64,000 nt of DNA, taken from Opitutus sp. ER46. Lineage in GTDB: Bacteria; Verrucomicrobiota; Verrucomicrobiia; Opitutales; Opitutaceae. The notes below the pieces were generated by a model. That model was not told where the DNA came from and did no database searches. It saw nothing but the letters and a program-made list of their open reading frames with translations. Made by a program: the position numbers and the translations under genes. Positions 1 through 64,000 of the stretch are shown piece after piece. The stretch is taken from NCBI RefSeq assembly GCF_003054705.1, contig NZ_QAYX01000024.1, positions 372,001-436,000 of the forward strand, given 5' to 3'. Every line of letters starts with the position of its first letter. Position 1 is the first letter of the stretch.

Positions 1-424
1 GCGAAGCGATGATCAGGCCGTTGATGCCGCGCGTCTCCAGGATGCGGTTCAGTCGCGCCTGCGTCAGCCCCGGCTCGCTCATCCAGAAATGCTCCAGTTT
101 GAACCCGAGGTCCTGCGCCTTGGCCGCCGCGCCGGCGTAGAACTGCGGGTGTGCGGTCACCTTCTGCCAGCCAAACCGCGTGTTCCAGTTGGTCACGTAT
201 GCGAGCGTCGGCGGATTTCGCCGCGGCATCGTCTTGCTGCGGTACGCCACCAGCGCCTGCAGGTAGGGATCGGGTCGGTAGCCCATCCGCTCCGCCAGCT
301 TCTGAATGCGCGTCCGCGTCTCCTGCGGCAGCCGCGGATGATTGCGCAGCGCCAGGGAAACGGTCGTGACGTGGACGCCGGCTTTGCGGGCGACGTCGGC
401 TAGGGTGGTCCGGCGTTCGTTCAC
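1..424 (-). CDS. LacI-family transcriptional regulator, partial (C-terminus outside window)
   Basis: The reverse strand reads from a GTG at 424 as MNERRTTLADVARKAGVHV and continues to the window edge, giving about 141 residues. Residues 6-27 form the LacI helix-turn-helix (TLADVARKAGVHVTTVSLAL) followed by the usual hinge-like region (RTRIQKLAERMGYRPDPYLQAL). The sugar-binding domain begins near residue 60 and is cut off. LacI proteins bind operators and release or bind them on sensing a sugar. It diverges from the symporter and xylanase genes starting at 586, so it is the natural candidate regulator of that run. The GTG start is chosen because it gives the normal short N-terminus; no Shine-Dalgarno sequence is visible. 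I see no clear palindromic operator in 425-585. Confidence 0.88.
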   Translation of the reverse strand, partial: MNERRTTLADVARKAGVHVTTVSLALRNHPRLPQETRTRIQKLAERMGYRPDPYLQALVAYRSKTMPRRNPPTLAYVTNWNTRFGWQKVTAHPQFYAGAAAKAQDLGFKLEHFWMSEPGLTQARLNRILETRGINGLIIAS

Positions 425-585
425 GGCCGCGATGGGAGCAGGCGCCCGGGCTGGTTCAAGTCTATTGTTAGTCTCCACCCCCGCTTGTGGCTTGGCGGCC
501 CCCCCGGCGAAATCCCACCATTACCTAGCTGAACCGCCTGGCGTGGTGCGCCCCTTGCCCTGCGCCACTCACCCCTTTCAACCCC

Positions 586-2091
586 ATGGCTGCCCCTACT
601 GAACGCCTGTCCTTCCGGGAGAAGTCCGGCTACGCCGTCGGCGACATCGCCACCAACTTCTTCTTCCAGTCGATGATCCTCTACCAGACCCGTTTCTATA
701 CGGATACGGTGGGGCTCTCGGCCGTCGCGGTCGGCATGATGTTCCTGGTGCTGCGTCTGGCGGACGCGCTCGTCGACCCGGTCGTCGGCGCGCTTTCCGA
801 CCGCACCCAGACGCGCTGGGGCAAGTTCCGCCCGTGGATCCTCTGGACGGCCGTGCCCTTCGGCCTGGTCTTCTGGCTCGTCTACCTTTCCCCGAGCTTC
901 GGGCCCATGGGCAAACTGGTGTACGCCTACATGACCTACACCCTGGTCATGATGCTCTACTCGGCGAACAACACGCCGTACTCCGCGTTGATGGGCGTCA
1001 TGACTCCCGACGCGGGTGAGCGCACCAGCGTCGCCAGTTACCGCTTCGTCGCCGCCCTCGTCGGCCAGTTCATCGTGCAGGCGCTGACGCTCCCGCTCGT
1101 CGACAAGTTCGGCCAGGGCAACAGCGCCCACGGCTGGGCCGTCACGATGGGCATCCTGGGCGTGGCGATCGTCGTCCTGAACCTGATCGTGTTCGCGACC
1201 ACGAAGGAACGCGTTCTGCCGATGACGGCGCAGAAGTCGTCGCTCAAGCAGGACCTCAAGGACGTGTTCACCTGCGGCCCGTGGCTGGTGATGTTCGTGC
1301 TTACGCTGCTGATCTTCACCACGTTGGTCGTCCGCGGCAGCTCGCTGAACTATTTCTGCTCGTACTTCCTCGACCAGGGGGCGGTTCGCAGCTTCCTCGA
1401 AAACCTCGGGCTCGGCACCGCCGCGACGGGCGTCGAGACCGGCTGGTGGAAGTGGACCCTTGGCGCCCTCGGTCTCCTGGTGAAACCCGACGGCTCCAAC
1501 GCCGCGGGCGTCGGCTTCAGCCTCATGATGGTCGCCGGCAGCCTGATTCAGATCGTCGGCATCATCTGCTCGAAGCCGCTGGCCGATCGCTTTGGCAAAA
1601 AGGCGGTCTTCATCTCCGGCATGGCCGTCACGATGCTTGCCACCGTGATGGTGTTCTTTGTCACGCCGACCTCAATGAACCTGCTGGTGTTCGCGAGCAT
1701 CCTCTGGCCGCTCGGCTGGGGCCCGACCGTCCCGCTGCTCTGGGTGATGATCGCCGACGTCGCCGACTACTCCGAGTGGAAGACCTCCCGCCGGGCCACC
1801 GGCTTCATGTACGCCGGCATTCTCTTTGCCCTCAAGGCGGGCCTCGGCCTCGGTGGCGCGCTCAGCGGCTGGATCATCGCGGCCTACGGGTACGTGCCCA
1901 ACGCCGTCCAGAGCCCCCATGCCCTCCTCGGCATCCGGCTCGGTGCCAGCATCTACGCGGCCATCCCGTTCGCCCTCGGCCTGGTCTGCCTCGCGATCTA
2001 CCCCATCGGCAAGGCGCTCAACCTCCGCATCCAGGACGAACTCGCCGAGCGCCGGAGGCAGATGGCGGCGGGCGTCGCTGCCGCCAGTTAA
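586..2091 (+). CDS. GPH-family glycoside/pentoside/hexuronide:cation symporter (MFS)
   Basis: The 501-residue protein has about 12 hydrophobic segments and the GPH signature order: an N-terminal GYAVGDIATNFFFQSMI, then DALVDPVVGALSDRTQTRWGKFRPWI between helices 2 and 3, and the YSEWKTSRRATG motif near residue 395. Family members import xylosides, melibiose, glucuronides or related sugars with H+ or Na+ across the inner membrane. It leads a same-strand run with GH8, GH67 and GH43 genes, so xylo-oligosaccharides or aldouronic acids are the likely cargo; this is inferred from context. The start is the ATG after a C-rich leader. The opposing LacI gene is the probable regulator. Confidence 0.9.
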   Translation: MAAPTERLSFREKSGYAVGDIATNFFFQSMILYQTRFYTDTVGLSAVAVGMMFLVLRLADALVDPVVGALSDRTQTRWGKFRPWILWTAVPFGLVFWLVYLSPSFGPMGKLVYAYMTYTLVMMLYSANNTPYSALMGVMTPDAGERTSVASYRFVAALVGQFIVQALTLPLVDKFGQGNSAHGWAVTMGILGVAIVVLNLIVFATTKERVLPMTAQKSSLKQDLKDVFTCGPWLVMFVLTLLIFTTLVVRGSSLNYFCSYFLDQGAVRSFLENLGLGTAATGVETGWWKWTLGALGLLVKPDGSNAAGVGFSLMMVAGSLIQIVGIICSKPLADRFGKKAVFISGMAVTMLATVMVFFVTPTSMNLLVFASILWPLGWGPTVPLLWVMIADVADYSEWKTSRRATGFMYAGILFALKAGLGLGGALSGWIIAAYGYVPNAVQSPHALLGIRLGASIYAAIPFALGLVCLAIYPIGKALNLRIQDELAERRRQMAAGVAAAS

Positions 2092-2206
2092 GCGACCGCC
2101 CGCGCGGCGCGGTCGTCCGTTCCCTCTTTCCATTCCCCCCAATGCAGGGTCCGCCCATCCGGGGCGGCCTTGCTCCTGCCCGCGAACCGCCAACCCACCA
2201 CAAACC

Positions 2207-3547
2207 ATGTCCCTCCCCCTTGTCGCCCCGGAGGACGCGGAGCCTTGCCCGGCTCCCACCAGGTCCTGTGCCGGGACGCCGCCCGCTCCTTCCCGCCGGG
2301 GCGGGGGCGGTGTGCGCCGCGGCCTCGCGACCTTCGGTTTGGCCGTCGCCTTGCTGGCGCCTGCGCTCGCGGCCAGCCCGGCTCCGCGTCCCGCCGCCAC
2401 GACGGGCGAGTATCGGAACCTCTTCCGTGAATACCTGGGCAAGTCCGACGTGGAGGTCTCCGCCCGCATCCAGGCCGCGTGGCGGCAGATCGTGAGCGGC
2501 GATCCCGACTCGCAACGGCTGTTCTACCCGGTGGCGGGCGGCATGGCTTATGTGCCCGATATCGCCAGCAACGACGTCCGCAGCGAGGGGATGTCGTACC
2601 TGATGATGCTGGCGGTGCAGCTGAACGACCAGGCGGTGTTCGACGCGGTCTGGAAATATGCGCGGCATTACATGTACCACGAGAGCGGCCCGTTCCGCGG
2701 TTACTTTTCCTGGCACACCGCCTTTGACGGGCGGCGGCTGAGCAACGGCCCGGCGCCGGATGGAGAGGAGTGGTTCGTGATGGCCTTGTTCTTTGCCTCG
2801 CATCGCTGGGGTGATGGCCCGGGCGTCCTGGCCTATGGCGCCGAGGCCCAGCAGCTCCTGCGCACGATGCTGCACAAGCACGAGGAACCGGACCGCGGCC
2901 CGATCACCGCGATGTTCGACCGCCTCGCCCGCCAGGTGAATTTCGTTCCGCAGGGCCCGGGCGCGCGCTTCACCGATCCCTCCTACCATCTGCCCGCCTT
3001 CTACGAACTGTGGGCCCGCTGGGCGGCGGACCCGGCCGACCGTGCCTTCCTGGCCGAACTCGCGCCCACCAGCCGCGAGCACTTCCGCCGCGCGGCCCAT
3101 CCGAAGACCGGCCTCATGCCGGACTACGCCAACTTCGACGGCACCCCGTACGTGCGCGATGGCCATGAGGACTTCCGCTACGACGCCTGGCGCACACTCT
3201 CCAACCCGGCGCTCGACTACGCCTGGTGGGCCGCCGATCCATGGCAGATCGAACAAAGCAATCGCGTGCTGCGCTTCCTGCTCTCGCAGGGCCCGAACTG
3301 CCCGGATCGGTTCAAGCTCGATGGCACCCCGATCTCCGAGGACGTGAACTCGCCGGGCCTCATCGCGATGGCGGCGACCGCCGCGCTCGTGGCTGACCGC
3401 GCCTGCGGCGAACCGTTTGTCCGCCAGCTCTGGGAGCTGCCACAACCAACCGGCCGCTACCGCTACTACAACGGCCTGCTGACCATGATCGCGTTGCTGG
3501 AGGTCGGCGGTCAGTTCCGCATCCATCATCCGCCGGCGGCACGCTGA
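2207..3547 (+). CDS. GH8 family glycoside hydrolase, reducing-end xylose-releasing exo-oligoxylanase-like
   Basis: This 446-residue protein has a long polar N-terminus, then a hydrophobic signal segment (about residues 43-63), then a GH8 (alpha/alpha)6 barrel. The motif SEGMSYLMM places the catalytic acid at Glu127, and FRYDAWR places the candidate catalytic base at Asp326. The 199-residue spacing is close to that known for Bacillus Rex (Glu70 and Asp263). Rex enzymes remove xylose from the reducing end of xylo-oligosaccharides. Other GH8 members are endo-glucanases or chitosanases; the neighbouring alpha-glucuronidase and GH43 favour the xylan activity. The ATG at 2207 is chosen because it begins the segment leading into the signal peptide; the frame stays open further upstream without a good start. 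Confidence 0.85.
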   Translation: MSLPLVAPEDAEPCPAPTRSCAGTPPAPSRRGGGGVRRGLATFGLAVALLAPALAASPAPRPAATTGEYRNLFREYLGKSDVEVSARIQAAWRQIVSGDPDSQRLFYPVAGGMAYVPDIASNDVRSEGMSYLMMLAVQLNDQAVFDAVWKYARHYMYHESGPFRGYFSWHTAFDGRRLSNGPAPDGEEWFVMALFFASHRWGDGPGVLAYGAEAQQLLRTMLHKHEEPDRGPITAMFDRLARQVNFVPQGPGARFTDPSYHLPAFYELWARWAADPADRAFLAELAPTSREHFRRAAHPKTGLMPDYANFDGTPYVRDGHEDFRYDAWRTLSNPALDYAWWAADPWQIEQSNRVLRFLLSQGPNCPDRFKLDGTPISEDVNSPGLIAMAATAALVADRACGEPFVRQLWELPQPTGRYRYYNGLLTMIALLEVGGQFRIHHPPAAR

Positions 3548-3592
3548 CGTTTGCCCGCGCCCGCTCCCGTTCTCAACCCATCCCTGTCTCCC

Positions 3593-5869
3593 ATGCGTTG
3601 CGCCACCGTCTCGTCCGCCTCCGCTGGCCGGAGTTCGGCCTCCGCCCTCCCGCCCCGTCGCGTTCGTCGTCACGGTTCTTCCGTCGGTGCCCTCCTGGGG
3701 CTCGTCGCGGTGCTGGGATGCCTCCTTTCGCTGCCGGCGGCGCGGGGCGAGGACGGCTATCGGCTTTGGCTGCGGTACGACCCGGTGGTGGACCCGGCCG
3801 TGCGCCAGGCGTATGTCGAGGCGCTCGGCGAGATCGTCATCGCCGAGCCCACCGGCCCGGAGATGCCGGCGGCGACGCTGGCCGCCGCGCGGGATGAACT
3901 GGTGCACGGGTTGCGCGGGCTGCTGGGCACCGATGTGCCGGTGCGGCCTACCGCCACCGCGCCGGGAGCGCTGCTCGTGGGCACCACCGCCAACGCGGCG
4001 CTGCTCGCCCTCGTGACCGAGACCGACCTGCGGGCCGCCGGGCCGGAGGGCTACATCGTCCGGCAGGTCAAGGTCGACGGCCGCTCGCGGATCCTCCTCC
4101 TGGCGAACCATGAGGTGGGCGTGCTCTACGGCGCGTTCGCGTTGCTGCGCCACCTGCAGCTCGGGGAGCCGCTCACCGGTCTCAACCTCGTGAGCGCGCC
4201 GCGCATCCAGCGCCGGCTGCTGAACCACTGGGACAACCTCAACCGCACGGTCGAACGCGGCTACGCGGGCCAGTCGCTCTGGGACTGGTTCATCCTGCCG
4301 GACTATCTCAGCCCGCGCTACCGCGACTACGCCCGCGCCTGCGCCTCGCTGGGGCTCAACGGCACCGTCCTCACCAACGTCAATGCCAACGCTCTCGTCC
4401 TGACGCCCGCGTACCTCGAGAAGGTGGCGGCGCTCGCCGGCGTTTTCCGGCCCTACGGTATTCGCGTTTACCTTACCGCCCGCTTCAGCGCGCCGAAGGA
4501 GATCGGCGGCCTGCCCACGGCGGACCCGCTCGATGCCGGCGTGAAACGCTGGTGGCGCGCCAAGGTCGACGAGATCTACCGCCATGTGCCCGATTTCGGC
4601 GGCTTCCTCGTCAAGGCCAACTCCGAGGGCCAGCCGGGGCCGCAGGACTACGGCCGCAACCACGCGGACGGCGCCAACCTCCTCGCCGACGTCCTCGCGC
4701 CGCACAACGGCGTCGTGATCTGGCGCGCCTTCGTGTACGACGCGAACGTACCCGACGACCGGGCCAAGCAGGCGTACACCGAGTTCCGGCCGCTCGACGG
4801 TCAGTTCCGCGACAACGTCATCGTGCAGGTGAAGAACGGCCCGATCGATTTCATGCCGCGGGAGCCGTTCCACCCGCTCTTCGGGGCGATGCCCCGCACC
4901 CCGTTGTGCGCCGAGCTGCAGATCACCCAGGAATACCTGGGCGGCGCGGCCAACCTGGCATTCCTGGCGCCGATGTGGAGCGAGGTGCTCACGGCCGACA
5001 CCCAGGCCGCCGGCCCTGGTTCGACCGTCGGCCGTGTCGTCGACGGCAGTTTCGACCTGCACGGCATTTCGATGATCGCCGGCGTCGCCAACCTCGGCTC
5101 CGACCGCAACTGGACCGGCCATCCGCTCGCGCAGGCCAACTGGTACGCGTTCGGCCGGCTGGCGTGGGACCACACCCTCCCGCCCGCCGCGATCGCGAAC
5201 GAATGGACCCGCCTCACCTATGGCAACGCCCCGGCGGTCGTCGCCCCGCTGACGCGCATGCTGCTCGAGTCCCGGGAAGCGGTGGTGAATTACGAGATGC
5301 CGCTCGGGCTCCATCACCTGATGGCCGAGGGGCACCACTACGGCCCCGGCCCCTGGGTCGACCACCTGCCGCGGGCCGACTGGAACTCCGTGTATTACCA
5401 TCGGGCCGACGCGCAGGGGATCGGCTTTGACCGCAGCGCCAACGGCTCCAACGGCGTGGCCCAGTACGCGACGCCCGTCGCGCAACTCTGGGGCGATCCC
5501 GCGCGCTGCCCGGACGAGTTTCTGCTGTGGTTCCATCATCTCCCATGGGATCACCGGATGCGGTCGGGCCGGACGCTGTGGGACGAGATCTGCCTGCACT
5601 ATCAACTCGGCGTCGACACGGTCCGCGCGTGGCTGCCGCTGTGGGCGGGCGTCCAGGACCGGGTGGATGCCGAGCGCTGGGCGCATGTGGACGCGCTGCT
5701 GCGGCGGCAGGAGCAGGATGCCCGCACCTGGCGCGATGCGTGTATCCTATATTTCCAGACGTTCGCCCGTCGCCCGATCCCGAACGGGGTCGAGCAACCC
5801 GAGCACCACCTCGAGTACTACAAGGCGATCCAGCTCCGCTACGTGCCCGGCGACCCGAGCGCAAAATGA
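3593..5869 (+). CDS. aguA: GH67 alpha-glucuronidase
   Basis: This 758-residue secreted protein cleaves (4-O-methyl-)glucuronic acid from the non-reducing terminal xylose of xylo-oligosaccharides. The catalytic set is recognisable: the acid Glu345 in KANSEGQPGPQDYGR, Asp419 in NGPIDFMPREP and Glu447 in ITQEYLGG. The spacing of 74 and 28 residues matches the Cellvibrio GlcA67A triad (292, 365, 393). A hydrophobic signal segment lies at about residues 31-48 after a basic region. The ATG at 3593 is preferred over an in-frame TTG at 3551. The gene begins 45 bp after the GH8 stop and is followed at 70 bp by GH43, consistent with one operon. Length is typical of the family. Confidence 0.95.
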   Translation: MRCATVSSASAGRSSASALPPRRVRRHGSSVGALLGLVAVLGCLLSLPAARGEDGYRLWLRYDPVVDPAVRQAYVEALGEIVIAEPTGPEMPAATLAAARDELVHGLRGLLGTDVPVRPTATAPGALLVGTTANAALLALVTETDLRAAGPEGYIVRQVKVDGRSRILLLANHEVGVLYGAFALLRHLQLGEPLTGLNLVSAPRIQRRLLNHWDNLNRTVERGYAGQSLWDWFILPDYLSPRYRDYARACASLGLNGTVLTNVNANALVLTPAYLEKVAALAGVFRPYGIRVYLTARFSAPKEIGGLPTADPLDAGVKRWWRAKVDEIYRHVPDFGGFLVKANSEGQPGPQDYGRNHADGANLLADVLAPHNGVVIWRAFVYDANVPDDRAKQAYTEFRPLDGQFRDNVIVQVKNGPIDFMPREPFHPLFGAMPRTPLCAELQITQEYLGGAANLAFLAPMWSEVLTADTQAAGPGSTVGRVVDGSFDLHGISMIAGVANLGSDRNWTGHPLAQANWYAFGRLAWDHTLPPAAIANEWTRLTYGNAPAVVAPLTRMLLESREAVVNYEMPLGLHHLMAEGHHYGPGPWVDHLPRADWNSVYYHRADAQGIGFDRSANGSNGVAQYATPVAQLWGDPARCPDEFLLWFHHLPWDHRMRSGRTLWDEICLHYQLGVDTVRAWLPLWAGVQDRVDAERWAHVDALLRRQEQDARTWRDACILYFQTFARRPIPNGVEQPEHHLEYYKAIQLRYVPGDPSAK

Positions 5870-5938
5870 GCGCGCGGCCCGGTCTGCGCGACAGGGCGCG
5901 GGTCGCGCGCCCGGCCCGCGCGGCGAACTCCGCCCGTC

Positions 5939-7633
5939 ATGCCCTTTATGAAAAAGTCCCTGTGCCTTGCCCTGCTGGGAATCGCCGCGATGGTGCGCGG
6001 CGCCACCCCGACCGTGACCTTCCATAACTTTGAGTACTCCGGCCGCGACGCGGTGTTCGCGGCGTCCGCTCCCGCGGGCACCTACCGCAACCCGATCCTG
6101 GCGGGGTTTTATCCCGACCCCAGCATCTGCCGGGTGGGGGATGACTTCTACCTCATCAACTCCACCTTCGCGTACTTTCCGGGCATCCCGATCTTTCACA
6201 GCCGGGACCTGGTGAACTGGCGGCAGCTTGGCCACGTGATCTCGCGGCCGGAGCAGTTGCGCTACGACGGGCTCGGGGTGTCGCGCGGCATTTTCGCGCC
6301 GGCGATCAGCCACCACGACGGGGTGTTCTATGTCGTGTGCACGATGGTCGACGGCGGCGGCAATTTTGTCGTCACCGCCCGCGATCCGGCCGGCCCCTGG
6401 TCCGATCCGACCTATTTCGATTTCGAGGGCATCGATCCCTCGCTCTTCTTCGATGACGACGGCCGCGCGTGGCTGGTGAACAACGGCGCGCCCGAGGGGA
6501 ACCCCCGGTACGACGGGCATCGCGCCATCTGGCAGCAGGAGTTCGACCCGCGCACGCGCACGCTTATCGGGCCGCGCCGGGTGATCGTGAACGGCGGCGT
6601 GGACCTCGCCCGGAAACCGATCTGGGTGGAGGGCCCTCACCTCTACAAGCGCGACGGCTGGTACTATCTCTGTTGCGCCGAGGGCGGCACGGCCGAGGGA
6701 CACTCGCAGGTGATCTTCCGCAGCCGGCAGGTGACCGGGCCGTTCGTGCCGTGGGACCAGAATCCGATTCTCACGCAGCGGAACCTCGATGGCGGCGCGG
6801 CCGGCGCGGTGACCTCGACGGGCCATGCCGATCTCGTGGTGGGCCCGGACGGCGGCTGGTGGGCGGTGTTTCTCGGCTGCCGGCCGTATGCCGACGGCAC
6901 GCTCTACCATACCGGCCGTGAAACCTTCCTGTTGCCCGTGCGCTGGACCGACGATGGCTGGCCGGTGATCCTGCCGGCGGGCGCGCGCGTGTCCGCCGTC
7001 GGGGCAGGGCCCCGTGCGCAAGGCGTTGCGCCGGCCGTCGCCCCCCGCGGCACCGCGGTGCCGCTCAACGGAAACTTCACCTGGCGCGATGCCTTCGACC
7101 AGCCGACGCTGTCGCCACTTTGGCTGACGCTACGCACCCTGCACTCCCCTTGGTGGCGCTTGCGCCCGGGCGGCGGCCTTGAGGTGACGCCGCTGGCCGC
7201 CTCCCTCGGGGGCAAGGCGAATCCCGCCTTTCTGGCCCGCCGGGTGCAGCACATGAATTTCGCCGCGCGCCTTGCGCTGGAGGTGCCGGCTCAGCCCGGC
7301 GTGGCCGCGGGGTTGGCGGTGTTTCAGAACGAGCGCCATCACTTTTTCTGCGGCGTCCGGCAGGGCGCGACCGGCGCGATGGCCTTTGTGGAGCAGGCCA
7401 GCGGCGAGGTCGTGAAGGTGCTCGCCACCAAGGAACTCCCCGCGGGTGCGCGCGTCGTCGAGCTGCGGGCCAGCGGGCAGGGCGCCACCCTTGATTTCCA
7501 CTGGTCCATCGCCCCGGGGGAGTGGCACTCGCTGCTCGATCACGCGGACGCGAAACTCCTCACCACGCGCGTCGCGGGCGGCTTTGTCGGCGCGACGGTG
7601 GGACCGCACGCCCGTCTCGAGCAGCCCGAGTAG
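5939..7633 (+). CDS. GH43 family beta-xylosidase / alpha-L-arabinofuranosidase-like, secreted
   Basis: The 564-residue protein starts with a short signal peptide (residues 4-21), followed by a five-bladed propeller. The general base is Asp60 in GFYPDPSICRVGDDFYL, the pKa-modulating Asp is in EGIDPSLFFDDDG (about residue 163), and the acid Glu is in WVEGPHLYKRDGWYYL (about residue 225). A C-terminal beta-sandwich (residues about 375-564) resembles the accessory domain of xylan-active GH43 enzymes. Substrate within GH43 cannot be settled from sequence alone, but the operon context points to xylo-oligosaccharides or arabinose side chains. An alternative start is the ATG at 5948 (MKK), which gives a cleaner signal peptide. 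Confidence 0.9.
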   Translation: MPFMKKSLCLALLGIAAMVRGATPTVTFHNFEYSGRDAVFAASAPAGTYRNPILAGFYPDPSICRVGDDFYLINSTFAYFPGIPIFHSRDLVNWRQLGHVISRPEQLRYDGLGVSRGIFAPAISHHDGVFYVVCTMVDGGGNFVVTARDPAGPWSDPTYFDFEGIDPSLFFDDDGRAWLVNNGAPEGNPRYDGHRAIWQQEFDPRTRTLIGPRRVIVNGGVDLARKPIWVEGPHLYKRDGWYYLCCAEGGTAEGHSQVIFRSRQVTGPFVPWDQNPILTQRNLDGGAAGAVTSTGHADLVVGPDGGWWAVFLGCRPYADGTLYHTGRETFLLPVRWTDDGWPVILPAGARVSAVGAGPRAQGVAPAVAPRGTAVPLNGNFTWRDAFDQPTLSPLWLTLRTLHSPWWRLRPGGGLEVTPLAASLGGKANPAFLARRVQHMNFAARLALEVPAQPGVAAGLAVFQNERHHFFCGVRQGATGAMAFVEQASGEVVKVLATKELPAGARVVELRASGQGATLDFHWSIAPGEWHSLLDHADAKLLTTRVAGGFVGATVGPHARLEQPE

Positions 7634-7816
7634 CGCGCCGAAGGCGACGCGTCCGGATGGGGGCAAATCCCGCCGGAAATGTCAGGTTTATCATTAAATC
7701 TTCCGTCTTGAGGCGGCGCGGCGCCCGCGCGCAGAGTGACGGAACCCTGCGCGCCCCGCGGCGTGCCGCTTCCGGCCCGCCCCGCAGCTTGGTCTCCTCC
7801 TGATCCGTTATCCCCC

Positions 7817-9823
7817 ATGATCACTGTTGCCGCTCGTCGCCTCCTGCTCGTTGCGCTCTCGGTTGTTTTGACCGTTTCGCTGGGCCGTACCGCGCCCGCA
7901 GCCTCGAACTCGCCGGTCTCACCGTCGCCGGCCGCAGGACGGTATCAGAATTTCAACGTGGCGATCTACATCCCCGTTGGCCTTGTCCGCCGGTTCACCG
8001 AACCCGCGGTGCTGGAGCGGGAGTGGGCGGTCATCAGCCGGGATCTGCGGGTCGACAAGGTGTACATCGAGACGCAGCGCGACCGGGTGCTCGCGGACGA
8101 GGCGTTGCTCGAGCGGGTGAAGGCCTTCTTCGCGACGCACGGGGTGGCCACCGCCGGCGGGATCACGTTCTCCGATGGTGGCGGCGGCCAGTTCCGCTCG
8201 TTCTGCTACACCGATCCGGCCGACCGCGCGTTCGTCCGGCAGGCCATGGAGCTCACCGCGCGGCATTTCGACGAGATCATCCTCGACGATTTCTTCTTCG
8301 TCACGACGAAGTATCCGTCCGACATCGAGGCGAAGGGCAGCCGCAGCTGGACCCAGTTCCGGCTCGAGTTGATGAACGAGGCGGGGCGTGAACTCGTGGT
8401 GCGCCCGGCCAAGGCCGTGAATCCACGGGCCCGCGTGATCATCAAGTACCCGAATTGGTACGAGCACTTTGCCGGCCTCGGTTTCGACCTGCAGGAGGGG
8501 CCGCGAATCTACGATGGCGTCTACACGGGGACGGAGACGCGGGATCCGCAGACGACCGACCAGTTCCTGCAGCAGTACGAGAGCTACCAGATCGTGCGTT
8601 ACCTGGAGAATATCGCCCCCAGCCGGAACGGCGGCGGCTGGGTCGACACCTTCAATCTCGAGTACGTCGACCGCTATGCGGAGCAGCTCTGGAACACCGT
8701 GTTCGCCAAGGCGCGCGAAATGACGCTCTTTAACTGGGCGGCGCTGCTGCAGCCGGCCGTGGCGGGCCAGCGGGCCGGGTGGGCCGGCGCGCGGACTTCC
8801 TTCCGCTGGGAGGAATTGATGGCGTATCGGCCGAAGCCTGACGGCACCGCCGCGCCGGCGGCGGTCGCGGGTGTCACCAGCGCCGCACCGAGCATGGCGC
8901 GCGTGGCCGGATACTCGCTCGACCTCGTGGATGCCTTCCTCGGGCGCCTCGGCCAGCCGATCGGGATTGCCAGTTACCGGCCGCCGCATGCGACCGGGGA
9001 CGACTTCCTGCACAACTACCTCGGGATGATCGGGCTGCCGATCGAGTTGTATCCTACCTTTCCCGACCAGGCGCCGGTCGTGCTGCTCACTGAGGCGGCG
9101 CGCTCGGATCCCGACCTCGTGGCGAAGATCAAGCGGCATCTCCTGGCTGGGAAATCGGTGATCGTGACCGCCAGCCTGTACCGTGCGCTGCACGGCCGCG
9201 GCATCGAGGAGATCGTGGAGATCGAGCCCACGGACAAACGCATCCTGTCCGACGGCTTCTCGACCGGGTATGGCGCCGGCGAACGGGTGGTGCACCCCAA
9301 CGCCGCCACCGGCGCGCCGCCGATCCTCTTCCCGCAGCTGCGCTTCCTCACCAACGACGCCTGGGCGCTGGTCAGCGCGATGTCCGACGGCGCGGGTTTC
9401 CCGCTGCTCCTGATGGATCGCTACGGGAAGGACGGCACGTTCTACGTCTGGAACCTGCCCGACAACTTCCGGCACCTGTACCGTCTCCCGCCGGCGGTGA
9501 CGCAGGCCGTGAAGGACGTGGTGATGCGGGGCTTCCCCGTGCGGCTCGACGGACCGAGTGAGGTGGCGCTGTTCGCCTACGACAACCACACCTTTATCGT
9601 GGAGTCGTACCGCGCGGCGGAGACGGCCGTGAAGCTGGGGACGCTAGGGGCAGGCCGGCGGATCCGCGATCTCGTCTCGGGTGAGGTGATCACCGGCACG
9701 CCGCCGCCCACCACGCGCACGCCCTGGGGCCAGCAGGCGCGCGAGCCACGCACCACCTTCGACGTCACGGTCCCGCCGCACAGCTTCCGGGTCTTCCAGC
9801 TCGAGGCGGTCGACAGAGACTGA
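7817..9823 (+). CDS. Secreted protein with TIM-barrel-like and GATase-like regions, family not recognised
   Basis: This 668-residue protein has a signal peptide (about residues 8-28) and a region from about 40 to 340 that reads like a (beta/alpha)8 hydrolase barrel: strand-like segments with acidic ends in HFDEIILDDFFFVTTKYP, RVIIKYPNWYEHF and YDGVYTGTETRD. A second alpha/beta region (about 400-520) has TEAARSDPDLVAKIKRHLLAGKSVIVTASL, resembling the glutamine-amidotransferase-like domain attached to several beta-galactosidase-type barrels. The C-terminus resembles a small beta-domain. I cannot name a glycoside hydrolase family. It is the last gene of the xylan run, 183 bp after GH43, so a role in xylan side-chain release is plausible but inferred. 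The ATG at 7817 precedes the signal peptide directly. Confidence 0.72.
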   Translation: MITVAARRLLLVALSVVLTVSLGRTAPAASNSPVSPSPAAGRYQNFNVAIYIPVGLVRRFTEPAVLEREWAVISRDLRVDKVYIETQRDRVLADEALLERVKAFFATHGVATAGGITFSDGGGGQFRSFCYTDPADRAFVRQAMELTARHFDEIILDDFFFVTTKYPSDIEAKGSRSWTQFRLELMNEAGRELVVRPAKAVNPRARVIIKYPNWYEHFAGLGFDLQEGPRIYDGVYTGTETRDPQTTDQFLQQYESYQIVRYLENIAPSRNGGGWVDTFNLEYVDRYAEQLWNTVFAKAREMTLFNWAALLQPAVAGQRAGWAGARTSFRWEELMAYRPKPDGTAAPAAVAGVTSAAPSMARVAGYSLDLVDAFLGRLGQPIGIASYRPPHATGDDFLHNYLGMIGLPIELYPTFPDQAPVVLLTEAARSDPDLVAKIKRHLLAGKSVIVTASLYRALHGRGIEEIVEIEPTDKRILSDGFSTGYGAGERVVHPNAATGAPPILFPQLRFLTNDAWALVSAMSDGAGFPLLLMDRYGKDGTFYVWNLPDNFRHLYRLPPAVTQAVKDVVMRGFPVRLDGPSEVALFAYDNHTFIVESYRAAETAVKLGTLGAGRRIRDLVSGEVITGTPPPTTRTPWGQQAREPRTTFDVTVPPHSFRVFQLEAVDRD

Positions 9824-10191
9824 TTCGGGTCGGGTAACCCCGAAGGGACGAATGATATTCGATCCTGGAGAGAACCGCGAAAGGCGCGAAGTGACGCGAA
9901 AACGTGGGGTCCGCCAGGGCTGAGGGCGAAAGCGTGAGCGGTAGCACGTACCGCGGGTTTTCGTGGCTCGGTTCGCGAGCGTTCGCGGTGAGCTCAGGTT
10001 TGGGGACTGGGATGTCCAGAGGGAAACCGCGAAGCGCGCGAAAGGTGCGCGAAAACCTGCGGTCTGCGATGTCGGGGACGTAGTCGGATCTGAGCGGTCG
10101 GCCACCCGCAACTTTCGCGATGGTTCGCGTCGTTCGCGGTTTCTTCGATCGGCGATCGGTTCATCCGGAGAACCGTCAATCCGCGGGTAAA
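9824..10191. repeat. Intergenic region with four CGCGAA-rich repeats arranged as two inverted pairs
   Basis: No gene is visible between the two convergent genes here. Forward copies lie at about 9869-9907 and 10021-10062 (core AACCGCGAAAGGCGCGAA, ending in CGCGAAAAC), and reverse-complement copies at about 9955-9990 and 10110-10147. Each forward/reverse pair could fold into an imperfect stem of 35-40 bp around a loop of about 50 nt. The second pair is the better match. The order forward-reverse-forward-reverse suggests a repeated hairpin module between convergent transcription units. Confidence 0.75.
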
Positions 10192-10875
10192 CTACAGCGC
10201 GGACCAGGCGGTCGCGCCGAGGACGTTGAGGAGGCCGGCGATGACCATGACGAGGCCGGCGACGGCGCCTTCCTCGGCGCCGAGTTCGCGCGCCTTCGCG
10301 ACGCCGGCGCCGTGGGCGGCCATGCCGAACGAGGCGCCGCGGGCGAAGGCCGAGCGGAGCGGGAGCGCTACGAGGAGACTTTCGCCGACGGCCGCGCCGA
10401 ACAGCCCGGTGACAGCAGTGAACGACGCGGTGAGCGCCGGCACGCCGCCGACCGTCGCCGACATCTCGATGGCGAAGGGCGTGGTGATGGAGCGCGGCAG
10501 AAGGCTGGCGCGCACCTGCGGGGAGAATTGGAACAGCCCGGCGAGCCACCAGGAGACGCCGACGGCGATGACGCTGCCGGCCACCACGCCGGCGAGGAGG
10601 ACCGGCCAGTGCCGCACAATGGTCGCGCGCTGCTCGTAGATCGGGATGGCGAACGCGACGGTGGCGGGGCCGAGGAGGGTTACCAGCCAGTGCGTGCCCC
10701 GCAGGTACTCGTGGTAGCTGGTGTGGCAGACGATGAGCAGGGCGCCGCAGGCGACCCAGGTGGTCAGGAGTGGCGAGAGCCACCAGCGGCGAAACCGCGC
10801 GTAAGCGGCGCGCGAGGCGGCGTAGATGCCGAGCGTCACCGCCGCCCAGAGGACGGGGGCGAGACTAGCGGGCAT
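10192..10875 (-). CDS. lrgB: LrgB/CidB-family inner-membrane protein
   Basis: The 227-residue, multi-pass membrane protein has the family motifs LGPATVAFAIPIYEQ and SITTPFAIEMSATVGGVPALTASFTAVTGLFGA, and the ending GMAAHGAGVAKARELGAEEGAVAGLVMVIAGL. LrgB proteins work with LrgA in holin-like or small-carboxylate (pyruvate, glycolate) transport and in murein-hydrolase control. The start codon overlaps the 3' end of lrgA by 11 bp, so the two are translationally coupled. The pair diverges from a LysR gene, the same arrangement as cidAB and cidR in Firmicutes. Confidence 0.92.
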   Translation of the reverse strand: MPASLAPVLWAAVTLGIYAASRAAYARFRRWWLSPLLTTWVACGALLIVCHTSYHEYLRGTHWLVTLLGPATVAFAIPIYEQRATIVRHWPVLLAGVVAGSVIAVGVSWWLAGLFQFSPQVRASLLPRSITTPFAIEMSATVGGVPALTASFTAVTGLFGAAVGESLLVALPLRSAFARGASFGMAAHGAGVAKARELGAEEGAVAGLVMVIAGLLNVLGATAWSAL

Positions 10876-11275
10876 GGCGGTTGCGGAGCCGGAAACCCGC
10901 CTCGACGACGAGCGCGGTGCCGATCATGACCGCCGGCGTGCCGACGAGCACCGCGAGCAGGAGCTTGAAACCCAGCGGGCCGACGAGTTCGGGATGGTCG
11001 ACGAGGCCGAGCATCGCCGGCACGAAGAAGAGCATCAGGTGGTCGAGGAGCCCCGACGCACCCCGGTTGAGCCAATGCGACGGCACGATCCCGCTGAACA
11101 GCAGGGCCAGGAGGATGAAAAGGCCGACGACGCTGCCCGGCACCCCGAGACCCAGCGCCCGCGTGAGCGCGTTGGCCCCGGCGCTCAGGACCAGCAGCGC
11201 CCCCACCTGCACCCAGCGGTTCCCGCGGATGAGATGCGCCAGGCGCCGGCGCGATTGATGAAACCAAGAGTTCAC
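10865..11275 (-). CDS. lrgA: LrgA/CidA-family holin-like protein
   Basis: This 136-residue protein has four hydrophobic segments and the LrgA signature LGLGVPGSVVGLFILLALLFSGIVP followed by LLDHLMLFFVPAMLGLVDHPEL. It is the usual partner of LrgB. The start is taken as the GTG at 11275 (read as MNSWFHQSRRRLAHLI), which gives normal family length. The frame stays open upstream, but the upstream residues do not resemble the family and would run into the divergent LysR gene. The LysR regulator at 11354 probably controls transcription from the 78-bp spacer. Confidence 0.88.
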   Translation of the reverse strand: MNSWFHQSRRRLAHLIRGNRWVQVGALLVLSAGANALTRALGLGVPGSVVGLFILLALLFSGIVPSHWLNRGASGLLDHLMLFFVPAMLGLVDHPELVGPLGFKLLLAVLVGTPAVMIGTALVVEAGFRLRNRHAR

Positions 11276-11302
11276 GGCCGGGAGGATGCCACAGGCGGAG
11301 CC

Positions 11303-11338
11303 ATTCCGAAAATGAATTGATGGAATCCCCGCGATTCC
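11303..11338. promoter_or_regulatory. Candidate LysR operator: three ATTCC/GGAAT half-sites
   Basis: Three 5-bp half-sites lie in the spacer between lrgA and the LysR gene: ATTCC at 11303-11307, GGAAT at 11322-11326 and ATTCC at 11334-11338. They form two overlapping inverted repeats with spacers of 14 and 7 bp. LysR proteins usually bind extended, multi-site dyads in the divergent promoter of their own gene and target. The location fits; binding itself is not shown by sequence. Confidence 0.45.
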
Positions 11339-11353
11339 AATAAAGCATACGCC

Positions 11354-12262
11354 ATGGATTTTCGGGACCTGGAAATGCTGGTGGAAGTGGCTCGCCAGGG
11401 CGGGTTTTCCGCGGCCGCCAAGGTGCTCAACACCACGCAGCCGACCGTCAGCAAGGCCGTGCAGCAGCTGGAGCATGATTGCGGCGCCGTGCTGCTCGAC
11501 CGGCTCGCGCAGGGCGTGCGGCTGACCTCCGCCGGCGAGATGGTGGTGCGCCGGGCGAGCACGATCATGACGGAGCGCGAGCACCTGCGCGCGGAGCTGG
11601 CCGACTTGCGCGGGCTGCAGCGCGGCCGCCTGAAGCTGGGGCTGCCCACGCTGGGTAGCAGCACGCTGTTCGCGCCGTTGTTCGCCGCCTTCCGGCGCAA
11701 GTATCCCGGCATCGAGATCGAGCTGCACGAGCATGGGAGCAAGCGGCTCGAGGAGGCGGTGCGCGCGGGCGAGATCGAGCTGGGCGTTTCGCTGCGGCCC
11801 GTGCCGGATGACTTCGAATGGAGCGCGGTCTGCGACGAGCCGATGCTCGCGCTGTTGCCGAGCGGACACCCGCTGGTGGGCCGGGCCGCGATCAAGCTCA
11901 CCGACATCGCCCGCGACCCCTTCATCTTTTTCGAGCGCGGGTTTGCATTGAACGGCATCATCACCGCCGCGTGCCGGCGGCGCCGCTTCACGCTCAACGA
12001 GGCGGCGCGCAGCGGTCACGCCGACTTCATCATTGCCCTCGTTGCCGCCGGCCTCGGCGTCGCTCTCCTGCCGCGGATTGTCGTCGCTGCGCGCCGGCCC
12101 TTATCGGTGGAAACCGTGTTGGTGGATGAGACGGATCTGCGCTGGCAGCCGGGCTTCATCTGGCGCAAGGGCGCGACGCTGTCACCGGCCGCCAACCGCT
12201 GGCTCGCCCTCGTGGCTGGCGGAAAGGCCGAGGCCGGGCGCGCGCGAAAGACCAAGGGCTGA
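11354..12262 (+). CDS. LysR-family transcriptional regulator of the lrgAB operon
   Basis: The 302-residue protein has an N-terminal winged helix-turn-helix (residues 1-60: MDFRDLEMLVEVARQGGFSAAAKVLNTTQPTVSKAVQQLE) and a type-2 periplasmic-binding-like effector domain from about residue 90. It diverges from lrgA across 78 bp, the typical arrangement for a LysR activator of a neighbouring operon; CidR, which responds to acetate or pyruvate metabolism in Firmicutes, is the analogy. The effector here is unknown. The stop codon is embedded in the start of a purine-rich repeat array. Confidence 0.93.
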   Translation: MDFRDLEMLVEVARQGGFSAAAKVLNTTQPTVSKAVQQLEHDCGAVLLDRLAQGVRLTSAGEMVVRRASTIMTEREHLRAELADLRGLQRGRLKLGLPTLGSSTLFAPLFAAFRRKYPGIEIELHEHGSKRLEEAVRAGEIELGVSLRPVPDDFEWSAVCDEPMLALLPSGHPLVGRAAIKLTDIARDPFIFFERGFALNGIITAACRRRRFTLNEAARSGHADFIIALVAAGLGVALLPRIVVAARRPLSVETVLVDETDLRWQPGFIWRKGATLSPAANRWLALVAGGKAEAGRARKTKG

Positions 12263-12304
12263 AGGAAAGCGAAGGACTGAAGGACTGAATGCTGAAGGCT
12301 GAAG
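12260..12304 (+). repeat. Purine-rich GAAGGACT/GAAGGCT array starting at the LysR stop codon
   Basis: About five degenerate 7-10 nt units occur in a row: GAAGGAAAGC, GAAGGACT, GAAGGACT, GAATGCT, GAAGGCT. The first unit starts in the TGA stop of the preceding gene. Related purine-rich arrays with different units follow other genes in this window. Function unknown. Confidence 0.7.
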
Positions 12305-12412
12305 TCGGATACGGACGATGGGCGGCGGGACAGACTCCAGGCGGCGGCCAGAGGCGGGGCTGGGCTGGGCGGCTCCAAGGAGCCGCGGGCCGGGAGCACG
12401 AGGGCAGGAGGG

Positions 12413-12508
12413 TGCAATTATATCCGGCCGAGCATGGGGTAGTTGCGATAATGTCCAGATACTCGGGCATAATGTCCGGATTCTGCCGGGAATAATGTCC
12501 AGATACTC
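12413..12508 (+). repeat. 96-bp iteron element, copy 1
   Basis: The element begins with TGCAATTAT at 12413. After 35 bp it carries three direct copies of ATAATGTCC(A/G)GATACTC, at 12448, 12469 and 12492 (start-to-start spacing 21 and 23 bp). The middle copy has GATTCT. Two more copies of the whole element occur in the window with the same length and order. The remaining 12263-12616 spacer before the GH106 gene has no gene. No transposase is nearby. Confidence 0.85.
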
Positions 12509-12616
12509 GTCGGGTCCGGTGGGACGGCGGAGGCGGCGCCGGCACTGGCGACGCACGTCGGCCTTGTCCAGATCGGCGCGGGTGTTGAGCATCCGGCCTT
12601 TCACCCCTTCGCCGGC

Positions 12617-15490
12617 ATGCGTTCTTCCTGCGTTCGTTCCGCCCTCGTCGTCCTGGCTGCGCTCCTCGTGAGCGGAGTCGCCCGGTGTGCCGCGCCGGTG
12701 GTGGAATTGGAGGCTGCGTGGGCCAATCCGCCGCAGGACGCGCGGCTTCGCGCCTATTGGTGGTGGCTCAACGGCAACGTCACGAAGGAGGCGATCACCC
12801 GCGACCTCGAGGCGATGCGGGCCCAGGGCTTTGGCGGCGCGATCCTCACCGACGCCGGCGGCGCCGAGCAGGATGGCAATGACCGCGTGCCGGCGGGGCC
12901 GGTCTTTCTGTCGCCGGCTTGGCGCGAGCTCTACCGCCACACGCTCGCCGAGGCCGAGCGGCTCAGCCTCGAGTTGAGCCTCAACATCCAGAGCGGCTGG
13001 AACCTCGGCGGGCCGATGGTCCCGGCGTCCGATGCCGCCAAGCAGCTCGTCTGGTCGGAGACGTGCGCGGCCGGCCCGGCGCCTCTGACGCAGCTGCTCC
13101 CCGAGCCCAAGCACCGGGATCCCTGGTACCAGGATCTTTTCGTGCTCGCGGTGAACGTCGACCCGCTGGCGCCCGCGCACGCGCCGATCCAGCGCCTGGC
13201 CGAGAAGGCGCTGCTGAAGCCGCTCAACAGCTCCGCGCCCGATACGTCGGTGCTCCTGACGGACGTCGCGTCCACGCCGGGCGAAGCCGACACGACCGCG
13301 GGCGCGGTGGTGAATCTCACGGGTCAACTGGGCCCGGACGGCTCGTTGGCGTGGGACGTGCCCGCGGGCGACTGGCGGATCCTGCGGATCGGCTGCACCG
13401 TTGGCGAACACGCGCGCGTGTCGACCCATAGCGACGGCTGGAGCGGCTACGCGATCGACGCGTACGACGCCGGCGCGTTTCAGCGCTACTGGAACGCCGC
13501 GGTCGAGCCGCTGCTGGTCGAGGCCGGGGCGCGCGCCAGCCGCACGCTGAAATACCTGCACACCGACAGCTGGGAAATCGAGGCGGCGAGTTGGACGCCC
13601 ACGCTGCGGGACGAGTTTCGGGCGCGGCGCGGTTACGACCTCCTGCCGTGGCTGCCGGTGATCGCGGGCTACATCGTGGACAGCCGCGAGGCGAGCAACC
13701 GGTTCCTCTTCGATTTCCGCAAGACGATGGGCGAGCTCGCGGTGGACCACCACTACGTGCCCTTCAAGGAGCGAGCGCGGGCGCATGGCCTCCTGCTGCA
13801 CCCCGAGTCGGGCGGCCCGCACTCGTCTCCCTTTGACGCGCAGCGCTGCCTCGGACTCAACGACGCCCCGATGTCCGAGTTCTGGGCGTGGTCGCCACGG
13901 CACCGGATCGGTGACCCCAACCGCTTCTTTGTGAAGCAGCCGGCGAGCGCGGCGCACACCTACGGGCACCGGCTCGTCCTGGCCGAGGGGTTCACGACGA
14001 TCGGGATGCATTGGCAGGAGACGCTGTGGGATAACCTGAAGCCGGCCTTCGACAAGGCCTGTACCGAGGGGCTGAACCTCCTCGTGTGGCATGCGTTCGT
14101 GTGCTCGCCGGCGGAGATGGGGCTGCCGGGCCAGCAGTATTTCGCCGGCACGCACCTCAATCCCAACGTGACCTGGTGGAGCCGCAGCGCGCCCTTTTTC
14201 GCCTATCTGAACCGCTGCCAGGCACTGCTCCAGCGCGGGCTGCCGGTGGGCGACGTCCTCTACTACTACGGCGACAATATCCCCAACTTCGCGCAGCTGC
14301 GCGCGAGCGACCCGGCGCAGGTCGGCGCGGGCTACGATTACGACGTGATCGATGAGCACGCGCTGCTCGAGCGCGTGAGCGCGCGGGACGGCCGGCTGCA
14401 GTTGCCGGACGGCGTGAGTTACCGGGTGCTCGTGCTGCGCGACCAGCCCTCGATCTCGCCGGCGGTATTGCGCAAAGTGCGGGAACTGGTCTGGGCCGGG
14501 GTGACCGTCGTGGGCCACCCGCCGACGGCGGCAACCGGCCTCGACACCTCCGGCGAGCGCGACGCGGACGTGCGCCGGCTCGCGGCCGAAATCTGGGACG
14601 TGACGGCGTCGCGGCACGCGCGCCGCGGGACGAGCGCGCGCGAGGCGCTGTCCGCGCTGGGCGTGTCTCCGGATTTCACGTACATCGGCGGCGACGCGCA
14701 GACCGACCTCAGCTACCTTCATCGGCGCGACGGCGAGGCGGAGATCTACTTCGTGGCCAGCCGCGGGACGCGGCCAGAGGCGGTGCAGGCGAGCTTCCGC
14801 GTGACCGGGCGCGCGCCTGAACTCTGGAATCCGGTGACCGGCGAGCGCCGTTTCGCCGCCGCGTATGCCGCGGGAGAGCAGACGACCACGCTTCCGCTCG
14901 ATTTTCCGCCCTGCGGGTCGTGGTTCGTCGTGTTTCGCGCGCCGGCTCGCGAGCATCCCGCGACGGCTGCGGCCAATGCGGTTGCCTACGTGCCGGTGCA
15001 GGAGGTCGCGGGCCCGTGGACGGTCGCGTTCGATCCCGCCTGGGGCGGGCCGGCGCGGACGATCTTCGATCGCCTGGGCAACTGGGCGGAGCACGCCGAC
15101 GCCGGGATTCGCTTCTACAGTGGCACGGCCACGTATCGGCAGACCTTTGATCTCTCACCCGGGGTGGCCCCGAAGGCGCCGTTGGCGCTGGACCTCGGGC
15201 GCGTGCGCGAGCTGGCCGAAGTGCGGCTGAACGGCCGCTCGCTGGGCATTCTCTGGGCGCCGCCGTTTCGGGTGGACGTGGCTGGGCTGGTGCGTCCGCG
15301 GGGCAACGTACTCGAAATCGATGTCGTCAACTTTTGGCCCAACCGGCTCATCGGCGACGCGAGCCTTCCGCCCGAGCAGCGCCGCACCCGCACCAACATT
15401 CGCCGGCTCGATGCCAAGACCCCGCTGATGGAGTCCGGCCTGCTGGGCCCCGTGCAGGTGCTGACGCGCGCCGCTGAGGCGGCGCGCTAA
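12617..15490 (+). CDS. GH106 family alpha-L-rhamnosidase-like hydrolase, secreted
   Basis: The 957-residue protein has a signal peptide (residues 1-26) and then the GH106 hallmark WWWLNGNVTKEAITRDLEAMRAQGFGGAIL at about residue 52. The central TIM-barrel part includes LELSLNIQSGWNLGGP and LVLAEGFTTIGMHWQETLWDNLKPAFDKA. The C-terminus (about 800-950) is a galactose-binding-like jelly roll with GRVRELAEVRLNGRSLGILWAPPFRVDV, as in GH2-type accessory domains. GH106 enzymes remove terminal alpha-L-rhamnose from pectins and other glycans. It has no neighbour on the same strand within 350 bp and appears to be a single-gene unit. The TAA stop is fused to a repeat array. Confidence 0.85.
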   Translation: MRSSCVRSALVVLAALLVSGVARCAAPVVELEAAWANPPQDARLRAYWWWLNGNVTKEAITRDLEAMRAQGFGGAILTDAGGAEQDGNDRVPAGPVFLSPAWRELYRHTLAEAERLSLELSLNIQSGWNLGGPMVPASDAAKQLVWSETCAAGPAPLTQLLPEPKHRDPWYQDLFVLAVNVDPLAPAHAPIQRLAEKALLKPLNSSAPDTSVLLTDVASTPGEADTTAGAVVNLTGQLGPDGSLAWDVPAGDWRILRIGCTVGEHARVSTHSDGWSGYAIDAYDAGAFQRYWNAAVEPLLVEAGARASRTLKYLHTDSWEIEAASWTPTLRDEFRARRGYDLLPWLPVIAGYIVDSREASNRFLFDFRKTMGELAVDHHYVPFKERARAHGLLLHPESGGPHSSPFDAQRCLGLNDAPMSEFWAWSPRHRIGDPNRFFVKQPASAAHTYGHRLVLAEGFTTIGMHWQETLWDNLKPAFDKACTEGLNLLVWHAFVCSPAEMGLPGQQYFAGTHLNPNVTWWSRSAPFFAYLNRCQALLQRGLPVGDVLYYYGDNIPNFAQLRASDPAQVGAGYDYDVIDEHALLERVSARDGRLQLPDGVSYRVLVLRDQPSISPAVLRKVRELVWAGVTVVGHPPTAATGLDTSGERDADVRRLAAEIWDVTASRHARRGTSAREALSALGVSPDFTYIGGDAQTDLSYLHRRDGEAEIYFVASRGTRPEAVQASFRVTGRAPELWNPVTGERRFAAAYAAGEQTTTLPLDFPPCGSWFVVFRAPAREHPATAAANAVAYVPVQEVAGPWTVAFDPAWGGPARTIFDRLGNWAEHADAGIRFYSGTATYRQTFDLSPGVAPKAPLALDLGRVRELAEVRLNGRSLGILWAPPFRVDVAGLVRPRGNVLEIDVVNFWPNRLIGDASLPPEQRRTRTNIRRLDAKTPLMESGLLGPVQVLTRAAEAAR

Positions 15491-15531
15491 TGCAGAATTG
15501 AGAATGGAGAATGCAGAATGGTGAAAGCCGG
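15488..15531 (+). repeat. TGCAGAA/TGGAGAA 7-nt array fused to the GH106 stop codon, copy 1
   Basis: The stop codon TAA of the GH106 gene is the first part of TAATGCAGAATTGAGAATGG, followed by more AGAAT units and then GAAAGCCGG. Similar 44-bp blocks ending in AAGCCGG occur at 20893 and 26495. The rest of the spacer to 15731 holds a short run of GATCCGTC/GGATCGG repeats (15597-15628) and no gene. Confidence 0.75.
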
Positions 15532-15731
15532 GGTGCGGGTGCGTTCAGGACATCCTATCCCGGGCGGAAGGGCTTCGTTGGCGGTGGTTGGGACTTGGAT
15601 CCGTCTGATCCGTCGGATCGGTCCGATCTCCCGCTGAGTCGCACGCCCGACCGGCGGGCGGTGCTTGGGGACCCCTGAATTGGGCGGGGCGTCGGGTTGA
15701 CGCTGCCAAAGCAACGTGATTTGCCAGTGGC

Positions 15732-18700
15732 ATGCATCTCCGGCGATTCGTCGTGGTGTTCGTGCTGTTCTGGAGCGCGTTGAGCGCACTGGGTCTCGAC
15801 TCCTCGGGCGCGTCAACCGGGCCGCTCGCGCGGCCGAGTCTCGATCCCAGCGTGCAGCCGCCGATCCTGGTTTCGATCGCGGGCGGAGGGACCGTTGAAA
15901 CGGGTGAGCGAGTGACGATGACCGTGACCTATTGGGGGTCCCAGGAAGGGGTCACCTATCAGTGGCAGAAGGATGGCGCGCTGATTGCGGGTGCGACCAA
16001 CGCCTTCCTGATCATTGGCGCGGCAACTGCAGCCGACGCGGGCACCTATGAGGCGACGGTGACGAATGCGGGCGGGTCGAATCCCGCAAGCACGACCCTC
16101 GTGGTGAAGCCGCTGGCGCCGCCGGCGTTCACCGCCCAGCCCGAGTCTCGCACCGTCCACGTGAATCAGACGGCGGTCTTCACCTTCAGTGCCTCGGGCA
16201 GCTACCCGCGGACGTTCCAGTGGCTGCGCAATGGGGCGCCGATTTCCAGCGCCACGGACGCAAGCCTCACGATCGAGGCGGCGACGCTCGCCGATGCGGC
16301 CGGCTACTCGGTGGTGGTAACCAACAGCCAGGGGGCGGCGACCAGCGGCGTTGCGACCCTGACCGTGAACGCGGCCGTCGTGCCGGTTTGCACCAGCACC
16401 GAGCCGTCTGATGTGACCGTGACGGCCGGCGGGGAGGCCACGTTTCGGCTGGGCCTGACGGCGGGGACGCCGCCGTACACGTACCAATGGCTTAAGAACG
16501 GCGCGGCGATCGCGGGCGCGACGCGGGACGAATTGCGCTTCGCGAGCGTGACGCTGGGGGATGCCGGCAAATACTCGATCCAGGTGGTCAATATTGCCGG
16601 TACGGCGACCAGCCGGGAAGCGGTCCTGACGGTGAATCCGGCGACGCCTGTAACTTTCCAGATGCAGCCGGTGGGGGCCACGGTCGTCGAGGGCCAGAGC
16701 TTTGAGCTTGTCGTTGGCGCGATCGGTTCGCCGCCGATCACCTACCAGTGGGAGAAGGACGGCGTCCCGATCCCTGATGCGAACAAGCGGACTTATCGGG
16801 TGTTAACGGCGACGCCGGCGCATGCGGGCGTGTACCGCGTGGCGGTGACGAACCCGGCGGGTACGGTGTACAGCAAAACGGCCACCGTGGTCGTCGATCC
16901 TGCGGTCCCGCCGACGATCACGACTCCGCCTGCGAGCGTGTCGATTGGGTACTTCGGGGACATTTTCCTCACCGTTGCGGTCGCGGGTACCGGTCCATTC
17001 ACCTACCAGTGGTCGAAGGATGGCGTCGCGCTCGCGGAAGGCTCGTCCAGCAACTACCAGAGGACGCATGCGCAGCCGTCCGATACCGGCAGCTATACTG
17101 TCACGGTCGCCAACAAGGCTGGCTCGGTGACCAGCAGTCCCGCGGTAGTGACCGTCGCGGCCCCCCGGGCGCCCACGATCGCGCTTCAGCCGGTGTCAGC
17201 GCGGGTGCCTTTGGGGCAGGGAGTGAGTTTCCGGGCAACGTACGTCGAGGACGGTACCGGCCCGCTCACGGCGCAGTGGCGGAAGAATGGCAGCCCCTTG
17301 CCTGGCGCGACGACCGACACGTACAGCATCCAGGCCGTGAAGGGAGCCGACGCCGGGCGCTATTCGCTCCAAGTCACAGGCCTGGGCGGCACCGTGACGA
17401 GCGATGATGCCATCCTCACGGTGGTGGTGCCGCAGCCTCCCGCCCTCTTGGCGTGGTCTACAGGGATCGCCGTCACCTTGGGGAAGCCGTTCGAAATTGA
17501 TACAGGCTTCATGTCCGGCACCGGGCCGTTTGACTACCAGTGGTACTTGAATGGAACGGCGATCGTGGGCGCGACGGGCAGCAGCTACTCCGTCAGTGCG
17601 GCCAAGGCGGCGGACTTGGGCAGTTACACCGTCAGGATCATCGGGCCGGGCGGGGTCACGTTCTCCTCGGAAGCTGTTACCCGGCTGGAGGCCAGCAACA
17701 CGGCGCCTTGGGTGAGCACCGTTCAACTCGGCGACATCGTGTACTTCCTCGCGACGCAGCCTGGGCGCATTGAACGGTACGACATGGCAACGGAGAAGTG
17801 GCTGCCGACCGTGCTGCTGAGCGCCACGCAGGTGCCGACTGCGTTCCTGCCCATGACGGAAGGCGTATACGTGGCCTACGGGCGGGCGCTCGTCCGACGT
17901 TCGCCTAGCCTCGCGGAGGAAACGGCCGTGCTGAACGCGACCGCCCAAATTACGGAGCTCTGTGCGTACGATGCCTGGCTCTACTATTTCTGTCAGGACG
18001 CGCCCAACGCGCCGCGCTCGCTCAACAAGGTCCGTCGGAGCGACTTTGCGGCGCCCGCGACGGTGACGCCGTACACGCAAATCACGTTTTCAGCCGGCAG
18101 TCGTCGCGGATATGGCATCCTCGACGTGCGATCGATGCCCACTCCGTTCACCATCGATGCCAATGGCGCATTTACGCCCGTGGCGACGCCCGACTACCCG
18201 TATGCTTTCCCTCGCGGCTCGCGATCCTACCTGCTTGCCGGCGAGGCGGAGGTGGCGACCACCGGCGGCGCGGTATTCCGCACCAGCGACATGAGCTACG
18301 TGGCGTCTCTCGGCCAACCTTTCCTGGACTTGGTGAGCCGCTCGGATGGCGCGACTGTGGTGTTTCGGAACAATGCCGCGCACCTGCTGCGGGCGGGCGA
18401 CTACGTCGAGACGGCACGCGCCACGGTGCCCTTTGTTCCCATGCGGGCGTTTGGGCGAGGAACGGACGTATTCGCGTTCGGGGCCGGCGCGGGCAGCACA
18501 CCCATTGCCGTCGCGAAGCTCGCCCCGACGGCGTTTGTGACGCCGGCCCTCAATCCGGTCACGACGGGGCAGGGGGAACGGATGTCCTTCGATGGGGTGT
18601 TCTTCGCCAACGGCATCGTGCATCTCGTCAGCCGCAGCAAGCAGGCCGTGGTGCGCTGGTCGACCCTGACCCGCAGCTACCTGACTGCGGTGCCCCTGCG

Positions 18701-20861
18701 TGGTACGCCACGGCGTGCGGCGCACACGCCGGGCTCCGGGCGGGCTTTGCTGTACTACGGCGACGGGGTGATCACGAGCCTTCCCCTGACTGTGTCCGCT
18801 CCCGCTGAGTCGACCGTCGCGGTGGTAGGCAACCGGGTGGGGGCGCTTACGGATATGGACGGCTTGCTGCTGATCGACGCCCTCGCCAGCGACATCGACC
18901 GATATCTTCGCGTGGTAGTTGGTGCCGACGGCCAACTGATTTACGTGGGCCACTGGCACAATCTTGGCACCGCCCTCGCCTGGAATTCATCGCGGCGGCG
19001 GCTGTACGCCGCCGATGGTGCCAGCGGCGTTGCCTATGAGACGGTGCCGACGACCGGAGTTTTTGGGGGAATGCTCGAGAGGCGTGCTGTCGGCGTGCCG
19101 CCGCTCCGGCTCAATGCTGACGGCTCGCTGATCGCGATGGCCGATGGGCGAGTAACGGACGCCGGTCTGGACCGTGTGGGGACGCTGGCCAACAGCGTTC
19201 TGGATGCGGCTTGGTTGTCCAATCGACTCTACACGCTACGGGCTGATGACGAGGGCGAAGCGGAAGTGCAGCGCTGGTTGGAACGGACCTACCTTCAGGA
19301 CGGCTCGGTCGCCGTGCCCGGTTTGCCGGTGGCGATGTTTGCCATCTCGGACAAACAACTCGTCGTGGTGACGTCAGCGCAGGGTTACCTAGTGTTTACC
19401 GTGCTGAACGCGGACCTGACGGTCTCGACGACAGGTGGCGGGATGGAGGCGTTTGCCGGCGTGTACCTGGCGAAGCTTGGGACGGACGGCGCGGGTGGCG
19501 ATCTGGCGCTGCTGGTGCGGGCGAACGGGTCGGCGGTGCTGGTGGGCAATGTCCTCGGCACAAACGGCGGCGGGCTGCTCTGCGAAAACGTCACCCTCGG
19601 GCGCGACGGCACGTTTGTCGCCAACGCCCTCGATCCGCGGACGAACGCGGCGCGGACGGTCTCCGGGGTGATCAATGGCGACGGCACATTGAGCGGCTCG
19701 GTGTATCCGCTGGAGCTGACGTTCACGGGCAGCCGGGCGACCGGCAGCGGCGGGCTGGCGGGCTACTACGTGGTGCCGCCGCTCAACGGCGCGCTCGGCG
19801 GTTCGTACGGGATCGTGGCGCCGGACGGTCGCGCGGTCTTCTTCGCCTACTCGGGCAACACGTCCGCCGGCGGCCTGGGCACGTTCGCCAATGGTCAGAT
19901 GACGCTCACGCCGGCGAGCGGGGCGCAACTCACCGTCACGATCGATGGCGGCGGTTCGGTGCGCGTGATCGCGGACAAGACCGGGTTCGCCGGACAGAAG
20001 TTCGGCGGACTGCGCGACGGCGTGCGGCAGGCGATGCGGCTGTTCAACATCTCGAGCCGCGGGCGCACGGGCGACGGACTCAATACATTGGTGGCCGGCT
20101 TCGTGATCTCCGGCTCGGCGAATCGCAACGTGCTGATCCGGGCGGTCGGTCCGACGCTCTCGAAGCTGAGCGTGAAGGAGCCGATCGCGGATCCGAAGCT
20201 GAGCCTGTACCAGGGATCGACGCTGCTGAAGGAGGTCGACAACTGGAGCAGCGAGGCGAATGCCGCGGACATCGCGGCGGCGGCGAAGCGGACGCAGGCC
20301 TTTGAGCTGCCGAACCCGAGCAAGGACGCGGCGCTGTACGTGAACCTCCCGCCCGCAATCTACACGGTGATGGTGACGCCCGCGGCGGGCAGCCATGGCG
20401 TGGCGCTGGTGGAGGTGTACGACGGCGACGACCTGACGGGCACCGACCAGCCGCACCTGGCAAACATCTCCACCCGCGGTTGGGTGGGAACCGGTGAGGA
20501 CGTGTTGGTGGCTGGCGTGGTCGTTTCGGGCAACACGCCGAAGCGGGTCCTGATCCGCGGCATCGGCCCGCGCCTGACGGACCTCGGCGTGAGCCAGGGC
20601 GCGCTGGCCGACCCGATCCTGACGTTGCGCGACTCCGAAAAAGTAATCGCCACGAACGACAACTGGGGCACGCAGACCTCGGGCCTTTCCGCCGATGAAA
20701 TCATCGTGCGCTCCGCGCCGACCGGGGCCTTCGGCCTGCTGCCCGGCAGCAAGGATGCCGTGCTCCTGCTCACGCTCGAACCCGGCCTCTACACCGCGAT
20801 CCTCAGCGGCAAGGGCGACACCACCGGCACCGGCATGATCGAGGTGTACGAAGTGAACTAA
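15732..20861 (+). CDS. Giant secreted Ig-like repeat protein, paralogue A
   Basis: The 1,709-residue protein has a signal peptide (residues 1-20) and seven tandem Ig-like domains up to about residue 655. Each has the pattern TYQW.K(D/N)G, then GAT, then DAG.Y.V.VTN; the usual core cysteine pair is absent. A middle region (about 655-1235) has repeating short beta motifs, perhaps a propeller. A linker domain follows (about 1235-1435). The C-terminus (about 1435-1709) holds two related beta-domains starting FNISSRGRTGDGLNTLVAGF and NISTRGWVGTGEDVLVAGV. Such proteins are usually surface or adhesion proteins, but the role here is unknown. A paralogue follows directly; the last 1.1 kb is almost identical between them. 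Confidence 0.88.
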   Translation: MHLRRFVVVFVLFWSALSALGLDSSGASTGPLARPSLDPSVQPPILVSIAGGGTVETGERVTMTVTYWGSQEGVTYQWQKDGALIAGATNAFLIIGAATAADAGTYEATVTNAGGSNPASTTLVVKPLAPPAFTAQPESRTVHVNQTAVFTFSASGSYPRTFQWLRNGAPISSATDASLTIEAATLADAAGYSVVVTNSQGAATSGVATLTVNAAVVPVCTSTEPSDVTVTAGGEATFRLGLTAGTPPYTYQWLKNGAAIAGATRDELRFASVTLGDAGKYSIQVVNIAGTATSREAVLTVNPATPVTFQMQPVGATVVEGQSFELVVGAIGSPPITYQWEKDGVPIPDANKRTYRVLTATPAHAGVYRVAVTNPAGTVYSKTATVVVDPAVPPTITTPPASVSIGYFGDIFLTVAVAGTGPFTYQWSKDGVALAEGSSSNYQRTHAQPSDTGSYTVTVANKAGSVTSSPAVVTVAAPRAPTIALQPVSARVPLGQGVSFRATYVEDGTGPLTAQWRKNGSPLPGATTDTYSIQAVKGADAGRYSLQVTGLGGTVTSDDAILTVVVPQPPALLAWSTGIAVTLGKPFEIDTGFMSGTGPFDYQWYLNGTAIVGATGSSYSVSAAKAADLGSYTVRIIGPGGVTFSSEAVTRLEASNTAPWVSTVQLGDIVYFLATQPGRIERYDMATEKWLPTVLLSATQVPTAFLPMTEGVYVAYGRALVRRSPSLAEETAVLNATAQITELCAYDAWLYYFCQDAPNAPRSLNKVRRSDFAAPATVTPYTQITFSAGSRRGYGILDVRSMPTPFTIDANGAFTPVATPDYPYAFPRGSRSYLLAGEAEVATTGGAVFRTSDMSYVASLGQPFLDLVSRSDGATVVFRNNAAHLLRAGDYVETARATVPFVPMRAFGRGTDVFAFGAGAGSTPIAVAKLAPTAFVTPALNPVTTGQGERMSFDGVFFANGIVHLVSRSKQAVVRWSTLTRSYLTAVPLRGTPRRAAHTPGSGRALLYYGDGVITSLPLTVSAPAESTVAVVGNRVGALTDMDGLLLIDALASDIDRYLRVVVGADGQLIYVGHWHNLGTALAWNSSRRRLYAADGASGVAYETVPTTGVFGGMLERRAVGVPPLRLNADGSLIAMADGRVTDAGLDRVGTLANSVLDAAWLSNRLYTLRADDEGEAEVQRWLERTYLQDGSVAVPGLPVAMFAISDKQLVVVTSAQGYLVFTVLNADLTVSTTGGGMEAFAGVYLAKLGTDGAGGDLALLVRANGSAVLVGNVLGTNGGGLLCENVTLGRDGTFVANALDPRTNAARTVSGVINGDGTLSGSVYPLELTFTGSRATGSGGLAGYYVVPPLNGALGGSYGIVAPDGRAVFFAYSGNTSAGGLGTFANGQMTLTPASGAQLTVTIDGGGSVRVIADKTGFAGQKFGGLRDGVRQAMRLFNISSRGRTGDGLNTLVAGFVISGSANRNVLIRAVGPTLSKLSVKEPIADPKLSLYQGSTLLKEVDNWSSEANAADIAAAAKRTQAFELPNPSKDAALYVNLPPAIYTVMVTPAAGSHGVALVEVYDGDDLTGTDQPHLANISTRGWVGTGEDVLVAGVVVSGNTPKRVLIRGIGPRLTDLGVSQGALADPILTLRDSEKVIATNDNWGTQTSGLSADEIIVRSAPTGAFGLLPGSKDAVLLLTLEPGLYTAILSGKGDTTGTGMIEVYEVN

Positions 20862-21351
20862 GGCGCTGACGCGCAGCGCCTCTGCGCTGCGCTAATGCAG
20901 AATGGAGAATGCAGAATTTAGAATGACGGAAGCCGGCGCGGTCATGGGGCTGCGCCGGCGCGAAGCGGGCGCGTGGCAGCGCTCTTCTGGTTGTGATGGG
21001 GAAACACCTTGCCGTCCGCGTACCGACGCGCCCGCGGCTTCGGCGGGTGGGGCAATATTCCGGCCGGTTTTCCTCCGTGTGCTCCTCCGGCCTCCGTGCG
21101 CTCCGTGACGAGGCCTGGGCAGATTCTTTTCGAGGCTTGGTGAGTGCCTATGTGGAGTCTTGGCGCTCTTCCTCGGTGTCCTCCTCCGGGCTCCGTGCGC
21201 TCTGTGACGAGGATTGTCGCGATCTGCCACGTCGCGCACTCCGTGACGACGAACGAGAACGGCGCGCGGGCGAGTTGGTCTGCCGGTAGTAATAGAAATT
21301 CGAGAGGCCGGACGATTGACGGCGTTAAATGCACATGGTGTGCTCCGCGCC
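20862..21351. repeat. Intergenic repeat cluster after paralogue A
   Basis: No gene is visible. From left to right: a perfect 8-bp hairpin (GCGCAGCG/CGCTGCGC, 20871-20892) just after the stop; the AGAAT array (20893-20936); a GC-rich stretch; two copies of the CTCCGTG-type repeat (21068-21113 and 21166-21213), each ending in GTGACGAGG; and a partial third copy (21235-21259). About 380 bp of this region is repeated, with changes, after paralogue B. The last 100 bp should contain the promoter of paralogue B, but I see no convincing -35/-10 pair. Confidence 0.8.
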
Positions 21352-24300
21352 ATGTACGCACGTCGTTTCCTGCTACTGGCGGCATTCCTGTTTGGCAGCG
21401 CTCTATATGGGCAGTACGCCATCGATCCGACGGTGATTCCGTCGGACAACGGCACTGGTCCCGCCGCCACCGCTCCGTCGCTGCAGGGAATTTCCGGCGG
21501 CGGCACGGTCGAGAATGGTCAGCTCGTAAATCTGACGGTCCTGTTCTATGGCGACGGGGCGGGTCAGACGTATCAGTGGAAGAAGAACGGAGTAGAGCTG
21601 GCGGGTGCGACCGCGGTGTCCTACCGCATCGAGGCCGCGGTCGCGGCGGATGCCGGCACGTATGGCGTGACCGTGACGAACAGCGCCGGCGCCAGCGTGG
21701 CCACCACCAGTCTGGTGGTGAGGGCGCTCGCGGCCCCGACGATCTCTTCGCAGCCCTATTCCAATTCCGTTTACGTGGGGCAGAACGCTTCATTCTACAT
21801 CACCGCCAACGGCAGTTACCCGCGGACGTATCAGTGGCGCCGTGACGGAACGGCCATCGCGGGCGCGACGACCTCGGTGCTTTCCTTGACGGCAGTTACA
21901 CTCGCCGATGCCGCCGGATATTCGGTCGTGGTCTCCAACAGCCAAGGCTCTGCCACCAGCCAGACCGCCACGCTGACGGTCAATGCGGCGGTGGCTCCGG
22001 TCCTGTATCCCAGCTATCCTAACGACCAGACGGTGATGGTGGGAAACTCCGTTTCGTTCGGCTATAGCCTGAACGCCGGGTCTTCGCCATTTGCCATACA
22101 GTGGTACAAGAACGGCACGGCGATCCCCGGCGCGACCACCACCCCGTTGCTCATAAACAACATCGCCCTGGCTGATGCCGGCAATTACTCGGTCAAGGTG
22201 AGCAATGCCGCCGGCTCCGCCACCAGCCGCGAGGCGGTCCTCACCGTCAACCCCGCGACGCCAGTCACGATTTACACACAGCCGGAGGGGGTCACCGTGG
22301 CCGAGGGACAATCCTTTCAGCTCAGCGCTTACGCGTCCGGCAGTTCGCCGTTGACGTACCAGTGGGAGAAGGACGGTACTCCGATCAAGGACGCGAAGTA
22401 CTCCTATTACTCCGTGAGTGCCGCGGCGTTCGCGGACGCGGGTGCTTACCGCGTGGCGGTGACTAATCCGGCGGGTACGGTTTACAGCAGCGCCGCCACG
22501 GTCACGGTCAATGCGGCCCAGGCTCCCACCATCACGCGTCAGCCTGCGAGTGTGACGGTGCCGTATGCCGGTACGCTGGACTTGTCGGTGGGCGTTGCCG
22601 GCACCCCGCCACTTACCATCCAGTGGTCGAAAGACGGGGTGGTTATCCCCAACGCCGTCGATGCGAACTACCATCTCTATGAGGCAAAGCCGACGCACAG
22701 CGGCAGCTATACGGTCGTTGTAAAGAACCGGGTGGGGAGCATTACCAGCAACGCGGCGGTGGTGAAGGTATCGGAACCGGTGGCGCCGACCATCACCGAA
22801 CAACCCAAGCCGGCCCGTGTGGCCTTGGGCCAGAACGCCAGCTTTTCCGCATACTGGTCGTCGACCGGGGCTGGGCCGGTGAAGGTCCAGTGGCGTAAAA
22901 ACGGCGTTCCTTTGGCCGGGGCAACGTACAGCAGTTACTCCATCTCGGCGGTGAAGGAGTCTGACGCCGGTGTCTATTCGCTGCAGGCCACCGGCCCGGG
23001 CGGAACCGCGACCAGCAACGACGCCAGCCTGACCGTATTGCCGCCCGAACCGCCGAAGGTTTCGTACTGGCCCAGTGACACGAGTGTCTCGTTGGGGAAC
23101 TCGCTGTACCTCGGCGGCATGAGCGTCTACGGCTCTCCGCCCTTTACGTATCAGTGGTATCGAAACGGCGTGGCCCTTGCGGGAGCGACCTCGGCCTACT
23201 ATCGGGTCGACAACGTGACTGCCGCCGACCTTGGCACCTACGTGGTCAGGGTCACGGGCCCCGGCGGCATCCTGATCTCGCGCGAAATCCGGGTTGCGTT
23301 GAACGAGAGTAACACGACGCCATGGGTGAGCGTCGCCCAACTCGGCGAGGTCGTGTACTTCCTCGCGACCGAGCCCAGCCGAATCGAGCGTTACGATCTC
23401 GCTGCCGAAAAGTGGCTGCCGAGCGTGGTCCTAAGCGCCACACAGGTGCCCACGGCGTTCCTGCCCACCACGGAGGGGGTGTACGTTGCGTACGGTCGGA
23501 CATTGGCCCGGCGTTCACCTAGCCTGGTGGATGAGACTCCGGTTTTGAATGCCGGCGCCGACATTACGCAGCTCTATGCCCACGGGGACTTTCTCTATTA
23601 CCTGAGCGGCGCTCCGAATTACTCGCCGACGCTGCAGTCCGTGCGGCGGAGCAACCTACAGCCGGGACCCACGGTGGCGGCCATGCACAAGGTCGTGTTC
23701 TCCCAGTTGACCAACCGTGGGTACGGCCTGACCTCTAATGAGGCGAGCCGGCCGGCCGCCTTCACCATCTCCTCCGATGGGTCATTCACCGATGTCACGA
23801 CCGCGTCGTACGACGCCTACGACTCCTATAGTATTAAGCGGCTTCATCTCGTCGCGGGAGGGTCTGAGTTGGTCACCACCAATGGGTCGCGGTTCGCGAC
23901 CCCTTCCTTGGCGTACACCGGCTCCCTCGGCTTGCCGTTCCTGGATCTCGTATCGCGGAGCGACGGCGCGACCGTCGTGCTTCGAGCGGGAATGGCCCAC
24001 CTGCTCCGCGCGGGTGATTACGCGGAGACCGCACGAGCGCCCCTGTCCTTCGCCGCAACCCGCGCCTTTGGCCGCGGCACCGATGTATTCGTTTTCGGCG
24101 CGAATGCGGGCACATTGCCGTTTGCTGTGGCCAAACTGGCTCCGGCGGCGTTCGTCGCTCCCATCCCGCGCCCCGTCACGACCGGGCAGGGGGAACGGAT
24201 GTCGCTGGACGGAGTGGCGTTCGGCGATGGCGTTGTGCAGATCGTCAGCCGCACCAAGCAGGCCGTGGTGCGCTGGTCCACGTCCACGCGCAGCTACCTT

Positions 24301-26463
24301 AGCGCTGTGCCGCTGCGCGGGAGTCCGCGTCTGGTTACGTCCAATCCCAAGGGGACGCGCACGCTCCTGCAGTACGAAGACGGCACCCTTACCGCGGTGC
24401 CGCTGACTTTAAGCACGCCTACGGAGACGGCCGTGGCTGTCCACCCCTACTCCTTCGGGAGCGTAATGGATATTGAACGTCTCCTGGTTTGCTCGACGGG
24501 GTATAACCGGATGGGGTTCGACGCGAATGGGCAGTTCGTTTTCTCCACCAGCTATGAGAGCTCTGGTCTCGGGCTGTATTGGAACGCGGCGCTTCGGCGG
24601 CTCTACTCGGTCTCCCGCTACTCCTCCGGCTTCCAATACGAGGCGACGACGGCGGAAGGCATTCCCGGTTACGCCGTGGCGGGATCGACGGATGCGACGA
24701 TGCCGCTGTGCCCGAATGCCGAAGGTACTTTGATGGCGACGGGCAATGGGCGCGTGTTGAGCGCCGATCTGAAGCCGTTGGGCGCTCTGGCGAACAATAT
24801 CCTGGATGGAGCGTGGCTCGGGAATCGGCTCTACTCCCTGCGGGTGGGCACTGCCGGTACGGCGCAGGTGCAGCGCTGGTCGGAGGTGACGTATTTGCTG
24901 GACGGGACGGTGGATCTCCCCGGCACGCCGCTGCGGGTGTTCGCCATCTCAGACAAGCAACTGGTGGTGGTGACGTCGGTGCAGGGGTTCCCGTCGTTCA
25001 CCGTGCTCAATGCGGACCTGACGGTTTCCAATCTCGGCGCGGGCGCGGAGGCGTTTGCGGGCGTGTACTTGGCGAAGCTTGGGACGGGTGGCGCGGGGGG
25101 CGATCTGGCGCTGCTGGTACGGGCGAACGGCTCGGCGGTGCTGGTGGGCAATGTTCTCGGCACAAACGAGGGCGGGCTGCTCTGCGAGAACGTCACCCTT
25201 GGGCGCGACGGCACGTTTATCGCGAACGCACTTGATCCGCGCACGAGTGCGGGGCGCTTGGTCTCCGGCGTGATCAACGTCGACGGCACATTGAGTGGCT
25301 CGGTGTATCCGCTGGAGCTGACGTTCACGGGCAGCCGGCCAACGGGCAGCGGCGGGCTGGCGGGCTACTACGTGGTGCCGCCGCTCAACGGCGCGCTCGG
25401 CGGTTCGTACGGCATCGTGGCGCCGGACGGCCGCGCGGTCTTCTTCGCCTACTCGGGCAACACGTCCGCCGGCGGCCTGGGCACGTTTGCCAATGGTCAG
25501 ATGACGCTCACGCCGGCGAGCGGGGCGCAACTCACCGTCACGATCGATGGCGGCGGTTCGGTGCGCGTGATCGCGGACAAGACCGGGTTCTCCGGACAGA
25601 AGTTCGGCGGACTGCGCGACGGCGTGCGGCAGGCGATGCGGCTGTTCAACATCTCGAGCCGCGGGCGCACGGGCGACGGACTCAATACATTGGTGGCCGG
25701 CTTCGTGATCTCCGGCTCGGCGAATCGCAACGTGCTGATCCGGGCGGTCGGTCCGACGCTCTCGAAGCTGAGCGTGAAGGAGCCGATCGCGGATCCGAAG
25801 CTGAGCCTGTACCAGGGATCGACGCTGCTGAAGGAGGTCGACAACTGGAGCAGCGAGGCGAATGCCGCGGACATCGCGGCGGCGGCGAAGCGGACGCAGG
25901 CCTTTGAGCTGCCGAACCCGAGCAAGGACGCGGCGCTGTACGTGAACCTCCCGCCCGCAATCTACACGGTGATGGTGACGCCCGCGGCGGGCAGCCATGG
26001 CGTGGCGCTGGTGGAGGTGTACGACGGCGACGACCTGACGGGCACCGACCAGCCGCACCTGGCAAACATCTCCACGCGCGGTTGGGTGGGAACCGGCGAG
26101 GACGTGCTGGTGGCCGGCGTGGTCGTCTCCGGCAACACGCCGAAGCGGGTCCTGATCCGCGGCATCGGCCCCAGACTGACAGACCTTGGTGTGAACCAGG
26201 GCGCGCTGGCCGACCCGATCCTGACGTTGCGCGACTCCGAGAAGGTGATCGCGACGAATGACAACTGGGGCACGCAGACCTCCGGCCTCTCCGCCGATGA
26301 AATCACCGTGCGTTCCATGCCGACCGGCGCCTTCGGCCTGCTGCCCGGCAGCAAGGACGCCGTGCTCCTGCTCACGCTCGAGCCCGGCCTCTACACCGCG
26401 ATCCTCAGCGGCAAGGGCGACACCACCGGCACCGGCATGATCGAGGTGTACGAAGTGAACTAA
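21352..26463 (+). CDS. Giant secreted Ig-like repeat protein, paralogue B
   Basis: The 1,703-residue protein has the same architecture as its upstream neighbour: signal peptide (residues 1-21, MYARRFLLLAAFLFGSALYG), seven Ig-like domains, the middle beta-rich region and two C-terminal FNISSRGRTG-type domains. The ATG at 21352 is chosen because it starts the signal peptide; an in-frame TTG lies 36 bp upstream. The N-terminal Ig domains have diverged clearly from paralogue A (often only the TYQW and DAG.Y motifs are retained). From about 25,070 on, the DNA is nearly identical with no insertion or deletion relative to A (constant offset of 5,602 bp). This points to tandem duplication followed by recent homogenisation of the 3' part. 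Confidence 0.88.
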   Translation: MYARRFLLLAAFLFGSALYGQYAIDPTVIPSDNGTGPAATAPSLQGISGGGTVENGQLVNLTVLFYGDGAGQTYQWKKNGVELAGATAVSYRIEAAVAADAGTYGVTVTNSAGASVATTSLVVRALAAPTISSQPYSNSVYVGQNASFYITANGSYPRTYQWRRDGTAIAGATTSVLSLTAVTLADAAGYSVVVSNSQGSATSQTATLTVNAAVAPVLYPSYPNDQTVMVGNSVSFGYSLNAGSSPFAIQWYKNGTAIPGATTTPLLINNIALADAGNYSVKVSNAAGSATSREAVLTVNPATPVTIYTQPEGVTVAEGQSFQLSAYASGSSPLTYQWEKDGTPIKDAKYSYYSVSAAAFADAGAYRVAVTNPAGTVYSSAATVTVNAAQAPTITRQPASVTVPYAGTLDLSVGVAGTPPLTIQWSKDGVVIPNAVDANYHLYEAKPTHSGSYTVVVKNRVGSITSNAAVVKVSEPVAPTITEQPKPARVALGQNASFSAYWSSTGAGPVKVQWRKNGVPLAGATYSSYSISAVKESDAGVYSLQATGPGGTATSNDASLTVLPPEPPKVSYWPSDTSVSLGNSLYLGGMSVYGSPPFTYQWYRNGVALAGATSAYYRVDNVTAADLGTYVVRVTGPGGILISREIRVALNESNTTPWVSVAQLGEVVYFLATEPSRIERYDLAAEKWLPSVVLSATQVPTAFLPTTEGVYVAYGRTLARRSPSLVDETPVLNAGADITQLYAHGDFLYYLSGAPNYSPTLQSVRRSNLQPGPTVAAMHKVVFSQLTNRGYGLTSNEASRPAAFTISSDGSFTDVTTASYDAYDSYSIKRLHLVAGGSELVTTNGSRFATPSLAYTGSLGLPFLDLVSRSDGATVVLRAGMAHLLRAGDYAETARAPLSFAATRAFGRGTDVFVFGANAGTLPFAVAKLAPAAFVAPIPRPVTTGQGERMSLDGVAFGDGVVQIVSRTKQAVVRWSTSTRSYLSAVPLRGSPRLVTSNPKGTRTLLQYEDGTLTAVPLTLSTPTETAVAVHPYSFGSVMDIERLLVCSTGYNRMGFDANGQFVFSTSYESSGLGLYWNAALRRLYSVSRYSSGFQYEATTAEGIPGYAVAGSTDATMPLCPNAEGTLMATGNGRVLSADLKPLGALANNILDGAWLGNRLYSLRVGTAGTAQVQRWSEVTYLLDGTVDLPGTPLRVFAISDKQLVVVTSVQGFPSFTVLNADLTVSNLGAGAEAFAGVYLAKLGTGGAGGDLALLVRANGSAVLVGNVLGTNEGGLLCENVTLGRDGTFIANALDPRTSAGRLVSGVINVDGTLSGSVYPLELTFTGSRPTGSGGLAGYYVVPPLNGALGGSYGIVAPDGRAVFFAYSGNTSAGGLGTFANGQMTLTPASGAQLTVTIDGGGSVRVIADKTGFSGQKFGGLRDGVRQAMRLFNISSRGRTGDGLNTLVAGFVISGSANRNVLIRAVGPTLSKLSVKEPIADPKLSLYQGSTLLKEVDNWSSEANAADIAAAAKRTQAFELPNPSKDAALYVNLPPAIYTVMVTPAAGSHGVALVEVYDGDDLTGTDQPHLANISTRGWVGTGEDVLVAGVVVSGNTPKRVLIRGIGPRLTDLGVNQGALADPILTLRDSEKVIATNDNWGTQTSGLSADEITVRSMPTGAFGLLPGSKDAVLLLTLEPGLYTAILSGKGDTTGTGMIEVYEVN

Positions 26464-27100
26464 GGCGCTGACGCGCAGCGCCTCTGCGCTGCGCTAATGC
26501 AGAATGGAGAATGCAGAATTTAGAATGACGGAAGCCGGCGCGGTCATGGGGCTGCGCCGGCGCGTGGCGGCGTTCCTCGCATCGTAACTGGGCGCCACGT
26601 TGCCGTCCGCGTACCGACGCGCCCGCGGCTTCGGCGGGTGGGGCAATATTCCGGCCGGTTTTCCTCCGTGTCCTCATTCGGCCTCTGTGAGCTCCGTGAC
26701 GAGGATTGGGCAGATTCTTTTCGAGGCTTGTTGAGTGCCTAAGTGGAGTTCTGACGGTTTTCCTCGGTGTCATCCTCCGGCCTCTGTGCACTCCGTGACG
26801 AAGAACGAGAACGGCCTTCGGAGTGAAAGTGAAAGCGAGAGTGAAAGTGGGGAGCCGCGAACGACGGGTGACGGCGCTGGCGCCTTGTCGACCTGCAACC
26901 TTCCGACCTCCCAACTTGCAACCTGCCAACTTGCCCACTTGGAACTGCGGCGCCCGTCAGCGCGACCTGCAACTTGCCAACTTCCGACCTGCCAACGTGC
27001 AACTTTCGAACCTGCAACCGGGCTGCCGGCGGGCGCAGCCGCCACTTGCCAATGGCGGCGAGGGAAGCTCAGCTCGCGGTGAACTTTCTTCGTTCCGCCC
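26464..27100. repeat. Intergenic repeat cluster after paralogue B
   Basis: No gene is visible. It repeats the order seen after paralogue A: hairpin (26473-26494), AGAAT array (26495-26538), GC-rich stretch, and CTCCGTG-type repeats at 26659-26704 and 26758-26803. Then comes a GTGAAA array (26821-26852) and two arrays of 7-8 nt units of the type CCAACTTG/CAACCTG (26889-26942 and 26963-27020). A short pyrimidine-rich leader precedes the next gene. I see no cobalamin or SAM riboswitch pattern upstream of the methyltransferase-like gene. Confidence 0.8.
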
Positions 27101-28006
27101 ATGACTCTCCTGCACGACATCATCCGCACCCGCCGGCTCGTTTGTGACGGCGCGATGGGAACCCAACTCATGCTCGCCGGCCTGGAGCAGGGCGCCTGCG
27201 GTGAGGCCTGGAATCTCACCCATCCGGACCGCGTCCTCGCCATCCAGCGGCGCTACGTCGAGGCGGGCGCGGACTGCATCATCACGAATACCTTTGGCGC
27301 CAGCCGCATCGGCCTCGCCAAGTACGGGCTCGAAAAGGATCTCGCCGCCATCAACCGCGCCGGGGCGCGGCTCGCGCGTGAGGCTTTCGGCGGCAAGCCG
27401 GGCTTCGTCCTTGGCGACATCGGCCCGCTCGGCGTGCTCCTGGAACCCTACGGCGACCTCTCGCTCGTCGACGCTTCCGCCGCGCTGCTCGAACAGGCGA
27501 AGGAACTCGTGGCTGCCGGCGTCGACGCCGTCATCATCGAGACCCAGACCGCACTCGAGGAACTCGGGCTCGCCATCGACGCCGCGAAACAGGCCGGGGC
27601 CGCGTGCATCATCGGCTCGGTCGCCTTCGACCGCGCGCCGGATGGCAAATCCTTCCGCACGATGATGGGCGTGTCGCCCGAACAGGCCGTCGAGGTGATC
27701 GTTGCCCACGGCGCGCACATCGTGGCGCTGAACTGCGGCGCGGGGATGGACATGCCGGCGGCCGCCGAGGTCGCCGCCCTTTTCCGTCAGCATTGCGCGC
27801 TGCCGATCATGGTGCAGCCCAACGCCGGGCAGCCCGTCCTCGAGCAGGGACGCCTGGTCTATCGTCAGTTGCCCGCCGACATGGCCAAGGCCGTGCCCGC
27901 CGCGCTCGCCGCCGGCGCCGCCATCGTCGGCTCCTGCTGCGGCAGCACGCCCGACCACACGCGCGCCATCCGCGCCGCCGTCGACGCCCACGCCGCCGCG
28001 CGCTAG
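27101..28006 (+). CDS. Homocysteine S-methyltransferase-domain protein (MetH N-terminal-domain type)
   Basis: This 301-residue, single-domain protein has the fold of the zinc-dependent homocysteine methyltransferase barrel: CDGAMGTQLMLAGL near the start, CIITNTFGASRIGLAKYGL, and GDIGPLG. The zinc ligands are present as Cys212 (LNCGAG) and Cys279/Cys280 (GSCCGSTP). Full MetH is about 1,200 residues; here only the substrate-activating domain exists. Stand-alone proteins of this type transfer methyl groups to homocysteine or another thiol, sometimes with a separate corrinoid protein. It is followed at 243 bp by a UroD-family gene on the same strand, and a corrinoid reactivator lies nearby. The methyl donor is not known. 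Confidence 0.85.
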   Translation: MTLLHDIIRTRRLVCDGAMGTQLMLAGLEQGACGEAWNLTHPDRVLAIQRRYVEAGADCIITNTFGASRIGLAKYGLEKDLAAINRAGARLAREAFGGKPGFVLGDIGPLGVLLEPYGDLSLVDASAALLEQAKELVAAGVDAVIIETQTALEELGLAIDAAKQAGAACIIGSVAFDRAPDGKSFRTMMGVSPEQAVEVIVAHGAHIVALNCGAGMDMPAAAEVAALFRQHCALPIMVQPNAGQPVLEQGRLVYRQLPADMAKAVPAALAAGAAIVGSCCGSTPDHTRAIRAAVDAHAAAR

Positions 28007-28249
28007 TCGCCTCTGCCTTACCCGCCCGCGGGTTCGCGGCCCCTATTCGGCCAACCCCGCCCCGGCCTGCGTGCCTCTGTGGTTCGGTCGCGCCGCGCCG
28101 CGCGGCGCGCACAAAGCCCCACTTCACGGATTTCGGCCCCGCCGAAATCCGTGTGCGCTATAGGTTGAACCGCGCGCATCCGTGACATCGCGATCGTCGC
28201 CGCGTACAACCAGCGCCCTCCCGCCCTTCGACTCTCGCCCTTACCCGCC
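28007..28249. repeat. Spacer with a perfect 13-bp hairpin and one CCTCTGTGGTTC motif
   Basis: A perfect inverted repeat, CACGGATTTCGGC (28125-28137) and GCCGAAATCCGTG (28141-28153) with a 3-nt loop, sits between the two methyltransferase-like genes. There is no T-tract, so it may be a processing or attenuation structure rather than a classical terminator. About 60 bp upstream a phrase of the CTCTGTG type occurs once (about 28072-28087). Confidence 0.6.
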
Positions 28250-29296
28250 ATGACTCCTTCCCAGTGGTCCACGTTCAAGCGCGCCGCCCGCGGCGAAAAG
28301 CTGCCCCAGATCCCGATGGCCATGATCATCGACAGCCCCTGGCTGCCGGGCTACGTGGGCGTCAGCCACGCCGAGTTTTTCCTCAACCCCGACACGTGGT
28401 TCCGCGCGCACCATCAGGTGCACCAGGAGTTCCCGGACATCACCTTCGTGCCCGGCTGGTGGCCGGAGTACGGCATGGCGGCCGAACCCTCCGCGCTCGG
28501 CGCCAAGATCAAGTTCTGGGAGAACAACACGCCGAGCGATCTGCCGCTGCTCTTCAACATCGAGGACGTCGACCGCCTCCCGCCGTACGAAGTCGAGGCC
28601 GACGCCTTCATGGGGCTCACGCTGCAGCGCATCCGGATGCAGAAGCAGCGCATCTGGGACACCGGCGAAATCCTCCCGATCGTCACCTCGCGCGGTCCGA
28701 TGTGCACCGCCGGGTTCGTGCGCGGCACGACCGAGTTCATGATGGATCTCGTCGAGAAGCCTGAGTACGCGCACAAGCTCCTCGATCTCTGCACGCGCCT
28801 GATCATCGACTGGCTCAAGGCGCAGGCCGCGGCCGTCGGCCGCGATGTCGAGGCCATCTTCCTGCTCGATGACCTCGTGGGTTTCGTCGGCGAGGAGCAC
28901 TACAAGGAGTTCTGCCATCCGTACCTGAAGCGGATCTGCGACGCGTTTCCGGCCGATTGGGTGAAGATTTATCACAACGACGCCAACATTGAGGAGTGCC
29001 TCGAACATCTGCCCGACGTCGGCTTCAACGTGCTCAACTGGGGCAAGCAGACCGACATCGCCGACGTGAAGGCGCGCATCGGTCGCCGCCTGTGTCTCAT
29101 GGGCAATGTGAATCCCCTGGAGGTCGGAGTGCGCGGCACGCCCGAGCAGGTGCGCGCGGCCACGCTCGATGTGCTCGAGAAGAGCGGCGGCGAAAACATC
29201 ATCCTCTCCGTCGGCGGTGGCACGAGCCCCGGCATGCCGCGCGCAAACATCGTCGCGATGCAGTCCGCGCTCGCGGAATTCAACTCGCGGCGGTGA
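28250..29296 (+). CDS. Uroporphyrinogen decarboxylase (UroD) family protein, possible corrinoid-linked methyltransferase
   Basis: The 348-residue protein has the UroD/MtaA-type barrel layout. The C-terminal half contains WVKIYHNDANIEECLEHLPD, then MGNVNPLEVGVRGTPEQVRAATLDVLE, then ENIILSVGGGTSPGMPRANIVAM, all typical of the non-haem branch of the family. Characterised methyltransferases of this branch (MtaA, MtbA) bind zinc through His-X-Cys and a later Cys; here His242 is kept but the following position is Asn and the later Cys is Gly, so that activity is uncertain. It is not a haem-pathway HemE. Neighbours with methyltransferase and corrinoid-reactivation functions make a C1-transfer role the best guess. 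The stop codon lies in the loop of a small hairpin. Confidence 0.75.
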   Translation: MTPSQWSTFKRAARGEKLPQIPMAMIIDSPWLPGYVGVSHAEFFLNPDTWFRAHHQVHQEFPDITFVPGWWPEYGMAAEPSALGAKIKFWENNTPSDLPLLFNIEDVDRLPPYEVEADAFMGLTLQRIRMQKQRIWDTGEILPIVTSRGPMCTAGFVRGTTEFMMDLVEKPEYAHKLLDLCTRLIIDWLKAQAAAVGRDVEAIFLLDDLVGFVGEEHYKEFCHPYLKRICDAFPADWVKIYHNDANIEECLEHLPDVGFNVLNWGKQTDIADVKARIGRRLCLMGNVNPLEVGVRGTPEQVRAATLDVLEKSGGENIILSVGGGTSPGMPRANIVAMQSALAEFNSRR

Positions 29297-29431
29297 CGCC
29301 GCGAAGTGAGCTCGGGGCGGTCGGGCGCGGCGCCCCGAAGTGAAAGTGAAAGTGAGAGTGAGAGTGAAAGTGTGGTCGGCGCACTCGGGCTGACACCCGG
29401 GAGTGAACGCGGGGCTGACTCCCCGAGGTGA
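29287..29431 (+). repeat. Four small hairpin units ending in GAAGTGA, with an embedded GTGAAA array
   Basis: Four units share the form G/C-stem, short loop, stem, then GA(A/G)GTGA: 29287-29310 (GCGGCGGTGACGCCGC, with the UroD stop codon in the loop), 29323-29343, 29384-29406 and 29410-29431 (GGGGCTGACTCCCC). Between the second and third is a hexamer array (GTGAAA/GTGAGA, 29338-29374). The stems differ in sequence but are self-complementary in each unit, suggesting that structure is being kept. Confidence 0.65.
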
Positions 29432-29738
29432 GAGAGAAGGTTGAAGTCGGTGGGAGGTGGGCGCGCGAATGGGGACGGCGTTCGTTAGGATCGCGTGCGG
29501 TCCGCGCCCTTTTCGCGCCCCGATGGGGCGCGGTTTTTCCATCAGGCTGCGTTCGCCTGCTTGCGCGCGAGAGCCCCTTGGGGGCGCGTGAATTTGGCGG
29601 CTGGTCTGCAGCCGGGGCGCGCGCATTCGGTCACCGTGCCTTTGGCACTCCCGGTGTCATTCGCACTGCGGGGCGAATCTTCTCACGTGTCCACCCGCAA
29701 AACCGCGGCCAAACCGACGAGTAGAAGGTGTCGATGGC
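29432..29738. other. Gene-free GC-rich spacer
   Basis: I see no supported gene here. A self-complementary GCGCCCCGATGGGGCGC followed by a short T-run (about 29515-29538) looks like a terminator for the upstream UroD-family transcript, read on the forward strand. The rest shows short GC hairpins only. Confidence 0.5.
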
Positions 29739-29833
29739 TGCAATTATAATTCACGTTCTAGCAACGTCTAACGGGATAATGTCCAGATACTCCGGAATAA
29801 TGTCCGGATACTTTTTCATAATGTCCGGATCTT
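29739..29833 (+). repeat. 95-bp iteron element, copy 2
   Basis: TGCAATTAT at 29739 is followed after 37 bp by three direct repeats of ATAATGTCC(A/G)GATACT at 29776, 29797 and 29818 (both spacings exactly 21 bp). A perfect 9-bp hairpin, GTTTTCGCC/GGCGAAAAC (29836-29856), directly follows. A similar GTTTTCGC/GCGAAAAC hairpin precedes copy 3 of the element. The local base composition is AT-richer than the surroundings. Confidence 0.85.
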
Positions 29834-29886
29834 TTGTTTTCGCCGGCGGCGAAAACAACAGGAGGGCGCGAACGAATTTTGTAGGA

Positions 29887-30327
29887 TTTTCTCGGCGTCG
29901 CGTCGGTTTTTTGTGCGCGCCGTGACGAAGATTGGGGCGGATTCGAATCGGGAATTCGTGAGTTCCGGTCTTCGTCACGGAGTTCACCGAGTTCGGAGGA
30001 GGATACCGAGGACCTGGCCGCGATCACAAGAACGCCGCCACGTACTCCCTGCGAGTGGCTCTCCACTTTCACTTTCACTCTCACCCTCACTCCGAAGGCC
30101 ATTTTTCGTCACGGAGCGCACGGAGTTCGGAGGAGGACACGGAGGAGAACTGACGGAATCCCGCACGAGGCACTCACGAAGTCCTGAACGAACTCTGCGC
30201 GATCTTCGTCACGAAATTCTGGCGGTTTTCCTCCGTGCCCTCCTCCGAACTCGGTGAACTCCGTGACGAAGATCGAGGCGGCTGTTCTTCAGGGAGAAAG
30301 AGGAAGAGTAAGAGGAAGAGTTGTGCG
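29887..30327. repeat. CTCCGTG-type repeats in both orientations with GTGAAA array
   Basis: No gene is visible. A divergent forward copy lies at 29887-29931. Reverse-complement copies lie at 29969-30012 and 30102-30149, and a forward copy at 30236-30272. The last two form an almost perfect inverted repeat of about 45 bp with an 86-nt loop. Between them and the earlier copy is a reverse-complement GTGAAA array (30060-30094) joined to GGCCTTCGGAGTGA, the same composite order as at 26803-26852. A GAGGAA array (30294-30320) lies just after the end of the next (reverse-strand) gene. Confidence 0.8.
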
Positions 30328-31986
30328 CTAGGCGGTGGCGGAGACTGGCTGGAACAGGCAACCTTCGACGAAAATGTCGAAAAACTGCGGGTGCGTTTCG
30401 AGGCGGCGATGCGAGACGCGCTTCACGATTTCCTCGAGTTCCGCGCGGCGCGTGCGCGAAAGCAGCGCGCGCATCGCGCCTTCGATCGACGCATTTCCAA
30501 TCTGCCGAATGCGCGCATCGGGAATGTCGGGAATGAGTCCGATGCGGCGCGCGGAATCGAGATTCAGATGCCGGCCAAAGCCGCCGGCCACGTAGAAGAT
30601 TTCGATGTCCGCAAACGAAACACCGTAGTCGCCCGCCACAATGCGCAGGCCCGCGACGTTCGCGCCCTTGGCCTGCGCGAGCGCATTGATGTCGGCCTCG
30701 CTGAACGTGACGGGCCGCTCGCCCGCGTTGCTCACGACGATCTGCCGCGCGCCGTCGGTGTAGCGACCGATGGGATTAATGCGGTCCGTGCGCTGCAATT
30801 CGCTCAGCAAATCGACGAGCCCCGAGCCGCACAGGCCGTCGGGCGGAGCGTTGTCGATCACGCTGATCGCGAAGGTGCCGTCCTCATTCATGCGCACTTC
30901 CTCGATCGCGCCGGGCAGCGCGGGCATGCCGAACGCGATCTGGCCGCCCTCGAAGGCGGGACCGGCGGGGCAGGACGCCGCGAAGATCTTGTGCCGGTTG
31001 CCAAGCAGCAGCTCGGTGTTGGTCCCGATGTCCATCATCGCCACCACGCGCTCCTCGTGGGCGAGATCGATCGCGAGCAGGCACGCCGCCGCATCGGCGC
31101 CGACGTGGCCGCTGATGATCGGCAAACCGTAAACGCGGGCGCGCGGATGAATCGGCAGCCGCAGGTGGTCGGCGGTGACGCTGACACTGGTTGAGGCGCG
31201 CCGGCCCGCCGCGACCTCGATCTCCGTGATCGATTGGTACGGGCTCTGGCCGATCGGGTGGACGGACAACCCGAAGAACAAGTCGCGCATCGTCGAGTTG
31301 CCGGCGATGACGACCTCGTAGATCGACTGCGGATCGACGGGAAACTCCTGGATCGTGCGGCTGAGATAACCGAGCAGCGCGCGCTGGAGGGCGTGGGTGC
31401 GGTCGACCGAGTCGAAATGGATGCGCGCCATCACATCGGAGCCGCCGAAGCGCTGCGGGTTCTCGAAGGAGGCGTCGGCGACGACGTCGCCGGTCTCGAG
31501 ATTCACGAGCCGGAGCACGACGGTCGTGGTGCCAATGTCGATCGCGAGTCCGTGGAGCGGGCCGGCGCGGCGGTCGATCTCGACGCCCTCGAGGAGCACG
31601 CGGTCGCCCTCGCGCGTGACCGCCGGGTCGAGCGCGGTGCTCGCGCCGGTGGTCGGCAGGTCGGCGGCGTCGCGCTCGATGCGCATCGTGCCGCGCCGCA
31701 TCGTGTGGCAGTGGATCTCGCCTTCCTCGGCCGCGACGCGCGCGCAGCACGCGAGCCGGTAGGACTCGGCGAGATGGGCCTCGTCCGCGGTGGGCGGCGT
31801 GAGTCGCTCCATGCCCGCGGTGACTTCGACGACGCACTCCTTGCAGCGGCCCTGGCGGGCGCAGGAACTCGGCACGTGGACGCCGGCGCCCTCGGCGAGT
31901 TCGAACAGCGAGCGGCCGACCGGGGCGGGGCAGGACCGGTGGTCGATGTGCAGTTGGGCGCTCATGCGGGCCGCCGACACTGGCAT
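30328..31986 (-). CDS. RACo-type reductive activator of corrinoid proteins (2Fe-2S ferredoxin plus ASKHA/DUF4445 domains)
   Basis: The 552-residue protein starts with a ferredoxin domain with cluster ligands Cys42, Cys48, Cys51 and Cys80 or Cys81 (CARQGRCKEC, then ACC). A linker follows, then an actin-like ATPase domain with LAIDIGTTTVVLRLVNLETG, MMDIGTNTELLLGN, and CGSGLVDLLSEL, ending with FYVAGGFGRHLN. RACo/RamA proteins use ATP and an electron to return inactive Co(II) corrinoid proteins to Co(I), so the cell must have a corrinoid methyltransferase. It lies 57 bp after uxuA on the same strand, which suggests co-transcription with uronate catabolism. A start at 31965 is also possible; 31986 fits the C-rich leader pattern. 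Confidence 0.88.
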   Translation of the reverse strand: MPVSAARMSAQLHIDHRSCPAPVGRSLFELAEGAGVHVPSSCARQGRCKECVVEVTAGMERLTPPTADEAHLAESYRLACCARVAAEEGEIHCHTMRRGTMRIERDAADLPTTGASTALDPAVTREGDRVLLEGVEIDRRAGPLHGLAIDIGTTTVVLRLVNLETGDVVADASFENPQRFGGSDVMARIHFDSVDRTHALQRALLGYLSRTIQEFPVDPQSIYEVVIAGNSTMRDLFFGLSVHPIGQSPYQSITEIEVAAGRRASTSVSVTADHLRLPIHPRARVYGLPIISGHVGADAAACLLAIDLAHEERVVAMMDIGTNTELLLGNRHKIFAASCPAGPAFEGGQIAFGMPALPGAIEEVRMNEDGTFAISVIDNAPPDGLCGSGLVDLLSELQRTDRINPIGRYTDGARQIVVSNAGERPVTFSEADINALAQAKGANVAGLRIVAGDYGVSFADIEIFYVAGGFGRHLNLDSARRIGLIPDIPDARIRQIGNASIEGAMRALLSRTRRAELEEIVKRVSHRRLETHPQFFDIFVEGCLFQPVSATA

Positions 31987-32043
31987 GGCGGCGGGGTGGG
32001 TGTCCCGCGGATACTGCGCCGCGGGGCGCCGTTATCAGGCGGA

Positions 32044-33114
32044 TTAATCCGCGCCCGTGAACTTCATCGCGGCCTTCATGTAGCCCATCGCGTAAGCCAT
32101 GCCGGCGTGCCAGGGGGCGCCGCAGGACATCTGCGGGGTATGGTCGGGGATGAGGACGCCCTCGAAGCCGTTGCGCTTCAGGATGTGGAGCACGCGCAGC
32201 ATATCGACGTCACCGTCGTCGATGAACGTCTCCTTGTAGGTGGGGACCTTGCCGCGGACGTTGCGGAAGTGGACGTAGCCGAGCCGGTGCTGGCGGCTGT
32301 ACTGGTCGACGGCCTCGTAGACGTCGCCCTCGGTCATCTCGGCGAGGGAGCCGATGCAGAACTCGAGCTGGTTCGCGGGGCTGGGGTTGAGGTCGATGAG
32401 CTTTTGGTAATACCGCGGCTGGTACACGAGCCGCGGTTGCTGGCGGATGGTCGGCAGCGGCGGGTCGTCGGGGTGGGCGGCGAGTCGGACGCCGGCGGCT
32501 TCGGCGACGGGAAGGACCTCGTCGAGGAAACGCTGGAGCCGGTCCCAGAGCTGCTCGGGCGTGGCGGACGGGACGTTGCCGGCGGGGGCGTTGGGATCGA
32601 CGACCATGTTCCACGCCATGCCGTTGGGCATGGGGGCGTCGTAGGGCCCCTCCATGCCGACGGAGGGCGCCTCGCCACGCGCGTAGTTGCCGCGGGTGCG
32701 GCCAGCGACGCCAGCGACGCTGAAATTGTAGCCCATGATCGGGATGCCGGCCTCGCCGAGCCGGCGGACGAGGGTCTTTACATTCTCGATGTGCTGCGGA
32801 CGGCGGGGGCCGTCGAGGAGCACGTCGTGCCAGTGGGCGGGGTCGAAGTTCTCGATAGCCTCGAGCTTGAGCCCGGCGGCCTCGACCTCGCGGCGGAGGG
32901 CGAGGAGTTCGGCGGTGGTCCAGAGCTGGTGGGGGTCGCCGGCGAGGCCCCAGCCGAAGTCGGTGCCGGTGGGCTGGTCGTCGCGGGAGGCGTGGGCGCC
33001 GCCGCGGAAGTAGTCGACGAGGTGGGCAACGATGTGGGTCGCGCCGGCCTGCCGCGCGAAGAGGAAGTTCTCGCGCGTGAGCATGTGCCGGTAGAGGCCG
33101 AGTCCGAGTTTCAT
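32044..33114 (-). CDS. uxuA: Mannonate dehydratase
   Basis: This 356-residue cytosolic enzyme converts D-mannonate to 2-keto-3-deoxygluconate in the glucuronate pathway. All family signatures are present in order: HPDDPPLP (metal site), NQLEFCIGSLAEM, YVHFRNVRG, TFIDDGDVDMLRVL and LIPDHTPQM. The length matches the Bacillus form (about 360). It is the first gene of an apparent two-gene operon with the corrinoid reactivator. Its substrate would come from (4-O-methyl-)glucuronate released by the GH67 and GH115 enzymes encoded on either side. Other pathway genes (uxaC, uxuB, kdgK) are not in the window. Confidence 0.96.
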   Translation of the reverse strand: MKLGLGLYRHMLTRENFLFARQAGATHIVAHLVDYFRGGAHASRDDQPTGTDFGWGLAGDPHQLWTTAELLALRREVEAAGLKLEAIENFDPAHWHDVLLDGPRRPQHIENVKTLVRRLGEAGIPIMGYNFSVAGVAGRTRGNYARGEAPSVGMEGPYDAPMPNGMAWNMVVDPNAPAGNVPSATPEQLWDRLQRFLDEVLPVAEAAGVRLAAHPDDPPLPTIRQQPRLVYQPRYYQKLIDLNPSPANQLEFCIGSLAEMTEGDVYEAVDQYSRQHRLGYVHFRNVRGKVPTYKETFIDDGDVDMLRVLHILKRNGFEGVLIPDHTPQMSCGAPWHAGMAYAMGYMKAAMKFTGAD

Positions 33115-33204
33115 GGGCGGTGGAAAAGCCCCGGACGCTAGCCGCCCCCGCCCCTCCGCGCCACGCCTTTTCCCGCGCGAAGATTAGACCTCCTCGGCCC
33201 TGCA

Positions 33205-33450
33205 CTACGCGGTGGCTGTGGCCAGCGGAGGGTGTTTCGACACTGTGTCGGGTTCCTGCGCTTGGGCGGAGGGCCGCGCGTGCGCGTCGGAGGGACGGGG
33301 CAGCAAGATGCGGATCCGGGTGCCAACGCCGCATTCCGAGGCGATGAAGAACCGGCCGCCAAACTGCTTCGTGATGTAGAACGCCTTCGTGAGGCCGAAG
33401 CCGCCGCCCATCGTGCGCACGGCGGCGACGTTGCTGGACGTCCAAGTGCT
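33205..33450 (-). pseudogene. Remnant of a sensor histidine kinase (end of HATPase domain)
   Basis: The reverse strand reads GGGFGLTKAFYITKQFGG and then FFIASECGVGTRIRILLPRP, which is the G2 box to the C-terminus of a HATPase_c domain. Nothing like the H-box, N-box or sensor domains is found upstream: the reading frame runs into sequence next to the GH31 start. About 50 residues of recognisable kinase remain, so this is most likely a decayed fragment. The rest of the 33115-33523 spacer holds no other gene. Confidence 0.6.
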
Positions 33451-33523
33451 TCGGGCTGGCTGGGAGGACGGACTAACCTAAGTTGGGCGCGATTTCGCGC
33501 GGTGTGCTTCTGCGCTCAACCCC

Positions 33524-36430
33524 ATGCAGACCTCATTCACCAAGGTGTTCCTGTTGCTGTCCGTCGGCCTCGCCCCGTTGGGCCTGCCTGGAGCGAGGGC
33601 GGCGGCGAGCGGACTCGACCCCGCCGGCCAGCCTGAGGCGGTGGTGCGCCCGGCGGCCGGCGCCTTTGCGTTCGTGCCGCTCGAGCACGGCGTGCAGTTC
33701 GCCGTCGGCGGGGTCGTGAAGAACGTCCTCTTCTATACGGATGGCGTGGTGCGCGTGACGGCGAACCTCGGCGCGACGTACACGACGCAGCCGAGCCTGG
33801 CGGTGATGGCGCGGCCGGAGCGGGTGGCGCTGACGGTGGAAGAAGCGCCGGCGGAGCTCTCGGTCCGGTCGTCCCGGCTGCGGGTGGTCGCGGACAAGAC
33901 GACGGGCGCGCTCTCGTTTTTCGACGCGCGCGGGCAGCTGTTTACGCGTGAGCACCAGCGGCGGCCCGCGGCGATCAAACCCGTCACGATCTCTGGCGCG
34001 CCGACGTACGAGGTCAGCACGACGTTCACGCTGGCCCCGGACGAATCGCTGTATGGCCTCGGCCAGTACAACCAGTCCTACATGGACTACCGCGGAAAGG
34101 AGGTCCTGCTGGTCCAGACGAACATCGGTAGCGTGGTGCCGTTCCTGACCTCGACCCGCCGCTACGGCATCCTGTGGGACATCTACTCGAAGATGACCTT
34201 TCGCGACGAGGCGGCGGGCGCGACGCTCTGGGCCGAGAGCGCGCCGGCGGGCGTCGATTACTACTTTGTGTCCGGGGCGACGATGGACGACGTGATCGCC
34301 GGTTACCGGCGGCTCACGGGCGCGGCGCCGATGTTCCCGCGCCAGGCGTACGGGTTGTTCATGAGCAAGGAACGCTACAAGACGCAGGCGCGGCTGCTGG
34401 AGGTGGTGCGGAGCTTTCGGCAGGACCGCTTCCCGTTGGATTTCATCGTGCAGGACTGGCAATACTGGGGCGGGGACAAGGACGGGACCTGGAGCGGGAT
34501 GATCTGGGACCACGAGCGGTTTCCGGATCCGGCGGGCTTGACGAAGACGCTGCACGAAGAGCTGCACGTCAAACTCATGAACTCGATCTGGCCCTCGGTG
34601 GGAAACGACACTGCCCTTGCCCGGGAACTCGATCAGCACGGGCTGCGGTTCGCGCCGCTGCACTGGATCTCCCAGCGGGCGAGAATCTACGACGCGTTCA
34701 GCGCCGAGGGGCGGGCCATTTACTTCAAGCACATCAAGCAAGGGCTGCTCGATGTCGGCGTGGACGCGCTGTGGATGGATGGCACGGAGGTGGAAGTCGG
34801 CGGCGCGTGCCACGATCCCGCGGAGGTGGAACGCGACATCAAGGGTCTGGGCGTCAACGCCCTCGGGGACTTCACGCGCTACCTCAACCCGTACACGCTG
34901 GTGACGACGCAGGGCACCTACGAGGGGCAGCGGGCGAGCGGTGACCGGCGCGTGTTCACGCTGACGCGTTCCGCCTGGGCCGGGCAGCAGCGCTATGCGG
35001 CGGTGCCGTGGTCGGGCGACACGACTGCGAGTTGGGAAACGTTGCGTGCCCAGATCGCGGGCGGGGTGAACGTCGCGATGGCCGGGCTGCCGTACTGGAG
35101 CCAGGACACGGGCGGGTTCTTCGTGAACTACCCGGGCAAGGAAAAGAACCCCGAGTACCAGGAGCTGTACGCGCGGTGGAACCAGTTCGGCGCGTTCAAT
35201 CCCATCTACCGGATCCACGGCACCAGCATCGAGCGCGAGCCCTACCTGTTCAGGGAATCGGCTCCCGAGCTTTACGCCTCGCTCCGCCGGGCGGCTGAGC
35301 TGCGGTATGCGTTGCTCCCCTACATCTACTCCCTCGCGTGGCAGACGACCGCGCGGGGCTACACCCTGATGCGGGGCCTGCCGATGGATTTCCCGGATGA
35401 CCCGGCCGTGCGGCACCGCGACGACGCCTTCATGTTCGGCCCGGCGCTGCTGGTGCATCCCGTGACGCGGGCGATGTACCACCGGGGCGACCCGTTGCCG
35501 CCGACGATCCCAAACGAGGCCCTGAAGACCCCGGAGGGCGAAGCGGGACTCGCGGTGCAGTACTACGCCGACATCAACCTGCAGACGCCCGCTGGGAAGA
35601 CGATCGATGCCACGGTGGAGCACGCGTGGCCCGGCCCGCCGCTGGCGAATCCCCCGCCCGGGTTGGACCGGTTCGACCATTTCTCGGCGCGGTGGTCCGG
35701 GTTTTTGACCGCGCCGGAGGACGGGACATACGAGATCGGCGCGGAATACGACGACGGGGCGAGGCTCTACCTCGATGGGAAATTGATCGTGGACGACTGG
35801 TCGTCGGGTCCGAAGCGCTACCGCGGTGCCCAGGTCGCCTTGAAGAAAGGCCAGCCCGTGGCGCTCCGAGCGGAGTATTACCAAGGCACGTACGGCCGGT
35901 ACTTCCGGTTGACGTGGCGTTCGCCCGAGGAGCTGCGCGCCCTCGCCAGCCGATCCAAGGACGTGGACAACACGATGGAGACGTATCTTCCGGCGGGAAC
36001 CGACTGGTACGACTTCTGGACCGGCAAACGATTCAAGGGCGGGGCCACCGTGACGAAGAAGTGTCCGCTGGACACCTTCCCCCTGTACGCGCGGGCGGGC
36101 TCGATCGTGCCGATGGGGCCGGTGGTGCAATACGCCACCGAGCGTCTGGATGCCCCTTACGAGGTGCGGGTTTACGCGGGCGCGGACGCGAGGTTCACCC
36201 TCTACGAGGACGACAACGAGACGTACGCCTATGAACGCGGGGAACGCGCGACGTTCGATCTCGTGTGGCACGACGCGGACAGGACGCTCGTGGTCGAAGC
36301 GCGCCAAGGGGCCTTCCCGGGGCTGGTGCGGCAGCGTGAACTCAAGGTGGTTCTCATCGCGGGCCCGGAATCCTTGGCCAAGAGCCTTCTCTACACCGGG
36401 GCGCGCACGGAGGTGCGCTTCGCGCGCTGA
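33524..36430 (+). CDS. GH31 alpha-xylosidase-like enzyme with PA14 insert, secreted
   Basis: The 968-residue protein has a signal peptide (residues 1-27), an N-terminal beta-sandwich, and the GH31 barrel. The nucleophile is Asp419 in ALWMDGTEVE and the acid/base is Asp499 in WSGDTTASWE. A PA14 domain (about 675-805) with QYYADINLQT, FDHFSARWSGFLTAPEDGTYEIG and DDGARLYLDG is inserted after the barrel, as in Cellvibrio Xyl31A, where it helps with longer xyloglucan oligosaccharides. GH31 also includes alpha-glucosidases; the PA14 insert and neighbours favour alpha-xylosidase. It reads from just after the kinase remnant and is followed at 66 bp by a methyltransferase gene. Confidence 0.9.
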   Translation: MQTSFTKVFLLLSVGLAPLGLPGARAAASGLDPAGQPEAVVRPAAGAFAFVPLEHGVQFAVGGVVKNVLFYTDGVVRVTANLGATYTTQPSLAVMARPERVALTVEEAPAELSVRSSRLRVVADKTTGALSFFDARGQLFTREHQRRPAAIKPVTISGAPTYEVSTTFTLAPDESLYGLGQYNQSYMDYRGKEVLLVQTNIGSVVPFLTSTRRYGILWDIYSKMTFRDEAAGATLWAESAPAGVDYYFVSGATMDDVIAGYRRLTGAAPMFPRQAYGLFMSKERYKTQARLLEVVRSFRQDRFPLDFIVQDWQYWGGDKDGTWSGMIWDHERFPDPAGLTKTLHEELHVKLMNSIWPSVGNDTALARELDQHGLRFAPLHWISQRARIYDAFSAEGRAIYFKHIKQGLLDVGVDALWMDGTEVEVGGACHDPAEVERDIKGLGVNALGDFTRYLNPYTLVTTQGTYEGQRASGDRRVFTLTRSAWAGQQRYAAVPWSGDTTASWETLRAQIAGGVNVAMAGLPYWSQDTGGFFVNYPGKEKNPEYQELYARWNQFGAFNPIYRIHGTSIEREPYLFRESAPELYASLRRAAELRYALLPYIYSLAWQTTARGYTLMRGLPMDFPDDPAVRHRDDAFMFGPALLVHPVTRAMYHRGDPLPPTIPNEALKTPEGEAGLAVQYYADINLQTPAGKTIDATVEHAWPGPPLANPPPGLDRFDHFSARWSGFLTAPEDGTYEIGAEYDDGARLYLDGKLIVDDWSSGPKRYRGAQVALKKGQPVALRAEYYQGTYGRYFRLTWRSPEELRALASRSKDVDNTMETYLPAGTDWYDFWTGKRFKGGATVTKKCPLDTFPLYARAGSIVPMGPVVQYATERLDAPYEVRVYAGADARFTLYEDDNETYAYERGERATFDLVWHDADRTLVVEARQGAFPGLVRQRELKVVLIAGPESLAKSLLYTGARTEVRFAR

Positions 36431-36496
36431 TGCGACGGACCCGGGCGTGCGGCCGCCGGCTGGCAATTTCGACGGACCGGTGTCGATTTGCCGGCG

Positions 36497-37096
36497 ATGA
36501 ATGCTCCTGACCGCGCCAACGGCTACGAAACCAGCGCGGCGGCGTTCATGGGCGCGCGTTCGAACCGGGGTGAAGCCGTGGTGCGGACCTGGGCGCGCCG
36601 GCTGCCGTCGGGCGCCAGTGTGCTCGATGTCGGCTGCGGGCATGGCGTGCCCGTTTCGCAGGTGCTCGTTGACGAGCGGTTGGTGGTCTACGGCCTTGAT
36701 GCCTCGCCGACGCTGCTGGCGGACTTTCGCCGGCGGTTTCCGCACGCCGTCACGGCGTGCAGCACCATCGAGGAATCCGACTTCTTTGCGCGCACGTTTG
36801 CTGGCGTGGTCGCGTGGGGAGTGGTGTTCCTGCTCCCGCCCGACGTCCAGGCTCTCCTGATCCACAAGGCGGCCCGCGCCCTCGCGCCGGGAGGCCTGCT
36901 GCTGTTTACCGCGCCGCACCAAGCCTGTGAATGGACGGATGCGCTGACCGGCGGCAGCTCCGTGTCACTCGGTGCCGCCGGCTACACGCGCCTCCTGGCG
37001 GCGGAAGGGATGAGCGTCATCGCGCAAGGGCGCGACGATGGCGACAACCACTACTACATCGCGGCGAAGGACAATTCCGGCGGAAGTGGGCGATAG
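36497..37096 (+). CDS. Class I SAM-dependent methyltransferase
   Basis: The 199-residue protein has the SAM-binding motif I VLDVGCGHGVPVSQVL, motif II VYGLDASPTLLADFRRRFP, and a later KAARALAPGGLLLFTAP, all standard for small-molecule methyltransferases of the UbiE/COQ5 type. The substrate is unknown. It lies 66 bp after GH31 and may be co-transcribed. An in-frame TTG start nine bases upstream is less likely. Confidence 0.85.
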   Translation: MNAPDRANGYETSAAAFMGARSNRGEAVVRTWARRLPSGASVLDVGCGHGVPVSQVLVDERLVVYGLDASPTLLADFRRRFPHAVTACSTIEESDFFARTFAGVVAWGVVFLLPPDVQALLIHKAARALAPGGLLLFTAPHQACEWTDALTGGSSVSLGAAGYTRLLAAEGMSVIAQGRDDGDNHYYIAAKDNSGGSGR

Positions 37097-37145
37097 CTCG
37101 GCGAGCCGCGAGCCGGAGTGGGGGATGAGGCCGGCGCCAGCGGCG

Positions 37146-40100
37146 CTAAGGCGCGCGGAGACTTTCGACGGGGCCGAGGTAGGTGGGCGGCAGGGGCGTG
37201 CGATGCAGGACGACCCGCTGCAGGACGAGGCCGGGATCGACCATCCAGATTCGGATCGTGTGCTCGCCGGGAGCGGCGAGCGTGTGCCGGGTGGTCGAGC
37301 GGCGGGCGTTGTCGGCCACCACCTTTTCCCATTCCCGGTTGTGGTGCTCGGCGCGGAAGTTGGCGGCCACGAGCGTGACGATCTGCGGCTTCGCGTCGTC
37401 GATCGCGACCGCGTAGCGCATCGGGCGGTCGGGCATGAAATTCAGCGTGGGGCTCCACGTCAGCGTGAGCTCCGCGGGGCCGCCAGCGAAGACGTGCGCA
37501 CGGTATTCAAGCAGTGCTGCGTCCTGGCCGGGCGTGGCCGGCGGCTGGTTGGCCGGCGCCTCGGCGCGCAGCCCGGAAAGCGTGTGACCGTAGTCGGCGA
37601 TGCGCGTCCAACGGCCGTTGGCCGCCGGCCGGTGGCGCGCGGCGTGTTCCGCCTCGATCGCGACCACGCCGTTGTTCTCGACGAACGCGCCGGCGACGGG
37701 CGTCGTGGCGGGCCGGAACGCGCTGACGCCGACCGTGAGGCGGACGGCGCCGCAGCGGAATTCGATGCTGCCCTCGGGGGCGCCCGGCGGGACGGACGGC
37801 CAGTCGAGCGAGACCCACAGACGCTGGTCGCCGGTGACCCGGCCTTCGCGGGCGCTGAGCCGGATCCACGGCGCGCTGGGCGTGGCAGTGAAGGTGAACG
37901 GCGCGGCGCCGCGGTTGAACAATTCGATGTAGTAGCGCTGCCGGTTGACGGCGTCGAACGTCGGCAGCCGGGGCGCGGTGAGAACGGGCGTGGCGGTGGT
38001 GGCGGCGAGCTGCGGCCAGGCGTCCTCGGAGCCCTCGACGGCGAGCGCGGGCGCGGCGGCGGCGGGGACCGGGTGGGTGACGAGCGGGACGGCGTCGAGC
38101 GAGTTGCGCGGCGGATCGCGCCACGTGGTGTAGCCGAGGTGCGCCTGGTCCATGAAATGGGCCCAGCGGCCGCCGGCGTACTCGCCGTTGTAATACGCCA
38201 TCAGATCGAGGTCGGCCTGGAAGAGGCGGCGCGTCTCGGCGGCAAAGTCGTTGGCGCTGGCGCGGCCCTGGCGGGCGTAGAGGGCGTTGCGGCCGGCGGC
38301 GACGTAGAGCTCGTTGACGAGGGCGGACGCCTCGGTGGGGAACTGCACGAGCTGGTAGAACGCGTCGCGCTTGGCGGCCGGCAGCGTGGCGGCGAGCGCG
38401 CGGGCGCGGGCGGCGAGGGCGTTGAAGTCGGCGACGACGCGCTCGGCCTCGCGCGCGTGCACGAGGCTGTAGGTCGAGGGGGCGAGGAGCTCGGGCTTTC
38501 GCCGGCCGTTGAACTTGGCGTAGCCCGCGACGAGGGCGGCGGCTTCCGGGGCGGCGGCGGGGCCGAACTCGCGGGTGGCCCAGGCGCGGAGGAACTCATC
38601 GAGGTTGCCGCCGTGCCAGCGGGCGGGGTTCCAGGCGAGGTCGATGAAGAACTCGACCGGCACCTCGTAGCCCTTGAAGTGGCCGGCGTTGACGATCCAG
38701 ATCCGGTCGGCGCCGTACTGGTGGGCGAGCGCCATCTGGTCCCAGATCTTCGGCAGCGGGTTGGTGTTGAGCCACTGGTAGCTGCGCGGGCCGCCGTGGT
38801 AGTCGAAATGGTAATACACGCCCGCGCCGCCCGGGCGCTCGCGCTCCGCCGCGGTGGGCAGCCGCCGCACGTTGCCCCAGTTGTCCTCGGCCCAGAGCAG
38901 CGTGACGTCGTCGGGTACGCGCATCCCCGCCTCGTAGTAGTCCTGCACCTCCTTGTAGAGGCACCACAGCTGCGGGACGCGGGCGACGTCGGGCGTGAGT
39001 TCCTGGCGGAGGATGTCGCGCTGGCGGGCGACGATATGCTCGAGCAGGTCGCGGTGGGCGTCGGGGCCGCCGGCGGCCATCTCGGTGTCGTTGGCGCCGC
39101 GCAGGCCCATGGTGATGATGCTTTCGAATGCGCGGTTGCGGCGGATGCCCTCGCGCCAGAAATCCTCGAGCAGCGCGGGGTGCTGGGCGTAGTTCCAGTG
39201 GCCGATCGTGGCCTTGTGGCGGCGGTCCCACTCCATTTGCGAGCGGAGCATTGGCTCCTGGTGCGAGGTGCCCATCACGATGCCGTACTCGTCGGCGAGG
39301 GCGGCGTTGGCGGAATCGTCCTCGTTGAACGCGTTGTCCCACATCGCCGGCCAGAGATAGTTGCCGCGCAGGCGGAGCAGGACCTCGAAGATCGTGGCGT
39401 AGAACTCGCGGCCGTAGTTGGCGATGCCCGGCGGGACGGGCGGCTTGTCGCGCACGGGCGCGTCGCCGTATTTCGCGCGGACCCAGTTGGTGAGCGCCGG
39501 CGCCTCGTCGTTGAGGAAGATGCCGCGGTAGCGAACGGCCGGCGGCCCCTGCACAAAACGCGGCGGCGCCACGTACAACGCATCGTGGCGGTCGGGCGTG
39601 ACGTCCGCCCACCAGTACCACGGGGAGACGCCGATCTGGGCGGACAAGTCGTAGGTGCCGTAGATCGCGCCCCGCTTGTCGCTGCCGACGATGACGAGCG
39701 CGCGGGCGACGCCGGGGAACGGCTGCTCGATCACCTGGCGGACCCAGGATTCCCAGCGCCCGCGGATGGGAGAAACGTCCAGCTTCCCGGCGCGCACGAG
39801 CTCGTCGATCCAGGCGGCGCGTCCGAGTGTGCCCACGAGCACGACGTCGCCGGAGGCGCTGGTGGGGGCGCCGACGGTCAGCGTGGGCGTGCGGGTGGTG
39901 ACGCGGCGGATATCGGCCTGGAGATCGCGGGCGACCCGGATTACGCCCGGCCAGTCCTCGGCGGCGACGACGATCCCGGCCGTGGCGTCGGTGGTGGCCA
40001 GGGCGAAGGCGCCTTCGGCCGGGGCAAAGCTGACGTACGCCGGCTCGCCGACCACGGCCCGCAGCGGCGCCGCGATCACGAGCGTTGCCAGCAGGACGCC

Positions 40101-40220
40101 GGCGAGTTGCAGGCCCGCGGTCCACCGACGCGAAAAGGCGGCTCGCGGTGTGCGCAGCGGGCGGGCAACGATGGCCGCGCGGCGGCAGGCAGCGAGAAAG
40201 CGACGGGTGATGCGGGACAT
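37146..40220 (-). CDS. GH115 family xylan alpha-(4-O-methyl)-glucuronidase, secreted
   Basis: The 1,024-residue protein has a long basic N-region and then a signal segment (about residues 36-54). The GH115 core includes AIYGTYDLSAQIGVSPWYWWADVTP, YRGIFLNDEAPALTNW, LLRLRGNYLWPAMWDNAFNEDD, MGTSHQEPMLRSQMEW and LLWAEDNWGNVRRLP, and the C-terminal beta-domain ends with the usual sandwich. GH115 enzymes remove (methyl-)glucuronate from internal as well as terminal xylose residues, so this complements the GH67 enzyme at 3593. It is transcribed towards the SAM methyltransferase gene, ending 49 bp from it. The GH3 gene lies upstream on the same strand with a 305-bp gap that contains an iteron element. 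Confidence 0.94.
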   Translation of the reverse strand: MSRITRRFLAACRRAAIVARPLRTPRAAFSRRWTAGLQLAGVLLATLVIAAPLRAVVGEPAYVSFAPAEGAFALATTDATAGIVVAAEDWPGVIRVARDLQADIRRVTTRTPTLTVGAPTSASGDVVLVGTLGRAAWIDELVRAGKLDVSPIRGRWESWVRQVIEQPFPGVARALVIVGSDKRGAIYGTYDLSAQIGVSPWYWWADVTPDRHDALYVAPPRFVQGPPAVRYRGIFLNDEAPALTNWVRAKYGDAPVRDKPPVPPGIANYGREFYATIFEVLLRLRGNYLWPAMWDNAFNEDDSANAALADEYGIVMGTSHQEPMLRSQMEWDRRHKATIGHWNYAQHPALLEDFWREGIRRNRAFESIITMGLRGANDTEMAAGGPDAHRDLLEHIVARQRDILRQELTPDVARVPQLWCLYKEVQDYYEAGMRVPDDVTLLWAEDNWGNVRRLPTAAERERPGGAGVYYHFDYHGGPRSYQWLNTNPLPKIWDQMALAHQYGADRIWIVNAGHFKGYEVPVEFFIDLAWNPARWHGGNLDEFLRAWATREFGPAAAPEAAALVAGYAKFNGRRKPELLAPSTYSLVHAREAERVVADFNALAARARALAATLPAAKRDAFYQLVQFPTEASALVNELYVAAGRNALYARQGRASANDFAAETRRLFQADLDLMAYYNGEYAGGRWAHFMDQAHLGYTTWRDPPRNSLDAVPLVTHPVPAAAAPALAVEGSEDAWPQLAATTATPVLTAPRLPTFDAVNRQRYYIELFNRGAAPFTFTATPSAPWIRLSAREGRVTGDQRLWVSLDWPSVPPGAPEGSIEFRCGAVRLTVGVSAFRPATTPVAGAFVENNGVVAIEAEHAARHRPAANGRWTRIADYGHTLSGLRAEAPANQPPATPGQDAALLEYRAHVFAGGPAELTLTWSPTLNFMPDRPMRYAVAIDDAKPQIVTLVAANFRAEHHNREWEKVVADNARRSTTRHTLAAPGEHTIRIWMVDPGLVLQRVVLHRTPLPPTYLGPVESLRAP

Positions 40221-40525
40221 CGGGATTCTGGGCTGACCGCGCGAACACGGGCCGGCCGGGTGGACACGATGAAACCCGTGGGAGGGAAGGCGAAGCCCGC
40301 GCTCCTCAGACTTCTGAGCGGTTTTCGCTCACGCGAAAACCGAAGGAGCAGGAGGGGACGATGGGTGCAATTATTACTATATAATGGGCAATTGGTTAGG
40401 TGATAATGTCCAGATACTCGGATAATGTCCGGATACTCGCGGGAATAATGTCCAGATACTCCGGACGCAGCGGAGGCGGTCAGGGGCCGGGCTGAAGAGG
40501 GGGCGGTCGCCCTTGCGACGCCTGG
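40221..40525. other. Spacer between GH3 and GH115 genes, with a hairpin
   Basis: It contains no gene. A perfect hairpin GTTTTCGC/GCGAAAAC (40321-40340) precedes an AGGAGCAGGAGGGG stretch and the third copy of the iteron element. The hairpin resembles the one next to element copy 2. Confidence 0.6.
40366..40461 (+). repeat. 96-bp iteron element, copy 3
   Basis: TGCAATTAT at 40366 is followed after 37 bp by direct repeats of ATAATGTCC(A/G)GATACTC at 40403, 40422 and 40445 (spacing 19 and 23 bp). As in the other copies the outer repeats have A and the middle one G at the tenth position (in copy 2 of the element the third also has G). Here it lies upstream of the reverse-strand GH115 gene and after the end of GH3. 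Confidence 0.85.
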
Positions 40526-42667
40526 TTAGCGGAGAGTGAGGGTGGCTTCGACCGGAGCGGCGGCGCCCAGGGCCTGGGCGCGGGGACCGGGAGAGGCGGA
40601 GCCGACGACGACGCGGTACGCGCCGGGAGCCCAGACGCGTTCGCCGGCGGCATTGACCTGCTGGAAGGCGTCGGCGGGCAGGGTGAACTCGACGGCGGTG
40701 CAGCCGCGGGCGGAGACGAGGACCTTGCGGAAGGCGACGAGCGTGGCGCGGGGGGCGTCGGGCCAGCCGGCGGGCGGCAGCACATAGCACTGCACGGTCT
40801 CAAGCGCGTCGCGGTCGCTCTCGTTGGCGACGGCCGTGCGGATCGTCAGCGCCTCGCCGGCGCGGAGCTCGCGGGTGCTGGTCGTGAGCGGGTCGTAGCG
40901 GAAAGATGCATACGTGAGGCCGAAGCCGAACGGGTAGAGCGGCTCGACGGTGGCGAAGCGGTACGTGCGCCCCTGCATGCGGTAATCGTTGAAGGCCGGG
41001 AGGTCGGCGGTGCGCTTGGGCACGGTGACCGGCATCTTGCCGCTGGGCGCGGCGGCGCCGAAGAGGACGTCGGCCACGGCGCGGCCGCCCTCGCAGCCGG
41101 GGTACCAGACTTGGATGACGGCGTCGCAGAGCTCGTGCTCCTCGGGAATGGCGATGGCGCTGCCGCCGGTGAGCACGAGGACGAGCTTCTTGGAGTGCCG
41201 GCGCAGTTCGCGGAGGAAGGCGCGCTGGATCTCGGGGAGCTCGATGACGGCGCGGTCGCCGCCGGAGAGGGAGCCGACGGCGTCGCCCTCCTCTCCCTCG
41301 AGGGTCGGGTCGAGGCCGAGGACGGCGATGGTGACCTCGGCGACGTCGGCGACGCCGAACGTGTAGTTGAGGCCGGGCGCGGGCTGGTGGACCATCGGGC
41401 AGCCGGCGCGGTACTCGAGGATGGTGCTGTCGTCCACGGCGGCGGCGATGCCCTCGATGATGGTGATGAGCTGGCCGCTGATGCCGGCGTAGTTGCCGAT
41501 GAGGGCGTCGACGTTGGACGCGGCGGGGCCGGCGACGAGGAGCGTGGCGGGGTTGCGCCGCAGCGGGAGGAGGCCGCCGGTGTTCTTGAGGAGAACGATG
41601 GACTCGGTGGCGGCGCGGCGGGCGAGGGCGCGGTGCTCCGGCGAATCGACGATGCGGGTGGAGGTGCGCGCGTAGGGGACGAGCTCGGGCGGATCGAAGA
41701 GGCCGAGCTTGAACTTGGTTGCGAGCAGGCGGCGCAGGGAGGTGTTGATCTCCTCCTCGGTGATCAGGCCCTCGCGGACGGCGAGGACGAGGTCGTTGTA
41801 GGTGCAGCCGCAGTTGAGGTCGCAGCCATTGCGCACCGCGAGCGCGGCCGACTCCATGGCGTTGCGCGTGATGTGATGATGGTGGTGGAAGTCGTCGATG
41901 GCGCCGCAGTCGCTGACCACGTGGCCCTGGAAGCCCCAGCGCCGGCGGAGGATTTCGCCGAGCAGGAATTTGCTGGCGCAGGCCGGCTCGCCGAGGACGC
42001 GGTTGTAGGCGCCCATGACGGTCTCGACGCCGCCGCGCACGAGACGCTCGAAGGCGGGGAGGTAGGTTTCGGCGAGGTCCTTGGGCGTGGGCTGGGCATC
42101 GAACTCGTGGCGCTCGCTTTCCGGGCCGCTGTGCACGGCGAAGTGCTTGGCGCAGGCGGCGACCTTGAGGTAGCGCGGGTCCTTGCCCTGGAGCCCGTGC
42201 ACCACGGCGAGGCCGAGTTCGCTGGTGAGGAACGGATCCTCGCCGAACGTCTCCTGGCCGCGGCCCCAGCGCGGATCGCGGAAGATGTTAATGTTGGGCG
42301 TCCAGAACGTGAGCCCCTGGTACTGGCCGTGGCGATTGGCGGCGAGGGCGGCGTGATGCTTGGCGCGGGCCTCGTCGGAAATGGCGGTGGCGACCTGCTC
42401 GACGAGGTCGCGATTCCAAGTGGCGCCCAGGCCGATGACCTGCGGGAACACGGTGGCGCGGCCGTTGCGGCCGACGCCGTGGCAGGCCTCGTTCCACCAA
42501 TTGTACGCGGGGATGCCGAGCCGTTCGACGGCGTTGTTCTCGTGGACGAGCTGGTTGATCTTCTCCGGCAGATTCAGCCGGGCAACGAGGTCGTCGATCC
42601 GCGTGGCGATCGGCTGTTGCGGGTCGCGGAACGCGGGCAAAGCGGTGGAGGACGAGGCGGCAGTCAT
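40526..42667 (-). CDS. GH3 family beta-xylosidase/beta-glucosidase, cytosolic
   Basis: The 713-residue protein starts without a signal peptide (MTAASSSTALPAFRDPQQP), so it probably acts in the cytosol on imported oligosaccharides. Domains: a TIM barrel with PAYNWWNEACHGVGRNGRATVFPQ and NIFRDPRWGRGQETFGEDP, the nucleophile Asp in GHVVSDCGAIDDFHHHH (about residue 243), a second alpha/beta domain from about 365, and a fibronectin-III-like end. The NWWNEACHGVGR form is typical of xylan 1,4-beta-xylosidases of GH3. It would hydrolyse xylo-oligosaccharides brought in by the GPH symporter. Confidence 0.92.
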   Translation of the reverse strand: MTAASSSTALPAFRDPQQPIATRIDDLVARLNLPEKINQLVHENNAVERLGIPAYNWWNEACHGVGRNGRATVFPQVIGLGATWNRDLVEQVATAISDEARAKHHAALAANRHGQYQGLTFWTPNINIFRDPRWGRGQETFGEDPFLTSELGLAVVHGLQGKDPRYLKVAACAKHFAVHSGPESERHEFDAQPTPKDLAETYLPAFERLVRGGVETVMGAYNRVLGEPACASKFLLGEILRRRWGFQGHVVSDCGAIDDFHHHHHITRNAMESAALAVRNGCDLNCGCTYNDLVLAVREGLITEEEINTSLRRLLATKFKLGLFDPPELVPYARTSTRIVDSPEHRALARRAATESIVLLKNTGGLLPLRRNPATLLVAGPAASNVDALIGNYAGISGQLITIIEGIAAAVDDSTILEYRAGCPMVHQPAPGLNYTFGVADVAEVTIAVLGLDPTLEGEEGDAVGSLSGGDRAVIELPEIQRAFLRELRRHSKKLVLVLTGGSAIAIPEEHELCDAVIQVWYPGCEGGRAVADVLFGAAAPSGKMPVTVPKRTADLPAFNDYRMQGRTYRFATVEPLYPFGFGLTYASFRYDPLTTSTRELRAGEALTIRTAVANESDRDALETVQCYVLPPAGWPDAPRATLVAFRKVLVSARGCTAVEFTLPADAFQQVNAAGERVWAPGAYRVVVGSASPGPRAQALGAAAPVEATLTLR

Positions 42668-43023
42668 AGAAGTTTATGCAAGGGAGGAGCCGGAGCGGCC
42701 CGGCTCGGCGGTATCCGTCGGAAGGGGGAGAATCGCGGTGAACGCGGGCGGCAAACAGGGGCGGTCAGGAGCGGATCTCCGGGCGGGGCGGATCGGCCGG
42801 GTGTCGAGCGCCATTGCTGCGGAACGACTCCGGGCGTCGCAAAGCGTTGCTCCGTCTAACAGTAGTTCCTCGGGGGCGGGCAGGCGTGCGAGCGCGCCGG
42901 GCGGACGGGCGCGGGGCCGGCTTCGGGAGCGGCTTTGTCCTCCGGGTTTCTCACCCTTTTTTGACGGAGGCGTCGCCGTGAATGGGGTTGCGACGCTGGA
43001 AGGGCTCCGCTTGTGTGCCCGCC
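42668..43023. other. Divergent spacer between GH3 and pilC-like genes
   Basis: I see no gene here. It should contain both promoters. No clear -10/-35 pair, operator palindrome or repeat of the kinds described elsewhere in the window was seen. Confidence 0.5.
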
Positions 43024-44202
43024 ATGGCACTGCTCACTTCCGCCCCTTCCGGTCCGGCGCAGACTTCGCCAGCCGCCGCGGCGAAAAAGACGGGCAGTGT
43101 GCGGGCCGCGCAGGCGCTCGCGAAGCAGAAGGCGATCGAGCGCAAGGCGAAGACCTACAAGCTTCCGCTCGGCGAACTGGCGATGTTCACGCAGCAGCTG
43201 GCCTCGCTGCTCACCGCCGGTCTTCCCCTCGTGCAGTGCCTCGAGGCGCTGCAGGACCAGACGGAGGATCCCTACTTCCGGATCGTGATCCGCGACGTGC
43301 GGCTCGATATCTCGCAGGGCAATTCCTTCTCCTCGGCGGTGAAGAAGTTTCCCAACTCGTTCAATACGCTGTTCGTCTCGATGGTCGAGGCGGGCGAGGC
43401 GAGCGGCGGGCTCGCGGAGATTCTCGGCAAGGTCGCGAGCTACTTCGAGTCGACGGTCAAGCTGACGAAGAAGGTGAAGTCGGCGATGACGTACCCGATC
43501 GCCGTTATCGGCCTCGCGATCGGCCTGGTGAACGTGCTGCTGATCTTCGTCATCCCGGTGTTCGCCGCGATGTTTGCCGACTTCGGCGCGAAACTCCCGG
43601 CGCCGACCCAGTTCCTGATCGACCTGAGCAACTTCCTGAAGTCGTGGTGGTGGGCGATTGGCCTCACGTGCTATGCGGTTTACTGGGTGGGCAACAAGTT
43701 CGTGAAGACGCCGAACGGCCGCCGCATCAAGGACAACTTCCTCGTGAAGGCGCCCATCTTCGGCAACCTCGTCCACAAGATCGCGCTCTCCCGTTTCTGC
43801 CGCACGTACGCGACGCTCATCCGCTCCGGCGTGCCCATCCTGCGCACGCTCGAGATCGTCTCCGCCGCGAGCGGCAAGGTGCAGATCGAGGACGCCTGCG
43901 AGCAGATCGCCAAGCATGTCAGCCAGGGTGGCCAGGTCTCCGAGGTGCTCGCCGCCAATCCCTTCTTCCCGCCGATGATGAAGCACATGGTCAAGGCGGG
44001 TGAGTCCACGGGCAACGTGGACGGCATGATGAACAAGATCGCGGACTTCTACGACGTGGAGTGCGAGGCGACGGTGGCGGCGCTCACGTCGCTGATCGAG
44101 CCGATGCTCATCGTTTTCCTCGGCGTGGTCGTCGGCGGCATCGTCATGGCGATGTTCCTGCCGATCTTCCAACTGGGCGCGGTCGCCGGCGGCGTGAAAT
44201 AA
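43024..44202 (+). CDS. Type II secretion / type IV pilus inner-membrane protein (GspF/PilC family)
   Basis: The 392-residue protein has two repeats of the T2SSF domain: LAMFTQQLASLLTAGLPLVQCLEAL (about residue 48) and LSRFCRTYATLIRSGVPILRTLEIV (about residue 255), each followed by a membrane helix, and a third helix at the C-terminus. It forms the inner-membrane platform for pilus or pseudopilus assembly. No other pilus gene is adjacent; the next gene is a regulator on the same strand. The ATG at 43024 is preferred because the upstream in-frame extension does not resemble the family. Confidence 0.92.
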   Translation: MALLTSAPSGPAQTSPAAAAKKTGSVRAAQALAKQKAIERKAKTYKLPLGELAMFTQQLASLLTAGLPLVQCLEALQDQTEDPYFRIVIRDVRLDISQGNSFSSAVKKFPNSFNTLFVSMVEAGEASGGLAEILGKVASYFESTVKLTKKVKSAMTYPIAVIGLAIGLVNVLLIFVIPVFAAMFADFGAKLPAPTQFLIDLSNFLKSWWWAIGLTCYAVYWVGNKFVKTPNGRRIKDNFLVKAPIFGNLVHKIALSRFCRTYATLIRSGVPILRTLEIVSAASGKVQIEDACEQIAKHVSQGGQVSEVLAANPFFPPMMKHMVKAGESTGNVDGMMNKIADFYDVECEATVAALTSLIEPMLIVFLGVVVGGIVMAMFLPIFQLGAVAGGVK

Positions 44203-44269
44203 CGTGCGTCGCCCTCGTTGACATCACGCTCCGAGTTCCGGAACGTTCGCGCTCTTCGTCCTCTGCTTC

Positions 44270-45526
44270 ATGCCTTCCGTTCTCATCGTCGACGACCTCG
44301 TCTCGATTCACGAGATGCTGGAAGCCGTCATCCAACCCACGGGCTTCGCCACCTCCTTCGCCACGGATGGCGAGAAGGCGCTCGTGCGCTACAAGGCGGA
44401 GAAGCACGACCTGGTGCTGGCGGACATCGACATGAAGCCGATGGACGGGATCACGCTGCTGAAGCAGTTGAAGATCTACGATCCGAGCGCCGTGGTGATC
44501 ATCATGACGGCCTACGCGTCGACGGAGAGCGCGATCCAGGCGCTGAAGTTCGGCGCGTTCGACTACCTGCAGAAACCGTTCCGGGTGGACGAGTTGATTG
44601 CCACGCTGCGGCGGGGGCTCGAGTTCCGAAAATTCCAGGCCGAGCGCGCGACGCTCGGCGCGGCGCAGGGCGTGAAGACCGCGGACGTCGAGTCGCGCCT
44701 GATCGGGAAGAGCACGAAGCTCACGAAGCTCATCGCACAGGTGAAGAAGCTCGCGACCGTCCGTACGCCGGTGCTCCTGGTGGGCGAGAACGGGACGGGC
44801 AAGGCCGCGGTGGCCGAGATCCTGCACGCCGCGAGCGGCGCGCCGGAGACGGCGTTCCTCCGCGTCGATTGTTCGCTGAGCTCGGAATCCCATTTTCGCG
44901 AGGGACTGCTCGGGCAGAACGGCGAGGGCGGCACGTGGGTGAAGCAGGCGAAGGGCGGAACGCTCTTCCTCCAGCACCTCCAGTGTCTCACGCCGCCGGT
45001 GCAGAAGGAACTGGTCAGCGTGCTGCGCAACACCGCGCACGGTTTCCGGCTGATCGGCACCACGACCGAGGACCTCGAGAAGCTGGTCGACGAGGGCAAG
45101 TTCCACGACGAGTTGTTCTACCGCGTCGCCTCGCTGCCGGTGCAAATGCCGGCGCTGCGCGATCGGCCGGAGGATATCCCGCTGCTGGTGAAGCACTACA
45201 CGGCGCAGTCGGCCAATCCGCTCTTCGAGGCCAACGTCATCGAGTTTACCGACGACGCCATGGCGGTGCTCACGGCTTACCACTGGCCCGGCAATCTGAC
45301 CGAGCTGCACCAGGTCATCACCAAGATGACCGGCACGACGGAGTCCCGTGTCATAACCTCGCAGCAGCTGCCGTTGCGGCTGCGGGAACTGAAGCACTGG
45401 CCGGCGTTGAACGAGTACCTGGCGGGTCAGCAGAAGCAGTACATCGCGATGGTGCTGCATGCCAGCCACGGCGATAAAGACGCAGCTGCCAAGGTGTTGG
45501 GTATTGACCCTTCGAAGCTCGGTTGA
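44270..45526 (+). CDS. NtrC-like response regulator with degenerate AAA+ domain
   Basis: The 418-residue protein has an intact receiver domain: Asp8/Asp9, phospho-acceptor Asp52 (ADIDM), Thr80 and Lys102. The AAA+ region keeps Walker A (GENGTGK, 172-178) and the LRDRPEDIP segment. The sigma-54 contact loop GAFTGA is absent, with a shortened stretch LLGQNGEGGTW, and Walker B reads TLFLQHL where the family has LFLDEI. A FIS-like helix-turn-helix lies at the C-terminus (AAAKVLGIDPSKLG). It is therefore unlikely to hydrolyse ATP or open sigma-54 promoters, and may act as a phosphorylation-controlled DNA-binding protein. It follows the PilC-like gene by 67 bp, suggesting co-transcription. The cognate kinase is not adjacent. 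Confidence 0.88.
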   Translation: MPSVLIVDDLVSIHEMLEAVIQPTGFATSFATDGEKALVRYKAEKHDLVLADIDMKPMDGITLLKQLKIYDPSAVVIIMTAYASTESAIQALKFGAFDYLQKPFRVDELIATLRRGLEFRKFQAERATLGAAQGVKTADVESRLIGKSTKLTKLIAQVKKLATVRTPVLLVGENGTGKAAVAEILHAASGAPETAFLRVDCSLSSESHFREGLLGQNGEGGTWVKQAKGGTLFLQHLQCLTPPVQKELVSVLRNTAHGFRLIGTTTEDLEKLVDEGKFHDELFYRVASLPVQMPALRDRPEDIPLLVKHYTAQSANPLFEANVIEFTDDAMAVLTAYHWPGNLTELHQVITKMTGTTESRVITSQQLPLRLRELKHWPALNEYLAGQQKQYIAMVLHASHGDKDAAAKVLGIDPSKLG

Positions 45527-45677
45527 GCGTGGTGTCCGAGTGCGGGCGCGAGCCGAAACGCAGTTGATGCGAGCCAGTTGAGCGGGTGGGGCGCCGGGCG
45601 TTTCCCGGCGGGTTGGTGGGCGCTTTCCCGCTTGCCGAGTGTTGGTGCCGCCGCAACCCTCGCCGAAATCTACGCTC

Positions 45678-48600
45678 ATGCCCAAACGCTCCGACCTGAA
45701 GACCATCTTGATCATCGGTGCTGGCCCCATCGTCATCGGCCAGGCTTGCGAATTCGACTACTCAGGCACCCAGGCCTGCAAGGCGCTGCGGGAGGAGGGC
45801 TATCGCGTGGTGTTGGTGAACTCGAATCCGGCGACGATCATGACGGATCCGGAGTTCGCGGATGTAACTTATATTGAGCCGCTTACGGTTGCGTTTCTGG
45901 AGCGGATCATCGCGGCGGAGCGCCCCGACGCGCTGCTGCCGACGTTGGGTGGCCAGACCGCGCTCAACCTGTCGATGGAACTGCACAAGCAGGGTATCCT
46001 CGAGAAGTACGGCGTGGAGATGATCGGCGCGAAGCCGGCGGCGATCGCGAAGGGCGAGGACCGGGAGCTGTTCAAGCAGGCGATGCTGAAGATCGGCTTG
46101 GATGTGGCACGTTCGCGGACGGTGAAGTCGATGGCCGAGGCGCTGGCCGCGGCCGATGAACTGGCGATGTTCCCGCTGATCATCCGCCCGTCCTTCACGC
46201 TCGGCGGTTCGGGCGGCGGCATCGCGTACAACAAGGAGGAGTTCGACCAGATCGTGGCGAATGGCCTCGAGCTTTCACCGGTGCACGAGGTGCTCGTGGA
46301 AGAGTGCCTGCTGGGGTGGAAGGAGTACGAGATGGAGGTGATGCGCGACCACAAGGACCAGTGCGTCGTGATCTGCTCGATCGAGAATTTTGACCCGATG
46401 GGCGTCCACACCGGCGACTCGATCACGGTGGCGCCGGCGATGACCCTGACGGACAAGGAGTATCAGATCATGCGCGACGCGTCCTTCGCGGTGATCCGCG
46501 AGATCGGCGTCGAGACCGGCGGTTCGAACATCCAGTTTTCCGTCGACCCCGAGACCGGCCGCATGGTGGTGATCGAGATGAACCCGCGCGTGTCGCGGTC
46601 CTCGGCGCTGGCGTCGAAGGCCACCGGCTTCCCGATCGCGAAGATCGCGGCGAAGCTGGCGGTCGGTTACACGCTCGACGAGCTCCGCAACGACATCACC
46701 CGCCTGACGCCTGCGAGCTTCGAGCCGACGATTGACTACGTGGTGACGAAGATCCCGCGGTTCACCTTCGAGAAGTTCCCGGACGCCGACGCCACCTTGA
46801 CCTCCGCGATGAAGTCGGTGGGCGAGGCGATGGCGATCGGCCGGACCTTCAAGGAGTCGCTGCAGAAGTGCCTGCGCTCGCTCGAGACCGGGGCGCGCGG
46901 ATTTGGCGGCGGCCGCAACGGCGGGGACGAGCCGGTGGAGGAGAAGGTGATCAACGCGAAGCTCGGCACGCCGAACGCGGAGCGGATCTTCTACATCCGG
47001 CACGCGTTCCGGGCGGGCTACACGGTCGAGCACATCTTCGACCTGACGAAGATCGATCCCTGGTTCCTGCATCAGCTCCGCGAGATCTGGGAGATGGAGG
47101 AGGCGCTACGCCGCGAGACGCTGGCGACGATCACGCCCGAAGCGTTCCGGCGCGCGAAGCAATTCGGCTTCGCCGACGCCCAGCTGGCGCACCTGCTGAA
47201 GAGCGACCTCGCGACGGTGCGGGCGGAGCGCAAGGCGCGCGGCATCCATACCACGTACCGGCTGGTGGATACCTGCGCGGCGGAGTTCGAGGCGTTCACG
47301 CCGTATTACTATTCCAGTTACGGCGACGAGAACGAGATCATGCCGCCGAGCGGCAAGCAGAAGATCATGATCCTCGGCGGCGGCCCGAACCGGATCGGCC
47401 AGGGCATTGAGTTCGATTATTGCTGCGTGCACGCGAGCTTCGCGCTCCGCGAGCTCGGCTATGAGAGCGTGATGGTGAACTCGAACCCCGAGACCGTCTC
47501 GACCGACTACGACACCAGCGACCGCCTGTATTTCGAGCCGCTCACGCTCGAGGACGTGCTGGAAATCTACCAGCAGGAGAAGTGCGACGGCGTGATCGTG
47601 CAGTTCGGCGGGCAGACCCCGCTCAACCTCGCGACCGCGCTGAAGGCCAATGGCGTCAACATCATCGGCACCTCGCCGGAGAGCATCGAGATTGCGGAGG
47701 ACCGGAAGCTGTTCGCGGCGATCCTGCAGAAGCTGAAGCTGAAGCAGCCCGACAACCGCACCGCCCTGAGCGAGGCCGAGGCGATCACGTCGGCGGGCGA
47801 GCTCGGCTACCCGGTGCTGGTCCGGCCCTCCTTCGTGCTGGGCGGGCGCGGCATGTTCATCCTCTACAGCGAGGAGGAGCTGCGCGCCGTCGTGCGCCAG
47901 GTGTTCGACGTCATGCCCGGCAAGCCGGTCCTGATCGACAAGTTCCTCGAGGATGCGATCGAGCTCGACGTCGACTGCATCAGCGACGGCGAGGCCGCCG
48001 TGATCGGCGGCATGCTCGAGCACATCGAGTACGCCGGCGTGCATTCCGGTGACGCCGCGATGGTGATGCCGCCGCACACGCTGCCGAAGACGATGCTGGC
48101 GACGGTGCGGAAGGCGACGTACGAGCTCGCGCGCGAGCTGAAGGTGATCGGCCTGATGAACGTGCAGTTCGCGATCAAGGCCAACGAACTCTACGTGCTG
48201 GAGGTGAACCCGCGCGCCTCGCGCACGGTGCCGTTCGTGGCGAAGGCCATCGGCGTGCCGCTGGCGAAGCTGGCCGCGAAGGTGATGACCGGGCGCAAGC
48301 TGAAGGACCTCGGCTTCACTCGGGAGAAGAGCCCAAAGCACTGGTGCGTGAAGGAGGCGGTGTTCCCCTTCGTGCGGTTCCCGGGGGCGACGATCGCGCT
48401 GGGGCCGGAGATGCGCTCGACCGGCGAGGTGATGGGCCTGGATGAGAACCTCGGCATCGCGTTCGCGAAGGCGCAGGCCGCGGCCAAGCCGGGTCTCCCG
48501 ACCAAGGGCAACGTGTTCCTCTCGGTGAAGGACAGCGACAAGGCGCGCGGCGTGAAGCTGGCCAAGGCGCTCGAGCAACTCGGGTTCACCATCTATTCCA

Positions 48601-48920
48601 CGAGCGGAACCGCGAAGACGCTGGCGGAGGCCGGCGTGGCGGTGAAGAAGCTCGCGAAGATTCAGGAAGGCCGGCCGAACGCGATCGACCTGATCAAGAA
48701 CGGCCAGATCCAGATGATCATCAACACCCCGGGCGGCATGATCCCGCGCCGGGACGAGAACGCGATCCGCTCCGCAGCTTACGCCCACAACGTGTGCATC
48801 ATGACCACGATCACGGGCGCCGCCGCGGCGGTGGAAGGCATTCGCGCGCTCAAGGAAGTCCAGGTCGGGGTGCGTCCGCTGCAGAAATACCACGGCACCG
48901 GCGTGAACGTGGTGGGTTGA
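45678..48920 (+). CDS. carB: Carbamoyl-phosphate synthase large subunit
   Basis: The 1,080-residue protein makes carbamoyl phosphate for arginine and pyrimidine synthesis from ammonia, bicarbonate and 2 ATP. Both ATP-grasp halves are complete: [20 protein letters not shown] and [10 protein letters not shown] in the first, [20 protein letters not shown] and [20 protein letters not shown] in the second. The C-terminal MGS-like regulatory domain (about 940-1080) has [13 protein letters not shown]. Length is typical. The ATG at 45678 gives the standard start [14 protein letters not shown]; a GTG/TTG-type start upstream would add unrelated residues. The small subunit gene is not adjacent. Confidence 0.97.
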
Positions 48921-49005
48921 GCGTCCCGCCTGGGACCGGGGCCCGGCTAGGCGGCCGGCGCCCCGCGGAGTTGCCAAAGCCGGTGGCGCGCGTACGCGTA
49001 GCGGC

Positions 49006-49974
49006 ATGATTGCGATCCGCATCCATGAAACCGGCGGCATCGAACGGCTGCGCGTTGACGACATCCCCGTGACGGAGCCCGGGCCGGGCGAGATCCGCCT
49101 CCGCGTCGAGGCGGCCGGGGTGAACTTCATCGACACGTACCGGCGCAGCGGGCTGTACCCGGTGCCATTGCCGCACGTGCTCGGGCAGGAGGCGGCGGGC
49201 ATCGTGACCTCGGTCGGCGCGGGCGTGACGACCTTCAAGGTGGGGGACCGCGTGGCGACGGCCGCGGCGCGCGGCGGCTATGCCGAGGAGACGATCGCGG
49301 CGGCGGCGCAGGTCGTGCTGGTGCCGGGGGCGATCCGGGCGGACGTCGCGGTGGCTGCGATGGTGCAGGGACTTACCGCGCATTACCTCGCCACCTCGAC
49401 CTTCCCGTTGCAGGCGGGGCATGCCGCGCTCGTGCATGCGGGGGCGGGCGGCGTGGGGTTGCTGTTGATCCAGATCGCGCGGCGCCGCGGGGCGCGCGTG
49501 CTGGCGACGGTCGGCGCGGAGGAAAAGGCGGCGCTGGCGAAGCAGGCGGGCGCGGAGGCGGTGTGCGTTTACACGCGCGAGGATTTCACCGCGGCGGCGC
49601 GGGCCTTCACGGGCGGGCGCGGCGTGGACGTCGTCTACGATGGCGTTGGCCGGGCAACGTTCGAAGGCTCGCTCAACAGCCTGCGGCCGCGGGGCCTGAT
49701 GGTCACGTACGGCAACGCGAGCGGCGCCGTCCCGGACTTCAAGCCGCTGCTGCTCTCGGAGAAGGGCTCGCTGTTCCTGACGCGGCCGAAACTGGCGGAG
49801 TATGTCGCCACGCCGGAGGAGTTGCGCGCGCGCAGCGCGGAGCTGTTTCGCTGGATCGAGGCGCGGGACCTGCAGGTGCGGATCGGCGCCTCATTTCCGC
49901 TGCGCGCGGCGGGCGAGGCGCACCGCGCGCTCGAGAGCCGGGCGACGACGGGCAAGGTCGTGCTGCGGCCGTAG
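49006..49974 (+). CDS. NADPH:quinone oxidoreductase, zeta-crystallin-like (MDR family)
   Basis: The 322-residue cytosolic enzyme is a medium-chain reductase without the structural or catalytic zinc ligands. It has the GroES-like N-terminal part (GVNFIDTYRRSGLYPVPLPHVLGQEAAG) and the Rossmann motif HAGAGGVGLLLIQIARRRGARVLATVG, then VDVVYDGVGRATFEGSLNSLRPRGLMVTYGNASG. The family reduces quinones by one or two electrons using NADPH. It follows carB by 85 bp with no known functional link. Confidence 0.9.
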   Translation: MIAIRIHETGGIERLRVDDIPVTEPGPGEIRLRVEAAGVNFIDTYRRSGLYPVPLPHVLGQEAAGIVTSVGAGVTTFKVGDRVATAAARGGYAEETIAAAAQVVLVPGAIRADVAVAAMVQGLTAHYLATSTFPLQAGHAALVHAGAGGVGLLLIQIARRRGARVLATVGAEEKAALAKQAGAEAVCVYTREDFTAAARAFTGGRGVDVVYDGVGRATFEGSLNSLRPRGLMVTYGNASGAVPDFKPLLLSEKGSLFLTRPKLAEYVATPEELRARSAELFRWIEARDLQVRIGASFPLRAAGEAHRALESRATTGKVVLRP

Positions 49975-50009
49975 CCGGCGATGGGCCGGCGCCGCGGAGG
50001 GCGGCTAGT

Positions 50010-50300
50010 CTAGAGCCACCACGCCAGGTCGGGCTGGTGCTTGACCGGGCTGAATTCGATGAAGCGATACGTGGCGACGCCGGCGACGCGGTATGGGTCG
50101 ACGGCGCAGAAGGCCTCGAGTTCCTCGCGCGTGGAGGCGCGGGCGACGACAATCCCGCCCACGCGCGGCTCCTGCGGACCGGACATGAGGAGCAGTTTCC
50201 GGTCGTAGCCGGTCTGCAGGTGGGCGCGATGCTGCGCGAGGTGCTTCTCGATCTCGGCGATCGGCGCGGTGTAGGTGATCTCGATGATGTAGTGTTTCAT
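50010..50300 (-). CDS. YciI-family protein
   Basis: This 96-residue protein has the YciI ferredoxin-like fold, with IAEIEKHLAQHRAHLQTGYDRKLLLMSGP followed by GGIVVARASTREELEAFCAVDPY. The family has a conserved His/Asp pair (seen here in the H near residue 22 and the D in AVDPY) and unknown enzymatic role, possibly a small hydrolase or mono-oxygenase-like function. It converges with the quinone oxidoreductase gene and diverges from purU. Confidence 0.9.
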   Translation of the reverse strand: MKHYIIEITYTAPIAEIEKHLAQHRAHLQTGYDRKLLLMSGPQEPRVGGIVVARASTREELEAFCAVDPYRVAGVATYRFIEFSPVKHQPDLAWWL

Positions 50301-50421
50301 CTGCGGCGGGTGACTCGGAGGCTGGCGGCGGTGGTGGCGGCGTCGATGCGTTTTTCCGGCGGCGGGCTGACGTACGCCGCGCGTGACAAGCCGGAGCGGA
50401 CGGCTCTAGCCTGCCGACCTT

Positions 50422-51285
50422 ATGTCCACGTCGTCCGCCACGCTCGTCGCTCTCCTGCACGGTCCGGATCAGCCCGGCCTGGTCGCCCGGGTTGCCGGTT
50501 GGATTTTCGCGCGCGGCGGCAACATCCTGCACGCCGACCAGCATCGGGACATGGAGGCGGGCGTGTTTTTCCAGCGCATCGAATGGGTGCCGACCGGGGC
50601 GCCGGGCGTGGAGCAGCGGGACACGGAGGACTTTTATGCGTTTGCCGAGTCGCTGGGCATGGAGGCGCAGGTGTCGGTCTCGACGCACCGGCCCCGCGTG
50701 GCGGTCTTCGTATCGAAGGCCGACCATTGTTTCCATGATCTGGTGCTGCGCTGGAAGGCGGGGGATTTCGCGTGCGACCTCGTCGCGGTCGTGAGCAACC
50801 ACACCGACCTGGCGGCGGCGGCGCAGGGCTACGGCCTAACGTTTTACCACCTGCCGGTGACGGCGGCGAACAAGCCCGAGGGCGAGGCGCGGCAGTTGGC
50901 GCTGCTGAAGGAGCTGAAGGTCGACCTGGTGGTGCTGGCTCGGTACATGCAGGTGCTGTCGGCGGACTTTCTCGATCAGGTCGGTTGCCCCGTGATCAAC
51001 ATTCACCACTCGTTCCTGCCGGCGTTTGCGGGCGGCAAACCGTATCACCAGGCGCATGCGCGCGGGGTGAAGCTCATCGGGGCGACGGCCCACTACGCCA
51101 CCCGCGACCTCGACGAAGGCCCGATCATTCATCAGGACGTCGCCCGCGTGACGCATCGTCACGGCGTGGAGGACCTGGTCCGCAAGGGTCGCGATCTCGA
51201 GCGTATCGTGCTCGCGCAGGCCGTGCGCTGGCACCTGGCCAGCCGCGTGCTCGTGTACGGCAACAAGACCGTGGTGTTCGATTGA
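50422..51285 (+). CDS. purU: Formyltetrahydrofolate deformylase
   Basis: The 287-residue enzyme hydrolyses 10-formyl-tetrahydrofolate to formate and tetrahydrofolate. It has an N-terminal ACT domain (ALLHGPDQPGLVARVAGWIFARGGNILHADQH) and a formyltransferase domain with the catalytic Asn-His-Asp set: INIHHSFLPAF and ATRDLDEGPII. PurU balances folate C1 units and supplies formate for PurT. Start is the first ATG. It diverges from the YciI gene by 121 bp. Confidence 0.95.
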   Translation: MSTSSATLVALLHGPDQPGLVARVAGWIFARGGNILHADQHRDMEAGVFFQRIEWVPTGAPGVEQRDTEDFYAFAESLGMEAQVSVSTHRPRVAVFVSKADHCFHDLVLRWKAGDFACDLVAVVSNHTDLAAAAQGYGLTFYHLPVTAANKPEGEARQLALLKELKVDLVVLARYMQVLSADFLDQVGCPVINIHHSFLPAFAGGKPYHQAHARGVKLIGATAHYATRDLDEGPIIHQDVARVTHRHGVEDLVRKGRDLERIVLAQAVRWHLASRVLVYGNKTVVFD

Positions 51286-51403
51286 GCGGCGCCGGACCGC
51301 GACCGTGACGTGTGTCGGTCAGCGGCCACGGCACGCTGGAGCGCAACCGCGAGCGCATCCAAGCGCGTGGCGGCACGGGCGACGCCGGGTTCAGGTTAGC
51401 CCC

Positions 51404-51553
51404 TCAAGGTCGGGGGCGCTCGGCGAGTTCGGCGGGTTCAGAGCGGACGACGGCTGCGACCACGAGCAGGCAGACGACAGCCACGAGGAAGCAGAGGCTG
51501 CGAACGAGAGCGAAGATGAGCCGGGCGGCGAGCACGACACTCATGACGTGCAT
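51404..51553 (-). CDS. Possible small membrane protein (49 residues)
   Basis: A short reverse-strand reading frame reads MHVMSVVLAARLIFALVRSL and continues as a single hydrophobic helix (residues 4-36) ending in a charged tail (EPAELAERPRP). It lies in the 398-bp gap between purU and the TPR gene, on the opposite strand. A start at 51544 (MSVVL) is equally likely. There is no homologue I recognise; the hydrophobic run is the only support. The rest of the gap holds nothing I can identify. Confidence 0.3.
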   Translation of the reverse strand: MHVMSVVLAARLIFALVRSLCFLVAVVCLLVVAAVVRSEPAELAERPRP

Positions 51554-51683
51554 CACCGGCTTCGGTTTCCGGCCAACCGGCCGGCGCGGGGATCGACAAT
51601 AATTTCACAACGATTTCCTGCATGGACACGCAGGGGCGGTTTTGCTCTCGTCCTCGGTTCCAAAGCAAAATACCGCCACGCCC

Positions 51684-52421
51684 ATGGCCGCAAATCTCCC
51701 TTCCGACTCGAAACCCACTGGCGCCCAGGAAAATCCGGCCAGCACCGTCCCCGCGCTCTCGTTCGAAGAGCAGATGAGCCGTTTCTGGCAGAAGAACCGG
51801 ACGATGATCCTGGTGCTCTGCGCGGTGATTCTGGTCGCGATCGTCGGCCGTGACGTCTGGGGGTATGTGCAGCGGGCAGGGGAGCGCAAGGTCGAGGCCG
51901 CCTTTGTGGCGTCCAATACGCCCGAAAAGCAGCGCGCCTTTATCGCCGAGCATCCGAAGCACACCCTGGCGGCCGTCGCGGAGGTGCAGCTGGCGGACGA
52001 GGCCTACAAGGCCGGGAAGTCGGCCGATGCGGTTGCCGGCTATGACCGCGCGATTGCCATTCTCAAGCAGGATCCCCTCGCGGCCCGCGCCCAGCTTGGT
52101 CGCGCGCTGGCTCAGGTGCAGGGCGGCAAGGTAGTGGAAGCGATTGCGGGCCTCAAGGCGCTGGCGGACGACGCCGCGCAGTTGAAGGCGGTGCGCACCG
52201 AGGCGGCCTATAACCTCGCAAGTCTCGCCGCGGAAGCGGGCAATGCGGCGGACGTGCAGAAGTACATTGACCAGCTCAACCAGATTGACCCGGCGAGCGT
52301 GTGGGCCCGTCGGGCGATGCCGCTGCAAGCGGCCTTTGCCAAGCCCGTGGCCCCGGCCACGCCGGCGGCGCCGAAGGCTGATGCTCCGGCCGGCGTGCAG
52401 CTGAAGCTGCCGGGCAAGTGA
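51684..52421 (+). CDS. Membrane-anchored TPR-like protein (YfgM/TPR_21 type)
   Basis: The 245-residue protein has a soluble N-tail, one transmembrane helix (about residues 37-55, MILVLCAVILVAIVGRDVW), then a periplasmic helical-repeat region (AFIAEHPKHTLAAVAEVQLADEAYKAGKSADAVAGYDRAI) and a Pro/Ala-rich tail. This layout is that of the YfgM family, which assists the secretion machinery or envelope stress responses in other bacteria. The ATG at 51684 is chosen because the upstream extension has no family-like features. A terminator follows. Confidence 0.8.
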   Translation: MAANLPSDSKPTGAQENPASTVPALSFEEQMSRFWQKNRTMILVLCAVILVAIVGRDVWGYVQRAGERKVEAAFVASNTPEKQRAFIAEHPKHTLAAVAEVQLADEAYKAGKSADAVAGYDRAIAILKQDPLAARAQLGRALAQVQGGKVVEAIAGLKALADDAAQLKAVRTEAAYNLASLAAEAGNAADVQKYIDQLNQIDPASVWARRAMPLQAAFAKPVAPATPAAPKADAPAGVQLKLPGK

Positions 52422-52448
52422 GCTGACGCGAGTTGCTCGAACCCTTTG

Positions 52449-52476
52449 CGCCCGCCGTCGTGCGGGCGTTTTTTTT
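52449..52476 (+). terminator. Rho-independent terminator after the TPR gene
   Basis: The stem CGCCCGC / GCGGGCG with a short loop is followed by eight T residues (TTTTTTTT), 28 bp after the stop codon. It fits a classical intrinsic terminator. Confidence 0.85.
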
Positions 52477-52527
52477 GGCGAGAACCGATTGGCGCACGTG
52501 GGCCGCGCGCCGACGGGTCCGCCAAAA

Positions 52528-52604
<77 letters not shown>

Positions 52605-52895
52605 AAGAATGCCCCCGAACCTCTGCGGATGGCGGCGGGTGTCAACGACCGTCTGTGGGCACGGGCCAGACGCGGGGTGACGGCGCGACCCGGGCGGGTT
52701 CCGCCGGGGGGAGGCGCATGCGCTCGGCGCCGTGCTGGGTAGCCTCCCCATCACAGGGTGGATACGGCGGACAGAGGGCGGCAAAACCTTCGTTTTTCAG
52801 GAGTGCGGCGGCGTGGATCCGGTTGATACAGGCGTACAATCTCTTCTTGCGTCCCCTGGGCGTTGGGCTTCTGCTGGGCGCCTTCCTTCCCTTCC

Positions 52896-53411
52896 ATGGA
52901 CACCATTTCTCGTGAAAACAACAGCATGCTCCCGGTAGGCAGCATTATTGTGGGCGTTGTCGCTCTGCTGCTCGGCGGTTTTGCTCTCGTGCAAGCCTCC
53001 AAGGCCAACAAGGCGTTGGCCGATCACCAGGTTAAGATCGATAAGATCGACGGCATCGAGCAGCAGGTTGCGAGCGCCGCGCAGGCCGCGGAGCAGAGCA
53101 AGCAGAACATCACGAAGCTGAATCAAGAGACGCAGACCGCGTTCAACACGGTCAGCACGATCATCGGCAATCTCCAGACGTCGGTGACGAAGCTCGAGGA
53201 AGCCGCCAAGAAGCCGGCGGTCGCGTCCAAGAAGGGTGGCAGCGGCGCCCCGGCGGTCGCGGGTGACGAGTACATCGTCAAGAGCGGCGACAGTGGCGCG
53301 AAGATCGCCCGCGCGCACGGCGTTGCGCTCGCTGATCTGATGTCGGTGAACCCCGGCGTCGAGTGGACCAAGCTGAAGCAGGGTCAGAAGGTCAAGCTGC
53401 CGAAGAAATAA
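52896..53411 (+). CDS. LysM-domain membrane protein with coiled coil
   Basis: The 171-residue protein has a short N-tail, one hydrophobic helix (about residues 13-32), a coiled-coil-like stretch rich in Ala, Gln and Lys (about 35-100), a short linker and a C-terminal LysM domain (about 122-169: YIVKSGDSGAKIARAHGVALADLMSVNPG). LysM binds peptidoglycan, so the protein probably links inner membrane and cell wall. The ATG at 52896 (MDTISREN) is preferred over the upstream in-frame start. A strong terminator follows 18 bp after the stop. Confidence 0.85.
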   Translation: MDTISRENNSMLPVGSIIVGVVALLLGGFALVQASKANKALADHQVKIDKIDGIEQQVASAAQAAEQSKQNITKLNQETQTAFNTVSTIIGNLQTSVTKLEEAAKKPAVASKKGGSGAPAVAGDEYIVKSGDSGAKIARAHGVALADLMSVNPGVEWTKLKQGQKVKLPKK

Positions 53412-53429
53412 GTCGGCCAGGCAAACTTT

Positions 53430-53466
53430 AAAAAAGCCTCTCGCCTCCGCGGCGGGGGGCTTTTTT
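53430..53466 (+). terminator. Rho-independent terminator after the LysM gene
   Basis: The A-run and GCCTCTCGCC pair with GGCGGGGGGC and the T-run at 53461-53466 around a 5-nt loop. The A-tract before the stem could make it work on both strands. The Nudix gene starts 9 bp later. Confidence 0.9.
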
Positions 53467-53474
53467 GTGCCCGC

Positions 53475-54056
53475 ATGAATCAACCGTCGCTTGGTCCAGC
53501 CCGTTGGGAGAAGCTCGGAGTGGAATCGCGGCTGAAAACCCGGGTGTTCGAGGTTACGGGCGTGCAGTACCGGCATGGCCCGCGCGGCACCACCCGCGAG
53601 TTCAGCGTTATCCAAGCCCCGGATTGGGTGAATGTGTTGGCGGTGACGCCGGAGGGCCGCTGCGTCCTCGTGCGGCAGTTCAGGTACGGCATCGACGAGT
53701 TTTCACTGGAGATCCCAGGTGGCATCATGGAGGCGGGGGAGGATCCGGTGGCGGCGGGGACGCGGGAACTGGTCGAAGAGACCGGGTATAGCGGCACGTC
53801 CGCACGATTGCTGGGTAGCGTGCATCCGAATCCGGCCCTGCAGGCGAATCGCTGCCATCTGGTTCTGGTCGAGGATGCGCGCCTGACGCATCCGCTCGGT
53901 TGGGACGAGGATGAGGAGATCGAGGTATCGACCATGCCGGTCGATGACGTGTTCGCGCTGGCCCGGCGGGGCGGAATCACGCACAGCATGGTGCTGGACG
54001 CCTTCTTCCTGTTTGCGCCCGAATGGGAGGCAATGCGTGTCCGATGTGGCCGCTGA
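53475..54056 (+). CDS. Nudix hydrolase, ADP-ribose pyrophosphatase-like
   Basis: The 193-residue protein has the Nudix box GGIMEAGEDPVAAGTRELVEETGYSG (matching GX5EX7REUXEEXGU) and a preceding VLVRQFRYGIDEFSLEIPGG typical of ADP-ribose pyrophosphatases. It would cleave nucleoside diphosphates linked to a sugar, giving AMP and ribose-5-phosphate from ADP-ribose. It starts right after a terminator, so it likely has its own promoter within or just before that hairpin. Confidence 0.9.
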   Translation: MNQPSLGPARWEKLGVESRLKTRVFEVTGVQYRHGPRGTTREFSVIQAPDWVNVLAVTPEGRCVLVRQFRYGIDEFSLEIPGGIMEAGEDPVAAGTRELVEETGYSGTSARLLGSVHPNPALQANRCHLVLVEDARLTHPLGWDEDEEIEVSTMPVDDVFALARRGGITHSMVLDAFFLFAPEWEAMRVRCGR

Positions 54057-54436
54057 AGCTCCCGCCACGGCTGCGCCGGTCGGTGCCGCCGCCGTTCCTC
54101 CACGCGAAACGGGCGGCGGATGTTGTGCACCACCATGCGGCCGGCCGGCCGCGTCTTGGTTGAGCGCTGGACGGGTGGGCCCCGGCTGAGTGCAGGCGGG
54201 GATGAGCGTGTGACCGCCAAAGACGCGGGCGAGGCAGGGTGGCAGGTGGACTTCCCCATCAACGGCCGAGCCGCAAAATGGAGTCGACAGGGCCGAGGGC
54301 GGACGAGGAGCCTTCTCTCGTGGGTTAGGCTCACTTATAAGCGTGCCATCCGCTCCGGGGGATGTACTTTACGGGCTTGCGTTAGGCTTTGCCCCGCGAG
54401 TTTTAACACCCCCTCACGATCACTCCCTCTTTCGCG
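54057..54436. other. Spacer upstream of the sdhCAB operon
   Basis: No gene is visible in these 380 bp. It should carry the sdh promoter. A TATAAG hexamer near 54333 is a possible -10 box but lacks a convincing -35 partner, so I do not call a promoter. Confidence 0.4.
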
Positions 54437-55207
54437 ATGAATTCTGGAGGCTCCTTTTTCTGTTCCTCAATTGGACGCAAGATCCTGATGGCCGTCAGCG
54501 GCCTGATGTTGATCGGCTTCGTCGTTGGCCACCTCGTGGGCAATCTTCAGGTCTTCCAAGGCCCGGAGCACCTGAATGGCTACGCCGAGTTCCTCCATAC
54601 CATGGGGCCGATGCTTTGGGTGGCGCGCATTGGCGTCGTCGCAGCGGTCCTTGTGCACGTCTGGGCGGCCACCGTCCTGACGCTTGAGAATCGAGCGGCC
54701 CGCGGCCCTGAGGTCTACGGGTTCAAGCACACCATCCAGGCGACGCTGGCGTCCCGCTCGATGCGGATCACCGGCTACATCGTCGGCGCCTTCCTGCTCT
54801 ACCATCTGGCGCACTTCACCTGGGGCCTCGCTCAGGTCGACACATTCAAGGACTCCCTGAAGGAGTACCCGCTCGCGACCGACTACCGCGTCGCTGGTTT
54901 CGTGGCGGTGAAAGCCGGCACGATCACGAAGGACGTCTACAACATGGTGGTCCTCGGCTTCCAGAACGTGTTTGTCTCCGGCTTCTACATCGTCGCCGTG
55001 GGGCTGCTCAGCTTCCACCTCGTGCACGGGTTCGACAGCATGTTCCAGACGTTCGGGCTTCGGTCCGGTCGCTGGGCCCGCGGCCTGCGCCTCGTGTCGA
55101 TCCTCTTCTGCACGGTGTACTTCCTCGGCAATCTCGCGATGCCGGCTGCGGTGCTGCTCGGCAAGCTGCAGCCTCATACGCCGGCGGTGGCCGCGGCTCA
55201 CAAGTAA
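54437..55207 (+). CDS. sdhC: Succinate dehydrogenase/fumarate reductase cytochrome b558 subunit
   Basis: The 256-residue membrane protein has five hydrophobic helices and the cytochrome b558 layout: SSIGRKILMAVSGLMLIGFVVGHLVGNL near the start, then RITGYIVGAFLLYHLAHFTWG, then LLSFHLVHGFDSMFQTFG. The conserved His residues are positioned to bind two haems. This single large anchor replaces separate SdhC and SdhD and is typical of the Bacteroidota/Bacillus/epsilon type of complex II. First gene of a three-gene operon with sdhA (30-bp gap). Confidence 0.93.
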   Translation: MNSGGSFFCSSIGRKILMAVSGLMLIGFVVGHLVGNLQVFQGPEHLNGYAEFLHTMGPMLWVARIGVVAAVLVHVWAATVLTLENRAARGPEVYGFKHTIQATLASRSMRITGYIVGAFLLYHLAHFTWGLAQVDTFKDSLKEYPLATDYRVAGFVAVKAGTITKDVYNMVVLGFQNVFVSGFYIVAVGLLSFHLVHGFDSMFQTFGLRSGRWARGLRLVSILFCTVYFLGNLAMPAAVLLGKLQPHTPAVAAAHK

Positions 55208-55237
55208 ACCTCTCGTCTCACCAGCCCTCTCTCAGTC

Positions 55238-57160
55238 ATGGCCACGCTCGACTCCAAGATTCCTTCCGGCCCGCTCGCCGACAAGTGGACCAAGCACAAG
55301 GCGAACATCAAACTCGTCAATCCCGCCAACAAGCGGAAGTACGAGGTGATCGTGGTGGGCGCCGGCCTGGCCGGAGCCTCGGCCGCGGCGACCCTCGCCG
55401 AGCTCGGCTATCGCGTTAAGTGCATCGTCTTTCACGATAGCCCGCGGCGCGCGCACTCGATCGCGGCCCAGGGTGGCATTAACGCCGCCAAGAACTACCA
55501 GAACGACGGCGACAGCGTGTACCGGCTGTTCTACGACACGATCAAGGGCGGCGACTATCGCTCCCGCGAGGCCAACGTTCATCGCCTCGCTGAAGTCTCC
55601 GTCAATATCATCGACCAGTGTGTCGCGCAGGGCGTCCCGTTCGCCCGCGAATACGGCGGCCTCCTCGCGAATCGTTCCTTCGGTGGCGCGCAGGTCAGCC
55701 GCACGTTCTACGCCCGCGGCCAGACCGGCCAGCAGCTCCTCCTCGGCGCCTACTCGGCCCTCTCCAAGATGGTCGGCGCCGGCGGCGTTCAGCTTGTTAC
55801 CCAGCATGAGATGGTCGACCTGGTCGTGGTCAATGGCCACGCCAAGGGCGTCATCACCCGCGATCTCATCACCGGCCAGATCGTCCGCCACTCGGCCGAC
55901 GCGGTGATCCTGGCGACCGGCGGCTACGGCAACACCTTCAACCTGTCCACCTACGCGCGCGGCTCGAACGCCACCGCGATCTGGCGGGCCTACAAGCGCG
56001 GCGCCTGTTTCGCCAACCCGTGCTTCACGCAGATCCATCCGACCTGCATCCCGGTCAGCGGCGACTACCAGTCGAAGCTCACCCTCATGTCCGAGTCGCT
56101 CCGCAACGACGGCCGCATCTGGGTGCCGAAGAAGAAGGAAGACTGCGGCAAGGATCCGAACATCATCCCGGAAGCGGATCGCGACTATTATCTCGAGCGC
56201 ATCTACCCGAGCTTCGGCAACCTGGCGCCTCGTGACGTCTCGTCCCGCGCGGCCAAGCGCATGTGCGATGAGGGCCGCGGCGTCGGCGAGACCGGTCTCG
56301 GGGTCTACCTCGACTTCTCGGATGCCATCAAGCGCCTCGGTGAGGACGCCGTGCGCGAGCGCTACGGCAACCTGTTCGACATCTATCACGAGATCACCAA
56401 CGAGAACGCCTACAAGACGCCGATGCGGATCTATCCGGCGGTGCACTACACCATGGGCGGCCTCTGGGTTGACTATAACCTGATGTCCAATGTCCCCGGT
56501 CTGTTCGTGCTCGGCGAAGCCAACTTCTCCGATCACGGCGCGAACCGCCTCGGCGCCTCCGCGCTGATGCAGGGCCTCGCGGACGGCTACTTCGTCATTC
56601 CGTACACCGTCGGTGACTACCTCGCCTCCCAGAAGCCGAACTCCAAGCCGTCGACCGACAGCGCCGAGTTCAAGCAGGCCGAAGAGAACGTGGTCGGGAT
56701 CACCAAGCGCCTCCTGTCCATCAAGGGCAAGGAGACCGTCAATCATTACCACAAACGCCTCGGCCAGATCATGTGGACCGGTTGCGGCATGGCCCGCACG
56801 AAGGAAGGCCTCGCCAAGGCCATCCAGGAGATTCCGAAGCTCCGCGAGGAATTCTGGGCCAACGTCAATGTCCCGGGTTCGGGCGACACCCTCAACCAGG
56901 CGCTCGAGCGCGCCGGTCGCGTGGCCGACTTCCTCGAGGTCGGCGAACTCATGTGCCGCGACGCGCTCACCCGCGAGGAGAGCTGCGGCGGTCACTTCCG
57001 CGAGGAGTACCAGTATCCGGACGGCGAGTGCAAACGTGACGACGAGAAGTTCTCGCATGTCGCCGCCTGGGAATACCAGGGCGAGGGCAAGGCGCCCGTC
57101 CGTAACGTGGAACCGCTCAACTACGAATTCGTGAAGATGAGCGTCCGCTCGTACAAATAA
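55238..57160 (+). CDS. sdhA: Succinate dehydrogenase/fumarate reductase flavoprotein subunit
   Basis: The 640-residue protein has the FAD-binding motif [22 protein letters not shown], the [15 protein letters not shown] segment that binds FAD covalently, and the active-site stretch [18 protein letters not shown]. It oxidises succinate to fumarate (or the reverse) and passes electrons to SdhB. The C-terminal [17 protein letters not shown] belongs to the b558-type subfamily. Direction of use in the cell cannot be told from sequence. Confidence 0.96.
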
Positions 57161-57181
57161 GCCCAACCTGCCTTTCCTCCG

Positions 57182-57991
57182 ATGGTCGCCGAAAAAACGA
57201 AAAACATTTCCGTCACCCTGCGGGTCTGGCGTCAGGCCGGGCCGAGCGCTCCGGGCAAGTTCGTCGAGTATAAGGCCAGCGACCTTAACCCGAACATGTC
57301 GCTGCTTGAGATGCTCGACGTGGTGAATGATGAACTTGAGCGCAAGGGCGAGGATCCGATCGCATTTGCCCACGACTGCCGCGAAGGCATCTGCGGCACG
57401 TGCTCGCTCGTCATTGATGGCAAGCCGCATGGCCCGCACCGTGGCATCGCGAGCTGCCAGACGTACATGCGCAGCTTCGCCGACGGCGCGGTCATCACGA
57501 TCGAGCCGTTCCGCGCCAAGCCCTTCCCGGTTGTCAAGGACCTGATCTCCGATCGCTCGGCCTTCGACAAAATCCAGCAGGCGGGCGGCTTCATCAGCGT
57601 GCGCACCGGATCGGCCTGCGATGCCAACGCCATTCCGATTCCGAAGGAAGCTGCGGACATGGCGATGGACGCCGCGTCCTGCATCGGTTGCGGCGCCTGC
57701 GTCGCGGCCTGCAAGAACGCCAGCGCGATGCTCTTCGTCTCCGCCAAGGTTTCCCAGCTGGGTCTCCTCCCGCAGGGTCAGGCCGAGCGTGATCGTCGCG
57801 TGCTGAACATGGTGGCGAAGATGGATGAGCTTGGCTTCGGTAACTGCACCAACTACTTCGAGTGCAGCGCCGCCTGCCCGAAGCTCATCTCGCACGACTT
57901 TATCGCCCGCATGAATCGCGATTACCTCGCGGCCAAGCTGCGCAGCACGTTCGCCCCGAAGCCGGCGGCGACGAGCGGCGGCGCGGCCTGA
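57182..57991 (+). CDS. sdhB: Succinate dehydrogenase/fumarate reductase iron-sulfur subunit
   Basis: The 269-residue protein has a plant-type [2Fe-2S] site ([15 protein letters not shown]) and two further cluster motifs ([16 protein letters not shown] and [13 protein letters not shown]) for the [4Fe-4S] and [3Fe-4S] centres. It carries electrons from SdhA to the b558 anchor. It is the last gene of sdhCAB, 21 bp after sdhA, and is followed by a terminator. Confidence 0.96.
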
Positions 57992-58017
57992 GGCAGGAAA
58001 TCCAGTTTTGTAACTCT

Positions 58018-58044
58018 AAGGCGCAGCGCGAGCTGCGCCTTTTC
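58018..58044 (+). terminator. Rho-independent terminator after sdhB
   Basis: AAGGCGCAGC and GCTGCGCCTTTTC form a 10-bp stem with a 4-nt loop and a short T-tract, 27 bp after the sdhB stop. Confidence 0.8.
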
Positions 58045-58093
58045 TGTAACTTTCGGCGGCGGGGCGTGTTTTCCGGACAACACACTCCCACAC

Positions 58094-58294
58094 ATGAAAG
58101 CTCCCCTTTTCATTTCCGCCGCGTTCACCGCGTTTCTTGTTCTCCCCCTTGATATCACGAGCGCGGTCTCAGTCCTGCTCGTCGCCAGCCTGGCAACGCT
58201 GCTGGCTGCCGATTACCCCGCGCGTCGCAGCCTGATGCCGGCCCAGTCGGCGGGCGTCGGGCGAGCGAAACAGCCTTTGCAGTTGGCGGCATAG
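58094..58294 (+). CDS. Small hypothetical membrane protein (66 residues)
   Basis: The predicted protein starts MKAPLFISAAFTAFLVLPLD and has a hydrophobic first two-thirds (residues 4-40), followed by a basic tail (YPARRSLMPAQ). It begins 50 bp after the sdhB terminator with a C/A-rich leader like other genes here. It could be a small membrane protein or a secreted peptide; no family recognised. Good codon composition supports a real gene. Confidence 0.5.
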   Translation: MKAPLFISAAFTAFLVLPLDITSAVSVLLVASLATLLAADYPARRSLMPAQSAGVGRAKQPLQLAA

Positions 58295-58433
58295 GTGCCG
58301 CCATCGTTCAACCGCGGCTCCCGCGCTCCGGCCTGGGAGCCGCGCAACGTTTATGGCGGGCGGCCCCTGTAGGGAACGTCAGCGCGCCCGCCTTAGTTGC
58401 TCGGCACCAGGCCGCGGCGCCTGCGGACCGTGA

Positions 58434-58688
58434 CTAGAACACGGAAAGCGCCTTGGCGCTCTCCAGGAGAACCCAGGCACAGCCGCCGGCCAGCGCCAGC
58501 TTGAAGGCCCCGCGCATCAGGCGGCGGCCACGCAGCACGGCATCGTGCAGGTCCGTGTCGAGGGTCTTGCGGTTGCTCTGGTGCATGAAGCTCGCAAACC
58601 GCGGGTCGCGGAAGCGGCCACGCGTGTCCCGCCGCAGTCCGAAGCGGATCGCGGGGCGGTGACAAAGATTGAGCAGAAACCTGAGCAC
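58434..58688 (-). CDS. Small hypothetical protein (84 residues)
   Basis: The GTG-started frame reads MLRFLLNLCHRPAIRFGLRR, continues with a basic, Arg-rich middle and ends with a hydrophobic helix (GAFKLALAGGCAWVLLESAKALSVF). It lies on the reverse strand between the 66-residue gene and lysA. No homologue recognised. It could be a tail-anchored small protein. Confidence rests only on frame length and layout. Confidence 0.42.
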   Translation of the reverse strand: MLRFLLNLCHRPAIRFGLRRDTRGRFRDPRFASFMHQSNRKTLDTDLHDAVLRGRRLMRGAFKLALAGGCAWVLLESAKALSVF

Positions 58689-58773
58689 AGCCCTCTATCG
58701 GCACTTTGGGGTGGTTATTTCAAGATGAAAGCCACTACCGTTCGGCTTTTCACACTTTTTACCTGCCAGTCCC

Positions 58774-60078
58774 ATGCATCACTTCCACTACGCCGGTCCT
58801 GATCTGCATTGCGAGTCGGTCGATCTGGCTGCCGTCGCGAAGCTTTATGGCACGCCGACTTACGTCTACAGTGCCACCACGATCGCGGACAACTACCGCC
58901 GGCTGCAGCAGGGGTTGGCCGGGCTCGATGTGCAGCTCTGCTATGCGGCGAAGGCCAACTCGAACCTGGCCGTGCTGAAGCACCTCTCGAACTTGGGCGC
59001 GGCGTTCGACCTGGTGAGTGGCGGTGAGCTCCGGCGGGTGCTGGCGGCGGGCGGCAACGTGCGGCAGAGCGTGTTCGCCGGCGTCGGCAAGACGGAGGCT
59101 GAGATCAAGCTCGCGCTCCAGAACGAGATCTTTGCCTTCCACGTCGAAAGCGAGCCCGAGATGGCCCGCATCAACCACGTCGCGGGCACTCTGGGCGTGA
59201 AGGCGCCCATCTCGATCCGCGTGAATCCGGACGTGGATGCGAAGACGCACGCGAAGGTCACCACGGGGAAGAGCGACAACAAGTTCGGCATTCCCCTCAA
59301 GTATGCCGCCGCTGCCTACGAGGCCGCCGCGAAATACCCGAATCTGGCGATCAAGGGCGTGCAGATGCACATCGGATCGCAGCTCACGTCGATCGAACCC
59401 TTCGTCGAAGCGGTGCAGAAGCTCGCGCCGCTCGCCGCCGACCTGAAGGCGCGCTTCGGCATCAGCTATTTTTCGATCGGTGGTGGCATGGGCATCATTT
59501 ACCGCGACGCGCTCGCCTCCGGGCAGGCGGCATGGTGGGAGAGCCAACCGGCGGAGACGCGTCCACTGACGCCGGAGTCCTACGGCGCGGCGCTGAAGCC
59601 GCTCCTCCAGCCGCTTGGCCTGAAAATCCTCCTCGAGCACGGCCGTTTCCTGGTCGGCAACGCCGGCGTGCTCCTGGCGCGGGTCGAGCACCTGAAGCGC
59701 GGCGCCGGGAAGAACTTCCTGATCGTCGACGCGGCGATGAACGATCTGGTGCGCCCCGCGATGTACGACAGCTATCACGAGATTGTCCCGCTGCATCGTG
59801 ACTCGTCGCGCCGCGCGCTTGTGGCGGATGTCGTGGGGCCGATCTGCGAGAGCGGCGACTGCTTTGCGAAGGACCGCCAGCTTCAGGAGGTGGGGGAGGG
59901 TGAACTGATCGCGTTCATGAGCGCGGGTGCCTACGGCCATGTGATGGCCAGCCGCTACAACAGCCGTCCGCTCGCGGCCGAGGTTCTCGTGCAGGGCAGT
60001 TCGTTCGAGCTGGTGAATACCCGCGAGACGTTCGAGCACATGATCGCCGGCGAACGTGTCCCGGCGTTTCTCAAGTGA
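58774..60078 (+). CDS. lysA: Diaminopimelate decarboxylase
   Basis: The 434-residue PLP enzyme makes L-lysine from meso-diaminopimelate. The PLP lysine lies in VQLCYAAKANSNLAVLK, the phosphate-binding loop in YFSIGGGMGI, and the partner-subunit catalytic Cys in GPICESGDCFAKDR. Fold type III, homodimer. It is followed by gpsA on the same strand (43-bp gap). Confidence 0.96.
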   Translation: MHHFHYAGPDLHCESVDLAAVAKLYGTPTYVYSATTIADNYRRLQQGLAGLDVQLCYAAKANSNLAVLKHLSNLGAAFDLVSGGELRRVLAAGGNVRQSVFAGVGKTEAEIKLALQNEIFAFHVESEPEMARINHVAGTLGVKAPISIRVNPDVDAKTHAKVTTGKSDNKFGIPLKYAAAAYEAAAKYPNLAIKGVQMHIGSQLTSIEPFVEAVQKLAPLAADLKARFGISYFSIGGGMGIIYRDALASGQAAWWESQPAETRPLTPESYGAALKPLLQPLGLKILLEHGRFLVGNAGVLLARVEHLKRGAGKNFLIVDAAMNDLVRPAMYDSYHEIVPLHRDSSRRALVADVVGPICESGDCFAKDRQLQEVGEGELIAFMSAGAYGHVMASRYNSRPLAAEVLVQGSSFELVNTRETFEHMIAGERVPAFLK

Positions 60079-60121
60079 TCCGCATGCGCCCCGCGCCGAC
60101 CGCGCTGCCGCCTTACTCGCG

Positions 60122-61132
60122 ATGAACTTTGTTGTCCTTGGCGCCGGCGCTTGGGGAACCGGCTTTGCGCTGCATCTGCTTCGCGCCGGCCAGCGCGTCG
60201 TCCTGGTGCCGCGGCGACCCGAGCAGGCGGGCGTGATGACCGCGAGCCGGGAGAACGCGGATTACCTGCCCGGCATGCCGCTGCCGGATGAGATCGACAT
60301 CACGGCGGATCTTGGTCGCGCCCTCCGTGACGCCGATGCCGTCCTGCTGGCCTGCCCGGCCCAGGCGCTGCGCGAAACCGCCCGGCGGGCGAGTGCGGCC
60401 GCGCCGGCCGACGCGCGAATCCAACTGGTTCTGAGTCTCGCCAAGGGCCTCGAGCTCGGCACCCACCGCCGGCCCTCCGAGGTCATCGCGGAGGCGTGGC
60501 CAGGGATCACGGTCGGATCACTGGCGGGCCCGACCAATGCGCTGGGCGTCGCCCGGGGCGACCCCTCTGCGATGGTGCTCGCCACCGCGCGATCGCACGC
60601 CGCCGTGGAGGCGGTGCAGGCGGCGATCAGCGGACCGACCTTGCGGGCGTACACGAGCGACGACTTGGCCGGCGTCGAGTTCGGCGGCTGCCTCAAGAAC
60701 ATCTATGCAATCGCCGCCGGCTGCTGTGATGGCCTGCGGCTCGGCGACAACACCAAGGCTGCGCTGCTCACCCGCGCACTCACGGAGATGGTGCGCGTGG
60801 GCGTGTCCCTCGGCGCCCGGGCGGAGACCTTTTACGGGCTGAGCGGTTTCGGTGACCTCGTGGCCACGTGCTATGGCAGCTGGAGCCGCAATCGCGAATT
60901 TGGCCAGCGGGTGGGGGAGGGCCACGCGGCGGCCGACTTGATCGCCCACCGCCGTACGGTCGTCGAAGGCTACAAGACGGCGGAGGCCTTCGGCGAGCTC
61001 TGCCTCGAGCGAGGAATCGATGCTCCGATTCTTCAACAGGTGCGCGCCGTGTTGACCGACGGACGCCGTCCGGCTGATGCGATCTCCGCATTGATGACGC
61101 GCGAGCTGAAGCCGGAGCACACCGCGCCGTAG
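60122..61132 (+). CDS. gpsA: Glycerol-3-phosphate dehydrogenase [NAD(P)+]
   Basis: The 336-residue enzyme makes sn-glycerol-3-phosphate for phospholipids from dihydroxyacetone phosphate. It has the NAD-binding motif VLGAGAWGTGFALHLLRAG, the catalytic Lys in GGCLKNIYAIAAGCCDGL and the motif KAALLTRALTEMVRVG. The ATG at 60122 gives the normal N-terminus; the upstream extension in the same frame does not fit the family. Confidence 0.96.
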   Translation: MNFVVLGAGAWGTGFALHLLRAGQRVVLVPRRPEQAGVMTASRENADYLPGMPLPDEIDITADLGRALRDADAVLLACPAQALRETARRASAAAPADARIQLVLSLAKGLELGTHRRPSEVIAEAWPGITVGSLAGPTNALGVARGDPSAMVLATARSHAAVEAVQAAISGPTLRAYTSDDLAGVEFGGCLKNIYAIAAGCCDGLRLGDNTKAALLTRALTEMVRVGVSLGARAETFYGLSGFGDLVATCYGSWSRNREFGQRVGEGHAAADLIAHRRTVVEGYKTAEAFGELCLERGIDAPILQQVRAVLTDGRRPADAISALMTRELKPEHTAP

Positions 61133-61581
61133 CGCGGTGCCGGCGCCACGAAATCGTCGGGCCGCTTGCGCGCCGCCCGGCGCTGGGTTCATTGGCGCGT
61201 TCCCCCCAGCATTCGGCGATGTGATTCGCGCGGCACTGTTCATTCCTTGTCGTCTGATTCGCAAAGCCGGACGGATTCACGAAGGTGCATTCCGCCTTTT
61301 CGCGGCGGCGGGCGATGCTTGCCCTGAAACACGGGTTTTCGCGCCAAGGGGTACGTGATTGTCGGTATTGAGTTTCGTCGTACGCCGTCGGTAGATGCGC
61401 ACATCTTGCGGCTCCCTATTAAACGGGCTAACGATGAATGGGTTGCGGCCGAGGGGGAGAATACCAAAGCTTGCACTGACCTCGGCAATGAATGCGCAGT
61501 CAGAGTGCAGCGGATGCGGCATAGTGCGTTGGCCTAGCCAAACCGTATCCGCATTCCCGCTTAACTTAACCCTCCCCGACC
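61133..61581. other. AT-richer leader before the cytochrome genes
   Basis: No gene that I can support lies here. The second half is less GC-rich than its surroundings. An imperfect structure is possible: GCCGAGG (61448-61454) pairs with CCTCGGC (61480-61486). Two short frames (61355-61537 forward, 61240-61488 reverse) do not look like proteins. The region presumably holds the promoter and leader of the cytochrome operon. Confidence 0.45.
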
Positions 61582-62358
61582 ATGATCTCTCGGCCTCGAT
61601 GGACCAAAACCACCCTTATGATTGGAGGCGCGGCAGCATGGGGGTTGCTGCTTGTCTCCTGCGTAATGGTGGATCGCACCGTGGTGGCTCCGCCTCAGAT
61701 TGCGGGCGCCACATTTGTCGGCACCAAAGAATGTAGCCAATGCCACGAGGACGTGGCGGGCCACTTCGACACTGCCACCCATGCCAAGCTTGCTTTCGCC
61801 GACGCGAAGGTGGGCAGCACCGGCTGCGAAGCTTGCCACGGCCCGGGCAGCCTCCACGTGAAGTCCGGCGGCGGGCGGGGCACCATTATCAATCCCGAGA
61901 AGTCCCCGGAAACCTGCTTCCAATGTCACAACGACAAGCAGGGCGAGTTCTCGCTCCCGAACAGCCACGCCGTGATGCACGGCAAGATGAGCTGCTCGGA
62001 CTGCCATGAGCCGCACAAGGGCAACGCCCTCAAGGGCCATGGCGCCACGCTCGAGGCCGAGACCGAGACCTGCACCAAGTGCCACACGTCCCAGAAGGGA
62101 CCGTTCATCTTCAAGCACAACGCCATGAAGGAGGGCTGCACCTCTTGTCATAACCCGCACGGCTCCGTGAATCAGAAGATGCTCGTGTCGCCCGACGCGA
62201 ATCTCTGCCTGCGCTGCCACGCCACGGTGTCCACGACGCATGCGATCAACGCCGGCGACCGCGACCATCGTGCGAACATCCAGAACGGCACGTGCTGGGG
62301 CCAGGGCTGCCACGAGGCGGTCCACGGCTCAAACTCCAGCGAGGCCCTGCGCTACTAA
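61582..62358 (+). CDS. Multihaem c-type cytochrome lipoprotein (MtrA/DmsE-like)
   Basis: The 258-residue protein has a lipobox (LLLVSC, Cys27) and eight candidate haem sites: CXXCH at residues 51, 82, 112, 138, 164, 186 and 209, plus an eighth site with the unusual spacing C-X4-CH at 238 (CWGQGCH). The DmsE/MtrA family usually has ten haems and sits inside an outer-membrane barrel. The gene is followed after 18 bp by such a barrel. It would pass electrons from the periplasm through the outer membrane to an external acceptor. The lipid anchor differs from the soluble MtrA of Shewanella. Confidence 0.9.
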   Translation: MISRPRWTKTTLMIGGAAAWGLLLVSCVMVDRTVVAPPQIAGATFVGTKECSQCHEDVAGHFDTATHAKLAFADAKVGSTGCEACHGPGSLHVKSGGGRGTIINPEKSPETCFQCHNDKQGEFSLPNSHAVMHGKMSCSDCHEPHKGNALKGHGATLEAETETCTKCHTSQKGPFIFKHNAMKEGCTSCHNPHGSVNQKMLVSPDANLCLRCHATVSTTHAINAGDRDHRANIQNGTCWGQGCHEAVHGSNSSEALRY

Positions 62359-62376
62359 CCCGCAACCAGTCACGCC

Positions 62377-64000
62377 ATGAAAGCGATCTCATCTTTCCTT
62401 CCACGCGCCGCTGGCCTGGTTGCCGGTGCGCTCATCGCCGCCTCCGCCGCCTCGGCGGCCGAGGCGGATGCCTTCCCGGCCTTCACCAACAACTACGTCA
62501 AGTTCTCGGCGCTCGGCGCCTCCGTCAGCGGTAGCAAGGCCGCCTATCAGGCCCGCACTCAGAATACCAAGGCCGGCGCCGGTGGCATCGAGGACCTGCG
62601 TTTCGAGTACGACCTCGGCAAGGCCACGACGCTCCAGATGGATGCTCGTGCGCTCGCCGGCCAGGAGGATTACCTGCTCCAGTTCAAGGTCACCAAGGAG
62701 GAGGTCGGTTCCGTTGAAGCCGGGTACAAGACGTTCCGCACGTTCTACGACGGCGCGGGCGGCTTCTTCCCCATCAACAACGCCTGGCTGCCGATCTATC
62801 GCCGTCCGCTCTTCGTCGATCGTGGCAAGTTCTTCATCAACGCGACCATCGCGATGCCGAAGGCCCCGGTCTTCACGTTCAAGTACACGAACGAGACGCG
62901 CGACGGCCGCAAGGACACCACGATCTGGGGTGACACCGACCTGACCGGCATTCCGATCATGGCCGGCACCGGCGCCTCCAATCCCGTGAGCGCCGTCCGC
63001 AAGATCGTTCCCGCCTACATCGATCTCAACGAGCGCAACGAGACGTGGGAGGCCTCCATGCGCCACACGTTCGGCAACACCGAACTCGTGGTCACGTACG
63101 GCGGCCAGCGCATCAATAACCAGCAGGCCCGCTCGCTCTACCGTTTCCCCGGTGAACTCCGCACGTACCCATTCCCGACCTACACGGTGCCGACGCAGAT
63201 CCCGAACAATATCAACAACAACCCGCAGTTCGGGATGTATGCGACGGGCTTCCGGGAGATGAACCATCACGTCGGCGCCGAGTTTGAAACGGCGTTCAAC
63301 GACAAGGTCACCCTCTTCGGTGGCATCAAGTACCTCACGGCCGAGCATGACATCGACAAGTCGCGCCTGATCTACACCACGCTGTGGACCGCCACGGGCG
63401 TCGCCTCCTACTTGGGAGGCACCAACGCTGGCGGCCGTCCGCCGTACACCGTCACGGGCGCGGGCGAGATGAAACAGGACGTCCTGACTGCCAATGCCGG
63501 CGTGCGTCTCAAGCCCACCCCGAACCTGTTCGTCGAGGCTAGCCTGCGTGGCGAGCGCCTGAAGGACTCCGGGACCAATGCGGCCAACTTCATTGCCACC
63601 TCCGTCGTCCTCGCCACCGGCGTCGCGACCGAGATGACGCCCTCCGGCACGAGCGCGTTCCAGAACAAGGAGACGCCGATCACGCCGACGCTCGATGTCC
63701 GCTACACCGGGATCAAGAACCTTGCCCTCTACGGCTCGGCTGAGTTCCGGACCACCGACCAGAACGAGAAGAACACGTACGCCGGGCTGAACGTGAGCAC
63801 GTCGGGCGGCAAGACCACCGTCAGCGTCTCGCCGACCTACATCGACAAGGATATCGAGGAGCAGCACCTCAACGCGACCGTCGGCGCCAACTGGACGCCC
63901 ACCCGCCTCCTGAACGTGCGGGCTGAGCTCTTCACGAAGGATCACGAGAACACCTTCACCGGCACCGGCGTCAGCCTGGGCAGCCTCTACGTGCTCAATT
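62377..64000 (+). CDS. MtrB/PioB-like outer-membrane beta-barrel, partial (3' end outside window)
   Basis: An open reading frame runs from an ATG at 62377 to the end of the window (541 residues) without a stop. It starts with a signal peptide (residues 1-28) and then has alternating amphipathic strands with aromatic girdles, such as NNYVKFSALGASVSG, LFGGIKYLTAEHDID and ALYGSAEFRTTDQNE. Layout and gene order fit the MtrB/PioB family, which forms a porin sheath around a multihaem cytochrome. The CXXC motif found near the N-terminus of Shewanella MtrB is absent in the visible part. Identification rests on topology and neighbour rather than on a diagnostic motif. Confidence 0.75.
   Translation, partial: MKAISSFLPRAAGLVAGALIAASAASAAEADAFPAFTNNYVKFSALGASVSGSKAAYQARTQNTKAGAGGIEDLRFEYDLGKATTLQMDARALAGQEDYLLQFKVTKEEVGSVEAGYKTFRTFYDGAGGFFPINNAWLPIYRRPLFVDRGKFFINATIAMPKAPVFTFKYTNETRDGRKDTTIWGDTDLTGIPIMAGTGASNPVSAVRKIVPAYIDLNERNETWEASMRHTFGNTELVVTYGGQRINNQQARSLYRFPGELRTYPFPTYTVPTQIPNNINNNPQFGMYATGFREMNHHVGAEFETAFNDKVTLFGGIKYLTAEHDIDKSRLIYTTLWTATGVASYLGGTNAGGRPPYTVTGAGEMKQDVLTANAGVRLKPTPNLFVEASLRGERLKDSGTNAANFIATSVVLATGVATEMTPSGTSAFQNKETPITPTLDVRYTGIKNLALYGSAEFRTTDQNEKNTYAGLNVSTSGGKTTVSVSPTYIDKDIEEQHLNATVGANWTPTRLLNVRAELFTKDHENTFTGTGVSLGSLYVLN

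Follow-up and report, generated by a model that had tools for sequence, protein, structure and literature searches.

Why does a gene for a RACo-type reductive activator of corrinoid proteins lie next to a gene for the mannonate dehydratase UxuA in a bacterial xylan locus? The xylan of hardwoods and grasses commonly bears 4-O-methylglucuronate side groups, and the initial annotation of a 64,000-nt stretch of Opitutus sp. ER46 (here called the window) had proposed that these two genes, together with those for a UroD-superfamily protein (UroD) and a homocysteine methyltransferase (HcyMT), remove the methyl group of this sugar acid. Our comparative analysis points to a widespread B12-dependent gene set that probably demethylates 4-O-methylglucuronate of plant xylan and of which the window genes seem to be a rearranged and reduced version.

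Gene content and protein families of the locus

As listed in Table 1, all four genes were found where the initial annotation had placed them, and the window carries the GH67 and GH115 genes it had named, along with genes for GH3 and GH31 enzymes. On the minus strand, 57 bp (positions 31987-32043) separate UxuA from RACo. The proposed grouping holds for this co-oriented pair; UroD and HcyMT lie on the opposite strand, and thus the four genes do not form one operon in this genome.

TABLE 1 Features of the Opitutus sp. ER46 window
Feature	Position	Strand	Profile match or content
MFS_2 sugar transporter, xylan locus	586-2091	+	PF13347, E 2e-87
GH8, xylan-locus enzyme	1826-3547	+	PF01270, E 4.7e-20
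GH67 alpha-glucuronidase	3551-5869	+	PF07488, E 1.2e-143
GH43 xylosidase-type enzyme	5939-7633	+	PF04616, E 1.3e-96
HcyMT, homocysteine S-methyltransferase, predicted methyl acceptor enzyme	27101-28006	+	PF02574, E 6.3e-59
UroD, UroD-superfamily, predicted O-demethylating substrate methyltransferase (MT-I)	28250-29296	+	PF01208, E 6.5e-45
UroD/RACo spacer, 1,031 bp, genes convergent	29297-30327		Many dispersed repeats
RACo-type reductive activator of corrinoid proteins	30328-31986	-	PF14574, E 3.9e-70; PF17651; Fer2
UxuA-family mannonate dehydratase	32044-33114	-	PF03786, E 3.3e-51
GH115 alpha-glucuronidase	37146-40220	-	PF15979, E 1.7e-142

The gene identities were established computationally. 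RACo matches PDB 3zyy (E 3.7e-70) and has the expected make-up, with PF00111, PF17651, and PF14574 and with C42, C48, C51, and C80/81, which we take to be the N-terminal [2Fe-2S] cysteine motif; it is the sole RACo_C_ter match of the ER46 genome. The cysteines of HcyMT at C212, C279, and C280 (NCG and CC) presumably correspond to the zinc ligands of zinc-dependent homocysteine methyltransferases. UxuA matches PDB 3ban (E 1.6e-32), and its conserved H214, C253, H282, and D324, aligning to 3ban and 1tz9, are presumably the metal-binding His, Cys, His, and Asp of the barrel; no other UxuA gene was found in the genome, both matches falling within this reading frame. None of the four proteins reached an NCBIfam cut-off.

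By Pfam, PDB profile, and fold, the last resembling both UroD and MtaA, the UroD protein belongs to a superfamily that includes ether-demethylating MT-I proteins, and its orthologs (22 aligned, 66 to 80% identical) are spread over six phyla. Its N-terminal part alone gave only chance matches in the PDB. The catalytic Asp of HemE lies in an FSD motif (D86 in the human enzyme); at this position UroD has an invariant Gly75 (alignment A3, aligned to 4wsh), which excludes it as HemE, and a separate, much better HemE match is encoded on contig C25 (E 5.4e-116). The best NCBIfam match of UroD is MtaA/CmuA (TIGR01463), at 103.7 bits versus a cut-off of 235.4. MtaA holds zinc through Cys ligands. Compared with MtaA (4ay7), UroD keeps the His (H242), whereas the Cys of the HxC motif is replaced by D244 and the distal Cys by Gly; without both Cys zinc ligands, UroD is excluded as an MtaA-type thiol methyltransferase. 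The missing His-X-Cys motif, which the initial annotation had counted against demethylation, is therefore real. The objection itself falls, since the UroD superfamily includes O-demethylases and one of them, CdmB, is active without zinc, according to an excerpt of the source (PMC13222342). UroD is distant in sequence from CdmB, the only MT-I of the O-demethylase group compared.

A conserved corrinoid gene cluster and its reduced form in ER46

Relatives in six phyla share one cluster encoding RACo, UroD, HcyMT, an MtbC-like corrinoid protein, and two further proteins, X1 and X2. Among 39 relatives' loci, which were picked by RACo alone and many of which end at contig ends, X1 was present in 31, X2 in 28, a cognate corrinoid protein in 26, an HcyMT ortholog, sometimes partial, in 30, and UroD (>50% identity) in 22. 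Of the 22 loci having both, 20 show UroD and RACo in the same orientation, and some clusters are joined by genes for methylenetetrahydrofolate reductase (MTHFR; 10/39) and a pterin methyltransferase (8/39). Hosts include Acidobacteriota, Planctomycetota, and Gemmatimonadota. The cluster's corrinoid protein has PDB 1y80, presumably a Moorella protein, as its closest entry (E 1.5e-76), and its DLHDIG motif, of the DXHXXG type, is invariant across the 15 rows of alignment A2. X1 is a stand-alone MetH-type reactivation protein: it matched nothing in Pfam, NCBIfam, or PHROGs, and its N-terminal half resembles the MetH activation domain 1j6r (profile E 5.2e-6; Foldseek E 2.3e-10, TM 0.82 to target), while its extra C-terminal domain gave weak structural matches only. 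X2 is a 110-amino-acid protein. In two distant loci (L050 and L051), which share the core of corrinoid protein, RACo, X1, HcyMT, and X2, an MTTB gene is present and UroD is absent from the locus. This exchange marks UroD as the substrate methyltransferase.

The ER46 window encodes a second methyltransferase (HcyMT) and a reductive activator (RACo), and, as had been noted, no corrinoid protein. X1 and the cognate corrinoid protein are absent from the whole genome, and X2 was not found in the window or the fetched stretches. The place that X1, X2, and the corrinoid protein usually occupy in relatives is taken here by the UroD/RACo spacer, in which a search for remnants of the three found none, but many dispersed repeats. 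Genome-wide, two noncognate MtbC-like corrinoid proteins were detected; the one on contig C23 adjoins an MtaB gene (PF12176, E 6e-157), and the one on contig C22 is encoded in an operon. Thus, the window set would need a corrinoid protein supplied in trans from C22 or C23.

We also compared evolutionary rates. The ER46 RACo evolved faster than that of the relative L098 with 5/5 outgroups (P from 2e-12 to 0.0015; for example, 74 versus 32 changes with L061 as the outgroup, P = 5.5e-5). Two relatives that likewise have no cognate corrinoid protein showed acceleration of RACo as well, L047 with P from 3e-5 to 0.055 (two of three outgroups below 1e-4, one at 0.055) and EW11 less firmly (P = 7e-4, 0.044, and 0.093). 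For UroD, P ranged by outgroup from 0.005 to 0.12 in ER46 and from 0.03 to 0.42 in L047, and no test of three indicated acceleration in EW11. HcyMT gave values below 0.06 in 4/15 tests for ER46 and acceleration in 0/5 tests for EW11 and 3/3 for L047. UxuA was not accelerated in ER46 or EW11, and the L047 locus has no UxuA. The ER46 UroD is intact, shares 80% identity with its L098 counterpart, and evolves under purifying selection (dN 0.138, dS 0.706).

Linkage to alpha-glucuronidase genes

The association of this RACo subfamily with GH67 and GH115, which the initial annotation had suggested checking, was borne out. With the window proteins as the only references, GH67 or GH115 was found in 11/22 UroD-positive loci versus 0/17 control loci from other RACo subfamilies, and 13/22 were positive when UxuA was also counted (Fisher P = 7e-4 and 8e-5, respectively, with less flanking sequence in controls, 234 versus 377 kb). 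At the genome level, GH67, or GH115 at E < 1e-70, was present in 32 of the 39 RACo genomes and 20 of the 22 UroD-positive ones. The arrangements vary: X2-SDR-GH67 (L046, L048, and L052), X2-GH67 (L049), HcyMT-GH67 (L054), GH115-GH67 (L034), GH67 adjoining RACo (L036 and L040), and GH115 upstream of UxuA-RACo (L030, L038, and L060). UxuA (at least 75% identity) occurs in 7/39 RACo loci, all seven with UroD, and near RACo in genomes G125, G300, G117, and G297. Furthermore, in a Verrucomicrobiota sample, GH67 was present in all six genomes with a RACo of at least 62% identity (ER46 included) versus 23 of 381 others.

The linkage is incomplete. Within the fetched stretches, GH67/GH115 was not seen in 11 of the 22 UroD-positive loci; both genes are missing from the L047 and L057 genomes, and in the wider RACo subfamily (45 to 57% identity) 4 of 10 Verrucomicrobiota genomes are without GH67, GH115 being absent or weak. 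The MTTB-containing L050 and L051 genomes also have no GH67 or GH115, and a DAO/GCVT-type protein is encoded nearby in L050. Pfam searches of 10 flanking proteins, selected out of many from loci without GH67/GH115 (L039, L041, L043, L047, L055, and L063), revealed no common alternative substrate; a further set of proteins from distant loci yielded the MTTB of L050.

Three relatives with no RACo at E ≤ 1e-60 (G114, G195, and G207), whose sole B12 domain is MetH-type, carry the same GH115-UxuA-SDR locus but not the demethylation module, which is therefore an add-on. Since these genomes keep UxuA without RACo, we rejected UxuA as a member of the module; its role is that of a catabolic partner. 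In Opitutaceae the module separates UxuA from SDR; these two genes are direct neighbors in the RACo-free loci L111 and L112. GH67 occurs without this RACo in five family members (G114, G142, G166, G195, and G207); GH67 use is therefore possible without the module. Of the demethylation set proposed initially, comparative genomics thus upholds a glucuronoxylan-linked corrinoid set, with UxuA removed from it and the substrate a prediction.

A predicted 4-O-methylglucuronate demethylase and alternative roles

We consider it likely, from gene content and neighborhood, that the module is a corrinoid-dependent O-demethylase in glucuronoxylan loci, acting on 4-O-methylglucuronate or an early derivative and passing the methyl group to homocysteine or folate. 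GH67 and GH115 would release free 4-O-methyl-D-glucuronate, and the UroD-superfamily MT-I would transfer its ether methyl to Co(I) of the MtbC-like corrinoid protein, which in ER46 would be the one encoded on C22 or C23. HcyMT would then methylate homocysteine, or, where present, the pterin methyltransferase and MTHFR would pass the group to tetrahydrofolate. Oxidized Co(II) would be restored by ATP-driven RACo together with the MetH-type reactivation domain of X1, and the demethylated uronate would proceed to UxuA and the uronate pathway. We infer the substrate and the methyl acceptor, as well as the stage of demethylation, which may be that of the free uronate or of an intermediate formed later.

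The three-component O-demethylases of acetogens and methanogens (MtvB/OdmB/VdmB/MtoB) likewise combine a UroD-superfamily MT-I, a small corrinoid protein, and a RACo-type activator, and part of the present clusters shares their pterin methyltransferase; unlike them, the present clusters have GH67/GH115/UxuA partners, HcyMT, and a stand-alone X1, and their hosts include the phyla named above. The homocysteine methyltransferase, B12, and reactivation domains of MetH recur here as separate proteins; in contrast to MetH, the core has no methyl-tetrahydrofolate domain, an additional MT-I would donate the methyl, RACo is present, and X1 carries its extra domain. MtaA, MtbA, and CmuA share the UroD fold but not the Asp and Gly found at the zinc-ligand Cys positions, and the score against their model is below cut-off. 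The MTTB loci share the core and differ in having MTTB for UroD and in their genomes lacking both alpha-glucuronidases. The Geobacillus HUS locus (aguA, kdgKA-uxaC-uxuAB) also pairs GH67 with UxuA for the glucuronate side chain; an excerpt of its description mentions no methyl-removing genes and calls the product D-glucuronic acid (PMC4194401).

Other roles have to be weighed. It is unlikely, though conceivable, that the ER46 RACo has become a general activator of the C22 and C23 corrinoid proteins, with UroD and HcyMT left over or re-partnered. One RACo alongside two noncognate corrinoid proteins (one by MtaB), the absence of the cognate protein and X1, and faster RACo evolution in ER46, L047, and, less firmly, EW11, all without a cognate corrinoid protein, are consistent with such a change, but UroD remains intact and under purifying selection, HcyMT is mostly not accelerated, and GH67, GH115, and UxuA are retained alongside. 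The affinity of the cluster's corrinoid protein to 1y80, presumably from Moorella, would fit demethylation of methoxylated aromatics (ferulate- or lignin-type units accompanying xylan), with the xylan enzymes merely co-located. The characterized UroD-superfamily O-demethylases MtvB/OdmB/VdmB/MtoB use methoxyaromatics, as an excerpt of the source states (PMC13222342). Plant material that contains xylan also contains such aromatics. We nonetheless find an aromatic substrate improbable, because it is genes for alpha-glucuronidases and uronate metabolism that recur beside the module, in various arrangements and phyla, and because the Opitutaceae module lies between UxuA and SDR.

Methanol released from pectin or uronate methyl esters is a very improbable methyl donor. 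The MtaB gene and corrinoid protein on C23 and the subthreshold MtaA/CmuA match of UroD would suit an MtaA-like second methyltransferase, but UroD has neither zinc Cys of MtaA, and the ER46 MtaB found counterparts by tblastn in 0/39 RACo loci versus 1/17 controls. In so gene-dense a genome, the 57-bp spacing of two minus-strand genes could also be a matter of chance, of no functional meaning; to this we give almost no credence, since the recurrence of UxuA with RACo in UroD-positive loci and in G125, G300, G117, and G297 already refutes it, and the neighborhood as a whole recurs across phyla.

Altogether, we favor 4-O-methylglucuronate demethylation. On comparative grounds, we lean toward the view that plant degraders of at least six phyla use a B12 O-demethylase for 4-O-methyl-D-glucuronate as an add-on to glucuronoxylan utilization, channeling the methoxyl group into methionine and one-carbon units, with X1 beside RACo keeping the corrinoid active; the MTTB-swapped core would serve quaternary amines. 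The fate of this methyl group is passed over in excerpts of two papers on xylan (one of them PMC4194401), and among the matches listed, titles and abstract beginnings of the open-licence literature contained no corrinoid demethylation of a methylated sugar. With a candidate gene set at hand, the question can be put to a direct test in relatives that are cultivable, and the recurrent X1, a protein matching no Pfam or NCBIfam model, is offered a role. If correct, our reading would supply a missing step in bacterial wood and straw digestion. The substrate range of corrinoid O-demethylases would then extend to a carbohydrate and their distribution to Acidobacteriota, Planctomycetota, and Gemmatimonadota, and the decay of xylan would be tied to the one-carbon and B12 economy.

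Gene content of the RACo locus and its relatives

The window lies at G000:C24:372001-436000 in a 5.71-Mb genome of 25 contigs (completeness 100). In it, the genes for a homocysteine S-methyltransferase (HcyMT) and a predicted substrate methyltransferase (UroD) converge with those for the corrinoid reductive activator (RACo) and mannonate dehydratase (UxuA), the latter two being 57 bp apart; the 1,031-bp spacer between the pairs is rich in dispersed repeats. GH67, GH115, GH8, GH43, GH3, and GH31 genes and an MFS_2 transporter gene are also present, which identifies the window as a glucuronoxylan locus. Pfam models detected one copy each of RACo and UxuA genome-wide.

Coordinates of features in the window, elsewhere in the ER46 genome (G000), and in loci of relatives
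Feature	Location	Strand	Remark
HcyMT	window 27101-28006	+	Pfam
UroD	window 28250-29296	+	Pfam
RACo	window 30328-31986	-	Pfam
UxuA	window 32044-33114	-	Pfam
Dispersed intergenic repeats	window 29297-30327, 12447-12507, 21057-21210, 26648-26856, 40337-40465		at least two kinds
Adjoining proteins	window 15732-20861, 21316-26463		1,709 and 1,715 aa; several immunoglobulin-type domains apiece
C22 operon	L018:10355-14053 (G000:C22)		UroD-like gene, DUF1638 gene, MtbC-like corrinoid protein, second UroD-family gene
MtaB gene adjoining corrinoid protein	L139:8428-10448 (G000:C23)		PF12176
MTTB-family methyltransferase	L050:2648-4165; also L051		DAO/GCVT protein in L050
X1 of L029	L029:2755-4020		several conserved Cys in C-terminal half
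Corrinoid protein of L029	L029:5609-6586		reading frame runs on into PF13769 (Virulence_fact) domain

With RACo as the sole query, a single scan of species genomes returned 39 loci, whose titles include Verrucomicrobia, Acidobacteria, Planctomycetes groups, Gemmatimonadetes, KSB1, Ignavibacteria, and one Bacteroidetes. These encode a stand-alone MetH-type reactivation protein (X1; at least 31 loci), HcyMT (at least 30, some partial), a 110-aa protein (X2; at least 28), a cluster-type, MtbC-like corrinoid protein (CorP; at least 26), UroD of >50% identity (at least 22), MTHFR (at least 10), and a pterin methyltransferase (at least 8), all lower bounds because many contigs end early. Control loci centred on other RACo subfamilies (n = 17) all lacked X1, X2, cluster-type CorP, this HcyMT, and this UroD. 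The order in genome G125 is LacI-UxuA-RACo-X1-X2-UroD-CorP-(2.6 kb, unassigned)-MTHFR-pterin methyltransferase-amidohydrolase-HcyMT-SDR, with GH115 on the LacI side. By record title, UroD-bearing loci occur in six phyla; the tree of 23 UroD proteins includes four genome regions and the window alongside 18 of these 22 loci (the alignment omits L044, L049, L052, and L061).

The predicted UroD structure (pLDDT 87) has the fold of UroD and MtaA (best Foldseek E 1.2e-16). Its active site has Gly75 in place of the catalytic Asp of HemE, and Asp and Gly replace the zinc Cys of MtaA, so both assignments were rejected. RACo matches PDB entry 3zyy and UxuA matches 3ban and 1tz9, with metal residues conserved; the best match of CorP is 1y80 (E 1.5e-76), presumably a Moorella protein. 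X1 has no match in Pfam or NCBIfam; its N-terminal half corresponds to the activation domain of MetH (1j6r) in free-standing form, and a structure search recognized no fold in its C-terminal half (18 of 31 X1 proteins aligned). The initial annotation had counted the missing zinc motif against a demethylase; the Cys is indeed absent, but this is no obstacle, since CdmB, of the same superfamily as UroD, MtvB, OdmB, VdmB, and MtoB, is reported to be active without zinc (PMC13222342).

Two sets of relatives delineate the module. Three genomes of family f1 (G114, G195, and G207) have loci with GH115, UxuA, SDR, GH43, and GH67 and no module, no RACo match at E<=1e-60, and B12 domains only of the MetH type. 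Thus, the module is an optional addition, with UxuA serving the general uronate route. Loci L050 and L051 (RACo 54%; marine per titles) carry the CorP-RACo-X1-HcyMT-X2 core with an MTTB and without UroD, indicating that UroD is the exchangeable, substrate-specific part; this combination is possibly a quaternary-amine system of marine Verrucomicrobiota. Neither MTTB nor UroD was found in the fetched stretch of L065, a distant locus with the core.

Linkage to alpha-glucuronidases

Co-occurrence of the gene set with GH67/GH115, seen in the window, extends to relatives: 11 of the 22 UroD-bearing loci contain GH67 or GH115 (13 with UxuA added), compared to 0/17 control loci from Verrucomicrobiota for all three genes. 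Fisher tests gave 7e-4 and 8e-5, values that serve as guides only because the loci are related; four control loci lie on contigs of <9 kb, and control flanks total 234 kb versus 377 kb for test loci. Window references alone recovered the same loci as did references with relatives added. GH67 also occurs in 3/17 RACo loci without UroD (L036, L040, and L054).

Genome-wide, GH67 and GH115 exceeded the family cut-off in 26/39 and 27/39 RACo genomes, respectively. With GH115 counted at E<1e-70 (a cut-off set after the list was seen), at least one of the two genes was present in 32/39 RACo genomes and 20/22 UroD-bearing genomes and in none of four distant ones (L050, L051, L053, and L065; RACo 54 to 56%). 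Of 387 Verrucomicrobiota, 10, among them the window genome, encode a RACo of this subfamily (>=45% identity). All six with RACo >=62% carry GH67 and a strong GH115; the other four lack GH67, and their GH115 is absent or weak. GH67 at E<1e-80 occurs in 23 of the remaining 381 (Fisher 1e-7 versus the six), although the six all belong to f1 and so are not six independent events. In five further f1 genomes (G114, G142, G166, G195, and G207), GH67 occurs in the absence of this RACo.

A reduced copy in the window

X1, present in 25/30 genomes searched, had no match in the ER46 genome; cluster-type CorP was likewise absent genome-wide, and searches for X2 in the window and in the fetched stretches came up empty. 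The main objection raised initially was a missing B12 protein; 2 of 9 genome-wide B12-binding matches are MtbC-like small corrinoid proteins, on contigs C22 and C23. Identity to the top sequence of the CorP alignment is ~45% for each, compared to 59 to 88% for relatives' cluster-type proteins. One of the two UroD-like genes of C22, lacking a Pfam or NCBIfam match, was assigned by eye; related pairs of CorP and UroD_b are present in G125, G297, G117, and G169. The window RACo is the sole RACo in this genome, which also encodes the C22 operon. MtaB and the corrinoid protein on C23 probably form a methanol methyltransferase system, which would depend on the window RACo. The window carries a reduced copy, which could function only with a corrinoid protein supplied in trans.

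EW11 (L038, G001 = G169) and L047 (G016) likewise keep UroD, RACo, and HcyMT and have small corrinoid proteins only of the non-cluster type; X1 is shortened in EW11 and absent from L047. These copies and the window have the longest 3 of 17 RACo branches (0.53, 0.69, and 0.54, respectively; median, 0.19), and among 23 UroD branches theirs place fourth, third, and first in length. Each protein was then compared with that of a CorP-bearing relative using several outgroups. RACo changes numbered 74 versus 32 in the window (outgroup L061; 61 versus 30 to 101 versus 24 with further outgroups; P <= 0.0015 throughout), 54 versus 37 to 69 versus 34 in EW11 (P = 0.09 to 7e-4), and 65 versus 44 to 82 versus 36 in L047 (P = 0.055 to 3e-5). 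UroD was faster in the window (31 to 37 versus 15 to 19; P = 0.005 to 0.12), weakly so in L047, and not in EW11. HcyMT rates were largely balanced in the window and EW11 and raised in L047; UxuA showed no acceleration in the window or EW11. We read the RACo acceleration as an adaptation to other corrinoid proteins. The window UroD remains under purifying selection (dN 0.138 and dS 0.706 versus L098, a large and hence rough dS; L029-L098 pair, dN 0.06 and dS 1.16), and relaxed constraint may explain the acceleration instead.

Predicted demethylation of 4-O-methylglucuronate

In the proposed reaction, Co(I)-CorP would attack the 4-O-methyl carbon held by UroD, and methyl-Co(III)-CorP would pass the methyl to homocysteine via HcyMT. 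Where a pterin methyltransferase and MTHFR are encoded, THF could be the acceptor instead, methylated by the former and with oxidation by the latter. Co(II) would be repaired by RACo with ATP and by X1. Methyl removal would free the C4 hydroxyl; since the later aldolase cleavage needs this hydroxyl, demethylation would have to occur at some step before KDG aldolase.

Titles and abstract beginnings in the open-licence literature yielded no report of corrinoid demethylation of a methylated sugar. In passages of three papers, the GH67 product is termed D-glucuronic acid and routed to the uronate pathway (PMC4194401), methylglucuronate is named as the product with no word starting demethyl- (PMC4765114), and mtv or mto genes are annotated in none of the study's MAGs (PMC11264602). 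The initial reading as B12-dependent demethylation was right in direction and gains better support from relatives than the window could offer, although the window copy is reduced. Judged from sequence, the module belongs to the corrinoid O-demethylase kind, with 4-O-methylglucuronate as its predicted substrate.
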